Source: Tridacna crocea (taxonomy: Eukaryota; Mollusca; Bivalvia; Cardiida; Cardiidae). From it: a stretch of 64,000 bases of DNA. The stretch's first letter is position 1, and every line of letters begins with the position of its first letter. The notes beneath the pieces are model-generated. The model searched no databases and was not told the DNA's origin. It saw only the letters and a program-made list of their open reading frames with translations. The position numbers were made by a program, and so were the translations under genes. Of this stretch, positions 1 through 64,000 are shown piece after piece. Location: positions 24,288,127 to 24,352,126 of the forward strand of contig OX031066.1 in the NCBI GenBank assembly GCA_943736015.1, in the 5' to 3' direction.

Positions 1-560
1 AGCTGTAGTTACGCAGTTTTTGAAGTAAACCAACAATGTGCTGCCCTGCTTTCTAAGTGTTTTACCTCCAAGTCAGTTGTTATATGTTTACAGTAAGTTT
101 ACTTAGCCTTATGGTGGATAAGATACGAGATATAACCCAATAGTTATCCCTGAGTTTTGTACTCCAAACTGATTGCATTTTCTCTCAGAGCCATTTTGAC
201 AGCATAATGATAATCAGAAATACACAATTTCAGAAAATGACTTGAGCCGAGCTCTGACAAGAGGGGGCTACGAGTATCTCCATAATATCAAGTCAGTCAT
301 TGCATAAACAGGGATAAAAAAAATCCATTTTGTTTAACAAGAGGCTTAATCCCAGGGAAGAATAGTGTTTGGACATTAAGAAAATTGATCACTATCAAAA
401 GTGAAGTTTTAACCCACTTCATCCTGCATGGGCTGACTTTGGTTGTTACTTTTTGCGGATGTATTCAGCCCCCTTGTCACAGACTATGGCTTACATGTTT
501 ATTTTTTAATCAGGAAATGGGGTAATTATTGGAAAGAAATGCAAAAACATGTGTATATAG

Positions 561-705
561 AGAGCTCCAGATAGAGGAAACTTTATGTTACGGGTACTCA
601 TTAGAATCGTCTCGTTGAGATGATTCTAATGAGTACCCGCAAGATAGGGTTTGGAAGAGAAATAACGGATTTAGAATGCCATCACTCCCTCTTATCTGGA
701 ACTCT
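561..705 (+). mobile_element. AGAGCTCC MITE copy 1
   Basis: Inverted ends AGAGCTCCAGATAGAGG and CCTCTTATCTGGAACTCT around a palindrome containing GGGTACTCATTAGAATCGTC and its complement. Family copies run 145-195 bp with no coding capacity. Lies in the TARS1 3' flank. Confidence 0.82.
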
Positions 706-937
706 GCACATATAAAGCCTTTCTCTCTCACCCTGTACATCCGATATATGAATATTTCAAAATGTATTCTCTATTTCCTTCAAAGTGCAATTTTCATATG
801 AAGTGGTATTTCAATAAACTAAAATAACAATGTATGAAATATTTAGGTCTAACAATGTTCATTTGAGTCTTAAATGGTAAACCAAGGATTCAATTCTGAC
901 AGTTAAAATTATTTCCTGATGTTTTTTACCATTGTTT

Positions 938-943
938 TTTATT
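938..943 (-). promoter_or_regulatory. Candidate poly(A) signal of TARS1
   Basis: AATAAA on the minus strand about 258 nt past the TARS1 stop. Another lies further downstream near 498. Transcript ends were not available. Confidence 0.4.
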
Positions 944-1200
944 TTACAATTTTCACTGTTGAACATACAAAGAATTTTCTATAATCCTTCTGGGGAGAAA
1001 GGTTACCTCAAAGACAAAAAGAGTTTGAAATCAAAGTATGAAGTGTAAATTCTCTTTGAAAGCCAAATAAATTTCTATGAAACAGAAATTAATTACCGGT
1101 TTAAATATTGCATTCATGTAAAACAAATCTACACCAACTGAAAAATAACTAATAGAAGTCCTTTTAAAATGTACTACATAATGATCTTGGTGGGACTCTT

Positions 1201-1349
1201 CTAGAACTGCTCTTCTGCATTTAGACAGAAAGTATCGTGTAATTCTGTGAATTTCTCTATGATAGTCTCCACTGAGTGCTCTCCATGCACTTTGTTGTCT
1301 CGGGTACGTATATTTGCAGTCCCATTCTCTTTCTCCTTCTCACCAACAA
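1201..1349 (-). CDS. TARS1: TARS1 exon 20 (stop codon)
   Basis: Residues 660-708 and the TAG stop at 1203-1201. Includes [20 protein letters not shown] and ends in LNAEEQF, like the conserved C-terminus of TARS1. Acceptor tttttcag. Confidence 0.97.
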
Positions 1350-4300
1350 CTGAAAAATATTGAGCAGGAAAAAAAAATTAATGATTTACTTGTAAAGATT
1401 TCCATAAGGCCTCAGAACTTTGGAGTTGACGAGAAAAATGATCAAATAAGTTGACCATTATTGATCCATTTATTATCTCATGCTTTCTGGTAGGATATCG
1501 AGAAATAGCAGTGAAAATATTTTTCAATCTTACACTGGTACAACCAGTGAAAATACTGATTTTCACGTTCTTTTTGCCTAGATAAGTTGCGCGTGTGTAA
1601 CAACCAGATGGAAAATATGACGTCATATACTTTACATTTCTCGCGTTTAACGTAATATTGTAATGCGTTGCTATGTGGGAGGGGTACGCCACGGGGAATA
1701 ACGGAGAACTGTACTGGATTTTGATAAAGCCCCTCTCAGAAAGGGTTAAAAGCATGAAATAAATAGAATATTTGTTGTTGTTTTTTTCGGTGAAAGATTG
1801 AAATTTATTTCATCTCGTGAACACCATCGGTAATATTTTCACTCATGGCTGCACCACTCGTGAAAATATTACCGATGGTGTCCACTCGATGAAGTAAATT
1901 TCTATCTTTCATCGAAAAAAAAACAAATATCCTGTATATATTATTGAGGGGTAAGTGCAAGACTATTGTAAGTGCATATACATTGTATATGCACTTGCAA
2001 TAGTCTTGCACTAACCCTAGATTTGTTATATCTGCTCAAAGTGGTTTCCCTAAATTCACAGAATTCATCATCCAGACTGGGTTTGTTCAGCAAAAGAACA
2101 AGAGCTTCGCAGTGTGGCACATATGGAGTGCAACACGCGAAAAGGTGCATTCGGACATTTGCGTAAAGTGTCGTCCCGGATTAGCCTGCGCAGTCCGCGC
2201 AGGCTAATCCGAGACGGCACTTTACGACTACATTAGATTTTGTGTTACAGTAGACTTGCGTAAAACAGAAAATCACATAAAATCGGAAAGTATCGTTTTG
2301 GATTAGCCTGTGCGGACTGCAAACGCTGATTAGAGACGACACTTTACGCAAATGTCCGAATGACCCTTTTCGCGTGTTGCACTCCATATATGCCTGAAGT
2401 GGGCATGTCTGTGAAATGGCTCACATTGGATTCATGAAACATATTTTGTTTAACAACTGGCTAAATCCTAAGGCTAAGACTATTTTCCTAAATGCATCAT
2501 AGGTGAGAGGCAATGATTTGCTTGAAAAGTAAGTTCATCACAACAGGGTATCGAACCCCCAACCTCCAGGTCACGAGTCAGATATGCTAACCACTGAGGT
2601 ACCTGGCAGGGCAGAATGGTCCTTGGACATGCAGAAAATTTATTAAAATCAAAAAGTGTTGACACGGGTCAGACTGTGCAGGCTGACCTAGGTCAATACT
2701 TTTTGCAGATGCATTAAACTCTCTTTTCACAGAGTATGGCTCATGGTTTTACAAGTATTAACTCTTTACCAAATGACAAAATTATAGACTGGTCCAAATT
2801 GAAAGCATTTGTAGACAAAAAAATAAATGTGACTGTAAAATCAAAATTTGTGTTGGGAAGGGTAGAAAACATTGTGGGAAAAGGCGAAAATGCCAGTTAC
2901 CAGCATTTTGTCCCACAAGGTTTTCAAAAGGCCTCTTTCTCAGGGTTGCTAAAAGTCATGAATGTGTGGCAATGGGTTAAGTGCTATGACAGGTCACCAG
3001 AGGTATGGAGGAATGATGGATGGTACCGCATTTAACAATGTTTTCAACATTATTCAGTTATAACATGGTGGCCAGTGCACCTATCCATGCTTTCCTGGAT
3101 CCTCTTTTACCAGTACTTGGCTGCTTTCCCACATAACCATCCCTGAAACAATGGTCAATGGCAAGAGAAGAATGAATTTTATCGCAATGACTAACATCAA
3201 TCATCAGAAAGAAATCAGCTGAACCTGGGATAGAACCCACGACCTCCTGTTCTCAAGTTCCGCATGCTACCGACTGAGCTACAGGGGTATAAAATGAGCT
3301 AGCGGGGCATGGTCGAGGGGGGGGGGGTATAAAAAAATCTATTTACCAAGAATAAAGTTGAACTGTGCCAGCTGTGCATTCCTCACTTTCTTATTGAGTG
3401 TAACAGAATCATCACTATCCACTTCTATCTGAAATCCGGCTGCATAGATCTTTTTCCTCACCTGAAGTTCAACAATATAAGTGATATACTTTATACCAAA
3501 TAACCAAAGTTTTAGACTTGTCTAAAGTGACAGCATTTGTGGTCAATAACAGACATGTAACTTAACCCATAAACACACAATCCCTACTTTTGACGACCCT
3601 GTGAAAGAAGCCTTTTGAAAACATTGTGGGAAAAAGAGAAAATGCTGGTAACCAGCATTTTCTCCTTTTTCAACAATGTTTTCTACCCTTCCCAAACCAA
3701 ATTTGAATTTTTCAATCATTTATTTTGTTGTATGCAAATAATTCCAATTTGGACCTGTCTATAACTTTCTTGTTTGGTAAAGAGTTAATCATTCTTTGCA
3801 CAGAGGTCAATTTCAGGTCAATTTGTTCAAGTAATACAGCAATACATCCTTTATAACATGTTCTGTGGGATCTATCCTTCAACTAGAGCTGTCACTGAAT
3901 GTGACTAAATACTCCCGCCAGAGATCTAACAGAAAAAAGTGTCAAGTTCAAGGGGAAATAATTCCACAACCAGGAGGAGTTGACCCTTGAAAATTGTGTC
4001 CTGCAAATCTTCAATATATGATCAATATATGTGCAAAGTTTCAATACAATTGAAGGAAAACTATAGGAGTTTGCGACACAAAATTACTAGTATTTTGAAC
4101 ACAGGCGGACACACAGACAGACAGCTGATTCCAGAATACCCCGAAAACATTCGGTTAGCCGGGACATAACAATGTAGAGATAAAAACAAGCAAATCGTTC
4201 CAAGAGTTCGGGGCTGCTTGCTAAAACTCAGTTTAACTCATTAGCAAACCACAAAATTTCAGACTGGTCCAAACTGAAAGCACTTGCAGACAACAAAATT

Positions 4301-7300
4301 AATCCGACTCGGAAATTGAATTTTTTTCTGGGAGGGTAGAAAACAGTATGGGAAAAGGAGAAAATGCTGTTTACCAGCATTTTCTCCTTTTCCAGAAATG
4401 TTTTTTAATTGCCTCTTATACAGGGTCATGAAAACCTAGGACTGTTTAAGCAAGGGTCAAGTCTCTACTAAACAACAAATTTGTGGACCTGACCAAACAG
4501 AGATAGTTTGTAGACGACAAATTAAATGTAGTGCAAATGATGGTTTCTGTCTTTAGAAAATGTTGTTGGAAAAGGAGAAAATGCTAGTTACTAATTAACA
4601 AAGAAACAAAAATTAATGAATACTATACCTCTTCGGCATAATCATTGAATGGTGGGGCTACGGGGACCACAATAGCTTGCCTTGGAGACAACCAGAAAGG
4701 CCTAGAAAATACAAAAAAATTTTTGTTGTCTGATAAAGAGTTAAAAGGTTGTATGGTGTTTTATGCCACTTCAACATTATTTCAGTCATTTCAAAGCGAC
4801 AACTCATATAATTCATGTATTTTCTAGGTTTCGTCAGTACAAGAGAAGGGCTTACAAGTGTGCTACCCAAGGAAATCCCTGGGAAAAAACCAGAGGATCC
4901 AGTTCTGTTCGAACTCAGGACTTCAAGGTCAGAAGTTCGCAACTTAACCACTGAGCCAGCCAAGGAATTTAGAATATGAAATTATAGACAGACAGATAAT
5001 AACCTGAAATTACTATGCAAAGAATATGTTTTACCCTTTCCAAAACAATCCCTGAGAAAGAAGCCTCTGGAAAACAATGTGGGAATAGAGGAAAATGCTG
5101 GTCAACAGCACTTTCTCCTTTTCCCACACTGTTTTCTACCCTACTGGAAACAAATTTCATGTTTATTTTGCCATCTGCAAGTGCTTTCAATTTGGACCAG
5201 TCTAACAGAGTCGCTTGGCAAAGAGTAAACCAAAGCAATGAAAATATACTATATTATTTCATGCTTTCCAGTAGGATATCGAGAAATAGCAGTAAAAATA
5301 TTTTTTGATATTCCGTTGGTACAACCAGTGAATACCGGTTTTTAATTCCTAGTTACCTAGGTAACTTGCTCACGACTCACAACTGAGATGGAAATATGAT
5401 GTCATTTACCTTACATTTCTCGCGCTTGAGCGTAATATTGTAATGCTTTGCAATGCAGAAGGGGTACGCCAGTGGGAATAACAGAATAGAATTGTACTGG
5501 ATTTTGATAAAGCTTCTCTCAGAAAGGGTTAAAAGCATGATATAAATAGAATATTCGTTTTTTTTGGTGAAAGATTGAAATTTATTTCATCTTGTGAACA
5601 CCATCAGTAATATTTTCACTTGTGACTGCACCACTCGTGAAAATATTACTGATGATGTTCACTCGATGAAATAAATTTTGATCTTTCACCAAAATAAATG
5701 AATATCCTCTATTTATTGCAAATTAATTTACACTAGCAGAGATACTAGCATTGACAGTCTAGCAGAGAATCTTGAAGAAAATAAAATAGGTTTTTCAATA
5801 CAGTTACAAAACAAATGCATAAAACCACTGAACCAAATCTCTTACCATTTTCCAGCATAACTTTCACATAGAATGGCTATCATTCTCTCTACAGATCCTA
5901 AAACAGCTCTATGGATGATCACTGGACGTTCTTTTGCGTTTTCCCCACTAGCACTGAAATATTGATTAACAACACATTTTTTACACTCAAAAAGTATGTT
6001 AAGGGTATGCATAACTTTTATTCCTTGACCATGCAAACCTAAGTTTTATAGACCCTGAAAAAGAAGCCTCTTGAAAACATTGTGGAAAAAGGAGAAAATT
6101 CTCGTTACCAGCATTTCCCCCTTTCCTACAATGTTTTGTATCCTTTCACAGCCAAAAAGTATAATTCAAGCCACATCTAAATTGACGTCCTCAAATGCTT
6201 TAATTTGGACCAGTTTAAATTTGTGCCATTTGGGAAAAGGTTAATCCATTACATTACTATAGAGATTTCACATATTTGACACTGACTGTTGTTTTTTGCC
6301 ATTGAGGAAAAATGGACCAATAGTTCGTACTTTGACACTCTGTTTTCAATATCATTGGAATAATATTTCCTTTCTTAAATTCTGTCTCTCATTTTTGTTG
6401 CATGTATCAGTCATTATTATGTCCAAAAAAGCCTGTATACTGTAATCTGCATTTTCTCCTTTTCCCATAAAGTTTTCCACCTGATCAAAAAAAACTGTGC
6501 CATTTGAGTCACTATGAAATTATTGTTTGCAAACGCTTTAAACTTGGATAAGTCTGAAATTTTGGCATGTGGCAAAGGGTGAAATGTAGCTCAAATGATG
6601 GAATTTGTCATTAAAAGGGTAGAAAAGATTACGTGAAAAGGAGTAAATGCTGGTAACTAGCTTTTTCTCATTGCTAGCATTTTCTTCTTTTCCTACCAAT
6701 GATAGTATTGATTGATTGTATGGTATTTAATGCAGTTTTCAACATTATGTCAGTTATAACACTGCAGTCAGTGCACCGATTCATGCTTCCCATGAGTTTT
6801 TTCCCAGTACTCTGCACAACATATTCTTTCTGAACCACTAGTTGCTCTCTTACATAACCGAAGCTCCAGATAGAGGGAGGAATTTTGATTTCAAAATGTA
6901 ACATATTACTTATTCTACTCTACACCCTATGTTGACGGTACTTATTAGAATCGTCTCATTGACACGATTCTAATGAGTACCCGCAACATAGGGTTTTGAA
7001 GAGAAATAGTGACTTTAGAATACCATTACTCCCTCTTATCTGGAGCTCTGATAACCATCGTCAAAACAATGGTCAGCGGTAAGAGTGGAATGTGGCAATG
7101 ACTCTCATGAATCCTCAGAAAGAAATTGCCTGAGCCCGGAATCGAACCAGTGACCCCTGTTCTAAAGCCCTGTATGCTACTGAAAGAATTACCAGAACTT
7201 TGCATTTCCCACGGTATTTTCTTAAGCATACCTAAGGTGTGACAACATGAACTTATTTAATATAAAACAGAGTTTGCAGCGTTGTCTATGATCTGACAAG

Positions 7301-10300
7301 TTGTTCGTTTTGTGAGAGATTATTCTTGCAGTTTAATCCTTTTACAAAAAAATCCCTGATTTTTATGACCCCGAGATAGAAGCCTTTTGAAAACATTGTG
7401 GGAAAAATAGAAAATGCTGGTAACCAGCATTTTCTCCTTTTCTTACAATGTTTTCCACCCTGCTGGAAACAAATTTTAAATTTTGAGGTAGGCTCATTTT
7501 TTTGCTTTTAATTTGGACCAGTCTATGATCTTGTTGTTTGGTAAAGGGTTTAACACTTACCTTGTATACCATAGATTGAATCTAATTGGAAGTTGGAAAT
7601 CTAACTGAATGGTGGCACATTGATGAGGCCTGCGCAGTGCATCCATGATAGTGATGTCGATCTGCACAGTAGAAAGATACATTCCATTCAGAAAGCTACA
7701 TACATGTTATCTACCACAGCAGTAACGAATGAAAAAAAATTTAGAAGTCACACGTTATCATAAATGTAAATATAAATGAGCCATGCTCTGTGAAAAGGGG
7801 GCTTAAAGCATCTGGGAAAAGTTTCGACCCAGGTCAGCCAGCTTATGAAAACATTGTGGGAAAAGGAGAAAATGCTGGTAACCAGCATTTTCTCCTCTTC
7901 CCACAATGCTTTCTATCCTTCCCAAATGAAGTTTTCATTTTTCAGTCACATTAATTTTGTCAAATGCTTTGAACTTGAACCAGTCTAAAATTTTCTTGTG
8001 TGGTAAAGAGTTAGTTCATCTTCATATCTGTGACCATGAATCTTGAATGAACCAATGTGATAATTAACCAGACAACCAAATGCAACATTAATCCAACTTA
8101 AAAGTAGTTGCAGACAAGGGTAGAAACCTTGTGGGAAAAGGAAAAAATGCTAGTTACCAGCACTTTCTCCTTTAGCCCAGAATGTTTTCAAAGATGTCTT
8201 CCTCAGGGATGTTTTTGATGAATTGCATGGTGTTTTATGCCATTTTCGACATTGTATCTCTGTCATATCAGGGTGGCCAGTGCACCTATCCATGCTTTCT
8301 AGTCTCTTTTCAAGCCAATGGCAGCTTTGTAACATAACCATCATCAAAACAATGGTCAGCTGTAGGAGAGAACGACTCCTGTCGCAATGTCTATCATCAT
8401 CAATCCTCGGAAAGAAATTGCCCAAGCAAAAGATCGAACCCCCCCTCTTCTAAAGTCCTGCATGCTGCCGACTGAGCATCCGGGGCTCAGCCCTCAGGAT
8501 CATTAACTCTTTTCCACACAACAAAATTTTATACTGGTCCGAATTGAAAACATTTGCAGATGTTAAAATAAACATGACTTGAAAAATGAAATTTGTTTTG
8601 GGAAGGGTAGAAAACATTGTGGGGAAAAAGAGAAAATGCTGGTTATCAGTATTTTCTCATTTTCACACACTGTTTTCAAAATTGGTTTTTCATCAGGGTC
8701 GTTAAAACTCAGGATTGTGTGGTAAAGAGTTAAAAGTTGGGATTATTAGGTAGAGTTAAACTAGTTACCTTAGGACCATAAAAGGCACCATCTCCAGGGT
8801 TAAGCTCCCAGTCAATTTCAGATTTCTTTAGAGTTTTAGCTAATTGCTGCAAAAATACAAACATCTCATTTAACATATCACAACACTATCCCTACTTTTG
8901 AAGATCCTGAGAAAGAAGCCTTTAGAAAACATTGTGGGAAAAGGAGAAATTGCTGGTAACCAGCATTTTATCCTTTTCCCACAATGTTTTCTACCCTTCA
9001 CAAAACAAATTTCAAATTTTCAAACTTTTATTGTGTTGTCTGCAAATGCTTTAACTTGTTGTTTGGTGATGCATTAAAAATTGTAGCACTTAACCATATT
9101 CAACTGACTTTGCAGACAGTGTAGGTTAAGATCAGACTGCATCTATACATAGATCTGTAGTCTGTTCTTGGATCTACAGTGTCAACTTTTCTGCTAGATA
9201 TTCTGAAAAAAAAAAAAAAGAAATGGCCTTGCAACTGTATCTTTATTGTTAAGCGAGAAAGCCCATTACATTCATTTTGCATTACAAAGTTAAACTCTTT
9301 ACCAAACGACAAAATTTTGGACTGGTCTAAATTCAAAGCATTTGCAGACGACAAAATAAATGTGAATCAAAAATTGATTTTTGATTTTGGGAGGGTAGAA
9401 AACATTGTGGGAAAGGGAGAAAATGCTGGTTACCAGCATTTTCTCCTTTTCCCATGATGTTTCAAAAAGTTTTCTATCTCAGGGCTGTTAAAAGTTGGGA
9501 TTTGTCTAGTACAAATTGAAAGCATTTAATACGGACGAAAAAATAGATGTGAATCAAAAACTGATTTTTGATTTTGGGAGGGTAGAAAATATTGTAGGAA
9601 AAGGAGAAAATGCTGGTCACCAGCAATTCTCCTATTCCTGCAATGTTTTCAAAAGGCTTCTTGCATAGGGTCTTTAAAAAAGTCAGGATTGTGTGGTAAA
9701 GGGTTAAAGCAAGTCTGTTGCTTTTGATGTGCACTGAATATACAAATATAAATTCAAACACGACGGACAGGTGCTCTGGCACACAAGGAGTTTATGCATC
9801 TCTGAGACACATTATACCAAGCAAGTCATCAAATATTTATGGACTCCAAAAATATATTTTGTCTAAAACCCGGCCGAAACATGAAGTAAACTAGTCCTTT
9901 GACGTGTGAAAAAACTGAACAATAGCAAAATACTTTGATCCAGGTCAGCCGGTTTGCTCTGCAATGGCTGACCTGGGTTGATACTTTTTGCAATGCATTT
10001 ACCCATTACCACACAATCCCTTCTTTTGACGCCCCTGAGAAAGAAGCCTTTTGAAAACACTGTAGGAAAAGGAGAAAATGCTGGTAACCAGCATTTTCTC
10101 CTTTTCCCACAGAGTTTTCTACCCTTCCCAGAACAAATTTCAATTTTTCAGTCACCTTTATTTTGTAGTCTGCAAATGCTTTCAATTTGAACCAGTCTAA
10201 AATTTTGTCATGTGGTAAAGAGTTAAAAACATTTGCAGTAACATCAGAGTATGAACAACATCAGAGTATGAACAACATCAGAATATGAACAACCTCAGAG

Positions 10301-13300
10301 TATGAACAACATCAGAGTATAGACAATGAACAACATCAGAGTATGGACAACATCAGAGCATGGACAACATCAGAGTATGGTCAACATCAGAGTATGGACA
10401 ACATCAGAGTATGGCTCTATCTTACTCTTGGATAACAAAATTTTAGACATGCATACCAAGTTTTAAGTGACATCAATTTTCAATGAATTGGGGCACTCAG
10501 AAGGGGAGCTCTACTTTGTCGGTGTACTCAATTTTTTAAAACCAAAGATCAGGTAAAATTCCATTAACAAAAATGTTGGAATGATAAAACTTTGCAGTAT
10601 AATAAATTCTTTGTACTGTCAGGTGACAGGGGACTAGGAAACTTGTTCACGGCTGTGGTGAATCATGTCGCTACATTGCCTTCATCTCAGGGCAACATGA
10701 TTCACCAAAGCCTTGAGTAAGTTTCCAAGTCCCCTGCCACCAGACTGTACAACTAATAATGCCTTCTTCACCTGAGTGGTGATGATGCCCCCTTAAAACT
10801 TACATCTTCTGCATCATTCCATACTTCTATATCACCCAGGAAACCTTCAGGTCTGGTGGAGAGTTTCAGTTGGAAAGTGAACCCAAACACACCATACACA
10901 TACTTTAGAAACTCAAGACAACCTAGTACTTCTTCCTCAATCTGAAAAATAAAATTATAAAAACTTAGCTAAATGCGACTTAATACCCCTGCCAGTGCTT
11001 TGACAGAAAAAAGTGTAAAGTTCAAGGGGAGATAATTCATCAACTAGGAAGAGCTGACACTTGAAAACTGCATCGTGCAAATCTTCAGTATAAGATCAGT
11101 ATATGTTCAAAGTTTCGATACAATTGAAGAAAAACTTTAGGAGTTTGCGACACAAAAATGACCAGTACTTTGTACACAGACACACACATGGATAGACTGA
11201 CACACGGACAGACACACAGATGGACAGAAACAAGACCATTGCTAGTGTTTTGTACACAGACAGACACATGGACAGACAAATGGACGGACACACAAACAGA
11301 CCACAGATTCCAATATATACCCAAAAACATTGCAGGGGTATAAAAATGCAAACTGATTTACATAAAATCCTTGTTGAATATTGATAATCTTCATGAATAA
11401 TTGCTTACATACATAAATTCATGTAAAACATTTTGGTACACTGTTTGATACAAGTGTACTTAAAGTAATGAGGTGCTATTTATTTGCCAGTAAATTGAAT
11501 GCATTGTAGACAACAAATTACAACAGGGTCTACAGATGGGCCTTGTCTTCAATTAACTCTTTACCAAATGACAAAATTTTTGACTGGCCCAAACTGAGAG
11601 CATTTGCAGACAACAAAATAAATGCGAGTCAAAAATTGAAATTTGCTTTAGAAAGGGAATAAAACATTGTGGGAAAAGGAGAAAATGCTGATTACCAGTA
11701 TTTTCTCCTTTTCCCACAATGTTTTCAGAAGGCTTCTAGCTGAGTCGAAAAAACCAGGGATTGCTTGGTTAAGGAAAAAGTGATGGGTAGAACTAGCAAA
11801 CCGTAATAGGTACCTGATCACGTTTACAAAATATGTGAGCATCATCTTGTTGAAATCTCCGGACTCTGGTCAGACCACTCAATGCACCCGATAACTCATT
11901 TCTATGGAGTACGCCGAAATCTGCCATTCTAATTGGGAGTTCTTTGTGTGAGCGAGGCTGATGGTCGAACATCAAACTGCAAACAGTATTGTATTTATGT
12001 TATAATTATAAATTTTGTTGAAGTAAAAGGCCAAGTGTAGGCAAAATATCAAAGCTGGTCTCATACTACATTTGAATGTAAATCATATCATTTTAAAGTA
12101 TGAAAAAAACTGTTAAATCATATCATTTTAAAGTATGAAAAATATTGTAGAGATGACAGTCTGTTATTGTGTGGTCAGCCTCAGGCCATAATATGTTAGT
12201 CGCTGACACTGACAAACAAGAAGCATTTTAAATTCAGGTAAAGCAAACTAAAGGCACAGCTACTTGGCAGGTTTTAACCTGGTTTTGAATTATTTTCTCT
12301 GTCAGCAACTAACACTTGGACCGACTGTACAATGACAGATTCTCTTCTTCACAAAAATTTCCATACTTTAAAATGGTAATATAAAAGTTCGAATGCATTT
12401 AAACACTGGCTTTGTTTATTTTTGGGCTTCATTGTCCCTTTAATTATGATTTATTTAATCTCTGTATCAATTGTTTATCTCTATTTTTTCTGAAATGAAT
12501 CTCAAGATCAGAAGCATGCATCAAACAAGCAGTCTGGTTGTTAAGCGTGTATGCTATATTGTTACAAAAATTCCCAGTCGAAATAAGCCCTTAACCCTTT
12601 ACCACACAATGACCACTTCTGACAACCCTAGGAAACAAGCCTTTTGAAAACATTGTGGGAAAAGGAAAAAATGATGGTAACCAGCATTTTTTCCTTTCCC
12701 TGCAATGTTTTATCCAATCAAATAAACAGTTGCACCATTTAAGCCCACTAAAATTGTTATCTGCTAATGCTCTCAATATGAAAAAGGCTAAAATTTTGTT
12801 ATCTAGTAAGGAGTTAAATAGCTATGAGTAATTTTGGTCTTGTCTGAAGACACTAACATTTTCAAATGACATATGTGGCTGAACAGGTGAAAAATGTCTT
12901 TGAAAAGGGCAGTAAACACTGTGGAAAAAGGAGAAACTGTTGGTGACAAGCATTTTGTCTTTAGAAGAGCAGCCAACATTACTTACTGCATTCTGATACA
13001 GATCATTGCTGGCCACTCCTATGAGCCATTTCTATCAAGCTATTAATTGGTTGATTAGTCCATCAATACGAGATTAACTGATTTAAAATTTCACGCTGTG
13101 TACCATATAAATATAATAAACAAGTAAGTTTATGTTGTTTTGTTTCCAAGGGTTGTCAAGAATAAGGACCAATGAGAAACTCTGCTCCTAATTTTTAATG
13201 CCACTACAGGAGTCTATGTACATCAGCTACCAACAAAATGTGTCACACATCAATACTGAACATAAACTATCCAATATTTCCTTAAACTGCTGTTTTCCAG

Positions 13301-16300
13301 AATTCAAAATACCGATAATTGGAGGAAAATCTGGCAGGGCCTATAACTTCCAATGGCAGATTTGACTGTGGATATCATAGCACTTACCAGTGTCCAGGAC
13401 AGTTCATTGGTTTTAAACCATATTTTTCTTTTTCAATTTCAAACTGGAACATGTTATCCTGCAATGAGACATAAATATTTCTATCCTGTTTGTTGATTAT
13501 CATGAGAGAGACAGCTTTAGAAAACATTATAAGAGAAGGGAAAATGCTGGCTACTTGCATATTCTCCTTTTCCCTTAACTCATTTACAAACAAGAAAATT
13601 TTATACTTGTCCAAATTGAAAACATTTGTAGGCGACAAAATAAATGTTGCTCAAAAATTAAAATTTGTTTTGAGAATGGTAGAAAACATTGTGGATAAAG
13701 GGGAAACTGCTGGTCACCAGCATTTTCTCCTTTTCCTACGATGTTTTCTAAAGGCTTCTTTCTCAGGGTCCTCAAAAGTCGGATTGTATAGTAAAGGGTA
13801 ATGTTTTTTATCCTTGTTAACATATCTCATAATTTGAACCAAACTTAATTTGTTATCTATAAATAGTTTTATTCTTTACCAAACAACAAAATAAAAGACT
13901 GGTCCAAACTGAAAGCAATTGCAGATGACAAAATAAACGTAACTGAAAAATTGAAATTTGTTTCCAGCAAGGGTAGAAAACATTGTAGAAAAAGGAAAAA
14001 TGCTGGTTACCATCATTTTCTCCTTTTCTCACAATGTTTTCAAAAGCTTTCTTTCTCGGGGGTTGTTAAAAGTCGGGATTGTGTGGTAAAGAGTAAAATC
14101 TAAACAAGTCTAACCTTGCTTTGTCTGGTAAACAGTCAACCCTTTCCAAAAGAACAAAATTTTGGACAAGACTATATACATGTATAAGTGTATGCAGACA
14201 ATCAATCAAATGTACAAAAAACATTCTGATAGAATTGCACAGCAATACTGTCTCCTACCGGCTGTATATATTGCTGGCAGGTATAGTTTGTGAAACTCTG
14301 TGCAGGAGAAAGAACATGTCTGACCCAATTTCAGAATTATAAGCATCACATCTATCTTTGTATGCAATGCTTTCATGAAAGCCGGATAAGCATATTCCTC
14401 ATTAAAGTAAATTCATTGAAGAAGTTTTACAAAGACAAGATGTGTTTGTGAAACACAAAATTAGTGCCCCTGTGAAAGCAAATTTTCAGACATATTGTCT
14501 TTACCTTGTGAGATGACCTTGACCTTATCATTGGCAGGTGTGTACCAATGAAAGGTACCAGCTTACCACATACAAATGACTATGAAAAGTGTTCATGATA
14601 ACAGTTAAAAGTTTTGACCTTGACTTTGGACATGTAACCCACAGAAGATCAGTATCATTGACAGGTACCTGCATCCCGAATATGTGCATTGTAAGCACTG
14701 GTAAAAAAGATGGGAAAACTTTATTTCTGTGAAAATTTCCTAAGTTCAAAGCCCGTAATTTCATCAAAAATCAGTGGACCACAATGAAACTCAAACTTGA
14801 TATGTAATTGACAGTGGCTGACTTACAATACAAAAATTGCTCATTATCTGCCAAGCTTAGCATTTAGAAAAACAGTCCGGAAAACTTCTTTTTTCAGTGA
14901 AAGATTCCAAGTCCAACGCCAATAATTTCGTCAAATATCAGTGGACCTGAGTGAAACTAAAATTTGATCTGAAACTCTTACTGGTTAACTTACATACCAA
15001 AAATCAGCTCATTATCTACCAGTGTTTAAAAAAAGTCTTGAAAACTGTTTTTTACCATAAAAATTTCTATGTCCAAGGCCTGTAATTTTGTCAAAAATTA
15101 TATTGAGGATTTTAATCAGAGCACCTGTGGATTCGTATCAGACTAGAACATGATCAACCCCCTGCAATTTTAAGAGCGTTATGATAGGGTCAGTGCCTTA
15201 GTTAAGTTTATTCTGATGGGGTTCCACTGCATTTTGCTCTCGCGGGGATAAAAACAAAAATGTAACTTACAGCATAATGATCCCAATGACCAGAAGTTTT
15301 CCACAACTTATAATTGTAAATGTTTGGAGACACTACTTCTTTGAACCCTCTTTTCCTGTACTCTTTCTGAAAATAAAACATAACCTTACTTTTTTTTTTG
15401 TGTGTGTGTGTGTAAACAGGAAAATTCTTTATTACAAAATTTATAGTAATTAACATCATTAAATCTTTGCCAAATGATCTTGCGTTTTTGCAGCCTTCAT
15501 TAGCTCTTTACCTAACAACAAAAATTGGAGCAGTCCAAATAGAAAGGATTTGTAGACGACAAATGTAACTGAAATAATGATTTCTGTTTTGGATGGGAAG
15601 GAAAGAAAACATTGTGGGAAAAGGAGAAAATGCTGGTAAACAGCATTTTCTCCTTTTCCCACAATGCTTTCAAAAGGCTCCTTATACAGTTTTGTTAATG
15701 TTGAATTTAAAAGAGTTTACCTCTTGTTAGGTTAAAAAATAACAATTTACCACACACACAAGAAAATAAGATTAGTCCAAACTAAGAATTTTGCAGACAA
15801 CAAATTAAATGCAAAGAAAATAATGCAATTTTTTTTCTCAAAAAGGTATAAGACATTATGGTCAAAGGAGAAAATTGCTGGTAACCAGGATTTCCTCCTT
15901 TTCCAAAATGTTTTCAGAAGACATTTTCCCAAGCAATTTTGTTGGAATGATATTAATTGCCAAAAAGGCCTTTTACAAAATTTACGCAACAGCATAACTA
16001 AAACTCGCTTCCAGTCCCCCATTTTGCATCAAATCAAACTAGAAGGCCCTGAAGGCCTGAAAATGCTCTACTGGCAGAGAGTTTGCTTTTAAATAAAGCA
16101 TACATAGGAATTCATTACGCAAAAAGACAAAAATAATTGACATTTTCAACTCAAAAAGGCTACTTTTCCATTACTGTTGTTTGAATTTTTTCAAACTCAA
16201 CAGGGTAAAAAAGCTATTGATGGGATAAACAAGCTGAAAAATTCATAAAATCTGATCACAAATAAACACTTTATCATTTAAACAGGCAATGAAATTGTTC

Positions 16301-19300
16301 AATTTGAAAAGACTACTTTTCCCATACTGTTTGTCAGATTTTTTTCAAAATTGATAGGATTAAAGCTATTGATGAGATAAACAAACTCTGAAAGTTCCAC
16401 AGAAATCTGACCAAAAATGAAGACTTTATCTCATAAACAAGAAATGAAAGTTTTCAACTTGAAATGGCTACTTTTCCCATACTCATAGTTGGAATTTTTT
16501 CAAAATCAATAGGGTTGAAGCTATTGATAAGATAAACAAACTCTGAAAGTTTCATGGAAATCTGACCAAAAATGAAGACTTTATTGCGTAAACAAGAAAT
16601 GTAAATTCTAAACTTGAAATGGCTACTTTTCCCATACTCTTTGTTGGAATTTTTTCAAAATCAATAGGGTTGAAGCTATTGATAAGATGAACAAACTCTG
16701 CAAGTTTCATGGAAATCTGACCTAAAATGAATACTTTATTGCGTAAACAAGAAACGTAAATTTTAAACTAGAAATGGCTACTTTTCCCATACTGTTTGTC
16801 GGATTTTTCTAAAAATTGATAGGATTAAAGCTATTGATGAGATTAACAAACTGTGCAAGTTTCACGAAAATCTGATGACAAATGAAGACTTTATCGCGTA
16901 AACAAGAATTGGAAATTTTCAACTTGAAATGGCTACCTTTCCCATATTGTTTGTTGGATTTTTCACAAAAATCTGACAACAAATGCAGACTTTAACACGT
17001 AAACAAGAAAATGACTAACGGACGGACAGACAGACGGACGGACGGACGACGGAAACCCCGCCATGACATAAGCTCTAATGGCTTTCAGACAGTAGAGCTA
17101 AAAATGAAAAATAGTACATAGGCAGATTATGTTATTGCACACATGTACAAAGTTTCACAAAACTTCATCCAATGGTATTGGAGATATTGGCTCAGACTAA
17201 TGGCCACATGGATGGACGGACGGACAGACAGAGAGAGGGAAGGATGGATGGACAATATTCAACTACATCCCTCCCCTTTCTGCCGAGGATAACTAGAGCT
17301 ATCACTAAACCCGATTATACTCCCCACCAGCTTCTTATCACAAAGACAGGTCTTTGTCACAAAATGCAGAATGGTTTTGCACAAAAGTAAGAGTTGAAAA
17401 AAGTTCAAGGGAGATGATTCCGCAACAAATCACAGCAAGGTCACGAAAATTGCTCATGCACAACTTCATATATAGGAACACTGTGTAAATTTGAGTTCAG
17501 TACGTGAAAATGTGTTGAAGTATTGCTCCGGACAAATTTGTGTCTACAGACAGACGGACGGACAGACAGCCATGGCTATTCCAGTATATTCCCCTCCATT
17601 TCGTTGTGGGGGGTATAAAATTATATAAAACTAAGGTAATCTTTCACAAACCTTTATAAAGTCAATCAGCTTGTTATAAATATGTGCCCCTTTTGGTAGG
17701 AAGAAGCAACTCCCTGGACTAAGTTCATGGAAAAAGAATAGCTCTTGTTCCTGTAATAGTAAAAATATTTTCATCAGAAAGATCTAACAATACATGAAAT
17801 AGAGGATATTTGCTTTATCAGTGAATGATCTAAACCTTTTTCATCAAGTGAGCATCATCATTAATATTTTCATGAGTGGTGGAGCCACCACTGAAAATAT
17901 TACCAATGGTATTCTCTCAAAATAAATTTCAAACTTTCATGGAAAAAAAAAATACTCTATTCATTTCATGCCTTTAACCTTTTCTGGGCGGAACTCGATC
18001 AAAATCCAGCACAGTTCTTTTCAGTTGTTTCCTTTGGTGTACCCCCTCCGCATAGCAAAGCATTACAATGTTAAGTCAAGCGCGAGAAATGTAGGGTAAA
18101 TGACATCATATTTCCATCTGGTTGTGAGTCAAGCCCATTTTACATAAGTAAGTAGAATATAAAAATTGGTATTTTCACTGGTCGTACCTGTGGAATATTG
18201 AAAAAAAATATTTTCACTAGTATTTCTTGGTATCCTGCCAGAAAGCATGATATAATTAGATTTATCACCTAACTTCGCTTATTTTCAGCGTAATATACCC
18301 ATTACAAATTTTATTACTTTATACAAAATCGCTATCACAATGATATGATGTCACATTTGACGTCATTGGCGCATATTTTATAGACGTGGATGCGTTTTAT
18401 GGATTTTACACCAGGTGCATCTATAGATGGCTTTACACCTTCAGATCTCTCGTTTGTACTACAGATAACTGTCCCAAAAGGCGATGTTACTTTTTGACTG
18501 GTCACCTCCAGGTGCAGAGACGATCAAGACAAAACCAGTTGAAAGTTCCACACAAATTTTGTGCAAAAGTTTGAGCTCTCACAATTTCGCAAATAGAGCA
18601 CAAAACTAGGATTTAATAATCCTTCGTTTGAAATACACAAATATTTTCAATTTAGATGCTGAAAATATCTCGAAAACCGTGAATTCCATCTGTCACTCTA
18701 GTTATTTACATTCCTGAAAACATTCATGAGGTTTTTTTCCCCCCAAGATTTACATGTAATAAGTGACTTCTACAAGTTTTTTTTAGGTAATAAATGTTTT
18801 AATAAATTGTATTTGGTCATGTTAGTTACTTAGATATAAATGCATTTTGCTGCAATACTGATTAAACTGACATCAAGGTCGTTAAAAGTCACGCTTGTGT
18901 GGCAAAGAGTTAACTATTTGAGCACAAAAAGTCTTATAAGCACTGCGAAAGATGAGTTCACAATATCGTGCCCTAACCTACCTGTCCAATTTTTCTGTGA
19001 TTTCTCTTGGCTGCCTCTTCTTGGAACTGTTTCCACTCTTTCAACTGTTTGGGGTCGGGGAAGGATATACCATACAACCTCTGTAGAGATTCTGCGTCTG
19101 CTTTTCCTTCCCAGTAGGATGAGGAATTCTGCATGGAATTATTGAGGGAAAATATGGATCAATATACATTTTGAGCCATGCTCTTTAACCCTTTACCGCA
19201 CAATCCTGACTTTTAACACCCTTGTGAAAGAAACCCTTTCAAAACATTGAGGGAAAAGCAGAAAATGCTGTTAACCAGCATTTTTTCCCTTATCCACAAT

Positions 19301-22300
19301 GTTTACTACCCTTTCCAAGTAAAATTTCAATTTTTGATTCACATTAAATTTTATTTTGTTGTCTGCAAATGCTTTCAAATTGGACTGGTCCAATATTTTG
19401 TTGTTTGGTAAAGGGTTAAATAAGGGTGCATAGTGCATCTCTGTGATGAATGATACCAAGCAAGTCAGCACATAATAGTGGATCCATAAAAAACTATTTA
19501 TATATGACCTGTCACGCAAAAAGGGACCTTCTGGGAACTGCGAAAAGTGTGAAGCTTTAATTTTCTGTACAAAAAGAACTCTTTGTACTTTAGTATACAA
19601 CTACTTTTGAACTACCAACTTAAATTGACCACCACTAGTTTTGGTCTGCTTTCGTCTGATTGATGTACCCAATTCCCAGATTGTCCATTTTTGTGTGACG
19701 GGTCATGTTTATACAATAAACTCTATGATGAGGTACACTGGTACTTTGACACACAAAAAAATATACCCACTGCAAAAAGTTTCGACCAAAGTCAGCCTGT
19801 GCTAACAAACAGGCTAGGCTGACAAGGATTGACAGTTTTTACAGAAGCATTAATCTTTTACTCCATAGGTAGTCATTTCTACGCATTGCTTGTAGGAGCC
19901 TTTGAAAAACATTGTGCCAAAACGTGAAATTGCTCATGACGAGCAATTTCACCTTTTACCACAATGTTTTCTATGCTATCAAAAGGTGTCATATACACAT
20001 AAGAAACTGCTTCATCCTTGCTGTTATTTAAGGTCAATTAGAGATATCATGGAAATGCCTTATGGGGTAAAGGATTAAGCCCACTTTTTTCACAGAGCAT
20101 GGCTCATTTATCATTATAATAACTTTCATTTTTGACATCATTTTGTGCGTCTTTCAAAGAAGTGAATGGGTTTTTATGAGTATTACCGTGGCTGCATCTT
20201 TAAACCTTAAAAAATAGTTACTAAGCTTGCAAAAGGTTTCCTTAATGACATTATCTCTAGTCTCCTTTGATAAAATCCAATCTCAAACACCAGCTCATGT
20301 CAGATCCTATTTATCTTTATCCATGTCCACAGACAGACAGGACTGATGGGCAAACATATAAATTGACAAACTAATTCAAGTTTACCTGGAAAAATATATC
20401 AACAGCAGGAAAATAAAAATATTGTCAATATTTACCTTGGTGATGGCCATTGCCTTTATTTTACCAGTATGTCGGACATGTGGCCCTCGACAGAGATCAA
20501 TCAATGGTCCACATCTGAATAAAACAATTTTATCCTTTACCACACAATCCCAACTTTCAACAACCTTGACAGAAAAGACTTCTGAAAACTGTGTAGGAAA
20601 AGGAGAAAATGCTGGGTACCAGCATTTTCTCCTTTTTCCACAATGTTTTCCATCCAATCAAAGACACCCTCTAGAATTTCAGCTGAATTTAAATTGGTAT
20701 CTGCAGAAGGCTTTTAATTTCGAGAAATCTACGATCTTATGCATAATTAGTTTAATTTTGACAGGTCTACAATTTCATCATACAGTTAAGGTAAACAAAA
20801 TATATCATGCCATCACTATAGTGTAAGTGATTAACTATTACAATTTGTATCGTATACAAACATCTCCATACAGGGAAACACAAGTTTTCAATATTAAGGG
20901 AAACATTACGTGAAAAGAGGAGGATTGCTTTTCAAGATTAACCTGAGCTCCAGATAGAGGGACGGATTTTGATTTCAAAATTGAAAATACTCATTATTAT
21001 CAACTAAACCCTATGTTGTGGGTACTCATTAGAATCTTCTCCTTAATGAGCATGCACAACATAAGGTTTGGAAGAGAAATAATGGATTTAGAATATCATC
21101 ACTCCCTGTTACCTGGAGCTCTGTTAGCTTAATTTGCCAACAAATAATCAACAAAAGCACCACATGATGATGCCAGCACTCTACTTCAGTTGCTTTCAGA
21201 AACTGATTTTTTGTGAAATCAAACCAAGTCATAAATGGGGCATAACTTTGTCAAAAATACTTTGATGGCTACCTAGCCTTCTTGCACAAGTTTCCCTTTA
21301 GATAGTTTACAACTAGTCCGAATTTGAAGTCCATCTCTTTAGAAATGACAAAGAAATTATAAAATGTCAAAGTTTTTGTATGACGGTGCAGAAAACACCA
21401 GGGTTATGACAATACTTCGATGTCATCTTTGAAAACAGCTAAGTTAAAAGCGTTTCTCTTGCATGACCATTGAATCTTATCCTTACAAAGTCATGGACTT
21501 AACTTATCAAGTAACTGCAAATCCTCAGAAAACATACCTACAACACAGAAAACAGAAGTGATTACTATGTCTAAGGGGTTTATCATTCTTTAAATAGGCA
21601 ACAGGGTTCAAGATAAAAGGGGGAAGTGATGGTTTCCTAAATCCATTATTTCTCTTTCAAACCCTATGTTGGGGCACTCATTAAAATCGCCTCAGTGTGG
21701 GTTTGGTGGAGAATCATTAATATTTCTAATTTTGAAATTAAAATCACTCCCTCCACCTGGACCTCTGCGGCAAATTTATACAGCTTACTTGTATACAGTG
21801 GTGGTGGGGGTGGTAACTTTTTCTTTTATAATCCTCTGCTTGAAAGTGTTATACTGAAAAGAAATGAAAAGAAATCTAGTTTAAGTATACTTTATAAATG
21901 GGAAATTTTACAATGTGGAAATTTTGAGATTTCACAAATAATAGGAAAAATTTGTAAACTTTTCTGTTTGTGCATTTCACCAGATGTATACAAACAAATA
22001 ACGAAAGTCTTGAATTTGCAGACATTATCATAATCTAATGTCCGCAATCATTAACCCTTTACCACACAGTGACAACTTTTAAAGACCCTGTGGAAGAACC
22101 CTTGAAAACATTGTGGGAAACGGAGAAAATGCTGATAACCAGCATTTTCTCCTTTTTCCACAAAGTTTTCTACTCTGTCCAAGATAAATTGCACCATCTG
22201 AGCCACTTTGAAATTGTCGTCTGCAAATTCTTTCAATTTGGATTGATCTAAAATTTTGTAATGTGGTAAAGGATTACTTTTCAATTTTTTCACATGTATT

Positions 22301-25300
22301 TAAAACACATACCTCAAACATCTTCAGAAGATTTTTCTTGGTCAATTCCAGGCGTTCAAAAGGCTGTTTTTCCTTCACTATTTGCTTCACTTTGTTTTCT
22401 ATCACAGGATAATCATAACCTGACACTTGTCTGAAATAAATTGATTGTTTGGTGTTTTACACTCCTTCAACATTATATTAGTCCCATCCCAGCTTAAGTT
22501 TACTTATTTACTTATGTTCTGGGTTTCATCTATACAAGGCTGGGGTTCTGAAGCATCTTGCCCAAGGACACTCCAACCTACAGCCTAGCTCCTCTGGTCA
22601 GGAAGGAACACCTGACGGCTCAATTTCAAGTCTTATATCCCATCAATAAGCCGCTCAGAACTCCCTGCCTGAAATAAAGAAATACTGATTGTAACCCCCT
22701 TGGAAAGTCAAGTATTTGCAGATCCCATGATGCATCTAAGATTTTAAATAGGCAGGAATATTTGACAAGCCCCTGAAAATAAATTTCAAGAGAGGGAAAA
22801 GGGGGAGGGTAGAAAACTTAGTATGTTTGACATTATACTGAACCTTAATAAACTTACATGAATTCAGATATTTACATCAACATGCAAAAGACTATGGTCC
22901 GTATTCACCAACCATTCTTAAGAACATTCTTGGTCTTATTCTTCAAGATTTCCTGACGGTGAAAGTAACAAGACTTTTGATTGGCTGAACCGAATGGTTT
23001 AGCCAATCAGAAGTTTTGTCACTTTCACACTGACAAAATGCTGGAGAATAAGACCAAGAATGATCTTAAGAATGGTTGGTGAATATGGACCCATATTTTA
23101 CAATGTACAATAAATCTAACATAATTTTCAAAGTCTGCATTATGCAGTGCAGAGTTAACCCTTTACCAAACAACAAAATTTTAGACTGATCCAAATTGAA
23201 AGCATTTGCAGACGACAACATAAAAGTGACTGAAAATTTGTTTTATGAAGATAAGAAAACATTGTGGGAAAAGGAGAAAATGTTGGTTACCAGCATTTTC
23301 TCCTTTTCCCACAATGTTTTGTAAAGGCTTCTTTCTTAGGGGCGTCAAAAGTAGGGATTGTGTGGTAATGGGTTAAGAGACCTGATGAAAAAATGATTAC
23401 CTCCAACGAAAATTCAATGCCTGGAAGCCCCATGTTCAACCCTCAACCCTTGTTGCTCTGCATTTTTCACAGAAATGTAATTGGATAAGATACTTCAAAA
23501 CCCACAACATGCATAATTAGTAAGCTGTTGTATTAATACAACCACAAAAATTGTTTAACTCTTCACCAAACGATACAATTTTAGACTGGTCCAAATTGAA
23601 AGCATCAAAATTTTGCAGACAACAAAATAAACATGACTTAAAAATTTAAATTTGTTTTAGGAACAGTAGAAAACAGTGTGGGAAAAGGAGAAAATGCATT
23701 TTCTCCTTTTCCCACAAAGTTGTTCTTCGGGGTCATTAAAAGTCGGAATTGTGTGGTAATGGGTTACTATTGGCACAACATACTGTTTAAATCAGTTCCC
23801 TTTATGTTTTCTACCCTTTCCAAGATGAATCCTTAACCCATTACCACACAATCCCTACTTTTGACTCCCCTGAGAAAGAAGCCTTTAGAAAACATTGTTG
23901 GAAAAGGAGAAAATGCTGGTAACTCAGCATTCTCTCCTTTTCCCACAATGATTTCTACCCTTCACAAAACAAATTTCAAATTTCAAGTCACTTTTATTTT
24001 GTCGTCTGCAAATGCTTTCAATTCGGACAAGCCCAGAATATTGTGGTTTGGTAAAGTGTTAAACCACAATATTTTGTCTGAACACACAATAATTTAATAT
24101 CAGTAACTGTTGTTTTCATGAACATTGGAGTGTTCTGATTGGCTGGAAAACTTTTTCATACATGTAGCTCCATGAATAAAAAAACCCTCCTAATGCCATA
24201 CTTTCGCTGAGGGTTACTTTTGCGGGTCCTACACACTGCTTTGCTCATTTACTTTCGTTCCATTGGATAATTTCAGTATCGGGGATCTGAAAACTGCTTC
24301 CCTATTGTATTCTTGTGCCATACAAATGAGTGGAAGGAGCTTTAGAAACTCCAAGGTTAGATTTAAAAATAAAGAAAATGAATGCAGTTTGAATTATTTC
24401 CATGAGTGTATGTTGTCTGTGATATTAAATTATGTGGAATGAAGAGAACTTTATTTCTTTCATGGAGGTATGAAAAAAAAAGCGTAATCACACTTTTGTA
24501 TGAAACCGCTTCGCCGTTCTTTCTCATGATAGTTCAGTCAGAAATATGAAGTGAAGGGTTAAAGGACACTCGTGTAACTTTACCTTTCACACCACATATC
24601 GTAGTAGAAACCTCCTTCAATAGGTGGTCCATAACACAGGTGACCACCATATAAACATTCCATTGCTTCTCCCATTATATGAGCACTAGAGTGCCAAAAC
24701 ACATACTGACCTGAAACAGAGAAGGGGCATGAACAAACAGGCAGTCCATAATCTCCCAAATCATAAAATCACAGACCTGTTCGAACTAGAGCTATTACTT
24801 AACCCATTACCACACAATCCCTACTTTTGACGCCCCTGAGAAAGCAGCCTTTAGAAAACATTGTGGGAAAAGGAGAAAATGCTGGTAACCAGCATTTTCT
24901 CCTTTTCCAACAATGTTTTCTACCCTTCACAAAACAAATTTCAAATTTTCAGTCACTTTTATTATGTCGTCTGCAAATGCTTTCAATTCGGAACAGTCTA
25001 AAATATTGTCGTTTGGTAATGGGTTAACTTGATTATACCCCCTCCCCACAGCCAGGTCCTTGTCACAAAAACAGGTCTATGTCACAGAATGAAGAATGGT
25101 TTAGTACAATGGTAAGAGTTTAAAAAAGTTGAAAGGGAGATAATTCCACAACAAATCGCAGCAGGGTCATGAAAATTGCACATGCATAACTTCATATATA
25201 CATATATAGGAACAATGTGTGTAAATTTGAGTCCAGTACCCTTAAAAGTCTTGGGGAATTTCACCCAACAATTTGTGTCTATGGACTAGGGCTCCGTATC

Positions 25301-28300
25301 GGTCAGTTTGATCGATACGATATTTGTATCTATACAAAATGATCGATATTCGATATATCATATGATATTTCAATTTTCAATAAAAGAAAGAAAAAAATGC
25401 GAAAATTGTGTTTGTTCTTTTTTCAGCATACCTGAAAAACAAAATACCGCAAATTTAACACTTCTAGATTGTATTGAAATTTCATAATTATGTAGGCCTA
25501 AATTAATATGAATTCTAACTAGATCTACATTTACTACTCATTAAAAAGCTGAAAAGACAGTCTAAGAGGACTCTGATCGGACAATGTCAAGGAGACATTT
25601 TCTTGTGTCATGGGTTTCCGTGGTTTTTTTTTCACCGAACAATTTTTCATGCGTGTTAATTTCTGGATAGGTATGTTCGCATGATTCGACATAGATTTCT
25701 CAATAAGGATTAGAACTACATGTAACATCAAAACATGTTATTTTACTCACGATAAACAGATAATGGCCTTTTTTGTCCATGTTTTTTCTTACGTGAGGTC
25801 TCGCGTGTGATTAACATTTGTTATGCAAATTTCAAGTCTATAAAATGATTTACACAATAATTTACACGAGTCGGAACACTGATTTCAGATAATCTAATTG
25901 AAAAAGAGATTTGATTTTCGAGCCACATTTTTCGGCAATATTAAAAGATCCACCAAATAAAATCTTAGGAAGGTTGAAAGGTCACGGCTTCAATTATTTC
26001 CATCGCTACCTCTCGATCACATCACGAGATGTTCATTACCTTTCTTTAATCAACTATATTGACCAATTATCAGCGTAAATTTGTCTGCAATCTGCTGATT
26101 GATGCATAATTTGCAAATTTCAAACAACATGACGGGGGAACGAGAATAGGGGTATTAGCTAATTGTCATCCATTGTGTAACGGGTACAGGGCGAGTAATA
26201 AAGAATGACGCATTTCGATTGGTTGTAAGTTTCCCAGGTAGCCACACCTACCTCTACGACTACTCGACTTTAGAGATTACCTAAAGTAAACTCGTAATGA
26301 ATTTCGCCGTTAAAAACAACTAAATTGGGTATTTATATGCTTTACTTTTATTTTCTTTTGATGATCGATATTTTGTTCGATACAGAAACGTTCGATCCGA
26401 TATATCTATCGAACGTAAAATACCGGTTTTCGATATATATCGAGTACCGGTACGGAGCCCTACTATGGACAGACTGCCAGCCATGTTGATTCCAGTATAC
26501 CACCCTCCACTTTGTTGTGTGTTTTTGTGTGTGTGTGTGTGTGTGTGTGTGGGGGGGGGGGGGGGGTATAATGACAAAAAAATATGGCTCTGCTGTAACG
26601 TGTAACGGCCTGGTCACCAATGCAAGCACTAACTATAACCATCTTGCCTAACTTGCAAGGCAGATTTGAAGTGCTTATATATCTAACTGCTCTCTGTTAC
26701 ATTACTCTCTCCTTCGAAAAGTCTCAAACCCAAGACTTATAGATAAGTAAACTATGGGAAGGGTAAGGCAACTCCAGTCCAGCAGTTGACATAATCCCAC
26801 CTCTGCCGCCTCTGCAGGTAATAGAATCGGGACAAAAACTAAGTTGAAGGCACAGTATAAGCTTAAAAACAATGCTGGTGTTAAAATACCCTTCCCGAAA
26901 CAAATTTCCATTTTCCAGTCATACTAATTTTTTTTTTGTTTGCAAATGCTTTCAATTTGGTCTGGTCAAAAAGTTTGTCATGGTAAAGAGTTAACAAAGC
27001 ACATTTGCAGAAACTTCAAAAAGATTCCTCGTAAGACCAGGATTGATACATTGAAAAGAGAACATAATGATAGAAATTGACAAAAAATGCTCGTATCTTT
27101 TTTCCCCTTTGCCATAGCCTTAAACTTTTTTTAAAATCTTTATCAAACAACAAAATTTTACACTTGTCCAAACTGAAAGAATTTGTAGAGGACAAAATAA
27201 GTGTGACTCAAAAATTGAAACACGACTTTAGAAGAGTAGTAAACATTGTGGGAAAAGAAAAAAATGCTGGGTACCAGCATTTTCTCCTTTTTCCACAATG
27301 TTTTCAAAAGGCTTCTTCCTCTTAGTCATAATAACCAGAAATTGTTTGGTAAGGGTTAAGGTGATATGTGACAAGATACAGACACGATACAGACAGCCAA
27401 GTACAGAAGATAATGGGTTGACAGACTTTGTACGTACCATCGCTGTCTTCGAATTTCAGCAGTTGCAAAGTAGCATCGGCTTCAAAAGGTCTATCCAGGT
27501 CCCATAACACATCGTTAACTTTAGCCACTACAGTGCTGTCTGCTAGACCTTGACTGTGGAAACAATACATCATTCAATTCAGAACTCCAGATGGAGGGAG
27601 TGATTTTGATTTCAAAATTGAAAATGTTATGAATTTGCCTCTAAACCCTATGTTGTGGGTACTCATTGGAATCATCTCGTCGAGACGATTCCAATGAGTA
27701 CCCACAACATAGGGTTTCAAAGAGAAATAATTGTTTTAGAAAACCATCACTCCCTCTTATCTGGAGCTCTGGTTCATATTCTTCTAAGCATTTACTAGAC
27801 AACAAAATTTTAACCATATCCAGACCAAGAGCATTTGACGACGACAGTGTCAGTGTGACTCCATGTGACTTGATTGGTGCAATTTTACTTTGATAGGTTA
27901 GAAAACATTGCACAAAAAAGGAGAAAAAGCTGGTAATCACCATTTTCTCTTTTTCACACAATGTATTCGGAGTTGTGTGGTCAGGGAAAAATTCTAACAC
28001 GACGTGAATTTGGCTCTATAAACATAGTGCAACGAAAGCGTGGTAAAATCTACGTTACTCTTCATAGAGCGACATTTATTCAATGGAATATAATCTTCAT
28101 TCACGTTTTTACTCTAAGTATGAAATTATATACCTTTCTTGTTTTTAAGACATAGTCATGTTAGAATCAAAATATCTTCTTTCATTGTGGTTGGCATCGT
28201 GTGGTAAAGCGTTAACTCTTTACCGGGTAACAAAATTCCAGTCGTGTTCAAATTAAAGGTGTTTGCAGACAACTGCAGACAACTAATTAAAGGTGGCCCA

Positions 28301-31300
28301 AATGACAAAATTAGTTCTTGAAAGGTACAAAACATTTAAGCTATGCTTTAACAAAAGGAGGCTTAACTCATTACCAAACAACAGTATTTCACGCTTGTCC
28401 AAATCGAAAGCATTTGCAGATGACAAAATAAAAGTGACTGAAAATTTGAAATTTGTTTTGTGAGGAGTAGAAAACATTGTTGGAAAAGGAAAAAATGCTG
28501 GTTACCAGCATTTTCACCTTTTCCCATAATGTTTTCTAAAGGTTTCCTTCTCAGGGTCATCAAAAGTAGGGATTGTGTGGTAATGGGTTAAGGGGGGAAT
28601 CTGTGGCAAGCCATAACACACTTAGCAACATGTTTTTAAACAACTGACTTAATCATGAGGTAGACTGGTACATGAACATACAGAAAAATGACCTATTGCA
28701 AAAAGTTTCAACTAAGGTCAGTCTGTGCCCACTGCACATGCCGACTTGGGCTGACACTGACGCAGATGTACTACGCCTCATTCTCTTCTTTTCCAATAAT
28801 GTTTCCAAACCCTCCATATGTCAGGGTCGTTAAAAGTTGTAATTGCATGATTTACTCTTTACCAAACAACAACATTTTGGACAAGTCCAAATTGAAACCA
28901 TTTGCAGACGACAATAAATGTGAATCAAAAATTGAAATTTGATTTGGAAAGGAGAGAAAACATTGTGGGAAAGGGTGGAAATGCTGGTGCCAACAATGTT
29001 TTCAAAGGCTTTCTTTCTCAGGGTCTTTAAAAGTCAGGATTGTGTGGTATAAAATTAAGATATAAATCTTCAAACCTGATGCCTTTGGCAACTTCATACG
29101 GAGTGGTTTCCCATGCCTTTCCATCCACCACCTTGCCATCTGGTAGAGTGATTTTGATTGGTGTTTTTTCTTGTGAAATGACCCAATCATCATATTCTTT
29201 CTTTAAAGTGGCCCATAATTCATTTCTTGAGGCAATGAACTCTGGAGGTGGGTTAAGCTTTAATAAAACAAAATATAAATATCCATTTAACTTGTTACCA
29301 CACAATAAAATTTTAGACTGGTTCAAATTGAAAGCATTTGCAGACAACAAAATAAAGGTGACTGAAAAATTAAAATTTGATCTGGGAAGGGTAGAAAACA
29401 CTGGGGGAAAAGGAGAAAATGCTGGTTACCAGCATTTTCTCCTTTTCCTACTGTGTTTTCAAAAGGCTTCTTTCTTTGGGGCATCAAAAGTAGGGATTGT
29501 GTGGTATTGGGTTACGCAACTGACATGAAATGGATTAATCAGACAGTACAATAACATTTCAATCAAAACATATTGAAAGCTCTTTTTCTGTCAGAGAATC
29601 TTAAAAAATAGCAAACAGTGCAACAAAGAACATAATGTATTTCCTGTGCAGTCAGACCTTGGATTTAAAGCAATGAATATTCTGGGAAATTTTCCAGCCC
29701 AATCAACATCTCAATGATAGGATCTTTTAAAAGGCTCCTATCTGATTTTTTTTCTGCAAATCAATTCTTTCGCTAAAGTGTTGAGTGGATAGTGTTTAAT
29801 GCTGTTTTCAACATTATTTCAGTTATTTTGCTATGTTCTGCGTACCAATCCATGCCTTCCCAAAGTTTCTTTATACAGGTTCTCTGCACAGTATTCTTTC
29901 CCAACCACTGACTGCTTTCCCACATGACCTTCGCCACAATAATGGTGACAGTTCAGCTGTGAAAGAGGAATGAATCCTGTCCCAATGACTAACACCAATC
30001 CTCTGAAAGAAATTGCCCAAGCTGGGGACAAACCAAATCAGCAACCCTGTGTTCTCATGTCCTCAATGCTACCATCTGAACCAACAGGGTTCGGCTTTCA
30101 GCCACAGACTGGTATGTAATGATAAATCTATGCTTTTTTCCAAACCTACAGAAAGCCAGGTCAAAAGGTACAAATTTGGCATTAACCCTTTCCAAAACAA
30201 GCCTTAGTTTTTACTTGTGTGCAGTAAAAGTCTTTTGAAAACACTATGGGAAAAGGAGAAATTGCTCGTAACGAGCAATTTCTCCTTTTCCCCCAGTGTT
30301 TTCTACCCTTTTTGAGAACATTCTGCCATTTTCTCCAAATCTCCAACTATAGTCTGCAAACTCTTTTGGTTTGGAAGGGTCCAAAATTTATTTTTTGGGA
30401 AAGGGTTAAAACAACCAGTTGGTTGCTAAGCAATCAGTCAGTCCATATATTTTTCATCAGATCAAATATGAGTTTTTCTTTTTTATTTGAATCTGATCCA
30501 CAGGATATTAGACATGTGTTATACCCATTCTCAGAAACTTTTGTGAAATTGTAGCCAAAGTTCAAAAAACTACCTTACAGGCTTAAGAGCTCAATAAAAG
30601 AATGGCACAAAGTCAACCATTACTTTCAAATGACTCAAAAAGCATCTTCATTTTTTTCTAAATTTGTAGGGCAGTGGTGTATTAGCCCAAACAAGATTAA
30701 CTAGAAATTGCAAAACAAGAAAAAAAGTACAGTAAACTCCTCTATTAAGACCAATCACGATACTTTTAAAATTTGGTCCTATTGGTGGGGTGGTCTAATA
30801 TCTGGGTTTCACACACCTACATTTTGATATAAACCCATGCTCTGAATAGACTTGTGCATGGCTAAATGATGTGAATAGTGAATTCATTTGACTTAGGAAA
30901 GCCTAAGTGCACAAATGAAAATGACAACAACATTTTCATGTTCACTGGAAAGTTTTATTTTTTCTTGAATTTGTTAATTGAATCCACCTGTAAACACATG
31001 TTAATTCATAATTGCCAATTTAAAATAATCATAACCAGGTCTGTACATTAATTAACTTAATGCATCTGAAGACTAAAGGATTTAATGTTAGTACTAATAG
31101 AGTTTTTGCTTTTTCACTTTGAGTAGTCTTAAGAACTTATTCTCCAACTGCTGAATTTCATTCTTAAACAAAGATTTTCGAATACATGCCGATCTTTGAG
31201 CGTTTGAGGTCCAGGCACCCCCCTTTTCTTTTCATCTGAGTTGATTATTCGAACAGGCCTGATGATCGCTGATCCTACAGTCTCTGTGTTCACATGATGA

Positions 31301-33612
31301 CAATCGCATAATCGTTACACTCTAATTACAGTATGTAAAGTGCCAATTTCAATGTTGATCACCACTATACCCCAACATCTGCCATAAACAATAAGTCTTA
31401 GTCACCCGGATGTAGACATGTTTATCATCCGGGTCAGCGTGTGTGATAAACGCTTGATTGCGGTGTGAAAGCCAAATCGATGGTTAAAAATATCCATTTA
31501 TGGGTCATTCGATTATGTTACGCAACATGTGGACAAACCTCTGGCTGTTGATTGAATGTCAATATCATCTGACCCAAGAGTATTCGTACATGTGGCACAG
31601 TCTATGGTTCGCAATTACGGACATGTGAAAATTGGCTGGTTGTAAAAATGTTATGGAAATCGAGCGGTCATTTCTTGGGGTTAAAATCCACTAGTAAATT
31701 CATACAGGTACTGAAAATGGTATTTGCAATTCCCGGGTTCAACTTCATGATCATGGATCTTTAAGAAGGAAAAATTCCGTTCTGGCAAAAATTGTTCTTA
31801 ATAGCAGGTTGCTCTTAACTGGCAAAAATCATTCATAATAGCGAGAGGTCGGGAGGAGAGATTTTACTGCATAACAATTGTTCTTCATGATAGTTTTCCT
31901 TTTTGTCCTTCCAAGTAAAAGATCTAATAACAGCCTGTACTTTAACTGGTTGACAAAAAATGATTACCTCTTTTAGCTTTAGTTCATCCCCTTGACCTGC
32001 CTCTTTCTTTTTCTGAAAAAAAAAAGAAGAACAGTTAAACATTTACCAAATAACAAAATTATTGTTGTATTTATATATTACAAGAGCTTGAGGTAGAAAA
32101 TATTGTTGAAAAAGGAAAAAGTGTTCTTAAACTGCATTTTCTCTGCTTCAATGTTTTTAAAATGCTTCTACTAGATATGTATAACAGAATTTTCCATATA
32201 GGGTTGGCTTTTGAAAACATTGTGAGAGAAAAAGGTGGCAAATTTAATATTTGACTAATATTTAACTTATCTTCAAACCTATTGAATTGGATGACTGAAC
32301 AATTTTGTCATGTGGTAAATAGCTGATTAAAAGGAACTGGTTATAGTATACTGATATACAAATAACCCATGAACTGTTAATACATATACCCTAAGCCAGT
32401 AAGTATACCTCTGAGTAAGACAGCCAATGAAACAATAAAGGAAACGGACGAAACTAATGTTCAAGAAATTATTTATTCTTACAAAGTTTTCTACATCATT
32501 CACAATCATTTCCAGTCCGAAGCAGCCTATGTCTGGCAAGTTAGCTGATTGTCTACATTCAAAAAGCGTATGCTTGTTGGTTTTTTTTGCATAGATAATC
32601 AGCATTTAGTAAGGTAAACAGCGACTTCAAAAGGGTAGAAACATTGTGTTCAGAGGAGAAAATGATCAATAACCATGTTTTCTCCTTTTCCTTCAATACT
32701 TTTCTCATGATTGAATATGTTATCACAAAATAAAAACTAAAACCTTCCCCTTTAAAAATATAAGCAAACAGGGAAAAGTCAATTCTAACAAAACAGAATA
32801 AAACTCCTTGCCTCATTCTCCATTTCCATATCAGTTTCCAATAAAAATCTTATTTTAAAAACTAATCTTATACCCCAAGACTAGGAAAACTGACGCAACA
32901 AATTGATGTTAATCTTTAAATGCTCTATTAGTTTTGAATTGAGTAAAATCTTGCAGCTATTTATACTAGTTTCAGAAACATGATTTCATCAGTTTTCCTT
33001 AGCTCAAAAAATTGATATCAAGTCTGAAAGTGAAACTAGATCTAATTCAATTCTATTCATCAGGAAAAAAGGACGAATAGCATGTAAATTAAAACTGTGT
33101 ACAAAGTAAAGGAAGGTAGGAGGAAACCATGATATGACAAGTTCACTATTGGTGATTGGTATTGATTTTTTTTTTCTTGTCTCAAACTTGTATTTTCTAC
33201 ATCATGGGCAGACATGGAGACAATCTATTTTTAGAACAGGATGATGCAACTCGGCTGTCAGTGCCACGACTCTGTGCAATGATAATCTTTGGATTCCCCT
33301 AGAAAATAGTGTAGAGGCTTATCATTTACTTTCAATGAGATTCAATGCAACACTCTACATTGTAATTATGCGAATATGCTGTAAACAATGGGCAAAAGGA
33401 TTCAACACACCCTATTTCCATGACTCTTAGGGCAAAGAGTTGACTCGTATCTGCACAGTAGTGTTGGCCCTAACGCTCTGTGGAGGAAAGAACGATACAT
33501 TCTCGACAACATTTTACGAGAAATTAATAAATCGGTCTACTTTAAAATGTCATGCCTTTTTCTTGTTCGATATATCCATTTTCGCAACCTCCTTTTCCAC
33601 GTTTTCAGCCAT
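1201..33612 (-). CDS. TARS1: TARS1 gene span: cytosolic threonine--tRNA ligase, 20 coding exons, complete
   Basis: Attaches threonine to tRNA-Thr in the cytosol. The 20 exons listed separately total 2127 nt (708 residues plus stop); all reading phases agree across the junctions, and the length is close to animal TARS1 (about 720). Domains in order: a short lysine-rich N-terminus (1-34) with no evident mitochondrial presequence; TGS domain (about 67-130, starting [10 protein letters not shown]); editing domain with HSSAH (His140, His144) and CRGPH (Cys245, His249); class II catalytic core with zinc ligands Cys397 (NCPGHC), His448 (QDDAH) and His575 (IIHRA), motif 2 RVRRF (438-442) and motif 3 [10 protein letters not shown] (580-589); C-terminal anticodon-binding domain (about 605-705). 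The ATG at 33612-33610 has A at -3 and G at +4 and is the first ATG in its open frame. The introns are filled with MITEs and SINEs. No essential residue is missing. Confidence 0.97.
1470..1940 (+). mobile_element. 465-bp foldback repeat, copy 1
   Basis: Starts TTATCTCATGCTTTCTGGTA; the last 135 bp form an inverted repeat (GGTAATATTTTCAC / GTGAAAATATTACC). No protein. Confidence 0.78.
2120..2392. mobile_element. MITE with ~58-bp terminal inverted repeats
   Basis: Ends ATATGGAGTGCAACACGCG and CGCGTGTTGCACTCCATAT; arms continue through CATTCGGACATTTGCGTAAA. Inside lies a second GC-rich palindrome (GATTAGCCTGCGCAG..). The arms give the short ORFs here. Confidence 0.85.
2415..2745. mobile_element. 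GAGCCATGCTC repeat interrupted by a SINE fragment
   Basis: Right end TTTTCACAGAGTATGGCTCA matches the 63140-63383 element; inner palindrome GGGTCAGACTGTGCAGGCTGACC-like at about 2667-2695. Confidence 0.65.
2524..2615 (-). mobile_element. tRNA-derived SINE fragment
   Basis: Minus strand has TACCTCAGTGGTTAGCA (box A-like) and GGGGGTTCGATACCC (box B-like), without the rest of the SINE body. Confidence 0.7.
2758..2980 (-). mobile_element. TTAA hairpin MITE
   Basis: Both TTAA ends present; one palindrome arm is diverged (CATTTTGTCCCACAAGG). Confidence 0.8.
3040..3298 (-). mobile_element. tRNA-derived SINE, reference copy
   Basis: Minus strand: GTAGCTCAGTCGGTAGCATG (box A) and GGTTCTATCC (box B), then a body with GATGTTAGTCATTGCGAT, ACCATTGTTTCAGGGATGG and a tail ATAATGTTGAAAACATTGTT, a tail type common in mollusc SINEs. 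Lies 49 bp from TARS1 exon 19. Confidence 0.8.
3347..3461 (-). CDS. TARS1: TARS1 exon 19
   Basis: Residues 622-660 ([35 protein letters not shown]). Anticodon-binding domain. Acceptor cttcag and donor gtaaat. Confidence 0.97.
3562..3788 (+). mobile_element. TTAA hairpin MITE
   Basis: Both TTAA ends and an almost perfect palindrome. Confidence 0.82.
3893..4175 (+). mobile_element. Mollusc-type interspersed repeat, copy 1
   Basis: Starts AGAGCTGTCACTGAATGTGA and has GGGGAAATAATTCCACAAC, GACACACAGACAGACAGCTG and GATTCCAGAATACC near the end. Also at 10972, 17299 and 24783. Confidence 0.7.
4233..4600 (-). mobile_element. TTAA hairpin MITE plus adjoining fragment
   Basis: A degraded copy to about 4465, followed by a second partial copy (about 4470-4600) that stops within its palindrome just downstream of TARS1 exon 18. 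Confidence 0.65.
4629..4701 (-). CDS. TARS1: TARS1 exon 18
   Basis: Residues 597-621 ([25 protein letters not shown]), start of the anticodon-binding domain. Acceptor ttctag and donor gtatag. Confidence 0.96.
4748..4976 (-). mobile_element. tRNA-derived SINE overlapping the exon 18 flank
   Basis: Box A-like GGCTCAGTGGTTAAGTTG, box B-like GAGTTCGAACAG; tail ATAATGTTGAAGTGGCATAA. Confidence 0.75.
5028..5230 (+). mobile_element. TTAA hairpin MITE, degraded left end
   Basis: Palindrome with mismatches and consensus right half; TTAA lost at both ends. Confidence 0.7.
5247..5718 (+). mobile_element. 465-bp foldback repeat, copy 2
   Basis: Same order as copy 1, including GTTGGTACAACCAGTGAA and the terminal inverted repeat. 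Confidence 0.78.
5846..5953 (-). CDS. TARS1: TARS1 exon 17 (motif 3)
   Basis: Residues 561-597. Carries [20 protein letters not shown]: His575 is the third zinc ligand and GSVER is motif 3 with the ATP-binding arginine. Acceptor tttcag and donor TG|gtaaga; Trp597 is split with exon 18. Confidence 0.98.
6040..6244 (+). mobile_element. TTAA hairpin MITE, degraded
   Basis: Recognisable by the GAAAACATTGTGG...TTTCCTACAATG hairpin and a right end GGGAAAAGGTTAA. Confidence 0.65.
6445..6705. mobile_element. Two TTAA hairpin MITE fragments
   Basis: Right half of one copy (6445-6585) and the hairpin region of another (6590-6705), both badly diverged. Confidence 0.5.
6712..7185 (-). mobile_element. 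tRNA-derived SINE, split by a MITE
   Basis: Tail side 6712-6861 and head side 7050-7185 (GGTTCGATTCCGGG) flank the AGAGCTCC MITE. Confidence 0.8.
6862..7049 (+). mobile_element. AGAGCTCC MITE copy 2, nested in a SINE
   Basis: Complete; interrupts the SINE at 6712-7185. ATAACC appears on both sides (ATAACC|GAAGCTCC and GAGCTCTG|ATAACC), a likely target duplication. Confidence 0.85.
7334..7553 (+). mobile_element. TTAA hairpin MITE, 7 bp from TARS1 exon 16
   Basis: Its right end GGTAAAGGGTTTAA runs into the exon 16 donor region. Confidence 0.78.
7561..7661 (-). CDS. TARS1: TARS1 exon 16
   Basis: Residues 528-561 ([20 protein letters not shown], then [13 protein letters not shown]). Catalytic core strands leading to motif 3. 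Acceptor gtgcag and donor gtaagt. Confidence 0.97.
7840..8190. mobile_element. Two partial TTAA hairpin MITEs
   Basis: Copy at about 7845-8015 has a perfect palindrome but no left end; a second hairpin piece at about 8113-8190. Confidence 0.6.
8222..8490 (-). mobile_element. tRNA-derived SINE
   Basis: Full-length relative of the 3040 copy; box B followed by a C/G-run (GGGGGGGTTCGATC). Confidence 0.8.
8503..8733 (-). mobile_element. TTAA hairpin MITE
   Basis: Both TTAA ends; palindrome imperfect. Confidence 0.8.
8769..8846 (-). CDS. TARS1: TARS1 exon 15
   Basis: Residues 502-527, including [14 protein letters not shown], an active-site loop conserved in all ThrRS. Acceptor tttgcag and donor gtaact; exactly 26 codons. 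Confidence 0.97.
8880..9075 (+). mobile_element. TTAA hairpin MITE, right end truncated
   Basis: Begins ACACTATCCCTACTTTTGA and stops after GCTTTAACTTG. Confidence 0.7.
9290..9707 (-). mobile_element. Two TTAA hairpin MITEs in tandem
   Basis: First copy 9290 to about 9510, second about 9515-9707, same orientation and sharing the unusual stretch TGAATCAAAAATTGATTTTTG.. in both. Looks like a local duplication or unequal exchange. Confidence 0.72.
9998..10226 (+). mobile_element. TTAA hairpin MITE
   Basis: Left end TTTACCCATTACC (TTAA mutated), intact palindrome and right TTAA. Confidence 0.82.
10241..10412 (+). repeat. 17-bp minisatellite
   Basis: About ten units of AACATCAGAGTATGAAC with point variants (..GGAC) in the right half. 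Confidence 0.85.
10475..10760. mobile_element. GGCAGGGGACT palindromic repeat
   Basis: Right part is an inverted repeat (GGGGACTAGGAAACTTGTTC / AAGTTTCCAAGTCCCC) around CATGTCGCTACATTGCC. Partial copies at 46925-47110 and 57753-57830. Confidence 0.65.
10804..10941 (-). CDS. TARS1: TARS1 exon 14
   Basis: Residues 456-501 ([37 protein letters not shown]). Catalytic core between motifs 2 and 3. Acceptor tttcag and donor gtaagt; phase 0 at both ends. Confidence 0.97.
10972..11345 (+). mobile_element. Mollusc-type interspersed repeat, copy 2
   Basis: As copy 1, with the ACAGACAGACACATGGACAG segment duplicated. Confidence 0.7.
11553..11772 (-). mobile_element. TTAA hairpin MITE
   Basis: Both TTAA ends; 42 bp from TARS1 exon 13. 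Confidence 0.82.
11814..11976 (-). CDS. TARS1: TARS1 exon 13 (motif 2)
   Basis: Residues 401-455. Carries [15 protein letters not shown], motif 2 [13 protein letters not shown] with the motif-2 arginine, and His448, the second zinc ligand. Donor CAG|gtacct; acceptor tttgcag. Confidence 0.98.
12591..12990 (+). mobile_element. TTAA hairpin MITE plus a degraded hairpin
   Basis: Full copy 12591-12817 with both TTAA ends; a further degraded hairpin piece at about 12895-12985. Confidence 0.75.
13388..13458 (-). CDS. TARS1: TARS1 exon 12 (zinc cysteine)
   Basis: Residues 378-401. Ends [10 protein letters not shown]; Cys397 corresponds to the zinc ligand Cys334 of the E. coli enzyme. Acceptor ttgcag and donor TG|gtaagt; Cys401 is split with exon 13. 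Confidence 0.97.
13505..14095 (-). mobile_element. Cluster of three TTAA hairpin MITEs
   Basis: Hairpin piece 13505-13575, then copies 13575-13801 and 13868-14095, the last two in the same orientation. Confidence 0.75.
15271..15366 (-). CDS. TARS1: TARS1 exon 11 (motif 1 region)
   Basis: Residues 346-377 ([27 protein letters not shown]). Contains class II motif 1, the dimer-interface strand with its conserved proline. Acceptor tttcag and donor gtaagt. Confidence 0.97.
15498..15960 (-). mobile_element. Two degraded TTAA hairpin MITEs
   Basis: 15498-15705 with a nearly perfect palindrome, and about 15735-15960 strongly diverged. Confidence 0.6.
16110..17100 (+). repeat. ~155-bp tandem array in TARS1 intron 10
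   Basis: GGCTACTTTTCCCATACT recurs at about 16155, 16306, 16466, 16616, 16770 and 16928 with spacing 150-160 bp. The array ends in ACGGACGGACAGACAGAC-type sequence and TAGAGCTAAAA. Confidence 0.85.
17299..17620 (+). mobile_element. Mollusc-type interspersed repeat, copy 3
   Basis: Starts AGAGCTATCACTAAACCCGA and ends GTTGTGGGGGGTATAA; ends 31 bp from TARS1 exon 10. Confidence 0.7.
17652..17750 (-). CDS. TARS1: TARS1 exon 10
   Basis: Residues 313-345 ([20 protein letters not shown]), entry to the class II catalytic fold. Acceptor attacag and donor gtttgt; phase 0 at both ends. Confidence 0.97.
17793..18260 (-). mobile_element. 465-bp foldback repeat, copy 3
   Basis: Opposite orientation, ending GCCAGAAAGCATGATATAAT. 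A neighbouring 18261-18490 segment recurs inverted at about 39760-39950. Confidence 0.75.
18982..19128 (-). CDS. TARS1: TARS1 exon 9
   Basis: Residues 264-312 ([26 protein letters not shown]). Linker from the editing domain into the catalytic core. Acceptor atgcag and donor gtaggt; phase 0 at both ends. Confidence 0.97.
19185..19419 (+). mobile_element. TTAA hairpin MITE nested in an older repeat
   Basis: Both TTAA ends; inserted just inside the GAGCCATGCTC end of the 19173-20105 repeat. Confidence 0.82.
19504..19707. mobile_element. ATGACCYGTCA inverted-end MITE
   Basis: Ends ATGACCTGTCACGCAAAAAG and TTTTTGTGTGACGGGTCAT, about 204 bp. Others at 39364-39587, 41173-41778 (with an internal insertion) and 53461-53705. 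Confidence 0.72.
19850..20077 (+). mobile_element. TTAA hairpin MITE, variant stem
   Basis: Ends degraded. Stem arms read GAAATTGCTC and GAGCAATTTC instead of the common AAAATGCTGG/CCAGCATTTT. Confidence 0.68.
20436..20514 (-). CDS. TARS1: TARS1 exon 8
   Basis: Residues 237-263 ([20 protein letters not shown]). Supplies Cys245 and His249 of the editing-site CxxxH. Acceptor attcag and donor gtaaat. Confidence 0.97.
20530..20750 (+). mobile_element. TTAA hairpin MITE, degraded right end
   Basis: Left end ATCCTTTACCACACAATCCC and intact palindrome; lies 16 bp upstream of TARS1 exon 8 in the transcript sense. Confidence 0.72.
20945..21122 (+). mobile_element. AGAGCTCC MITE copy 3
   Basis: Complete ends; one palindrome arm shortened. 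Confidence 0.8.
21612..21768 (-). mobile_element. AGAGCTCC MITE copy 4, diverged
   Basis: Opposite orientation, decayed end near 21612; the other end lies about 20 bp from the donor of TARS1 exon 7. Confidence 0.7.
21789..21853 (-). CDS. TARS1: TARS1 exon 7 (65 nt)
   Basis: Residues 216-237, encoding [13 protein letters not shown] followed by a proline/threonine run and VYK. Equivalent to YNKFK..EKV..TPTTTVYR in vertebrate TARS1. Acceptor cttttcag and donor AA|gtaagc; the split codon with exon 8 gives Lys237. A copy of the AGAGCTCC-type MITE ends about 20 bp past the donor. Confidence 0.93.
22051..22275 (+). mobile_element. TTAA hairpin MITE
   Basis: Left TTAA intact, right end GGTAAAGGATTA; 38 bp from TARS1 exon 6. 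Confidence 0.82.
22313..22430 (-). CDS. TARS1: TARS1 exon 6
   Basis: Residues 176-215, the helical part of the editing domain ([15 protein letters not shown]). Acceptor atttcag and donor gtatgt; ends in phase 0. Confidence 0.94.
22443..22630 (-). mobile_element. tRNA-derived SINE, diverged
   Basis: Tail ATAATGTTGAAGGAGTGTAA and a body resembling the 4748 copy. Confidence 0.55.
22894..23094. mobile_element. ~200-bp MITE with 45-bp inverted repeats
   Basis: Arms TTCACCAACCATTCTTAAGA and its complement, continuing through CTTGGTCTTATTCT; centre has GATTGGCTGAACC/GGTTTAGCCAATC. Confidence 0.85.
23155..23376 (-). mobile_element. TTAA hairpin MITE
   Basis: Both TTAA ends and near-perfect palindrome. 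Confidence 0.85.
23555..23766 (-). mobile_element. TTAA hairpin MITE with shortened stem
   Basis: The palindrome has lost its GCTGG..CCAGC centre, leaving GGAGAAAATGCATTTTCTCC as a perfect shorter hairpin. Confidence 0.82.
23833..24062 (+). mobile_element. TTAA hairpin MITE
   Basis: Both TTAA ends; one base inserted at the palindrome centre. Confidence 0.85.
24584..24710 (-). CDS. TARS1: TARS1 exon 5
   Basis: Residues 134-176, start of the editing domain. Contains [13 protein letters not shown] with the HxxxH pair (His140, His144), followed by [13 protein letters not shown]. Acceptor tttcag and donor gtaaag; Arg176 is completed by exon 6. Confidence 0.97.
24799..25027 (+). mobile_element. 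TTAA hairpin MITE inside a mollusc-type repeat
   Basis: Perfect ends and palindrome. Inserted in the repeat that starts at about 24783; comparison with the uninterrupted copy at 17299 shows that only TTAA is duplicated. Confidence 0.88.
25287..26462. mobile_element. hAT-like non-autonomous element, exact 8-bp target duplication
   Basis: Ends TAGGGCTCCGTA and TACGGAGCCCTA, flanked by CTATGGAC at 25279-25286 and 26463-26470. Subterminal ATCGATAT-rich inverted sequence. 1176 bp; no transposase recognised. The 8-bp duplication and TAGGG ends fit the hAT superfamily. Confidence 0.9.
26870..26993 (+). mobile_element. TTAA hairpin MITE, right half only
   Basis: From ACCCTTCCCGAAACAAATTT to GGTAAAGAGTTAA. 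Confidence 0.65.
27131..27359 (-). mobile_element. TTAA hairpin MITE
   Basis: Both TTAA ends; 79 bp from TARS1 exon 4. Confidence 0.8.
27438..27553 (-). CDS. TARS1: TARS1 exon 4
   Basis: Residues 95-134, second half of TGS ([28 protein letters not shown]). Acceptor ccacag and donor gtacgt. Gly134 is split with exon 5. Confidence 0.96.
27581..27771 (+). mobile_element. AGAGCTCC MITE copy 5
   Basis: Complete, with a long near-perfect palindrome; stem variant CATTGGAATC/GATTCCAATG. Confidence 0.85.
27786..27990 (-). mobile_element. TTAA hairpin MITE, degraded ends
   Basis: Imperfect palindrome at about 27915-27960 and a diverged body. Confidence 0.6.
28212..28591 (-). mobile_element. TTAA hairpin MITE and an adjoining fragment
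   Basis: Partial copy 28212-28360, then a full copy 28363-28591 with both TTAA ends. Confidence 0.78.
28850..29058 (-). mobile_element. TTAA hairpin MITE lacking part of the palindrome
   Basis: The second arm is reduced (GCTGGTGCCAACAATG); it lies 18 bp from TARS1 exon 3. Confidence 0.72.
29076..29257 (-). CDS. TARS1: TARS1 exon 3
   Basis: Residues 35-95. Starts LNPPPEF, which corresponds to the conserved ELNPWPEY of vertebrate enzymes, and carries the first half of the TGS domain ([20 protein letters not shown]). The donor is AG|gtttga; Ser95 is split with exon 4. Confidence 0.95.
29287..29514 (-). mobile_element. TTAA hairpin MITE, 30 bp from TARS1 exon 3
   Basis: Left TTAA intact, right end GGGTTACG. 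With the previous copy it flanks exon 3 on both sides. Confidence 0.82.
29783..30098 (-). mobile_element. tRNA-derived SINE
   Basis: Full-length but with decayed box B (TTTGGTTTGTCCCC). Confidence 0.75.
30182..30409 (+). mobile_element. TTAA hairpin MITE, variant stem
   Basis: Both TTAA ends. The stem is perfect but reads GAAATTGCTCG/CGAGCAATTTC. Confidence 0.82.
30730..31869. mobile_element. pogo/Tigger-like non-autonomous element
   Basis: Left end CAGTAAACTCCTCTATTAAG preceded by TA; right end complement CAGTAAAATCTCTCCTCCC. No transposase seen in 1.14 kb. In TARS1 intron 2. Confidence 0.55.
31968..32012 (-). CDS. TARS1: TARS1 exon 2
   Basis: A 45-nt exon (15 codons, residues 20-34) encoding a charged stretch beginning [10 protein letters not shown]. 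It has a strong acceptor after a T-run (ttttcag) and a gtaatc donor, with phase 0 on both sides. It matches the lysine-rich N-terminal linker of animal TARS1. Confidence 0.85.
32033..32325 (-). mobile_element. TTAA hairpin MITE, very degraded
   Basis: Left end TTAAACATTTACCAAATAAC and right end GGTAAATAGCTGATT with a decayed hairpin; a further hairpin remnant lies at about 32632-32705. Confidence 0.45.
33556..33612 (-). CDS. TARS1: TARS1 exon 1 (start codon)
   Basis: Encodes residues 1-19, beginning MAENVEKE and ending in lysines. The frame meets TGA two codons after the proposed end. Joining to exon 2 therefore needs a donor just before, and the best fit is AAG|GCATGA, a GC donor. Weaker GT alternatives inside the exon (AAC|GTGGAA, GAG|GTTGCG) would shorten the N-terminus in frame. 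Confidence 0.75.
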
Positions 33613-33761
33613 ACTTCTTGAAATTAAGCTGGTATCCGGGGTTGCTCTGTCAAATCCTTCTTCAAAAACATCTAAGCCGGCTACCAGTTCAAATTTGCGG
33701 CTTTGACTAAGACGCGGACATGATAGGAGTTTATCATGAACAAAAACGGAAATACGGGTAT
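33613..33761 (-). promoter_or_regulatory. TARS1 5' leader / presumed promoter
   Basis: Only about 150 bp separate the ATG from the foldback element. No TATA box seen. The TARS1 frame stays open here without an ATG. The transcription start is unknown. Confidence 0.35.
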
Positions 33762-34965
33762 GTGTATTCCCCGGCCCCAATCAAAAATAGGCCGTAATTC
33801 CCGGCCCTACCGGCCCCCTTGCTAGATATTTTATTTGTCAGTACATTTTGATAAAATTAGCACCAAATTAAAGGTTAGGTAATAACCTTTTTAATGGTAT
33901 GTAGAAACTTGATTTTTCATGCATGTGTAGATATGATAAAAGTGTTTGAAATTCTTTTTTTTTTTGCTGAAATGCGTCGTAATTTGTTAGTGATAAAATC
34001 CGGCCCCACTTGCTAAATATTTCATTTATTTGCCAAATTTAATAAGACTGGCACCAAATTAAAGCTTAGGTAATAACCTTTCTAATGGTGTGAATAAACT
34101 TGACTTTTCATGCATGTGTAGCGTTTGAAATTCGTCCTTTTCTATTACTGAAATGTGTTCTGATTTTTTAGAGATAAAAACCCGGCCCCTATATTTAAAT
34201 CTTGTTTTTCCCTTGATTCTAAGAAAAATTTTATCGTTATAAAGTCCTTAACTTAAGCTCTTGAATGATATTAAGAAAATAGAAATTGACGCATGCATTA
34301 TTGGGTAATTAGACTTTTAACTTTATACATTTTTAGAAGGGAATACACTGTATTTATATGTGTGAATCCAACAACCTATCCGGTCCCTATATTAAGAATT
34401 AAACTTTTCAAACAATATAAAAGATTATGATATAATTTCAAAGTTCATATGAAAGCCTGATATCTAAGCTCTAATACTATTTTGAGCACAATGCAACGAA
34501 AAATAAAAGATTTAGCATGGGGGCCGGATTTGTGTTACTCATCTAATACCTGGAAGAAAATACGAAAATCTTATCTACTTTTGATTGACAATATTTCAGA
34601 AAGTTTTGCAATGAACATATTGTATTTCATATCATATGAAAGTCTGAAATCTAGGCTTCAATTTAGTACTTTTTAGAGCATAATACAACGAAAAATAAAA
34701 GATTTAGCATAGGGGCCGGATTTGTGTAACTCACTAAATACCTGAAAGGAAATACGAAAATCTTACCCACTTTTGATTGACAATATTTCAAAAAGTTTTG
34801 CAATGACCATAGTGTATTTAACATCATATAAAAGTCTGAAATCTAGGCTTCATTTTAATACTATTCTGAGCATAATACAACTAAAAATAAAAGATTTGGC
34901 ATGGGGGCCGCAAGGGCCGGGAATTATGACCCATTTTGACAGGTAGGGCCGGGAAATACACTTTG
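33762..34965. mobile_element. Foldback element next to the TARS1 start
   Basis: Inverted ends of about 65 bp (GTGTATTCCCCGGCCC; GGGCCGGGAAATACAC) and arms built of ~190-bp repeats: GAAAAATAAAAGATTTAGCAT at about 34497, 34690 and 34880 on the right, CACCAAATTAAAGSTTAGGT twice on the left. No ORF of note. Confidence 0.75.
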
Positions 34966-37900
34966 CCATTTGGTAATGACTTACTTAATCCAATATTTTA
35001 GTAGACTGGTTACCGCCCCTGATACACTACGTGTATAGGGACAGGTACAGGCTAATCGAAACGGGGCGAATTCTGCCCGTATTATGCGAGGTAACTGTGC
35101 AAGTAGTAACTTAGAGTAGCGTCTCTTGATTTTTGTGTGTATGTTTTTTGTGGGTGTAAAAAGCAATAGCTATGAAAATAATTTTCGATATTACTGTCTT
35201 TTAAAGTGATTGTTTTGTGATCATAATATAATTACTTATGCATGGTATCATTTCAACAAACGATAGGTGAATGTCTAAAATTTGATAGAAAAAAAAATGT
35301 TAATGATTATAAGAGTAAATTATTTGATTATTATGTTTATAATAAAAGCTAAATTAATGAATACATGAAAAATTTTCAAGTGCTGACGTTGAACTTTTAC
35401 TAAAAAAATTAACATCAAAATAACAAATATAATGCACAAGTTTGTACTTGATAAAGCAGAAAGGGTAATAAGATAATCAATTATCTTATAAATTGAATTG
35501 TAGGTTGCAATTCTCAAAGATTAAAGTCCGTTGTCCCTTTGAAGAAGCCTGCAGAGATAAGCCTAGGGGCAATAAAACACATGTGGTGTCTAATCATCTT
35601 TTAATTCTCCCTTAACATTTAATTTCTTTGTTTTGTAAGGAATAAAGAAGCATGTTTCAACATTTATTAACAAGTGTTTGGGGGGAAAAAATTAAAAGGG
35701 GGGAAAATTGTTTGCCGAATATTTATGTATTACTCAGTTGTTCAGATGTCTAATAGTCAAAAAATTAAATGAATAAAGACTTTAGAGAGGATTTGAAATA
35801 AAAGTATCTAATTAACCCATTACCAGACGACCAAATTTTAGACTATTCCAAATTGAAACAAATTGCAGACGACATTTTAAAGAGCATTTAAATTGAAAAT
35901 AAGTACTATGTAGGGTAGAAAAATTTGTGAGAAAAGGAGAAATTGCTTGTTACAAGTAATTTCTCCTTTTCTCACAATGGAATGTTCAGATTTCCCTCTC
36001 TTTTTTATCTAAAAAAAAAAGATCATTCTAGATGGAAAAGGTCCTTTTATCTGAAAGTTATAAATTATGCTCTATGAATACCTGTATTCTACTATTTATT
36101 AATAACATAATAATCAAAATAAGAATGAAATAAAGTCAACTGAGCACATTGTCAGGTTACTCGATATATGTTTCGAGCCGTTTCATTGGCCGTATCAATT
36201 ATCCAATCACAGGGCACGGTACGATTAGCTTGTGCCTGTTGTAATACACGGTATACAACGGTGGCCAGTTCAATATTTTAGTTGTTTCAGCCTGTTGATA
36301 AATCGAGTTGAGAGAATATTCACTCAGTCAGTGTGAAAAAAAGAAGGGTAACATATTTATAAGTGGCATAAAACCAATCTATGTTCCTGAAATTACAATA
36401 GGAAATTGTAATTTGCTAGATATTTGATTGACTAAAAAAAGACAGTTAAAAAAAAAACACACACATACACACACACACACACACATGAAAACCAAAAGTT
36501 TTTTGTAACCGCGAAAATATTTCAAAAGTCTATCAACTGTTGCACTAGGAGAAAAAAAAATGTGTATAGATTTGAGTTTTCATAGTTTTCAATCTGGCAA
36601 GCGTATTGTTCCTCAGAGCAGAACAGTTAGAGTATTTGTTTTTTTGCAAGTCAGCATGGAAACATTCCTGTGAAATTATTTCAAAATTCTACCACAGGTT
36701 TAGAAGATGAGTTGTTGAAAGATTTTCCCTCTTTTAATGGTGGCCCTTTAGATTTTGGGATGAAAGTTTTACAAAAATACCAAAAAATCATCCTTATACT
36801 CCTAAAGCCTTTCAATCTTCATTCATAAAACCCCAGTAGATCTAGTCGAAAACTGTCCGACAACAAGAGAAAGCAGAGATTTACAATGGCCCAGGTCGAC
36901 CCAGGAATTACAGTCTATTTTTACAGCAACTGGCTCATTTACACACCAGAAAAACACAGACGAAGCTTCAAACACAGCATCCGAAGAAGGCATCATGAAA
37001 AATAATAACATATTTGTCATGTAATAGAATTTAATTAAGCTTCATTAGTCACGTACCAATCACTTGACATTCCCAGATGCTTTTTTTTATTTTTGGCACG
37101 AAATCTAAGACGTCATTTTTGGTGAAAAATGTGGAATGTGTGGATCAAAGACCAGACTCAATGGCCTGTGCAGTCTGATCTTTGATTTACATTGTCTACA
37201 AGAGATCCTTGAGTCAAGCTTAGAAGCCGAAGGGTTAATGAAGTTGATTGCTCCACATCTTACTGTTTCATCTGTTGATGTTCTTTGACAATATTTTATT
37301 AGTATGATTCCAATATTTCGTCTGTGTACTTGAAAAACGTAGTAACTACAGCTTGAGACGAGTTGTAGTTACGATGTTTTTGAAGTAAACCTTGGTTTTT
37401 GTAGTTTTGATAACTGCTATTGTTCCATTTATTTTCTAAATAGCAACTACTGAAAGAAAATATACTATCTTTCTGCTCATTTACATAACAGAACAAACGC
37501 CTTTTTGCTTTTCATTCTGTTTTAAAACAGGCTTTTCATTACAAAAGGAAAACCACACACCGTACATTTTGAAACGACAACATTCGGTAAAATTAATGGT
37601 CAAAGGGAGAAAACTCTCATATACTTGTCCTTATATTTACCAGAGTTTCTTCCCTTATAACTGTGAACAGCATAAAACCGAGAACGAATGAAAATGGCTA
37701 TATAAGTCCATGAAGACGATCAGCAGGCAAAACTTTGGATCCTTTTTTCTTGTGTGAAAAAAACATTCCAATACTTTTTCATCATGTTCATTAAATCTTC
37801 ATAGTTCTGATAATAACACATCATCAGAGCCGAACTAAAGTACTTAACCGCTGTACTATTTCAGTTAAATGAAACGGCAAAAAGAAGCACGATGGCATCG

Positions 37901-38549
37901 TATCCACACAGTAGTCTCCCTTGCATTTATTTACATTAGAAAAAAAATGGGTCAAGCAGCCGAATTTTATCTTTGGATCAAATGGTATTGTTTTAACCAG
38001 TTAGTTTTTGCTCTGGATATTATACATTGACAGAACGATCACTTTGTGCTGTTGATAGGTAAACATATCGAAAGCGTAAAGGTCATAAACACTGTCTAAT
38101 GTTGTAATCCAAGTCAAATTGGAACTTTCCAAAGGAGGATTAGTGGATTTGTTGCGATCGCAAATGAATAACACGATAAGTAAACATTTCTGCTTCCTGA
38201 GAACCACACCAGTACTCACACCGAATATGTGGGCCTATGAAATTTCCCAAAGTTGAAACCCTGGTTTTGAACTCGATCGGGTTGTCATGGATACGAGGCA
38301 GATGTTCCTCCTCACAACCACGGATACTACAGGTATGCTTTCGAAATTTCTGTTACAATTCACGGTAACTTTATCTAATATCAAGAGTTTTTTCCTGTTG
38401 TTATTTCTTGATCACAGAGATCCGTGAACGTTATTCACAGGACAGATTAGAGTTGTAAGGGAGATCACTCTTGATAAATAAGATTTTAAGTATGTACGAG
38501 TTTTCTGCCTTTGACCATGTTCGGTTCTCCTAATTGAAAGGCTTTTATA
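34966..38549. other. Intergenic stretch, little recognised
   Basis: Contains one TTAA MITE (35812), an AC microsatellite (about 36460-36485), a segment with two CCAAT-type boxes (36205-36240), a small palindrome at 37143-37188 and another at 37329-37390 (GTAGTAACTACAGC..). No convincing gene. Confidence 0.5.
35812..36010 (-). mobile_element. TTAA hairpin MITE, variant stem, right end lost
   Basis: Left TTAACCCATTACCAGACGAC; stem GAAATTGCTTGT/ACAAGTAATTTC. Confidence 0.72.
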
Positions 38550-38558
38550 AATAACTGC

Positions 38559-38921
38559 CATCCTCGGATACCCCAGGGTCTCCCTATTTGCTACGCTACA
38601 TCGACCCTGGGACAATTGACTAATAAAACTTTGAATCAGCCGCCGAAAATCGATACGAAACGTCATACCGTACAGTCCACTCGCCCATCACAAAATGATG
38701 ATAGAACCAATGAAAAGCCAGCATTCGGCCAGCGGTAAAGCGAGCCGCCGAAAATCGATACGAAACGTCATAGCGTACAGTACACTCGCCCATCACAAAA
38801 TGATGATGGAACCAATGAAAAGCCAGCATTCGGCCAGCGGTAAAGCGAAGGAAATTCAACTAATTGTCCCAGGAGTCGATGTAGCGTAGCAAATAGGGAG
38901 ACCCCAGGGTATCCGAGGATG
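38559..38921. mobile_element. Mutator-like MITE, exact 9-bp target duplication
   Basis: Flanked by AATAACTGC at 38550-38558 and 38922-38930. Ends CATCCTCGGATACCC and GGGTATCCGAGGATG; arms about 60 bp. The centre has two 105-bp direct repeats starting at about 38638 and 38743 (GCCGCCGAAAATCGATACG). The 9-bp duplication with long inverted repeats fits Mutator-like elements. Confidence 0.87.
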
Positions 38922-39363
38922 AATAACTGCATGAAGACTCTTCAAGTTTTTTTTTCTCTTATTACTGTCTTATGGACCTTTTTACTATAAAATCATGAGT
39001 TTAAACGTCCCGAAATGAAAAACATGGTTGAAAATATTTTGAGAAAAGGAGGAACTGTTTGTAACCAGCATTATTTCCCTTTTCCTGCATCAATCTCAAA
39101 ACCACTCAGTAACAAGCCCTGTGCAGTCATAACTGAGCTAACTGGCTGGGTTTTGAACCAAATGCAACATGCATTTTCTTGAAATAGGAGAACAATTAAA
39201 TTTAAGGCCAATACATGGGTACATTTTATAGAATATTTAATCAATTTTCTGAAAATGGCTTTGAAATCAAAAGATCAACAATTCAACAAAATTATTTTAT
39301 ATTTATTTCAAACATAATTATGCATATATACAACATCTATCGTAGGGTGGATGGAAAAGATAT

Positions 39364-39587
39364 ATGACCCATTATGCAAAATGGGACCTTCTGGAAAATG
39401 CGAAAAGTGTCAACCCTGGTCAGACTGCAAATTGTGACAGTTTCTGTATGAAAAGTGGTCATTGTACCTTGTTATACAATCATTTTTTAATTATCAGCTT
39501 AAACTGACCTCCACTGTTGTTGATCTGTATTCATCTAATTGATGTATGGAATTCCCAGATGGTCCCTTTTTGCATGATGGGTCACAT
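39364..39587. mobile_element. ATGACCYGTCA inverted-end MITE, copy 2
   Basis: Ends ATGACCCATTATGCAAAATG and CTTTTTGCATGATGGGTCA. Confidence 0.7.
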
Positions 39588-40098
39588 GTTTATAGGATCT
39601 GACATGAGAAATGAGTTGGTGTTTGAGATAAAAAAATGAGATAAAAATTTATGAAATAAATCTAGGAAAAATACTTGTTATTAAGTGAGTCCTTGGTGCG
39701 CTTAATAACATTTTTTCTTCGCAAGTTTCATAAAATTCTATTTCAAATGCTAACGTATATCAGATTATATTCGGTCATAAGATGCAAGACCATCTGTAGA
39801 TGCACATGCCGCAATCTCTTATACCAATACGCTTCTATAAAATACTTACAAAATTACATCACAAAGGACGTTATACAATAGTGACATCAAACATGTATAA
39901 AATGTGAAAATTGGTAATGGGTATATTACACTGAAAATAAGGGAGATTAATATGATAAAAGTGCCTTCTTTCTGACTTTACACCTTGTAACTTTTTGCAT
40001 TAATTAATTACATTTACGTTAATACTTCACCTCACCACATTTAAAACACATGTGTAGTAGAAGCTAACAAAGACAACACACTGAAAAAGGCTAAAATC

Positions 40099-40291
40099 AG
40101 AGCTTCAGATAGAGAGAGTGATTTTAATTTCAAAATCATTTTTGTTTAAATTTCAACAATCAACTAAACCCTATGTTGTTGGTACTCATTAGAATCGTCT
40201 TGAGACAACTCTAATGAGTACCCACAACACAGGGTTTGGAAGAGAAATAATGGATTTAGAATACCTTCACTCCCTCTTATCTGCAGCTCTG
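40099..40291 (+). mobile_element. AGAGCTCC MITE copy 6
   Basis: Complete ends AGAGCTTCAGATAGAGAG and CTCTTATCTGCAGCTCT. Confidence 0.82.
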
Positions 40292-40914
40292 TAAAATGAT
40301 GCAATTTGTCCAGGGAAAGGCAAAAAAAATTGTGCGAAAAAGAGAAATACCGGTTCCAACATTTAACCATTTTCTTTAACATATTTAAGGCCTTCTTCAT
40401 TTGGATTGTAAAAGGACCAGGGGTACTCAACTCATAAAATTTGCTTACACACACATTTTTTTCAAGCCCATTTAACCCTTATCCTGCTGAATAAATAAAA
40501 TGAAATTTTCAATTCGATAGTAAAAACCCAAATATTGGTATTTCAAAGATATGTTCTTTGGAAATAACATCTCCTTATTGGACAGTGTAAATCCAACATC
40601 AAACTGCACATTCTGTGCAGTCTGATCTTGACCCACACTGTCTGCAATAGGTCAGTTAGTGGCACCTAACAGTTAAAGGGTCTGAAGACAAGTTTCACTG
40701 AACTGCAGAACTTTACAATTTGCGTAAATATTTGCGTAACTTTACACTAGTTAATAAGTTTGGGTAAAACAGGGATCACACATGACTGTGTATATTTGAT
40801 CCCAAAGAAATTGTGTAAATCTATGCAGTTTACTGAAAGGTATCCCAGGCCATTTGAGACAATGCAAAAATATGATATGTAAGCAATCAGCCTAAAACTA
40901 ATAAAAGAATTTAA

Positions 40915-41103
40915 TCCCTCGCTACACAATCATGCTTTTCACCGTACCTGAGAAAGTGGCATTCTGACAATTTTCTTGTTGGACAAGGAGAAAATACTGG
41001 TTCCCTTTACTCACAATGTTTTATACCCTTCCAAATTCAGACTTTTATTCATACTCATTTTGTCATGGACAAGTCAGAAATTTTGTTGTTTGGTAAAGAG
41101 TAA
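40915..41103 (+). mobile_element. TTAA hairpin MITE, palindrome partly deleted
   Basis: Left part CTACACAATC..CCTGAGAAAG, right end GGTAAAGAGTAA; the second arm is missing. Confidence 0.6.
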
Positions 41104-41172
41104 GAGTCAATGAACTTTGACAAGGCACATTTTGTCCACCTAGTAATACAATAAGAAATACAGAAAACATTT

Positions 41173-41778
41173 GTGACCCATCCACAAAAAGGACCATCTG
41201 GGAATTCTGTACATCATCCGTCGTTGTCTGCGCATGTCATATTCTTCGAAGATTCGACTGTCTTATATGACGCATCACTACTAGCCCCAAAAGCGGGCTG
41301 ACTGTAATATTACGCTCTATAAAGTAGCAATGTTGAAAATAGTTTTTACGTATCAATACGTTTGAGGTGAAATGAGACCTTCTTTAGCAACAGATTTCTC
41401 TAAGCTGGTGATCATAGTTGAGTGAATTGCACGAGGTAGCGTTTTATTGGGTAAACCTTTATTTCAGTTTGAAATTCAAAAGTAACGGTTGTCACGTAGG
41501 AAAGTGGTTCGGCTCTGTACCCAGGATGCCCATATCAGATAGATGAGTATTTATAGAATGCCATCTAGCGGGAGATAATGCATCATCCATAGATGAAAAC
41601 TGATCGAAGATAGTGCAGGTGAGTTTAAGCTGGTAGTTCAAAAGTGATTGTACTTAAAGGTAGAATGGCCAATAGCAAAAAGTGTTGACCCTGATCAGCC
41701 TGCACCATCTACTCAGTCTGACCTAGATAGACACTTGTCACAGCTCCAAGATGGTCCCTTTCTGCTTGACAGGTCACA
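41173..41778. mobile_element. ATGACCYGTCA inverted-end MITE, copy 3, enlarged
   Basis: Ends GTGACCCATCCACAAAAAGG and CCCTTTCTGCTTGACAGGTC; about 400 bp of unrelated DNA inside. Confidence 0.6.
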
Positions 41779-41836
41779 TTTATGAAAACACAAACTCAGT
41801 GAGTTCTTGTCTTCGCCAAGCTCAGAGGCCTAGAAG

Positions 41837-42064
41837 TTAACTCTTTACCAGACAACAAAATTTTAGACCAGTTCAAATTGAAAGGATCTGCAGACAACAG
41901 AATAAATGTGACTGAAAATTTGAAATTTGGTTTTGTAAAGGTAGAAAACATTGTGGGAAAAGGAGAAAATGCTGGTTACCAGCATTTTCTCCTTTTCCCA
42001 CAATGTTTTTAAAAGGCTTCTTCTTAGAGTCATAAAAACCAGGGATTGTTTGGTAAAGGGTTAA
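41837..42064 (-). mobile_element. TTAA hairpin MITE
   Basis: Both TTAA ends and a perfect palindrome. Confidence 0.87.
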
Positions 42065-42396
42065 TATAATGGGCCCTGAAACCAGGTAGATGCCAGCTTG
42101 GTCCCTCAGTCTAGCCAATGTCTCTCTCTGGTTATAGTCATTGCGACACAACACATACCCCTCTCATCACTGAACGTTGCATCAATGATGTTGATGTGGG
42201 AAAGCAGCCTGTGGCTGTCCAGGAAAGCATGGATCAGTTCACATGTTAAAGCAATATATTGCTGCTTTAGTTCAAAAACCTAGTAAATACAGCTTGTAAC
42301 AAGCTGTACTTATGAGGTTTTCCAAGTAAATTGACGATATGTAAATGACAATATGGAAAAAAATGTTTAACACCATATAAACAAAAGTTAGAGGGA

Positions 42397-43227
42397 CAGG
42401 GTTCGAAATTCCCACATATTTACTGGCAAAATGCAAGTCAGAATTGGAAAATGCGAGTTGAAATTTCAAGCACTTGCAAAAAAATGCGAGTGCAAATTAT
42501 TGAAGAACAGTTACCAAATGTACTAAATTTCATATGTGAATACAAAAAAAAAAGGTAATTCTTTTTGTTCTGGATAAACATCGGTCATATCGCACTGAGA
42601 ACACCCTTCGACAGATGTCGATAATTTTACATGTCGCCATTGAAGGCTGAAGCCTCCGAGTTGTCGTTCGTTACCCGACTTTCGTGAGGCAAGTGCATTC
42701 GTCTGCACTCACAGCCGATACTGAGGTTTTGCGTTTTTTATACGGAAAAAACGGTAGGCAAATTCAATGTCTGATTTGAAACAAAAACATTTGTCAATCT
42801 TTCATGAAAAGATAAATTATTACGCACAAATAGCAACGAGAAGCAAGTCGGACATGGTGGACTCGCTAAACCAGTTACCGGACACGCAGATATTTGGATG
42901 TGACACGTCCTTTTTTCATTTACAAAATCGTCCTCCAGTGTAAGTTTTGTAGAAATTAAACCTCGCATTAGAACAGAAATTCAACTGAAATTGAAGTGAT
43001 TGTTAAATGAGGGTTTTAATGTCAATTAACGTTCCTTTTGTCTTGGGTTGACAGGTTACATAATAGAATAGAATTGAACAGTTTGTATCGGCCATTTGTT
43101 CTTTACAATTGGTAGGCAAGCTGAGCTTCAAAAACAAAAATGCTAGTCCAGTTTTAATTTTGCAAGTGGAAATAAAAGCTACTTGCTAAAATTTGCAAGT
43201 GGATAAAAAAATGAAATTCGAACCCTG
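42397..43227. mobile_element. hAT-like non-autonomous element
   Basis: Ends CAGGGTTCGAAATT and AATTCGAACCCTG; subterminal GCAAGTNNNAAT motifs in both halves (ACTGGCAAAATGCAAGTC; TTTTGCAAGTGG). No clear target duplication and no transposase in 831 bp. Confidence 0.68.
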
Positions 43228-43477
43228 ACGGAGTCATCTTTTATAAATCCTGTGGGAAAAGGAGAACTTGCTTTCTACGAGCATTTTCTCCATCACCAAA
43301 AAATTGCTTTTAATACTTTCAAAAACAAACCATTTCTGCCACATCTAATATTTTGACAGCAAATGCTTGCAGTATAGGCTTGGACCAGTTTTAACCCCTA
43401 GACATACTAGGCGCAACTAAACAGACATTTGCAGAAAATGTGCGATCTGATCCTGGATCTATATTCCATCCGCCTGT

Positions 43478-43692
43478 TTAACCCTTTAGCACAAAACGCT
43501 GACTTTTGATGACCTGGAAGAAAAAAACATTATGGTAAAAGGAGAAAATGCTGGTTACCAGCATTTTCTCCTTTTTCCACAATATTTTCTACCCTATTAA
43601 AGACATCTTCCACAATTTTAGCAACATTAAGTTTTGGGTCTGTATCATGCTCTCAATTCAGATGGGTCTTAAATTTTATCATGTGGTACATG
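43478..43692 (+). mobile_element. TTAA hairpin MITE
   Basis: Left TTAA present, right end diverged (CATGTGGTAC). A decayed hairpin piece lies just before it at 43250-43390. Confidence 0.72.
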
Positions 43693-43964
43693 TGTTATTC
43701 AAGCCTATGAGACAAAAATTCATCTTCTTTTGGTCAAAGGTTAACACAAAAATTAAAATATGTTCATCAAGTATGTTCATCAATGCAGTCAAACTGCTTT
43801 CTAGGCAATGAATGAAAATTACCAATATGAACATAATATAAGTAAAAAAGGAAACATCATGACAAAAAAGAAATAGCTTATATTAACAGATAGAGTTAAA
43901 CTTAGTCATGTATACATTGCACATTCTTAGTTCGTAAAACCCACTACCATGCAAAAACAGCAGT

Positions 43965-43970
43965 TTTATT
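43965..43970 (-). promoter_or_regulatory. Candidate poly(A) signal of DUOX
   Basis: AATAAA on the minus strand about 100 nt past the DUOX stop. Confidence 0.45.
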
Positions 43971-44068
43971 CGGTTTCTCTTCCTTCCTGATAAGCTGTAT
44001 CAATTATTATGCCTTTGCCTAAAGCGTAATTGTATAATAATGGGGCTAAATTGTGAGAGAGACAGAGA

Positions 44069-44191
44069 CTAGAAATTTTCACAATGGTGATAATAGGAGG
44101 GTCGCTTCCATCTGTTCAACATTGAGCATGCTTTCTCTACAGCTTGAGTCATGGGTCCAGGGCCACAGCTGAATACTCCAATATTCTTGAC
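44069..44191 (-). CDS. DUOX: DUOX terminal exon
   Basis: Residues 445-484 and [23 protein letters not shown] holds the last NADPH motif, and the C-terminus is HHCENF. The usual terminal HHYENF of DUOX has Cys in place of Tyr here; the final Phe is kept. Acceptor atttcag. Confidence 0.97.
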
Positions 44192-47100
44192 CTGAAATAC
44201 ATTTCACCAGGTGAACCTCTGCAAAATGTATGAAATGAAACTTTCTAGCGGATAGTCAAAATAGGACTAATGTTTTTTTTTTTTTTTTTCAGGTGAGAAT
44301 CCGTGAGATTGAAAAAAAATCCTCTTAACCCTTTCCCAAACAATCCCTGGTTTTTACGATCCTGAGATAGAAGCCTTTTGAAAACATTGTGGGAAAAGGT
44401 GAAAATGCGGTAACCAGCATTTTCTCCTTTTTACACAATGCTTTCTACTCTGCTGGAAACAAGTTTCAATTTTTGAGGTCCTTTTATTTTGTCATCTGCA
44501 AGTACTTTCAGAATTTTGTCATTTGGTAAAGGGTTAATCAGAAAGTGTAGATCCAAGATCAGACTGCACATTCTGTGCAGTCTGATCTTGATGTAGACTG
44601 TCTGCAAAAGGTCAGAGAGTTGCTCAAAGCAGCCTAAAGGTCAAAATATTAATAAGTGTACCATTACAACAAAATGTAACACTTCACAAAAAGTAGATTG
44701 ACAGTGTGGTGCAAAAACTCAAGGACACCTACTTGCAGTCACTAAATGAGAACTTTACTTTTCATGATGATTTTCCAGAAATTCTTTAATAATATTTAAC
44801 TCATTACCAGATGACAATATTTTAGACTTGTCCAAATTGAAAGCATTTGCAGACAACAAAATAAAAGTGACTGAAAATTTCAAATCTATTTTGCCAAGGG
44901 TAGAAAACATTGTGGGAAAAGGAGAAAATGCTGGTTATCAGCATTTTCTAAAGTCTTCTTTCTCAGGAGCGTCAAAAGTAGGGATTGTGTGATAATGGGT
45001 TAACTCTTTACCACACAATCCCAACTTTTGACAACCCTGAAAAAGAAATTTAAGCCTTTGAAAACATTGTGGGAAAAGGAGAAAATGCTGGTAACCTGCA
45101 TCTTCTCCTTTTCTCACAATGTTTTCTACCCTTTCCAAATCAATATTCAATTTTTTATTCATGTTTATTTTGTTGTCTGCAAATGCTTTCAATTTGGACA
45201 AGTCCAAAATTTTGTCGACTGGTAAAGAGTTAAATTTATTCTAAATGAAAGTACTTGCAGGTTGACAAATGAAATATGGTTCAAATGAAGAGATATAGTT
45301 ACCCCTTTTCCACACAATCCCGACTTTCAACAGCCCTGTCAAAGAACCCTTTTGAAAATATTGTGGGAAAAGGAGAAAATGCTGGTTACCAGCATTTTCT
45401 CCTTTTCCCACAATGTTTTCTTCTCTTCCTAAAACAAATTTCAATTTTTTAGTCCCATTAATTTTGTTGTCTGCAAATACTTTCAATTTGGATCAGTCTA
45501 AAATTTTGTTGTTTGGTAATGAGTAAATGCATCTGTAATGGGATAGATAAGATATGCCATGAGTTGGTGCTTGAGATCAGATTGTATAAATGGAGTCCAC
45601 ACAAAATTTTATAAAGCAAGCCTTTGACATTTTTGTTGACCAGTTCAATAAACTTTTACCTCAAAAGCCAACAACTGTCAGATTCTTTTTATCATACTAT
45701 TGTATCAAAAGAATCATAGTTCATGATTAGTTAAAACATAGGCCTACATTTTTATTGAAATTTGTTTGTTTCTTTGACATATTAGTACACCACAGACAAA
45801 AAATAGTCCCAAAGAAACTTGCATAAAAAAGTTCTGTTTTATATCTAAAGATACTAAAATTTGCAGCTTAATCATGATCATCAGTTTTGACAGTTAATTT
45901 CATACAGAATCTTGGTCAGCAATACTTTAGAAATGAGGCGTACAATTACAGAGCGTTGACCAAGTTCGCCCCTATTTTTCTTATCTTACACGTGTGTAAG
46001 AAAAGAAAATTTGCAATGGCTGTCTTGCATTGAAAATAAGAGGGGTTTTGTGATAAAATTTAAGGAAGATTTAACAAACTACATGTATGGCTTTTTCTCA
46101 TTTCTCCCTTCATTCTCACTTCTCTGTTCAAGTACTAACATGGAAGGAATAAGCGCTCGCGATGTTTTGTTCCACCCTGGTTCTATTCTACTCTGTCAGA
46201 TATTATGCATAACATCCTATCCTACATCGATAGTATTTTTCTATCAAATTAGACTCAAAAATGCAACAAAAGAGAGTAATTTTCACAGTTTGAAAGAAAA
46301 TATTTCAGTAGATACAATAAAAAGCAACTTTTCAATGTTTTTCAAAATTAAATATGCCTAAATGGGTTGTGTTTACCCTCTACTATGAATAAGCTAGTCC
46401 GTCTGAGCTAGAGTGTGGAATATTCATCAGTCTTGAGCAACCGGCTTTGCCTTTCAATCAAGTGAATAGAAAAATGAGAAAGTGGCCATACTACCCTGGT
46501 TGGTGAGGTAGGTTTGAAAAAATCCTCGGCTCGAACCTTTTGATGCAAGTTATAGTGACTTTTTTCAGTTAGAAGTTTGATTCAGATTTTATATTTGATC
46601 ATTACATGAAAATTTTGATTCTTTGACCAAAAATGTGAGTTTTGTGAGCTTACTTGCGCTTAGGTGAACGGAGAAAGGAGATCACAGTATACATGAGCAA
46701 CACTCTGGTAACATGGGCTATTATACTGCAAAGAAATTTCTCCTGATCTGACTTGATAATATGCCCCCAACATATACATATATCATGTTCACTGGCAATA
46801 TCAACGTAAAAGCAGTTCCCCTTTTGAAAAGGGAGCCCTGTATACATGACTACACTATCAACACAACATCCGAAATGGCAGCGTTGATCAAGATAAACGT
46901 TTCAGTGACGTCAGTTGCCAGTGACGTCAGTTTTCAATAAATTGGGTTATCAGAAGGGAAATTCCACTTTGTCAGTATACTCAAAAAAAAAAGGTAAAAT
47001 TCTCTCAATAAACATTGGAATGGTAAGACTTTGCAGTATAATAAAATCTTTGTACTGTCAGGCGGCAGGGGACTTGGAAACTTGTTCACGACTGGGGTGA

Positions 47101-50100
47101 ATCATGTCAAAGTAATAATGCATCTCCATAAAGCACTGCACCAGGCCAGTCAGCATGTATAATAGATCCATAAAATTTATTTTGTCCAACAGCCCACTGA
47201 TTCATCAGGTAGAGAGCTCCTTGGACAAAGAGTAAATTTACAAATGACGGAAAGTTTTGACCAATACATGTATAAGCTGGCATGGACTGTGCAGGCTGAT
47301 ATGGATCAATACTCTGCAGTTGCATCAACCCCCGTTAACCCCCTTACAAAGCATAGCTCATTCTTTTTTGTTGGGGGGGGGGGCATAAAAAATAATAAGG
47401 TACATACTGAACCATGTTGATATCTTAAAGATTCCAGAAAATTATAAAATCTTGGCCTCCCGAAGTGTGTGGTGGCTGCCAGACCTGTGAACAAACTTTT
47501 GCCGGCAATCTTCTGAAAGTGTCTCTCACAAATGTACTGTAAAACAGTTTGATAACAGAATTAAAATCTGCAAGGCATGAATATAACTTTTCAGGTATTG
47601 ACCCTTTACCAAACAATGCCAAGTTTTAACAACCCTAAACAAGAAGAAATCTGAAAACATGGTGGAAAAAAAAGAAATGCAGGTAAACAAGATATTTCTC
47701 CTTTTCTCTCAATATTTTCTAACTCTGAAAAAATTAGTCTCAATTTTCAAGTCACATCTATATTGTCATCTACAAAAGTTTTCAATTTAAACAAGTCTAA
47801 GATTTTGACATTTGTAAAGAGGTAAACCTTTATTCTAGCCAACTCTTCTATTTTTCTAGGAACTTTTCTAAGATACTCCATGTTTTCTTATCTTGGAAGC
47901 TGCTTTTGCTGCCCTTTTAACTCTTTCCACATAATCCCAACATTTTACAACCAAGAGAATGAATCCTTTTGAAAACATTGATGGAAAAGGGGAAAATACT
48001 GGTCAACAGCATTTTCTCCTTTTTCCACAATGTTTTCTACCCTTCCTAAAACAAATTTCAAATTTTTAATCACTTTTATTCTGTCCTCTGCAAATGCTTT
48101 GATTAGGGACTAGTCTAAAATTTTATCATTTTGTAAAGAGTTAATCAGTAAACCCATTATTTAAGACACACCCAATTTGTCATCTACAATAGCACTAAAT
48201 TTGTGCAAGATTTTCAACATGCATTAATCATTTACCAAACAATTCCAGGTTTTCACTACAATGGGAAAGAATTCTATGGAAAACACTGTGGGAAAAGGGC
48301 TGGTTACCAGCATTTTCTCCTCTTCCTGCAATGTTTTGTATTCTATTATAGACAGATCTTTCAGGTTTAATCAATATTTCATATACTGTCTGCAAATGCT
48401 TTCAATCTGGACCAGCCTAATATTTTGTCTTGATGTAAAGAGTAAAAGAATGAATCATAAATGTGTTGACAATGTACAGTACTAGAAAGATTGAAAAAAA
48501 AAAAGATACCAGCATAGATGTTCTAAGATCAAATTTGGTCCGGATCTCTGTCACAAAGATGTGGGTTGTTACATAGTTACTGGTGTCCTTCTCCTCAACA
48601 TCTCTGATGATATCTGTCACCCACTCAAACTGCTTCTGGGTTCTTGTCACCCAGAGAAAATATACCTGTATAAAATAAGGAAAGAATGTTTATTATTTAT
48701 GATTGAAAGTGATGGTGATTGTGCCAGCTATCAAGAAGTAAGTGATTAATACAATGTATAACTTGTACATGACTGAATACTCTCTATTACTTGCCAGAGG
48801 ACAATATTTATTTTTTTTTTGTTTTCATTGTGGAATGAAAAAAAAAAAAAACAAGAGGGTCAAGATGGCCCTGGATCCCTCAACTGAATTTTTGAGAGGA
48901 CCATAGCCAATTGTTTTCAAAATCTAAGTGGCCATTTCAGAGAAGAAGAATTTTTAAGAATTTCTTCATGCCTGTATAGTGTGAATAGCCTACAGCCATC
49001 ACAGCCACGCTTCTTGATGGATAAAAATTTCTCGAGCAAATTTTGAAATGGGTAAGCTAAGAAACATTTCTGTGAAATTATATCAAAATCTGACCAGCCC
49101 TTTCAGAGAAGAAGAATTTTAAAGAATTTCTTCATGGCCATTTTATTGTATGTAGCCCCCATTCACCAGAGCCATGTTTATTGACGGAACAAAATTTTGC
49201 GAACAATTTTTTGAAAGGGTCATTGAAGAAACATCTCTGTGAAATTATTTCAAAATCTAACAAGCCCTTTCAGAGAAGAAGAATTTTAAAGAATTTCTTC
49301 GTGGCCATATTATTGCAAGTAGCCCCCATCACCAGAGCCATGTTTATTGACAGATCAAAATTTTGAGAACACTTTTTTGAAAGGGTCATCCGAGAAACAT
49401 CTCTGTGAAATTATTTCAAAATCTGACCAGTGGTTTCAGAGAAGAAAATTTTTTTAGAAATTTCTTCATTTCCGTATAGTGCCAGTAGCCCCCATTCACC
49501 AGAGCTATGATTCTTGACAGATCAAAATTTCGCGAATAGTTTTTGAAAAGGGTCATCCAAGGAACATCTCTGTGAAATTATTTCCAATTCTGACAAACGG
49601 TCTCAGAGAAGAAGAATTTTTAAGAATTTCTTCATTTCTGTATAGTGCAAGTAGCCCCCTTTCACCAGAGACATGATTCTTGACGCATCAAAATTTCGCA
49701 AACAATTCTTAAAAGGATCACCCAAAGAACATCTCTGTGAAATTATTTTAAAGTCTGACCAATGGTTTCAGAGAAGAAGAATTTTTAAGAATTCCTTCAT
49801 TTCTGTATAGTACAAGTAGCCCCCATTTACCAGAGCCACGTTTCTTGACGGATCAAAATTTCACGAACACTTTTTGAAAAAAGTCACCCAAGGAACATCT
49901 CTGTGAAATTATTTCAAAATCTGACCAGCAGTTCCAGAGGAGAAGATTTTTAAAGAATTACCTAGAAAATTCTATTTGGTTGCCATTGCAACCAGAGTTT
50001 TTGACGGAATCAAATTCTGTGAACAATTGTTAAAGAGGACCTCCAAAGGAATATTGCAGCCAAGTTTGCTCCAAAGTGGCTCAGCATTTTAGGAGGAGTT

Positions 50101-53100
50101 GATGTTTAACCCATTACCACACAATCCCTACTTTTGACGCCCCTGAGGAAGAAGCCTTTTGAAACACTATGGGAAAAGGGGAAAATGCTGGTAAGCAGCA
50201 TTTTCTCCTTTTGTCACACTGTTTTCTACCCTTCCCAGAACGAATTTCTATTTTTTAGTCACCTTTATTTTGTTGTCTGCAAATGCTTTCAATTTGGACC
50301 AGTCCAAAATTTTCTTGTGTGGTAAAGAGTTAAAGAATTGTTGACGACGCACGACACACAACGGACACCAGGTGACCCTAAAAGCTCCCCTTGAGCATGT
50401 TGTGCTCAGGTGAGCTAAAAACTAATCACACTGTATGAAAGTAGAAACTACAAGGTGGTTTCATACAAAAGTGTAATTAGGTTTTTGAGTCACCTGTTTG
50501 CGTAGCAAACAGGCTCTCATTGTTATCGTCCTGATCTATGGAGTGACGTAAGCATACCTCCGGCCTTGTACTGCTTCCTGTCCCAAGTTCGGGTTTACGA
50601 GATAAAACAGTTTTCTAATAATTCTGTGAACAACCCAGTTTTTTTCTGTTGTAAATAATTTTCAATTGTGCCTTTGTGATAATGAATTTGTCTACAAAGA
50701 CTGGGCTGTTTAATGGTTCAAAACTTTGAAACAATCATTTCATCCACAAGGGTACACATTAGCCTGATGTCTCTGTAAGACATCATCTCTAAAAATAGCG
50801 CATTACGTATATGTAAAAATACCTGCCACTAAACAAGTCTTCGGACACGCTGAGAAATCTTCAACTACAAGCATCTTTTCTGCTTCTATTTGCGGACAAT
50901 TCTCAGAGAAAACTGTTTGATAATTACCTACTAGAAGTACACTCTAACTCATACATTCTTACAATCCTAACTGCGAGCCTTATTTCAATTCAACGCTCAA
51001 CCTATGATCCGACAGAGAAAGGCGATGCCGAGTTAACACATTGCTTTTTTTCTCAACGTTAGGCTATTTTTTTTTAACGAATTTATAACGACATGTAATG
51101 GTTGCATTGCCCTCTTAGACATTCTTACACATTGCTTCTTCCCAGCTTCTTCCCAGCTTTTTAATCTAGACTTTAGATACTTTGCACACCCATATTCTAG
51201 GTACACCAGAGATTGTACATAGCGTATGCAATGTACACGGTTCTAGGCTGTACCAAGTTATCGCTTTGCAGGTGTTTTCTGGAATGTAGCTTTGCGACAA
51301 ATATAGATCTTGTAATCATGTGACGTATAAATGACATTTGCACCACGGAAATCTTTATGAATTTACATATTCATGAATCAGTCGCTGAAGCGGCCTTTAC
51401 TTCCAGCGTGCACTTACCTATGTAGAGAGAGTGCTTTGAAATTTACTATATTTAATTGGTTTTCGTTCATAAAGACGGCCAAATTTGTTAAAGTCTGCTG
51501 TTTTTTTTCAATGAGCGATTAACTTAGATCTAGTATTTATTAAACAACGTACAATTTATTAGTGCGGGTGTTAGAACGCAAGGTGCTTTTGTAACTGCCA
51601 AAATCTGCATTTACACTACGCAGTCCTAACAACCAGCAACCTGAGAAATTGACTTTTTACTCCGCTATAATTCAAATATAATAGAACAGATCAGTGTTTA
51701 CCCGCTCGAACAACAAGTTCGATCTTTATTGGAGTGTTTGTAATCTTGTGAAGGGTTTTTGTAAAGGGTAATAAAGCGAATCGCAAACATTTAATTTACA
51801 CCAAAGCAATATACATGTAGACAATTTTCGATTGGTGTGGAAGCACTATAATCCCTGGGACGTTATAAAACACAGACAAATATTAAAGGCTGATGATCAT
51901 GCTGTTGGGTTATAGATTTTATTGAGTTGTAGCAGTCACATTCATAGAGTCCATTGCTGGTCAAAACCTCAACCTGGACAACAACAAAAACAAATTATTT
52001 CTAAAGGACAGGTAGATCACTGAGTCAAATACTTGTTTGTGCTCCAAAGGCTACATTTCAGTCCAATGATCATGAAATTGCCCGGCTGTTTGTCTCAATA
52101 ATTTCTTTGACAAAACTGAATATAGGTCACCTGGGGATAAAAGAAAAAACCTAAAGGTGGTCATTAGGTCAAATCAGACGAAACTGTAATAGAGCTGTAG
52201 AATCCATTTATGTTCAGTGTAATACTTATGAAACTTTGTCAGACTGCTAAGATTAGATATGAGCGAGTTGCAAAAGGGCATTTTTTGTCTAAAAGTATGT
52301 CACTAGATCCTGGTGCCTAAATTTTAATTTCCACCACATTTTTTTAAATGTAAATTTTAATAGGGATATTTTGAATTTAGGATGACAACTCAGAAATATG
52401 CTTGCATGTTATACTGTCTTGTGTTTAAGTTATTTTGTATCTCGAATGCTTTCAATAGATTTCAACAAAAAAGGGTGAAAACTTCTAACCCATTACCCTA
52501 CAGGCGACTCTCAGGACTATCAGTCCTTTGATTTGTTTTGTTACCTACATGTACATGAAACAAAAATAATTCTCTCTATTCTTTATACATATAATTCAAT
52601 ACCACAGACCAAAAAATGCATATGAAGTATTCACTATGCTTATGTTAGAGACTAGTTACATGTGGATAATGAGCATGGGTCTGTAAGATAGCTTAGATTT
52701 ATAAACAATGCTATAATAATGTTAGAAATATGATTAAGTCCAAAAAAACAGAGCAATTAATCTTTCCACTCTTACTCCCAGAGTGTCATACTTAACCCTT
52801 TACCAAACAACAAAATTTTAGACTTTTCAAAATTGAAAGCACTTGCAGACAACAAAATAAAGGTAACTTAAAAACTGAAATTTGTTTCGAGAAGGGTAGA
52901 AGACGCTGTGGGAAAAGGAGAACATGCTGGTTACCAGCATGCTCTCCTTTTCCCACAATGTTTTCAAAAGGCTTCTATCTCTGGGTCGTAAAAACCAGGG
53001 ATTGTTTTGGAAAGGGTTAAGGACAAATAAAAATAATGGGATAAAAAAAAACAGCCCTGCCACTTCAAACATTTTGCCCAACCAAATCAATTATACTTAT

Positions 53101-56100
53101 ACTCTGCACATTTTTTCTTTCATGGAAAAGGTAAAGAAATCAATGTTTCTATAAAGACTAACTTCCTCTTTTGAGTATGTCTAATATGATATAGCTATCT
53201 CTTATTATGTCTGTAAGCAGGACTTAATCATCTGTACCTTTTTACACTGTAGGGGTATCTCAGAAGTTGTAGACTTATGTACAATGTCTTTCAGAATGGA
53301 TGCAAAGGGTGTGACTCCAATACCTCCACCTATCAATACAGACACTTCATACCTGTACCAATCCTGATGACCCTCACCAAATGGACCGTCCAAAATCAGC
53401 TAAAGTGATAAAATATACATACATACAAGCTTTGTGAATACTTTTTTTATACTGACTGAAACATGTTATCCATCAAGCGAAAAGGGAATCTGGGAATTCC
53501 CTACATCAATTAAATCAAAACAAATCGTCGATAGTACAGGTCCATTTAAGTTGATAATTAAAAAAAGATTGAATAACATGGTAGAATGACCACTCTTCAG
53601 AAAATATCATAAAAATGAAAAGTGTTGACCCTGGTCAGACTGTGCAAATTGCACAGGCTGACCAGGTTGACACTTTATCGCAGTTCCCAGATGATCCCTT
53701 TTTTCATATATTTTGTCATTTTCAAATGCTTACAATTTGGACAAATCCAAAGTTTTGTCATGTGATAAAGGGTTAAATCATTTGCTAGGGCAGTCATAAT
53801 GAAAGGTTGACAATACAAATTCAGTATGGTATGAGAAAAGACACAAAGTGATAGCCTGGATGGGTAGCTCAGTTGTTACTGACTCATAACTTGGTGCTTT
53901 TGAGTTTGATGCCCTGTTGTGGCAACTTTTCTTTCTGAAGATTTTTTGACTCTCACCTCTGTAGCCAGTGGCTTGGACAGAAAGCTATACAGGTGTGAGA
54001 AAGTCAAGAAAGACTTGCCTAGGTGCACTGACCACTCTGATACAATCTAAGCTACTAAAATGGAGTTAAGCTCTGATACAAACTAATAAAAAAAACAAAC
54101 AAACAAACTGATACCTTAGGCAACTCCTTCCCAATTCTGTTACTTGGATCATAGATCCTCCTCAAGTTATTGGTCCAGGGTCCCACAGCTCGTATGTGGA
54201 AGGTCACATGTTTTTCATGAGGGGCAGAGGTCATTGTAAAAGGGTGGAACTCTGTCCTGCCCAGGGCAACACATGATACTTGGGCCCACTGTCCAGATTT
54301 ATATTCAAACCCATCAGGCTTCTTCACTTTTATTGCTGTGACATCTATAATGAAAGCATTGAAAGCGCTGGTGTGGTATTTGTCAAAGTAGCCATTGTGT
54401 GGGATTAACAATTTGAAAAAAAAAATGTATGCAAGGTTACCATAAAATACTGCCTTTTTTCTCAAACTGTAAATATCAATTCATGCACAATCCAATGGAG
54501 TTGCACACAACTATGTGGGAAAAACAAGGCTAGGGATGAACAGATTGAGTGAAGTTTTGGGGACGAACTCGTAAGTCCTGAATTACGCTTACTTGAGTTT
54601 GCTACCTTTGGTTTTGCAAAAACTACAAAGCTCTCAAATCTCCTTTTGAACTTGTAGACAAATACCACAAAAATCGCTATCAGCTCATTGCGATAAAAAA
54701 CCTGTTTGGCTTCAAGAGCAAAATAGTTCCTTTTACAGCATCGATTTTGACCCCTTAACTGTCCACCAAGCTCCAGATTTTGGGCTAGTCCAAATAGAAA
54801 GCATTTGCAGATGACAAAATAGATGTGACTCAAGAACTGAAATTGGATTCGGGAAGTGTAGAAAACATCGAGGGAAAAGGAGAAAATGTTGGTTACCAGC
54901 ATTTTCTCCTTTTCATACAGTGTTTTCAGAAGGCACCTGCCATAGTGTTGTTAAAACCAGGGATTGTCTGGTAAATGGTTAAATCTTTACCAAACTACAA
55001 TACTTTGAACTAAACCAAAGCAAAAGCATTTGAAATGCAAATCATTTGAAATTCGATTCAAGGTTGGAATGTCTTTTGGTGCTGTGCTGGATGCTAAAAA
55101 CATCTTGCAAATCCTTCAAATTCAATTATAAAATAGTCTAAAAGTATTTCTTACCTGATGGTAGGAGTTCCGCTTTCAGGACCGTAAGTTTTATAGTTGT
55201 GCGACTCAGGCTGATGAGTTTGTCTATTGTAAACAGAATGGCGGGTCCCATTATATAATATGGGAAATGTGGGTCCTGTACCAGCCTGGCACTTCCATGT
55301 AGAATCATGAATATGTAGATCAACCAGTAGAGTTTGTGTGTATTCCAGAAGGCATGGAACAGGTATCGACGGGCATATGGAAGGGCAAAGATGTACAGAA
55401 CTATAACTAGCACTGTCAGTATAACCCCGGTTAGACCTGAAGAAAACATGGAAGTTCTTGAATATTTTTTTTTCAATTCCATCACCCCAAAAATGGTCAT
55501 TTAGGCAAAGCAGCCAGTGCTGATCGAAGATCAGACTACAGATCAATATTTTGTGTGGTCAGATCTTGATCTACACTAGCCACAAATGTGTGGCTAGTGA
55601 AAGGTGCTTTGAGGGTTAAATTGGTTAACGCTTTACCAAACAATCCAGTTTTAATGATCCTGGGAAGATAGGCTTTTGAAATAAAAAAATGTGAGAAAAG
55701 GAGGAAATGCTGGTAACAAGCATTTTCTCCTTTTTCCTACAATGTTTACTACCCTGTCAAAGACCATTCCTTTGTTTCAGCCATACTTTATTTGTTGCCT
55801 GTGTAATGCAGAGAAATGACCCCCATTACAAAATGACCTATGGTCATTTCTCGACGTAGAATAATGACCCGGGTCATTTTTCTATGTCGAAAAATGACCC
55901 ATGGGTCATTCCTCTACGTCGAGAAAGGACCCGGGGATCATTTTGTAATGGGGGTCATTTTTCTGCATTACAGCTGCAATTGTTTTGAATTTGGACAAGT
56001 CTAAAATTTTGGAGTTTTGTAAGGGATAAACAAGTCAGCCTTAACTTTTACATGTCACATGAGATAGCAATAATTCCTTTGTCTAATATTTTTGTTATAT

Positions 56101-58828
56101 CATTACAAAAAGTAGTTAACTTTTCGATAGAAGTTTCTCTTGTTGGTTCTCTGTTACCTGTGCTATCATGCTATATATAGTTATCAATTACAGTGTTTAC
56201 CTGTCATAGTGGTAAAGGTCCAGTATTGAAAACTGGCAAGCTCATGGGACCTGTAAGAATGAAAATCAGAACATATCTATTGATAATGTATAATCATGAT
56301 GGAAAACACACAGTACATGTTATGATGACAAACCAAATTAACCCTTTACCAGACGACAAAATTTTAGCCCTGTCCAAATTGAAAGTATTTGCATACAACT
56401 ATGTCAGTGTGGCTCAAATGGTGCAACTGTTTATTGATAGGGAAGAAAACATTTTTGGAAAAGGAGAAAATGCTGGTTACCAGCATTTTCTCCTTTTTCC
56501 ACAATGTTTTCAAAAGACTTCTTTCCAAGGGTTGTCAAAAGTCGTCATTGTGTGGGAAAGGGCTAAATAGCAGTGTTAGTTAGATAATTCTATTTATATT
56601 CTTGTCAGTGAATTACAGGGATTTTACAGTGAATAATACCACTTGTGATAAATATCATTTATGGTATCATCACTTGTGGAAATATAGTTTTCGGATGTTT
56701 GAAAGAACTTCTTTTTTCATATATTGCTCTTATTGTACCATTCTTGATAAATATTACAATACAATGGGTGAATAAGAAGTATAATATATATAGGATAATC
56801 AACTGGTTGTGTGTGATATTGAAAATCTCTCCCTCAAATGTGGTTTGATATGGTTAAAAAACGCGTCCTTTGTACTTGTTTTTTCAACCGCATCACACCC
56901 CCCATTGACTGTTGTACAAATTGTGAAATTTGTCTTTGAAAGGATAAAAAACATAGTGAAAAATGAAGGAAATGCTGGTTATCTGTATATTTTTGTTTTC
57001 CAACAATGTTTTCAAAAGTCCTTTTCTTAAGGGTCGTTAAAACTCAGGATTGTGAAGTAAAGAGTTCAATTAGTACAACACTATAAAACAGGGGAAAAAT
57101 GCAGTTAAAAGGAAAAGAATAATTTTCTTGAATTATTGAGGACAAACTTACTGCTCCTTTTCATAGTATGTTACTCTCTGCTCTTGCCAGATATAACAGA
57201 CAAAAACAGTGTAGAAAACTCTGTAGTGTTCTGCTCTGCATTTTTTTTTTCTGGCTGCAATTTCCACTTTGCATTGCAGTACTGTGAAAGTTAACTAATA
57301 ATTACTCACGCTCGGAAATATTCCCTAAAGTAACAGTTGAGATCTGTTGAAGGCTGTGTAGAGATAGAATACAGGTTAACACCATGGGCCACAATGTGTA
57401 GTACTGTAAACAAAATAAAGTTTCAATAAACTTACATGAAAATATATTTTATTTGAATTAGTTTATTTTCAATATAGTTGGACAAAAATGGTATGATTTT
57501 CCTGGTTTTTTTGAAAATAGGGGGTTCTAAAACGTGAAATTAATCACCCACAAAATTATTTGAAATTAACAAAGTAGCATTTTTATACAGTTTAGAAGTT
57601 GTTTTGAATGAATATTGATCAACTGATGATATTTCTCATAGTTTACTTTTTTTTGTATATTTTGGGCAAATTATGGGGCTTAGTGAACCAGGCCCTTTTT
57701 GAGACCCTTAAGTGGAGGACTTATAAATAAATTGTGGAAAAATGAGAAAATGCTCAGGGTGACATGATTTGCCTTAGCCGTGAACAAGTTTTCAAATCGC
57801 CTGCCACCTGACCGTACAAATGTCCTGTGTCGGAAATACAAAAGAAACAGCGAAAAATATTGGAAATAGTAAATGAAAAATATTTTAACTCTTTACCACA
57901 CAATCCGACTTTAAATGACCCTGAAAAAGAAGCCTTCTGAAAACATTGAGGGAAAAGGAGAAAATGCTGGTAACCAACATTTTCTCCTTTTCCCACAATG
58001 TTTTCTTCCCTTCCCAAAACATATTTCAATTTTTCAGTCACTTTTATTTTGTCGTCTGCAAATGTTTTCAATTTGGACCATTCTAAAATTTTGTTATTTG
58101 GTAAAGAGTTAAATGAGGCGATGAGGAGAAAGTATTCCTAGACGATGACGTGTGTGCTCAATGTATGTCTTCTAAAAGCAATATTTTTAGCTTGAAAATC
58201 AATGATTTTTGCCCCGTAAAAACTATTACCCGTTTTATACAGCTCTAGTCATTTCAACATAAGCTCTTTTTCTTTATTCCTCTTCGTTGCAAAATATCCA
58301 CAAAGGCAAGGAATTTAAAAGCATAGAGGAAATGATTCCTAAACAGCACTTGCTCTTTTTACCGCAATACTTTTAACCCATAACAACATGGGTTGAGACT
58401 TTTTGCTACATGTAAATTTTCTGCATGTCCAGGGATCATTCTACCTCATGAATCAGCCATTAGCCAGACAAAATGGAATTTATAGATCCATAATTATTTG
58501 ATGTCTTGCCTGAAACAATGGAACACAGAGTTTCATTTAAAAAAAACTTTATGAAACCGCATGGCTCATGCATATATATAGTTGACCAACACCTTACCTG
58601 TAAAAAACAGTGCAACACAAGCTACAAACTTGTGCATGGAATGGAACGAATCAAAAGGTATATAAAAGTGGAGGAAAGTTTCTCGTAGGAAGGTAATGGT
58701 GTTTTTACACATTGTGATCAAGAGGACAGCATACGTAAACATGATCCCACTGGCAGCCCCTCGACTCATAGTCACCCCATGTCCAGCAATCCTACGCAGT
58801 CCACCATTTTCCCTTTCAAAGGCATAAA
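44069..58828 (-). CDS. DUOX: DUOX gene, 3' part: dual oxidase, last nine exons (5' part outside the window)
   Basis: Transmembrane NADPH oxidase of the DUOX type, which transfers electrons from cytosolic NADPH through FAD and two haems to oxygen, making H2O2. Nine exons join in frame to 484 C-terminal residues plus stop. Haem histidines occur as two pairs with canonical spacing: His65/His79 (14 apart) and His158/His171 (13 apart), counted from the first full codon in the window. FAD site HPFT (252-255) and SAP (258-260); NADPH site DGPFGEGH (299-306), GGGIGVTPF (319-327) and CGPGPM (453-458); the C-terminus is ENF, as in the family. DUOX is favoured over NOX1-5 by [33 protein letters not shown] and [21 protein letters not shown]. 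The peroxidase-homology and EF-hand exons, and probably the exon just before 58828, are not in the window. Confidence 0.92.
44325..44537 (+). mobile_element. TTAA hairpin MITE
   Basis: Both TTAA ends; in the last DUOX intron. Confidence 0.83.
44557..44587. repeat. 31-bp palindrome, repeated family
   Basis: GATCAGACTGCACA-TTC-TGTGCAGTCTGATC. Relatives at 37143-37188, 40597-40627, 55527-55570, 59129-59161 and 63003-63040, often continuing into GTAGATC/GATCTACAC. Confidence 0.75.
44796..45003 (-). mobile_element. TTAA hairpin MITE, sharing TTAA with the next copy
   Basis: Full ends, but the palindrome is cut short (one arm followed directly by AAAGTCTTCTTTC). Its right TTAA is also the left TTAA of the 45000-45233 copy. 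Confidence 0.8.
45000..45233 (+). mobile_element. TTAA hairpin MITE, reference copy (piggyBac-like)
   Basis: Family description. Copies are about 225 bp and begin TTAACYCWTTACCACACAAT and end GGTAAAGRGTTAA, so the ends are imperfect inverted repeats (CCCTTTACCA...) abutting TTAA, the target duplication used by piggyBac-type transposons. About 75 bp from the left end lies a palindrome of about 50 bp centred on GGTAACC or GGTTACC, with arms rich in GGAGAAAATGC. The right half carries TCTGCAAATGCTTTCAAT and TTGGACCAGTC. There is no coding capacity; short ORFs across it are artefacts. Plus strand here means the palindrome lies nearer the left end. Confidence 0.85.
45300..45525 (+). mobile_element. 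TTAA hairpin MITE
   Basis: Perfect palindrome, outer ends mutated (GTTACCCC; GAGTAAA). Confidence 0.8.
46925..47110. mobile_element. GGCAGGGGACT repeat, partial
   Basis: Same left part as the 10475 copy, cut at TGAATCATGTCAAAG where another repeat begins. Confidence 0.6.
47408..47536 (-). CDS. DUOX: DUOX exon n-1
   Basis: Residues 402-444. [19 protein letters not shown] and THFGRPRF, conserved in DUOX. Acceptor tttacag and donor TCA|gtatgt; 43 codons. Confidence 0.97.
47600..47825 (+). mobile_element. TTAA hairpin MITE, degraded
   Basis: Left end ACCCTTTACCAAACAATGCC, decayed hairpin; 64 bp from DUOX exon n-1. Confidence 0.65.
47917..48144 (+). mobile_element. TTAA hairpin MITE
   Basis: Both TTAA ends. 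Confidence 0.82.
48234..48445 (+). mobile_element. TTAA hairpin MITE, left arm truncated
   Basis: Hairpin reduced to GGGCTGGTTACCAGC with a long unmatched arm; right end diverged; 64 bp from DUOX exon n-2. Confidence 0.7.
48510..48665 (-). CDS. DUOX: DUOX exon n-2
   Basis: Residues 350-401. [20 protein letters not shown] and KFDLRTSML, the DUOX NADPH-ribose/adenine region. Acceptor atacag and donor CTG|gtatct; 52 codons. Confidence 0.97.
48855..50420 (+). repeat. ~166-bp tandem array in a DUOX intron
   Basis: TTTCAGAGAAGAAGAATTTT recurs at about 48934, 49099, 49270, 49434, 49603, 49768 and 49930. The array tail is GACGACGCACGAC..., ending GTGCTCAGGTGAGCTAAAAA, a sequence type common in bivalve genomes. 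Split by a TTAA MITE. Confidence 0.82.
50106..50333 (+). mobile_element. TTAA hairpin MITE inside the 166-bp tandem array
   Basis: Both TTAA ends; splits the last array unit from the array tail GACGACGCACGAC. Confidence 0.87.
50421..52791. other. DUOX intron interior, nothing recognised
   Basis: No exon is needed here because flanking DUOX exons join in frame. Short inverted pieces such as CCTGTTTGCGTAGCAAACAGG (about 50499) only. Confidence 0.5.
52792..53020 (-). mobile_element. TTAA hairpin MITE
   Basis: Both TTAA ends; stem variant GAACATGCTGG/CCAGCATGCTC. Confidence 0.85.
53238..53399 (-). CDS. DUOX: DUOX exon n-3 (NADPH site)
   Basis: Residues 296-349. [12 protein letters not shown], then [20 protein letters not shown], the glycine-rich NADPH-binding loop. 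Acceptor ctttag and donor AAG|gtacag; exactly 54 codons. Confidence 0.97.
53461..53705. mobile_element. ATGACCYGTCA inverted-end MITE, copy 4
   Basis: Ends decayed (ATGTTATCCATCAAGCG; CCAGATGATCCC); inner palindrome TGGTCAGACTGTGCAAATTG.. present. Confidence 0.55.
53700..53776 (+). mobile_element. TTAA hairpin MITE, right end only
   Basis: ATATTTTGTCATTTTCAAATGC to GATAAAGGGTTAA.. with TTAA intact. Confidence 0.6.
53848..54055 (+). mobile_element. tRNA-derived SINE
   Basis: GGGTAGCTCAGTTGTTACTG and GAGTTTGATGCCC on the plus strand, then a diverged body; 60 bp from DUOX exon n-4. Confidence 0.65.
54115..54344 (-). CDS. DUOX: DUOX exon n-4 (FAD site)
   Basis: Residues 219-295. [13 protein letters not shown], the FAD-binding HPFTMTSAP, and HIRAVGPWT. 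Acceptor attatag and donor gtatca. Confidence 0.97.
54755..54982 (-). mobile_element. TTAA hairpin MITE
   Basis: Both TTAA ends. Confidence 0.82.
55155..55436 (-). CDS. DUOX: DUOX exon n-5
   Basis: Residues 125-219: membrane helix after [19 protein letters not shown], haem helix with His158/His171, [18 protein letters not shown], and the start of the FAD domain (KAELLPS). Acceptor cttcag and donor G|gtaaga. Confidence 0.97.
55625..56030 (+). mobile_element. TTAA hairpin MITE split by another MITE
   Basis: Left part 55625-55801, right part from about 55973; the 55802-55972 palindromic MITE sits in the TCTGCAAATG region. Confidence 0.8.
55802..55972. mobile_element. Self-palindromic MITE (TGTAATGCAGA ends), copy 1
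   Basis: Ends TGTAATGCAGAGAAATGACC and complement; the interior repeats ATGACCCRTGGGTCATT-type palindromes and GACGTAG/CTACGTC, so nearly the whole 171 bp folds on itself. Inserted in a TTAA MITE. Confidence 0.85.
56201..56250 (-). CDS. DUOX: DUOX exon n-6 (50 nt)
   Basis: Residues 108-125 ([16 protein letters not shown]). Short exon with acceptor cttacag and donor G|gtaaac. Junction codons give Ala108 and Gly125, as expected for DUOX. Confidence 0.9.
56338..56567 (-). mobile_element. TTAA hairpin MITE
   Basis: Left TTAA intact, right end GGGCTAAA. Confidence 0.82.
56900..57068 (-). mobile_element. TTAA hairpin MITE, very degraded
   Basis: Only the hairpin remnant, CAGGATTGTGAAGTAAAGAG and flanks are recognisable. 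Confidence 0.45.
57310..57403 (-). CDS. DUOX: DUOX exon n-7
   Basis: Residues 77-108. [19 protein letters not shown] carries haem ligand His79; CYFREYFR follows, a DUOX signature. Acceptor tttacag and donor GC|gtgagt. Confidence 0.93.
57885..58112 (+). mobile_element. TTAA hairpin MITE
   Basis: Both TTAA ends and a near-perfect palindrome. Confidence 0.87.
58598..58828 (-). CDS. DUOX: DUOX exon n-8 (first exon seen)
   Basis: Fragment residues 1-76. Begins mid-gene with [18 protein letters not shown], then two membrane helices ([34 protein letters not shown]) with haem ligand His65. Acceptor tttaacag and donor ACAG|gtaagg. Confidence 0.93.
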
Positions 58829-59294
58829 CTGTTAAAAAAAATGAAACTTTAGCAGTAAAAAAATGTTTTATTTATCTAGAACTTAAAAAAATGCTGGCAG
58901 CTAGCGTAACTACCGGTATATCATCCATCACGGCAGTTTTCAGAACCTTAGAAGTTGTACTACAATTGGAATCTTTGTTGTAAATAAGCTGATGTTAAAC
59001 AAAACAATGATAGTTTACTCTCTCCTGCTAAAGGCATTGACTGAAACCATCAAACTGATAGTAAAAACATTAATTTGTAAGTTATTTTTGGGAGCAAAAA
59101 TATCTTTTTATCAGACAGTGAGGTTCCAAAATCAGACTGCACTTTCTGTACAGTCTGATCTTGGATCTTTACTGTCTGCAAACAGGCCTGAGTTTTTTAA
59201 ACTTCTGAAAGTAAATCAATATTTGTGAAGACTTGATTATAGAGACCATCAAGAAAGCATTGCAGCATATACAGATATTACTCAATTATAGCTA

Positions 59295-59495
59295 CAGTAC
59301 ACTCCTCACGGATTTTGCTATTTTCGCTGTCCGCGATGGATTTAGCGCGGACCCAACGCGGCGATTTTACAACACAGGTGAACGCGGACTAACCCGGAGC
59401 GCTGTTTAAACGCGGCGATCCCTGGCGGACCGCGGCGGTCTGATTACGCAATTAAAACGACGCGATGACTCCGCCGCGATCAGACAGGTAAGTTT
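59295..59495 (+). mobile_element. CpG-rich pogo-like end fragment
   Basis: TA|CAGTACACTCCTCACGGATT, then GCGGACCCAACGCGGCG-type DNA, unlike the AT-rich surroundings. Ends at ACAG|GTAAGT. No matching right end found. Confidence 0.45.
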
Positions 59496-59692
59496 CTTTT
59501 CAGTGTAGCAAATGATTCAAGAATGAATGAAGTTACGCACCATTTTACTCTTTTACAAAGTCATATTACACGTATGTATCTCCACGAGAATTTTTTATAT
59601 CAGAAAGAAAAAAGACGATAAGCAGTCATCATTGCCAAGCAAATTATTCAACGGGCACTGAATTAATAGGTTATAGAATATTGAAACACAAA

Positions 59693-60014
59693 TCTTTAAC
59701 CACACATCACGAGTTTAAAGTGCCTTGCAGAACAAGGGTTGCGAAAACATTGTAGGAAAAAATGAATAGGCCGGCAACCAGCATTTTCTCTTATGCAATG
59801 TTTATCTACCTTGTCAAACACTCTTCGACAATATATATTACGAGTGATGTTCATATTTCCTGAACTCTTTACCAAACGACAAAATTTGTCCAAATTGAAT
59901 AAAACATTTGCAGGTGAAATTTTGAATCTAACTCAAAATATAAAACGTGTTTTTTGTTAGGTGAGACCATTGCGGGAAAAGGAAGAAAATGCTGGTTTGA
60001 GGCATAATGACAGC
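59693..60014. mobile_element. Two degraded TTAA hairpin MITEs
   Basis: A diverged copy 59693-59860 and the left part of another from about 59866, interrupted at 60015 by the palindromic MITE. Confidence 0.55.
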
Positions 60015-60197
60015 GCCGGTGTAATGCAGAGAAATGACCCCCATTACAAAATGACCTACGGTTATTTCTCAACGTAGAATAATGACCCATGGGTCATTTT
60101 TCTACGTCGAGAAATGACCCATGGGTCATTCCTCTACGTCGAGAAATGACCCGGAGGACATTTTGTAATGGGGGTCATTTTTCTGCATTACACCGGC
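60015..60197. mobile_element. Self-palindromic MITE, copy 2
   Basis: Ends GCCGGTGTAATGCAG and CTGCATTACACCGGC; same interior. Also inserted in a TTAA MITE. Confidence 0.85.
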
Positions 60198-60433
60198 ATG
60201 TACCGTCAAGGAGAAATAGTTCACAAGCGGCTCTTAGGCCTATTAGGTCTTGACTCTTGAGCTTATTTTTTTTTCTACCAGCGATAACGATCACTAGCAA
60301 ACAAAATGTTTATTTTTACAAATTGATAAAGTTATCTCCACATGTTCGTTACAAAATTAGATGAATGAATCTCGTAGGACTGAATACATAAAATCAAAGT
60401 CCCTGGTTCCTCCGTGAGGGTTTTGGTTAAAAA

Positions 60434-60590
60434 TCAACTCTTTACAAAGTCACAAAATTTTCCAAAACTGAAAGCATATGCAGACGACGACTAAAAGTAG
60501 CAATGTGATAGAAAACCTTCTGGGACAAGGAGAAATTGCTGGTTACGATCACTGTTTTCTCTCCTCACAATGAAGACTTCTTCCCAATGA
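60434..60590 (-). mobile_element. TTAA hairpin MITE, partial
   Basis: CAACTCTTTACAAAGTCACA, then a decayed hairpin. Confidence 0.5.
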
Positions 60591-60604
60591 GTAGATAAAA
60601 TCAT

Positions 60605-60880
60605 TACATGTATATAGTGTTGAGCACTATTCTCAACATGATTTCAGCCAACGCAAGGCTGCCAGCTAGTGCCAGCTAGTGCATCTGCATCTCTTTTCCA
60701 CACTTTGTAAAATTATTTTTCAAGACGATGAAGACACTGATTGCTGCTCTAAACACAAATCGTAGCAAAATGCTCAGTTGTCAGAGAAGAATGAATCTTT
60801 TCGTAATGACCAATATCAATCCTCGAAACGAGTTTTGCTGATCTTGGATCCCGCGTCATAAGCCTGCATTACTAGCTAAC
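60605..60880 (-). mobile_element. tRNA-derived SINE, diverged
   Basis: Body CATTACGAAAAGATTCATTC and tail AATCATGTTGAGAATAGTGC with a decayed head. Confidence 0.6.
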
Positions 60881-60974
60881 TTTCAAGATTGGATATCACA
60901 TTCTTAAATATCATGGGAGAGGACTTGCAGATCAGCGGGAAAAGGGTTCGGTTTGTAAACTAAATTTTAGCGTG

Positions 60975-61203
60975 TTAACCCTTTCCCAAACGACAAAATT
61001 ATAGACTGGTCCAAATTGAAAGCACTTGCAGACGACAAAATTTATGTTACTCAAAAAGCAAAATTTGTTTCCAGCAGGGAAGAAAATATTGTGGGAAGAG
61101 GAGGAAATGCTGGTTACCAGCATTTTCTTCTTTTCTCACGATGTTTTCAAAAGGTTTCTCTCTCAGGGCCGTAAAAACCAGCGATTGTTTGGCAAAGGCT
61201 TAA
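60975..61203 (-). mobile_element. TTAA hairpin MITE
   Basis: Both TTAA ends. Confidence 0.85.
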
Positions 61204-61333
61204 ACTTTCAAAAGTGTTAAGGGATACAAGGGTTTAATTAACAAAAGACGTGTGCATTTTGCAAAATAAAGATTATCAATCCCCATATTTGGCTGATCTT
61301 GTTCTAAAGTTGGAAGATAGGTAAACTCGACCT

Positions 61334-61518
61334 TTATCCATTCAACAGACGACAAAAATTAAACTCATCCATATTAAAAGCATTTTTGCTGAAATGAGAG
61401 AAGCTGTCTTACAAAGGTTGGGATACTTTGTGGGAAAATGTTGTTAACATTTTTCCTTTACCCACTTAGCTTATTGTCTTGGGACCGTTCAGACTGGGTC
61501 TTGTGTTTTAATAGGTTA
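61334..61518 (-). mobile_element. TTAA hairpin MITE, degraded
   Basis: TTCAACAGACGACAAAAATT at the left, TTTTAATAGGTTAAC at the right, short hairpin remnant. Confidence 0.5.
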
Positions 61519-61731
61519 ACCAGTTGGGAAAAATAATATCTGTGCAATGTAAGTGGTTGTGCTTGTCTCCATGTACATGTGATAAAATGAAGAGTATATG
61601 ATAATTGTTTTCGTTCTTGAAGACTGGTATATTTATGATTACGACCTATTATCTTATTTTTTCCTACAAGACAACATTCCGTCATGTTCTAAAAAATAAA
61701 GGGTTAGGATTTCATACACAAATGACACGTG

Positions 61732-61941
61732 TTAACTCTTTACCAGACCTCCAGATTTTACCCATATCCAATTCTATAACATTTGCAGATTACCAAATGT
61801 AATTCAAACAAAGAAACTTGTCTTTTGGGTGAAGACGTTGTCGGAAGAGAAGCAGCTGGTGATATCAGCACATTTACTTCTCCCACTATGGTTTCTCGAG
61901 GCTCTTGAAACTTGGGCCATGATTATTTGGTAAAGGGTTAA
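61732..61941 (-). mobile_element. TTAA hairpin MITE, decayed hairpin
   Basis: Both TTAA ends clear; inner sequence diverged. Confidence 0.72.
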
Positions 61942-62004
61942 CAATAAACGGACAACCCCCTGCCGGTTTTTATTGCCAAATTTGGTTGTCGGGGTGTAAT
62001 ATAA

Positions 62005-62600
62005 GCTTTAACCCTTAGTCCATACAGCAATAAATAAATGGAGCTGAAACGTATGTGTAGAAGACGACGATTATGAATTTTTCACTATTGTTTTGAGTTA
62101 GAACATGTCTTAGAATATCAGAGTAAAAAGATAAATTGCTAGTCACCTGCATTCTCCTTTTTCCTCAACGTTTTCAAAAGCCGAATAGTATTATTCGGTA
62201 AACGCTTAACGTACCGATTGCAGCTTAAATTCCTTTCAGTATCGTTTACAGACGATGTAGATGAAGATCGTGCTGCACTACCTCTTACAACTATATGCAC
62301 TGTGAGCTTTTCTAGCCGAGACAAGATTAAAAGCTTTAAATTCTTTGTTATTTGTATGGTGGAGTTATTTTTTGTATTATTTTAGGATAATCTAGGGTAA
62401 AGCCTGAATCAGCAATCTAGGGAGCCCGGGTAAAAAGGTTTTGAAAACAATGTTGGGAAAGGAGAAAATTCTGTAAAGCAATATACCACCATAGTTCCAC
62501 GATATTGTCTACTTTTCAAAGAGAAACATAATCATGGTACACACTAAATTTCTCGTCTGCAAATGCATACAAATTGAACAAGTCTGAAAATTTGTCGCCT
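62005..62600. mobile_element. TTAA hairpin MITE remnants
   Basis: Degraded copy about 62008-62212 (GGTAAACGCTTAA end) and hairpin/right-half pieces about 62430-62600. Confidence 0.4.
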
Positions 62601-63139
62601 TATTCAGATGTAGGATACGGATAACATAGGCTTCAACCTAAAGGTATGGAAAATATTCCGAGGATGACAATCTGTGTATTATGTCCGAATGCAAGTTGCA
62701 GGCAGACCAAATCATGTCAAAATCAGGCAAAAAGTAAACTTAAGACTTGCCAACTTTTAACCTAATTTTTGCATTAATATCCAGCGACAAACAGTTGGCA
62801 CAACCAGGGATCTTATATACAAGATCCCTGGCACAACCATGCAATAACAGATTATCATCTTCATAATTTTCACTCTTTTAAATGCATTTTAACACCAGCT
62901 TTGTTTACTTCGGCAAACATTATTACCTATAGCACTCGAATGCAGTCAAAACAACTGGTACCCATTTAAAGTGCCTGTTACGATTTTTACAGACATCGTG
63001 GATTGAGATCAGACAACGCATCACGCAATGTCTGATCTTTAATAGATCACTGTCCGCATACTAGTGTCAGAGTTATCCAAACAGCCTGATTCTACAATTT
63101 ATTTATGCAACTCTTGGCTACGGTTGATGTCGATTCCAT

Positions 63140-63383
63140 TTGAGCCATGCTCTGTGAAAAATTGGTTTGTTGTGTCTACAAACAGTATCAACTCCGGTAA
63201 CCCTGCACAGAACGTACAGGCTTACCTGTGTCGAAACATTTTGCTCTTTGGTCAATTTTCAGCATGTCATTCTACCTCATGACTCGGTCGATTGTTAAAT
63301 AAAATGGATCCATGTTTTGTGATGGCTTGCTTGGTGCGTCACGGATATGCATTAGAACCATTTTTCACAGAGTATGGCTCATT
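63140..63383. mobile_element. GAGCCATGCTC repeat, intact copy
   Basis: Ends GAGCCATGCTCTGTGAAAA and TTTTCACAGAGTATGGCTC, 244 bp; other copies at 230-510, 7775-7840, 9770-10000, 28610-28760, 47110-47365 and 58380-58560 are partial. Confidence 0.7.
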
Positions 63384-63918
63384 CAGTTTGCACTCAACGA
63401 GAAAATAACTCATTGTATGGTTGTTTTCGTAGGTCAGCCGATTACCAGTTCGAAGGGAGACGGCTTCATTATGATGGTTAATAAATGCATAAATTAATTT
63501 ATAATATCTGGTTATCTAAATAAATTCTGGATGTTATAAGATTGTGCAAGTTATACGGCATATTGATTTACTCTCTCTCTCTCTCCCCTTTCAAATCAAA
63601 CCAGTATTCATGATAGAACTATTTTAATATGAAAAGCAACTTATAACGTGAACTGTATCATAAAAAAAATCCTGACGTGAACTATAATATTTTAGTGATA
63701 TGGTAATTTTCTCTTTAGTTGTTACAATTTCTATTGACATATTAATTTCATATATAGGTTTTTTTCCAAAAATGATGATGAAATAGAAATAATATTGTGT
63801 ATCTAATTGAATTCACTCCTTTTAGTAGACATTTTAACCCATTTCCTTCTTCTTTAATTGCCTGTTAAACATATTTATTTTATATCGATTGAGAAACGAG
63901 TTAATCTCTCTCGAATCT

Positions 63919-64000
63919 GCCTTCTGGGAACTTGAATATAATAAAAAAAGTCTTTCATATGCCTTCTGGGAACTTGAATATAATAAAAAAGTCTTTCATA
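63919..64000 (+). repeat. 42-bp direct duplication at the window edge
   Basis: TGCCTTCTGGGAACTTGAAT...GTCTTTCATA occurs twice in succession; it may be the start of a tandem array running off the window. Confidence 0.7.

Follow-up and report, generated by a model that had tools for sequence, protein, structure and literature searches.

The window, the whole 64,000-nt stretch of Tridacna crocea DNA analysed here, is populated by a superfamily of TTAA (piggyBac-type) MITEs, each ~229 bp long (228–230 bp) with TTAA at both ends. At a fixed place in the element, ~137–140 nt from one TTAA and 85–88 nt from the other, lies a foldback: a central palindrome of 67 nt, made of two 33-nt arms and one axis base, which is perfect in the consensus. 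Searched with an HMM of the element, the window has 78 primary matches, each overlapping no better match by more than half, which span 2761..62600 on both strands; 56 of them are at least 70% complete. The common core AATGCTGG...CCAGCATT has 311,367 matches genome-wide, counted with a gap of 3–20 allowed, where the resident-copy counts for which it is the reference, given below, used a gap of 3. Random sampling of ten 3-kb stretches yields 30 ungapped hairpins (~1 per kb), which puts the genome total, on the basis of those ten stretches, at about the order of a million copies in 1.05 Gb. The MITE is short, present in high copy and, judged from its length only, without coding capacity. A search of Rfam with window positions 28000–45000, which hold the hairpins at 30237, 35918 and 41944 and leave out the one at 19905, gives 23 matches at E ≤ 0.1 and none above its gathering cut-off; the best, mir-9457, scores 45 bits versus 90. 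Viral contigs searched with two hairpin patterns have 0 matches to each.

The window also contains other features. Tandem arrays occupy 16138–16970, 34472–34910 and 48915–49959, with units of 155, 192 and 166 bp. On the minus strand at 54055–55500, exon-like fragments match FAD_binding_8 (E 1.5e-13) and, below the cut-off, Ferric_reduct (E 3.4e-5), a pairing that we take to be as in NADPH oxidases. Another near-fully palindromic repeat occurs at 584–646, 6924–6994, 27643–27717 and 40166–40237, and by eye its arms show a matched difference, CATTAGAAT/ATTCTAATG versus CATTGGAAT/ATTCCAATG at 27643. A 121-nt inverted-repeat element has two copies, 1791–1911 and 5568–5688, again with a matched change seen by eye (ATCGGTAA/TTACCGAT versus ATCAGTAA/TTACTGAT).

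The MITEs form four families, A (the common one), B, C and F, with strongly diverged flanks and a single geometry of 102–104 nt, the 67-nt hairpin and 51 nt, family F being represented in this comparison of geometry and flanks by one copy. Between families, the hairpin arms are identical at 57–63 of 66 positions, the left flanks at 53–67% (75% for A–B) and the right flanks at 57–78%. For A and C this amounts to 52/99 in the left flank, 31/50 in the right flank and 57/66 in the arms; for A and B, to 74/99, 39/50 and 60/66. The left-flank alignments A–C, A–F, B–C and B–F stand only 2.7–3.6 sd above shuffled sequence. The right-flank alignments stand 4.9–9.5 sd above it, and the families are therefore related throughout.

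Matched changes on both arms of the hairpin had been reported in an earlier note on this DNA for the copies at 30255, 19925 and 35935, and all three stems lie where it placed them, with the matched changes confirmed. The first is in a family B element that runs 228 bp from TTAA to TTAA (30182..30409, minus strand; TTAA at 30182 and 30406; start CCCTTTCCCAAA, end GGAAAGGG) and has flanks identical to the main consensus at 69/99 and 36/50 positions. Its central palindrome covers 30237..30303 (minus strand), of which 30255–30285 is the inner part; compared with the common stem it has paired 8C, 26T and 31C, and the stem AATTGCTCG-TAA-CGAGCAATT is fully complementary. The second is in a family C element of 229 bp (19850..20078, minus strand; TTAA at 19850 and 20075; start TCCTTTACCCCATAAGG, end GGAGTAAAAGA), with 54/98 and 28/50 flank positions identical to the main type and a palindrome at 19905..19971 (minus strand) that carries paired 21T, 26T and 31C; here ATTGCTC/GAGCAAT are complementary and the next pair inward is mismatched (A opposite C). 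The third, at 35812..35984 on the plus strand, comprises a left part and hairpin. Its main-type, family A-like left flank is 74/102 identical to the consensus, its right flank is not recognisable, and its divergent stem has paired 13A, 26T and 31T; the quoted stretch TTGCTTGT/ACAAGTAA is matched except for a single G opposite T. Both arms of this copy have T at position 31, perhaps because a C–G pair present in the ancestor underwent CpG decay twice, independently. DNA folding of the three stems, in the order 30255, 19925 and 35935, gives −31.9, −22.9 and −24.2 kcal/mol (z −15, −11 and −10).

Shuffling of arms among 67 window copies leaves 23 paired identical changes versus 13.7 expected (sd 3.6). 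The excess in the window is that of the three named copies, because without them there are 14 versus 12.8 expected. A well preserved family A element with the common stem lies at 41840..42061 (plus strand), and its hairpin (41945–42009) pairs along its whole length. Paired changes are also found in family A: 8T>C at 10001..10223 (minus strand; hairpin 10053–10119), in an A group where the change arose apart from family B, and 8C again in a second copy at 29290..29512 (plus strand; hairpin 29394–29460). The element at 52795..53017 (plus strand) has a paired 25A>C that is absent from the other family A hairpins compared (n=85).

The variant stems were also sampled as the first 40 matches listed for the paired variant core, all on contig C1, which sort by right flank into 23 C, 12 B, 4 F and 1 other. 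The majority stem is paired at 33/33 positions in B (10 ungapped copies), 33/33 in F (3) and 32/33 in C (22). The founder stems of A and F differ at 26 and 31, those of F and B at 8, and those of F and C at 14 and 21, in each case on both arms, the F stem being read from 3 ungapped copies. The sole one-arm difference between founders is position 13 in family C, where the arms, read in the same sense, are A/G in 10 copies, G/G in 9, A/A in 2 and G/A in 1 (n=22). More distant copies, L038_976 and L022_3887, have five and six paired changes. In our reading, the matched changes are what sets families apart, and they arose on more than one occasion in source elements.

One alternative is that matched changes are coincident hits after insertion, helped by CpG decay. 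Such hits may explain 31T at 35935 and, in decayed copies, part of the paired G>A, but they do not yield the genome-wide numbers: the paired variant core ATTGCTCGNNNCGAGCAAT has 33,718 matches and a hybrid in which one arm is the common one has 33, a contrast somewhat overstated in that two changes on the same arm are required to make a hybrid. Coincidence is refuted in the case of families B, C and F; as a general account we give it almost no chance.

In an analysis of stem positions for covariation, which the earlier note had proposed, 74 cells across 40 distinct rows are changed on both arms versus 24.1 after shuffling, with 2–8 when partners are slid. The search pattern fixed positions 25–32 in 36 of the 50 rows given for covariation, and positions 8, 13, 14 and 21 are therefore the independent evidence. 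A set of 64 rows not selected by stem (34 of the 45 window hairpins and all 30 random ones) has 29 double-changed cells, 7 of them at position 8, versus 9.2 shuffled, a count that is little informative since slid partners give 14–32. In the same rows 90.1% of cells are paired versus 47–56 for slid partners, and the covariation score is 0.109 versus 0.046–0.058, as is expected for a structure taken from the consensus.

By phylogeny, the 30182..30409 copy falls in a clade with L023_89 and L022_3667 (SH-aLRT 99), and the 35935 copy groups with L022_85, L025_503, w48230 and the B clade (support 89). The history of paired 8C can be read on a tree built from the flanks only, a quick tree of 85 rows in which 61 of 82 inner branches are open and the drawn root is the midpoint. 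On it the 16 paired-8C copies are split between family B and a nested group within family A, and the state needs a minimum of 7 changes. Forcing the 16 rows into one clade costs 149 lnL units (p-AU 4e-48), an exact p that is not to be leaned on, since it is the trait that defines the group and the tree is quick. These placements point to at least two origins of paired 8C. With F as outgroup, 26T/31C is probably ancestral and the common stem derived, which would reverse the polarity of the earlier note, where the common stem was treated as the original. The copies with 26T alone paired number 143 genome-wide, and so few survivors mean that the switch at 26 and 31 also fits a block replacement. 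All data come from one genome.

If all variant stems had a single founder, the matched differences would be shared ancestry or the result of recombination between families. Such a history agrees with 26T and 31C being common to B, C and F, 26T being present also in the 35935 copy, and with three copies (L047:2796-2862, L006:1477-1543 and L004:1477-1543) that join a family B-like right flank to the common (A) stem and do not fall within the main A group of the flank tree. It is rejected at position 8, where paired 8C is not one clade. Paired 14 and 21 occur in C alone among the four families, and the distant L022_3887 and L038_976 hold other paired changes, so that a single founder appears very unlikely overall. 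The three reported stems sit in different flank backgrounds, and independent paired changes exist at 8 (two or more origins), 14 and 21, separate from the shared 26/31; the one-founder history, which the earlier note had named as fatal to its reading, does not hold.

Once inserted, resident copies behave differently from founders. Genome-wide, 11,926 copies have 29C>T on a single arm and 356 have it on both arms, where independence predicts 114 (x3.12). Double change at non-partner positions, a measure of the spread in copy ages, amounts to 395 per orientation versus 150 expected (x2.63). The partner/non-partner ratio at this one position tested genome-wide is 1.18 (se 0.08), an excess of 2.4 se, or ~55 copies, which is ~0.5% of one-arm copies and <1% at two se. 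Resident copies lose pairing almost independently, arm by arm.

In 71 family A copies with at most 12 arm changes there are 16 paired changes versus 8.3 shuffled (p 0.006); without position 8 there are 8 versus 5.6 (p 0.2), and the 54 of these copies not chosen by stem give, likewise without position 8, 7 versus 4.4 (p 0.13). Keeping decayed copies, all 85 have 35 paired changes versus 16.5 shuffled (p 0.001), and 24 versus 13.8 (p 0.019) once positions 8, 26 and 31 are removed, one divergent copy (L022:3937) supplying 4 of those 24. Chance matches suffice to explain family A copies with light decay, position 8 aside, and do not suffice for the families. The axis base of the family A hairpin is flipped from T to A in 7/72 copies versus 58/2880 A/T arm sites (p 0.0009), ~5x the A/T flip rate of the arms (p 0.06 against other kinds of change); a possible source of the flip is inversion of the loop in place.

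Arms could also be copied onto each other. Template switching or the correction of mismatches in a hairpin, acting mainly in sources or at the birth of a copy, would give pairing without selection, and the available part of one study argues for templating as a mechanism in RNA stems (PMC8794818). The small resident partner excess, the paired excess in family A with decayed copies kept and the hint of in-place inversion at the axis all agree with it. The yield is low, however, at ~0.5% of one-arm copies where it could be gauged genome-wide, and the 10/22 family C copies with a one-arm position 13, which shared flank columns do not set apart as a group, speak against a reset at birth. Templating alone also leaves unexplained why the arm sequence outlasts the flanks, and we regard it as unlikely, though with a real chance of being right. 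The earlier note saw in the matched changes either selection for the hairpin or repair of one arm from the other: the choice itself stands, with selection favoured, and repair in resident copies shrinks to the small fraction above.

The comparison of arms and flanks bears on what happens in the source lineages. Of the 78 window copies, 35 are good (flank positions ≥110, arm gaps ≤8 and flank divergence <0.25), and these have 4 paired changes versus 3.3 expected. Their singletons are as frequent in arms (48/2299) as in flanks (124/5197; p 0.45), and columns with a minor state in at least 5 copies number 2/66 in arms versus 47/156 in flanks (p 2e-6). With equal singletons and few shared arm columns, it follows that the arms are free after insertion and have changed little in parent copies. 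The same frequency contrast is weaker in C (p 0.075) and B (p 0.0016). In these families, where an intact core was the basis for selecting copies, singletons are less frequent in arms than in flanks (0.010 versus 0.026 in C, 0.015 versus 0.057 in B).

The ends of the MITEs are those of piggyBac-type elements. Both ends of 30182–30409 and of 19850–20078 carry the TTAA target duplication, and among 39 B, C and F copies TTAA stands at the expected distance at both ends in 23, at one in 14 and at neither in 2. The terminal motif CC[CT]T is present in families B, C and F, which begin CCCTTT at both ends; exceptions are the family A consensus, which begins CTCTTT on the left and CCCTTT on the right, and a candidate autonomous element, which begins CCCATT and CTCATT. 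This candidate mobiliser is 7,203 bp long with ends TTAA-CCCATTACC / CTCATTACC, and has an uninterrupted 492-aa frame with DDE_Tnp_1_7 (2.5e-88); PF13843 matches 118 places in all. Two copies compared over their whole length are 99.9% identical, and three more loci are 99.5–99.98% identical to the L027 locus over 4.1 kb. The near-identical element at these five loci (L025–L029) carries nested MITEs of this superfamily. Its left 67 bp align to the right end of the MITE (z 4.0 without the first 10 bases), the remaining three end pairings give z ~0, and four other piggyBac-type end sequences are less like the MITE ends. From such sequence likeness we infer that the 7,203-bp element may mobilise the MITE. 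A palindrome scan of this element finds none near its ends, its two hairpins being in nested MITEs, and an origin of the hairpin from it is rejected on that ground.

The transposase itself offers another reading. In the accessible text of one study, piggyBac and piggyBat transposases bind palindromes via two cysteine-rich domains (PMC11707139), and the candidate transposase has, read by eye, a Cys/His-rich tail at its end. The palindrome could be a symmetric duplex site, for example for paired cysteine-rich domains of a piggyBac-like transposase, with changes that follow protein specificity and no foldback; families with different ends do have different stems. The MITE pairs over 33-nt arms, however, as against palindromes of 14 and 19 bp in that text (PMC11707139), its paired changes extend to position 8, and the candidate element has no palindrome near its ends. 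A duplex site is, in our estimate, rather improbable.

On balance, we lean towards selection on the foldback in source elements, and not repair in place, because it explains together why founder arms differ jointly, why resident copies decay by losing pairing nearly independently and why the hairpin outlasts the flanks. Copies with paired arms and a nearly kept sequence would be those that multiply. A source element changed on one arm would yield fewer copies until a matching change reached the partner arm, and position 13 of family C (G/G, A/G, A/A) perhaps shows this intermediate stage. We are less confident that the foldback acts as DNA (a cruciform or single-strand hairpin) rather than RNA, in piggyBac-like mobilisation or copying. 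These patterns suggest that spread of the element depends on its hairpin. A bolder proposal, which we advance tentatively as the less probable outcome, is that the foldback is a mobilisation determinant missing from TIR-based piggyBac models: a DNA cruciform or single-strand hairpin, its pairing selected in sources, that would underlie amplification to ~1 copy per kb. Required perfect pairing is opposed by the one-arm A/G state in 10/22 family C copies, and selection on the foldback by a candidate autonomous element without such a hairpin at its ends, by the family A paired excess when decayed copies are kept, by the resident partner excess of 2.4 se, by the fit of the 26/31 switch to a block replacement and by the weaker arm–flank contrast in families C and B.

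The copies run to hundreds of thousands, so that post-insertion decay provides a mutational null that is measurable and separable from change in source elements. Such data can part selection on a foldback from arm-to-arm repair, two explanations that are difficult to tell apart in RNA stems. Should the element depend on its foldback to spread, the cis requirements of non-autonomous piggyBac-type elements would extend past their ends.

Several known systems resemble this one in part. The template-switch account of RNA stems likewise predicts matched changes on both arms, but as described in the available part of the study it is a mutational account (PMC8794818), expected in residents too, where the excess here is small. 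T2-MITEs of the Kolobok type in Xenopus share the TTAA target and long-lived high-copy families, going by the accessible portion of their description (PMC6004289); their terminal motif there is AGGRR (RR), whereas the MITE here starts CCC or CTC. In the open-access literature searched, no covarying MITE palindrome was found, REPINs excepted. These short repeats of Pseudomonas have predicted hairpins in which two-sided compensatory changes are common and from which selection is inferred, according to the available text (PMC3116915), but they are bacterial, RAYT-associated and not TTAA elements, and the likeness is a working one only. The CMITE families of Acropora corals (PMC2872659) are like the MITE here in their TTAA target duplication and CC[CT]T piggyBac-type ends, and comprise several families with different TIRs and a common conserved internal region. 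They differ in being ~100 bp long with ~1600 copies, and the available part of the report (PMC2872659) describes no palindrome or arm covariation. In that same part, the authors suggest that the internal region may help transposition (PMC2872659).
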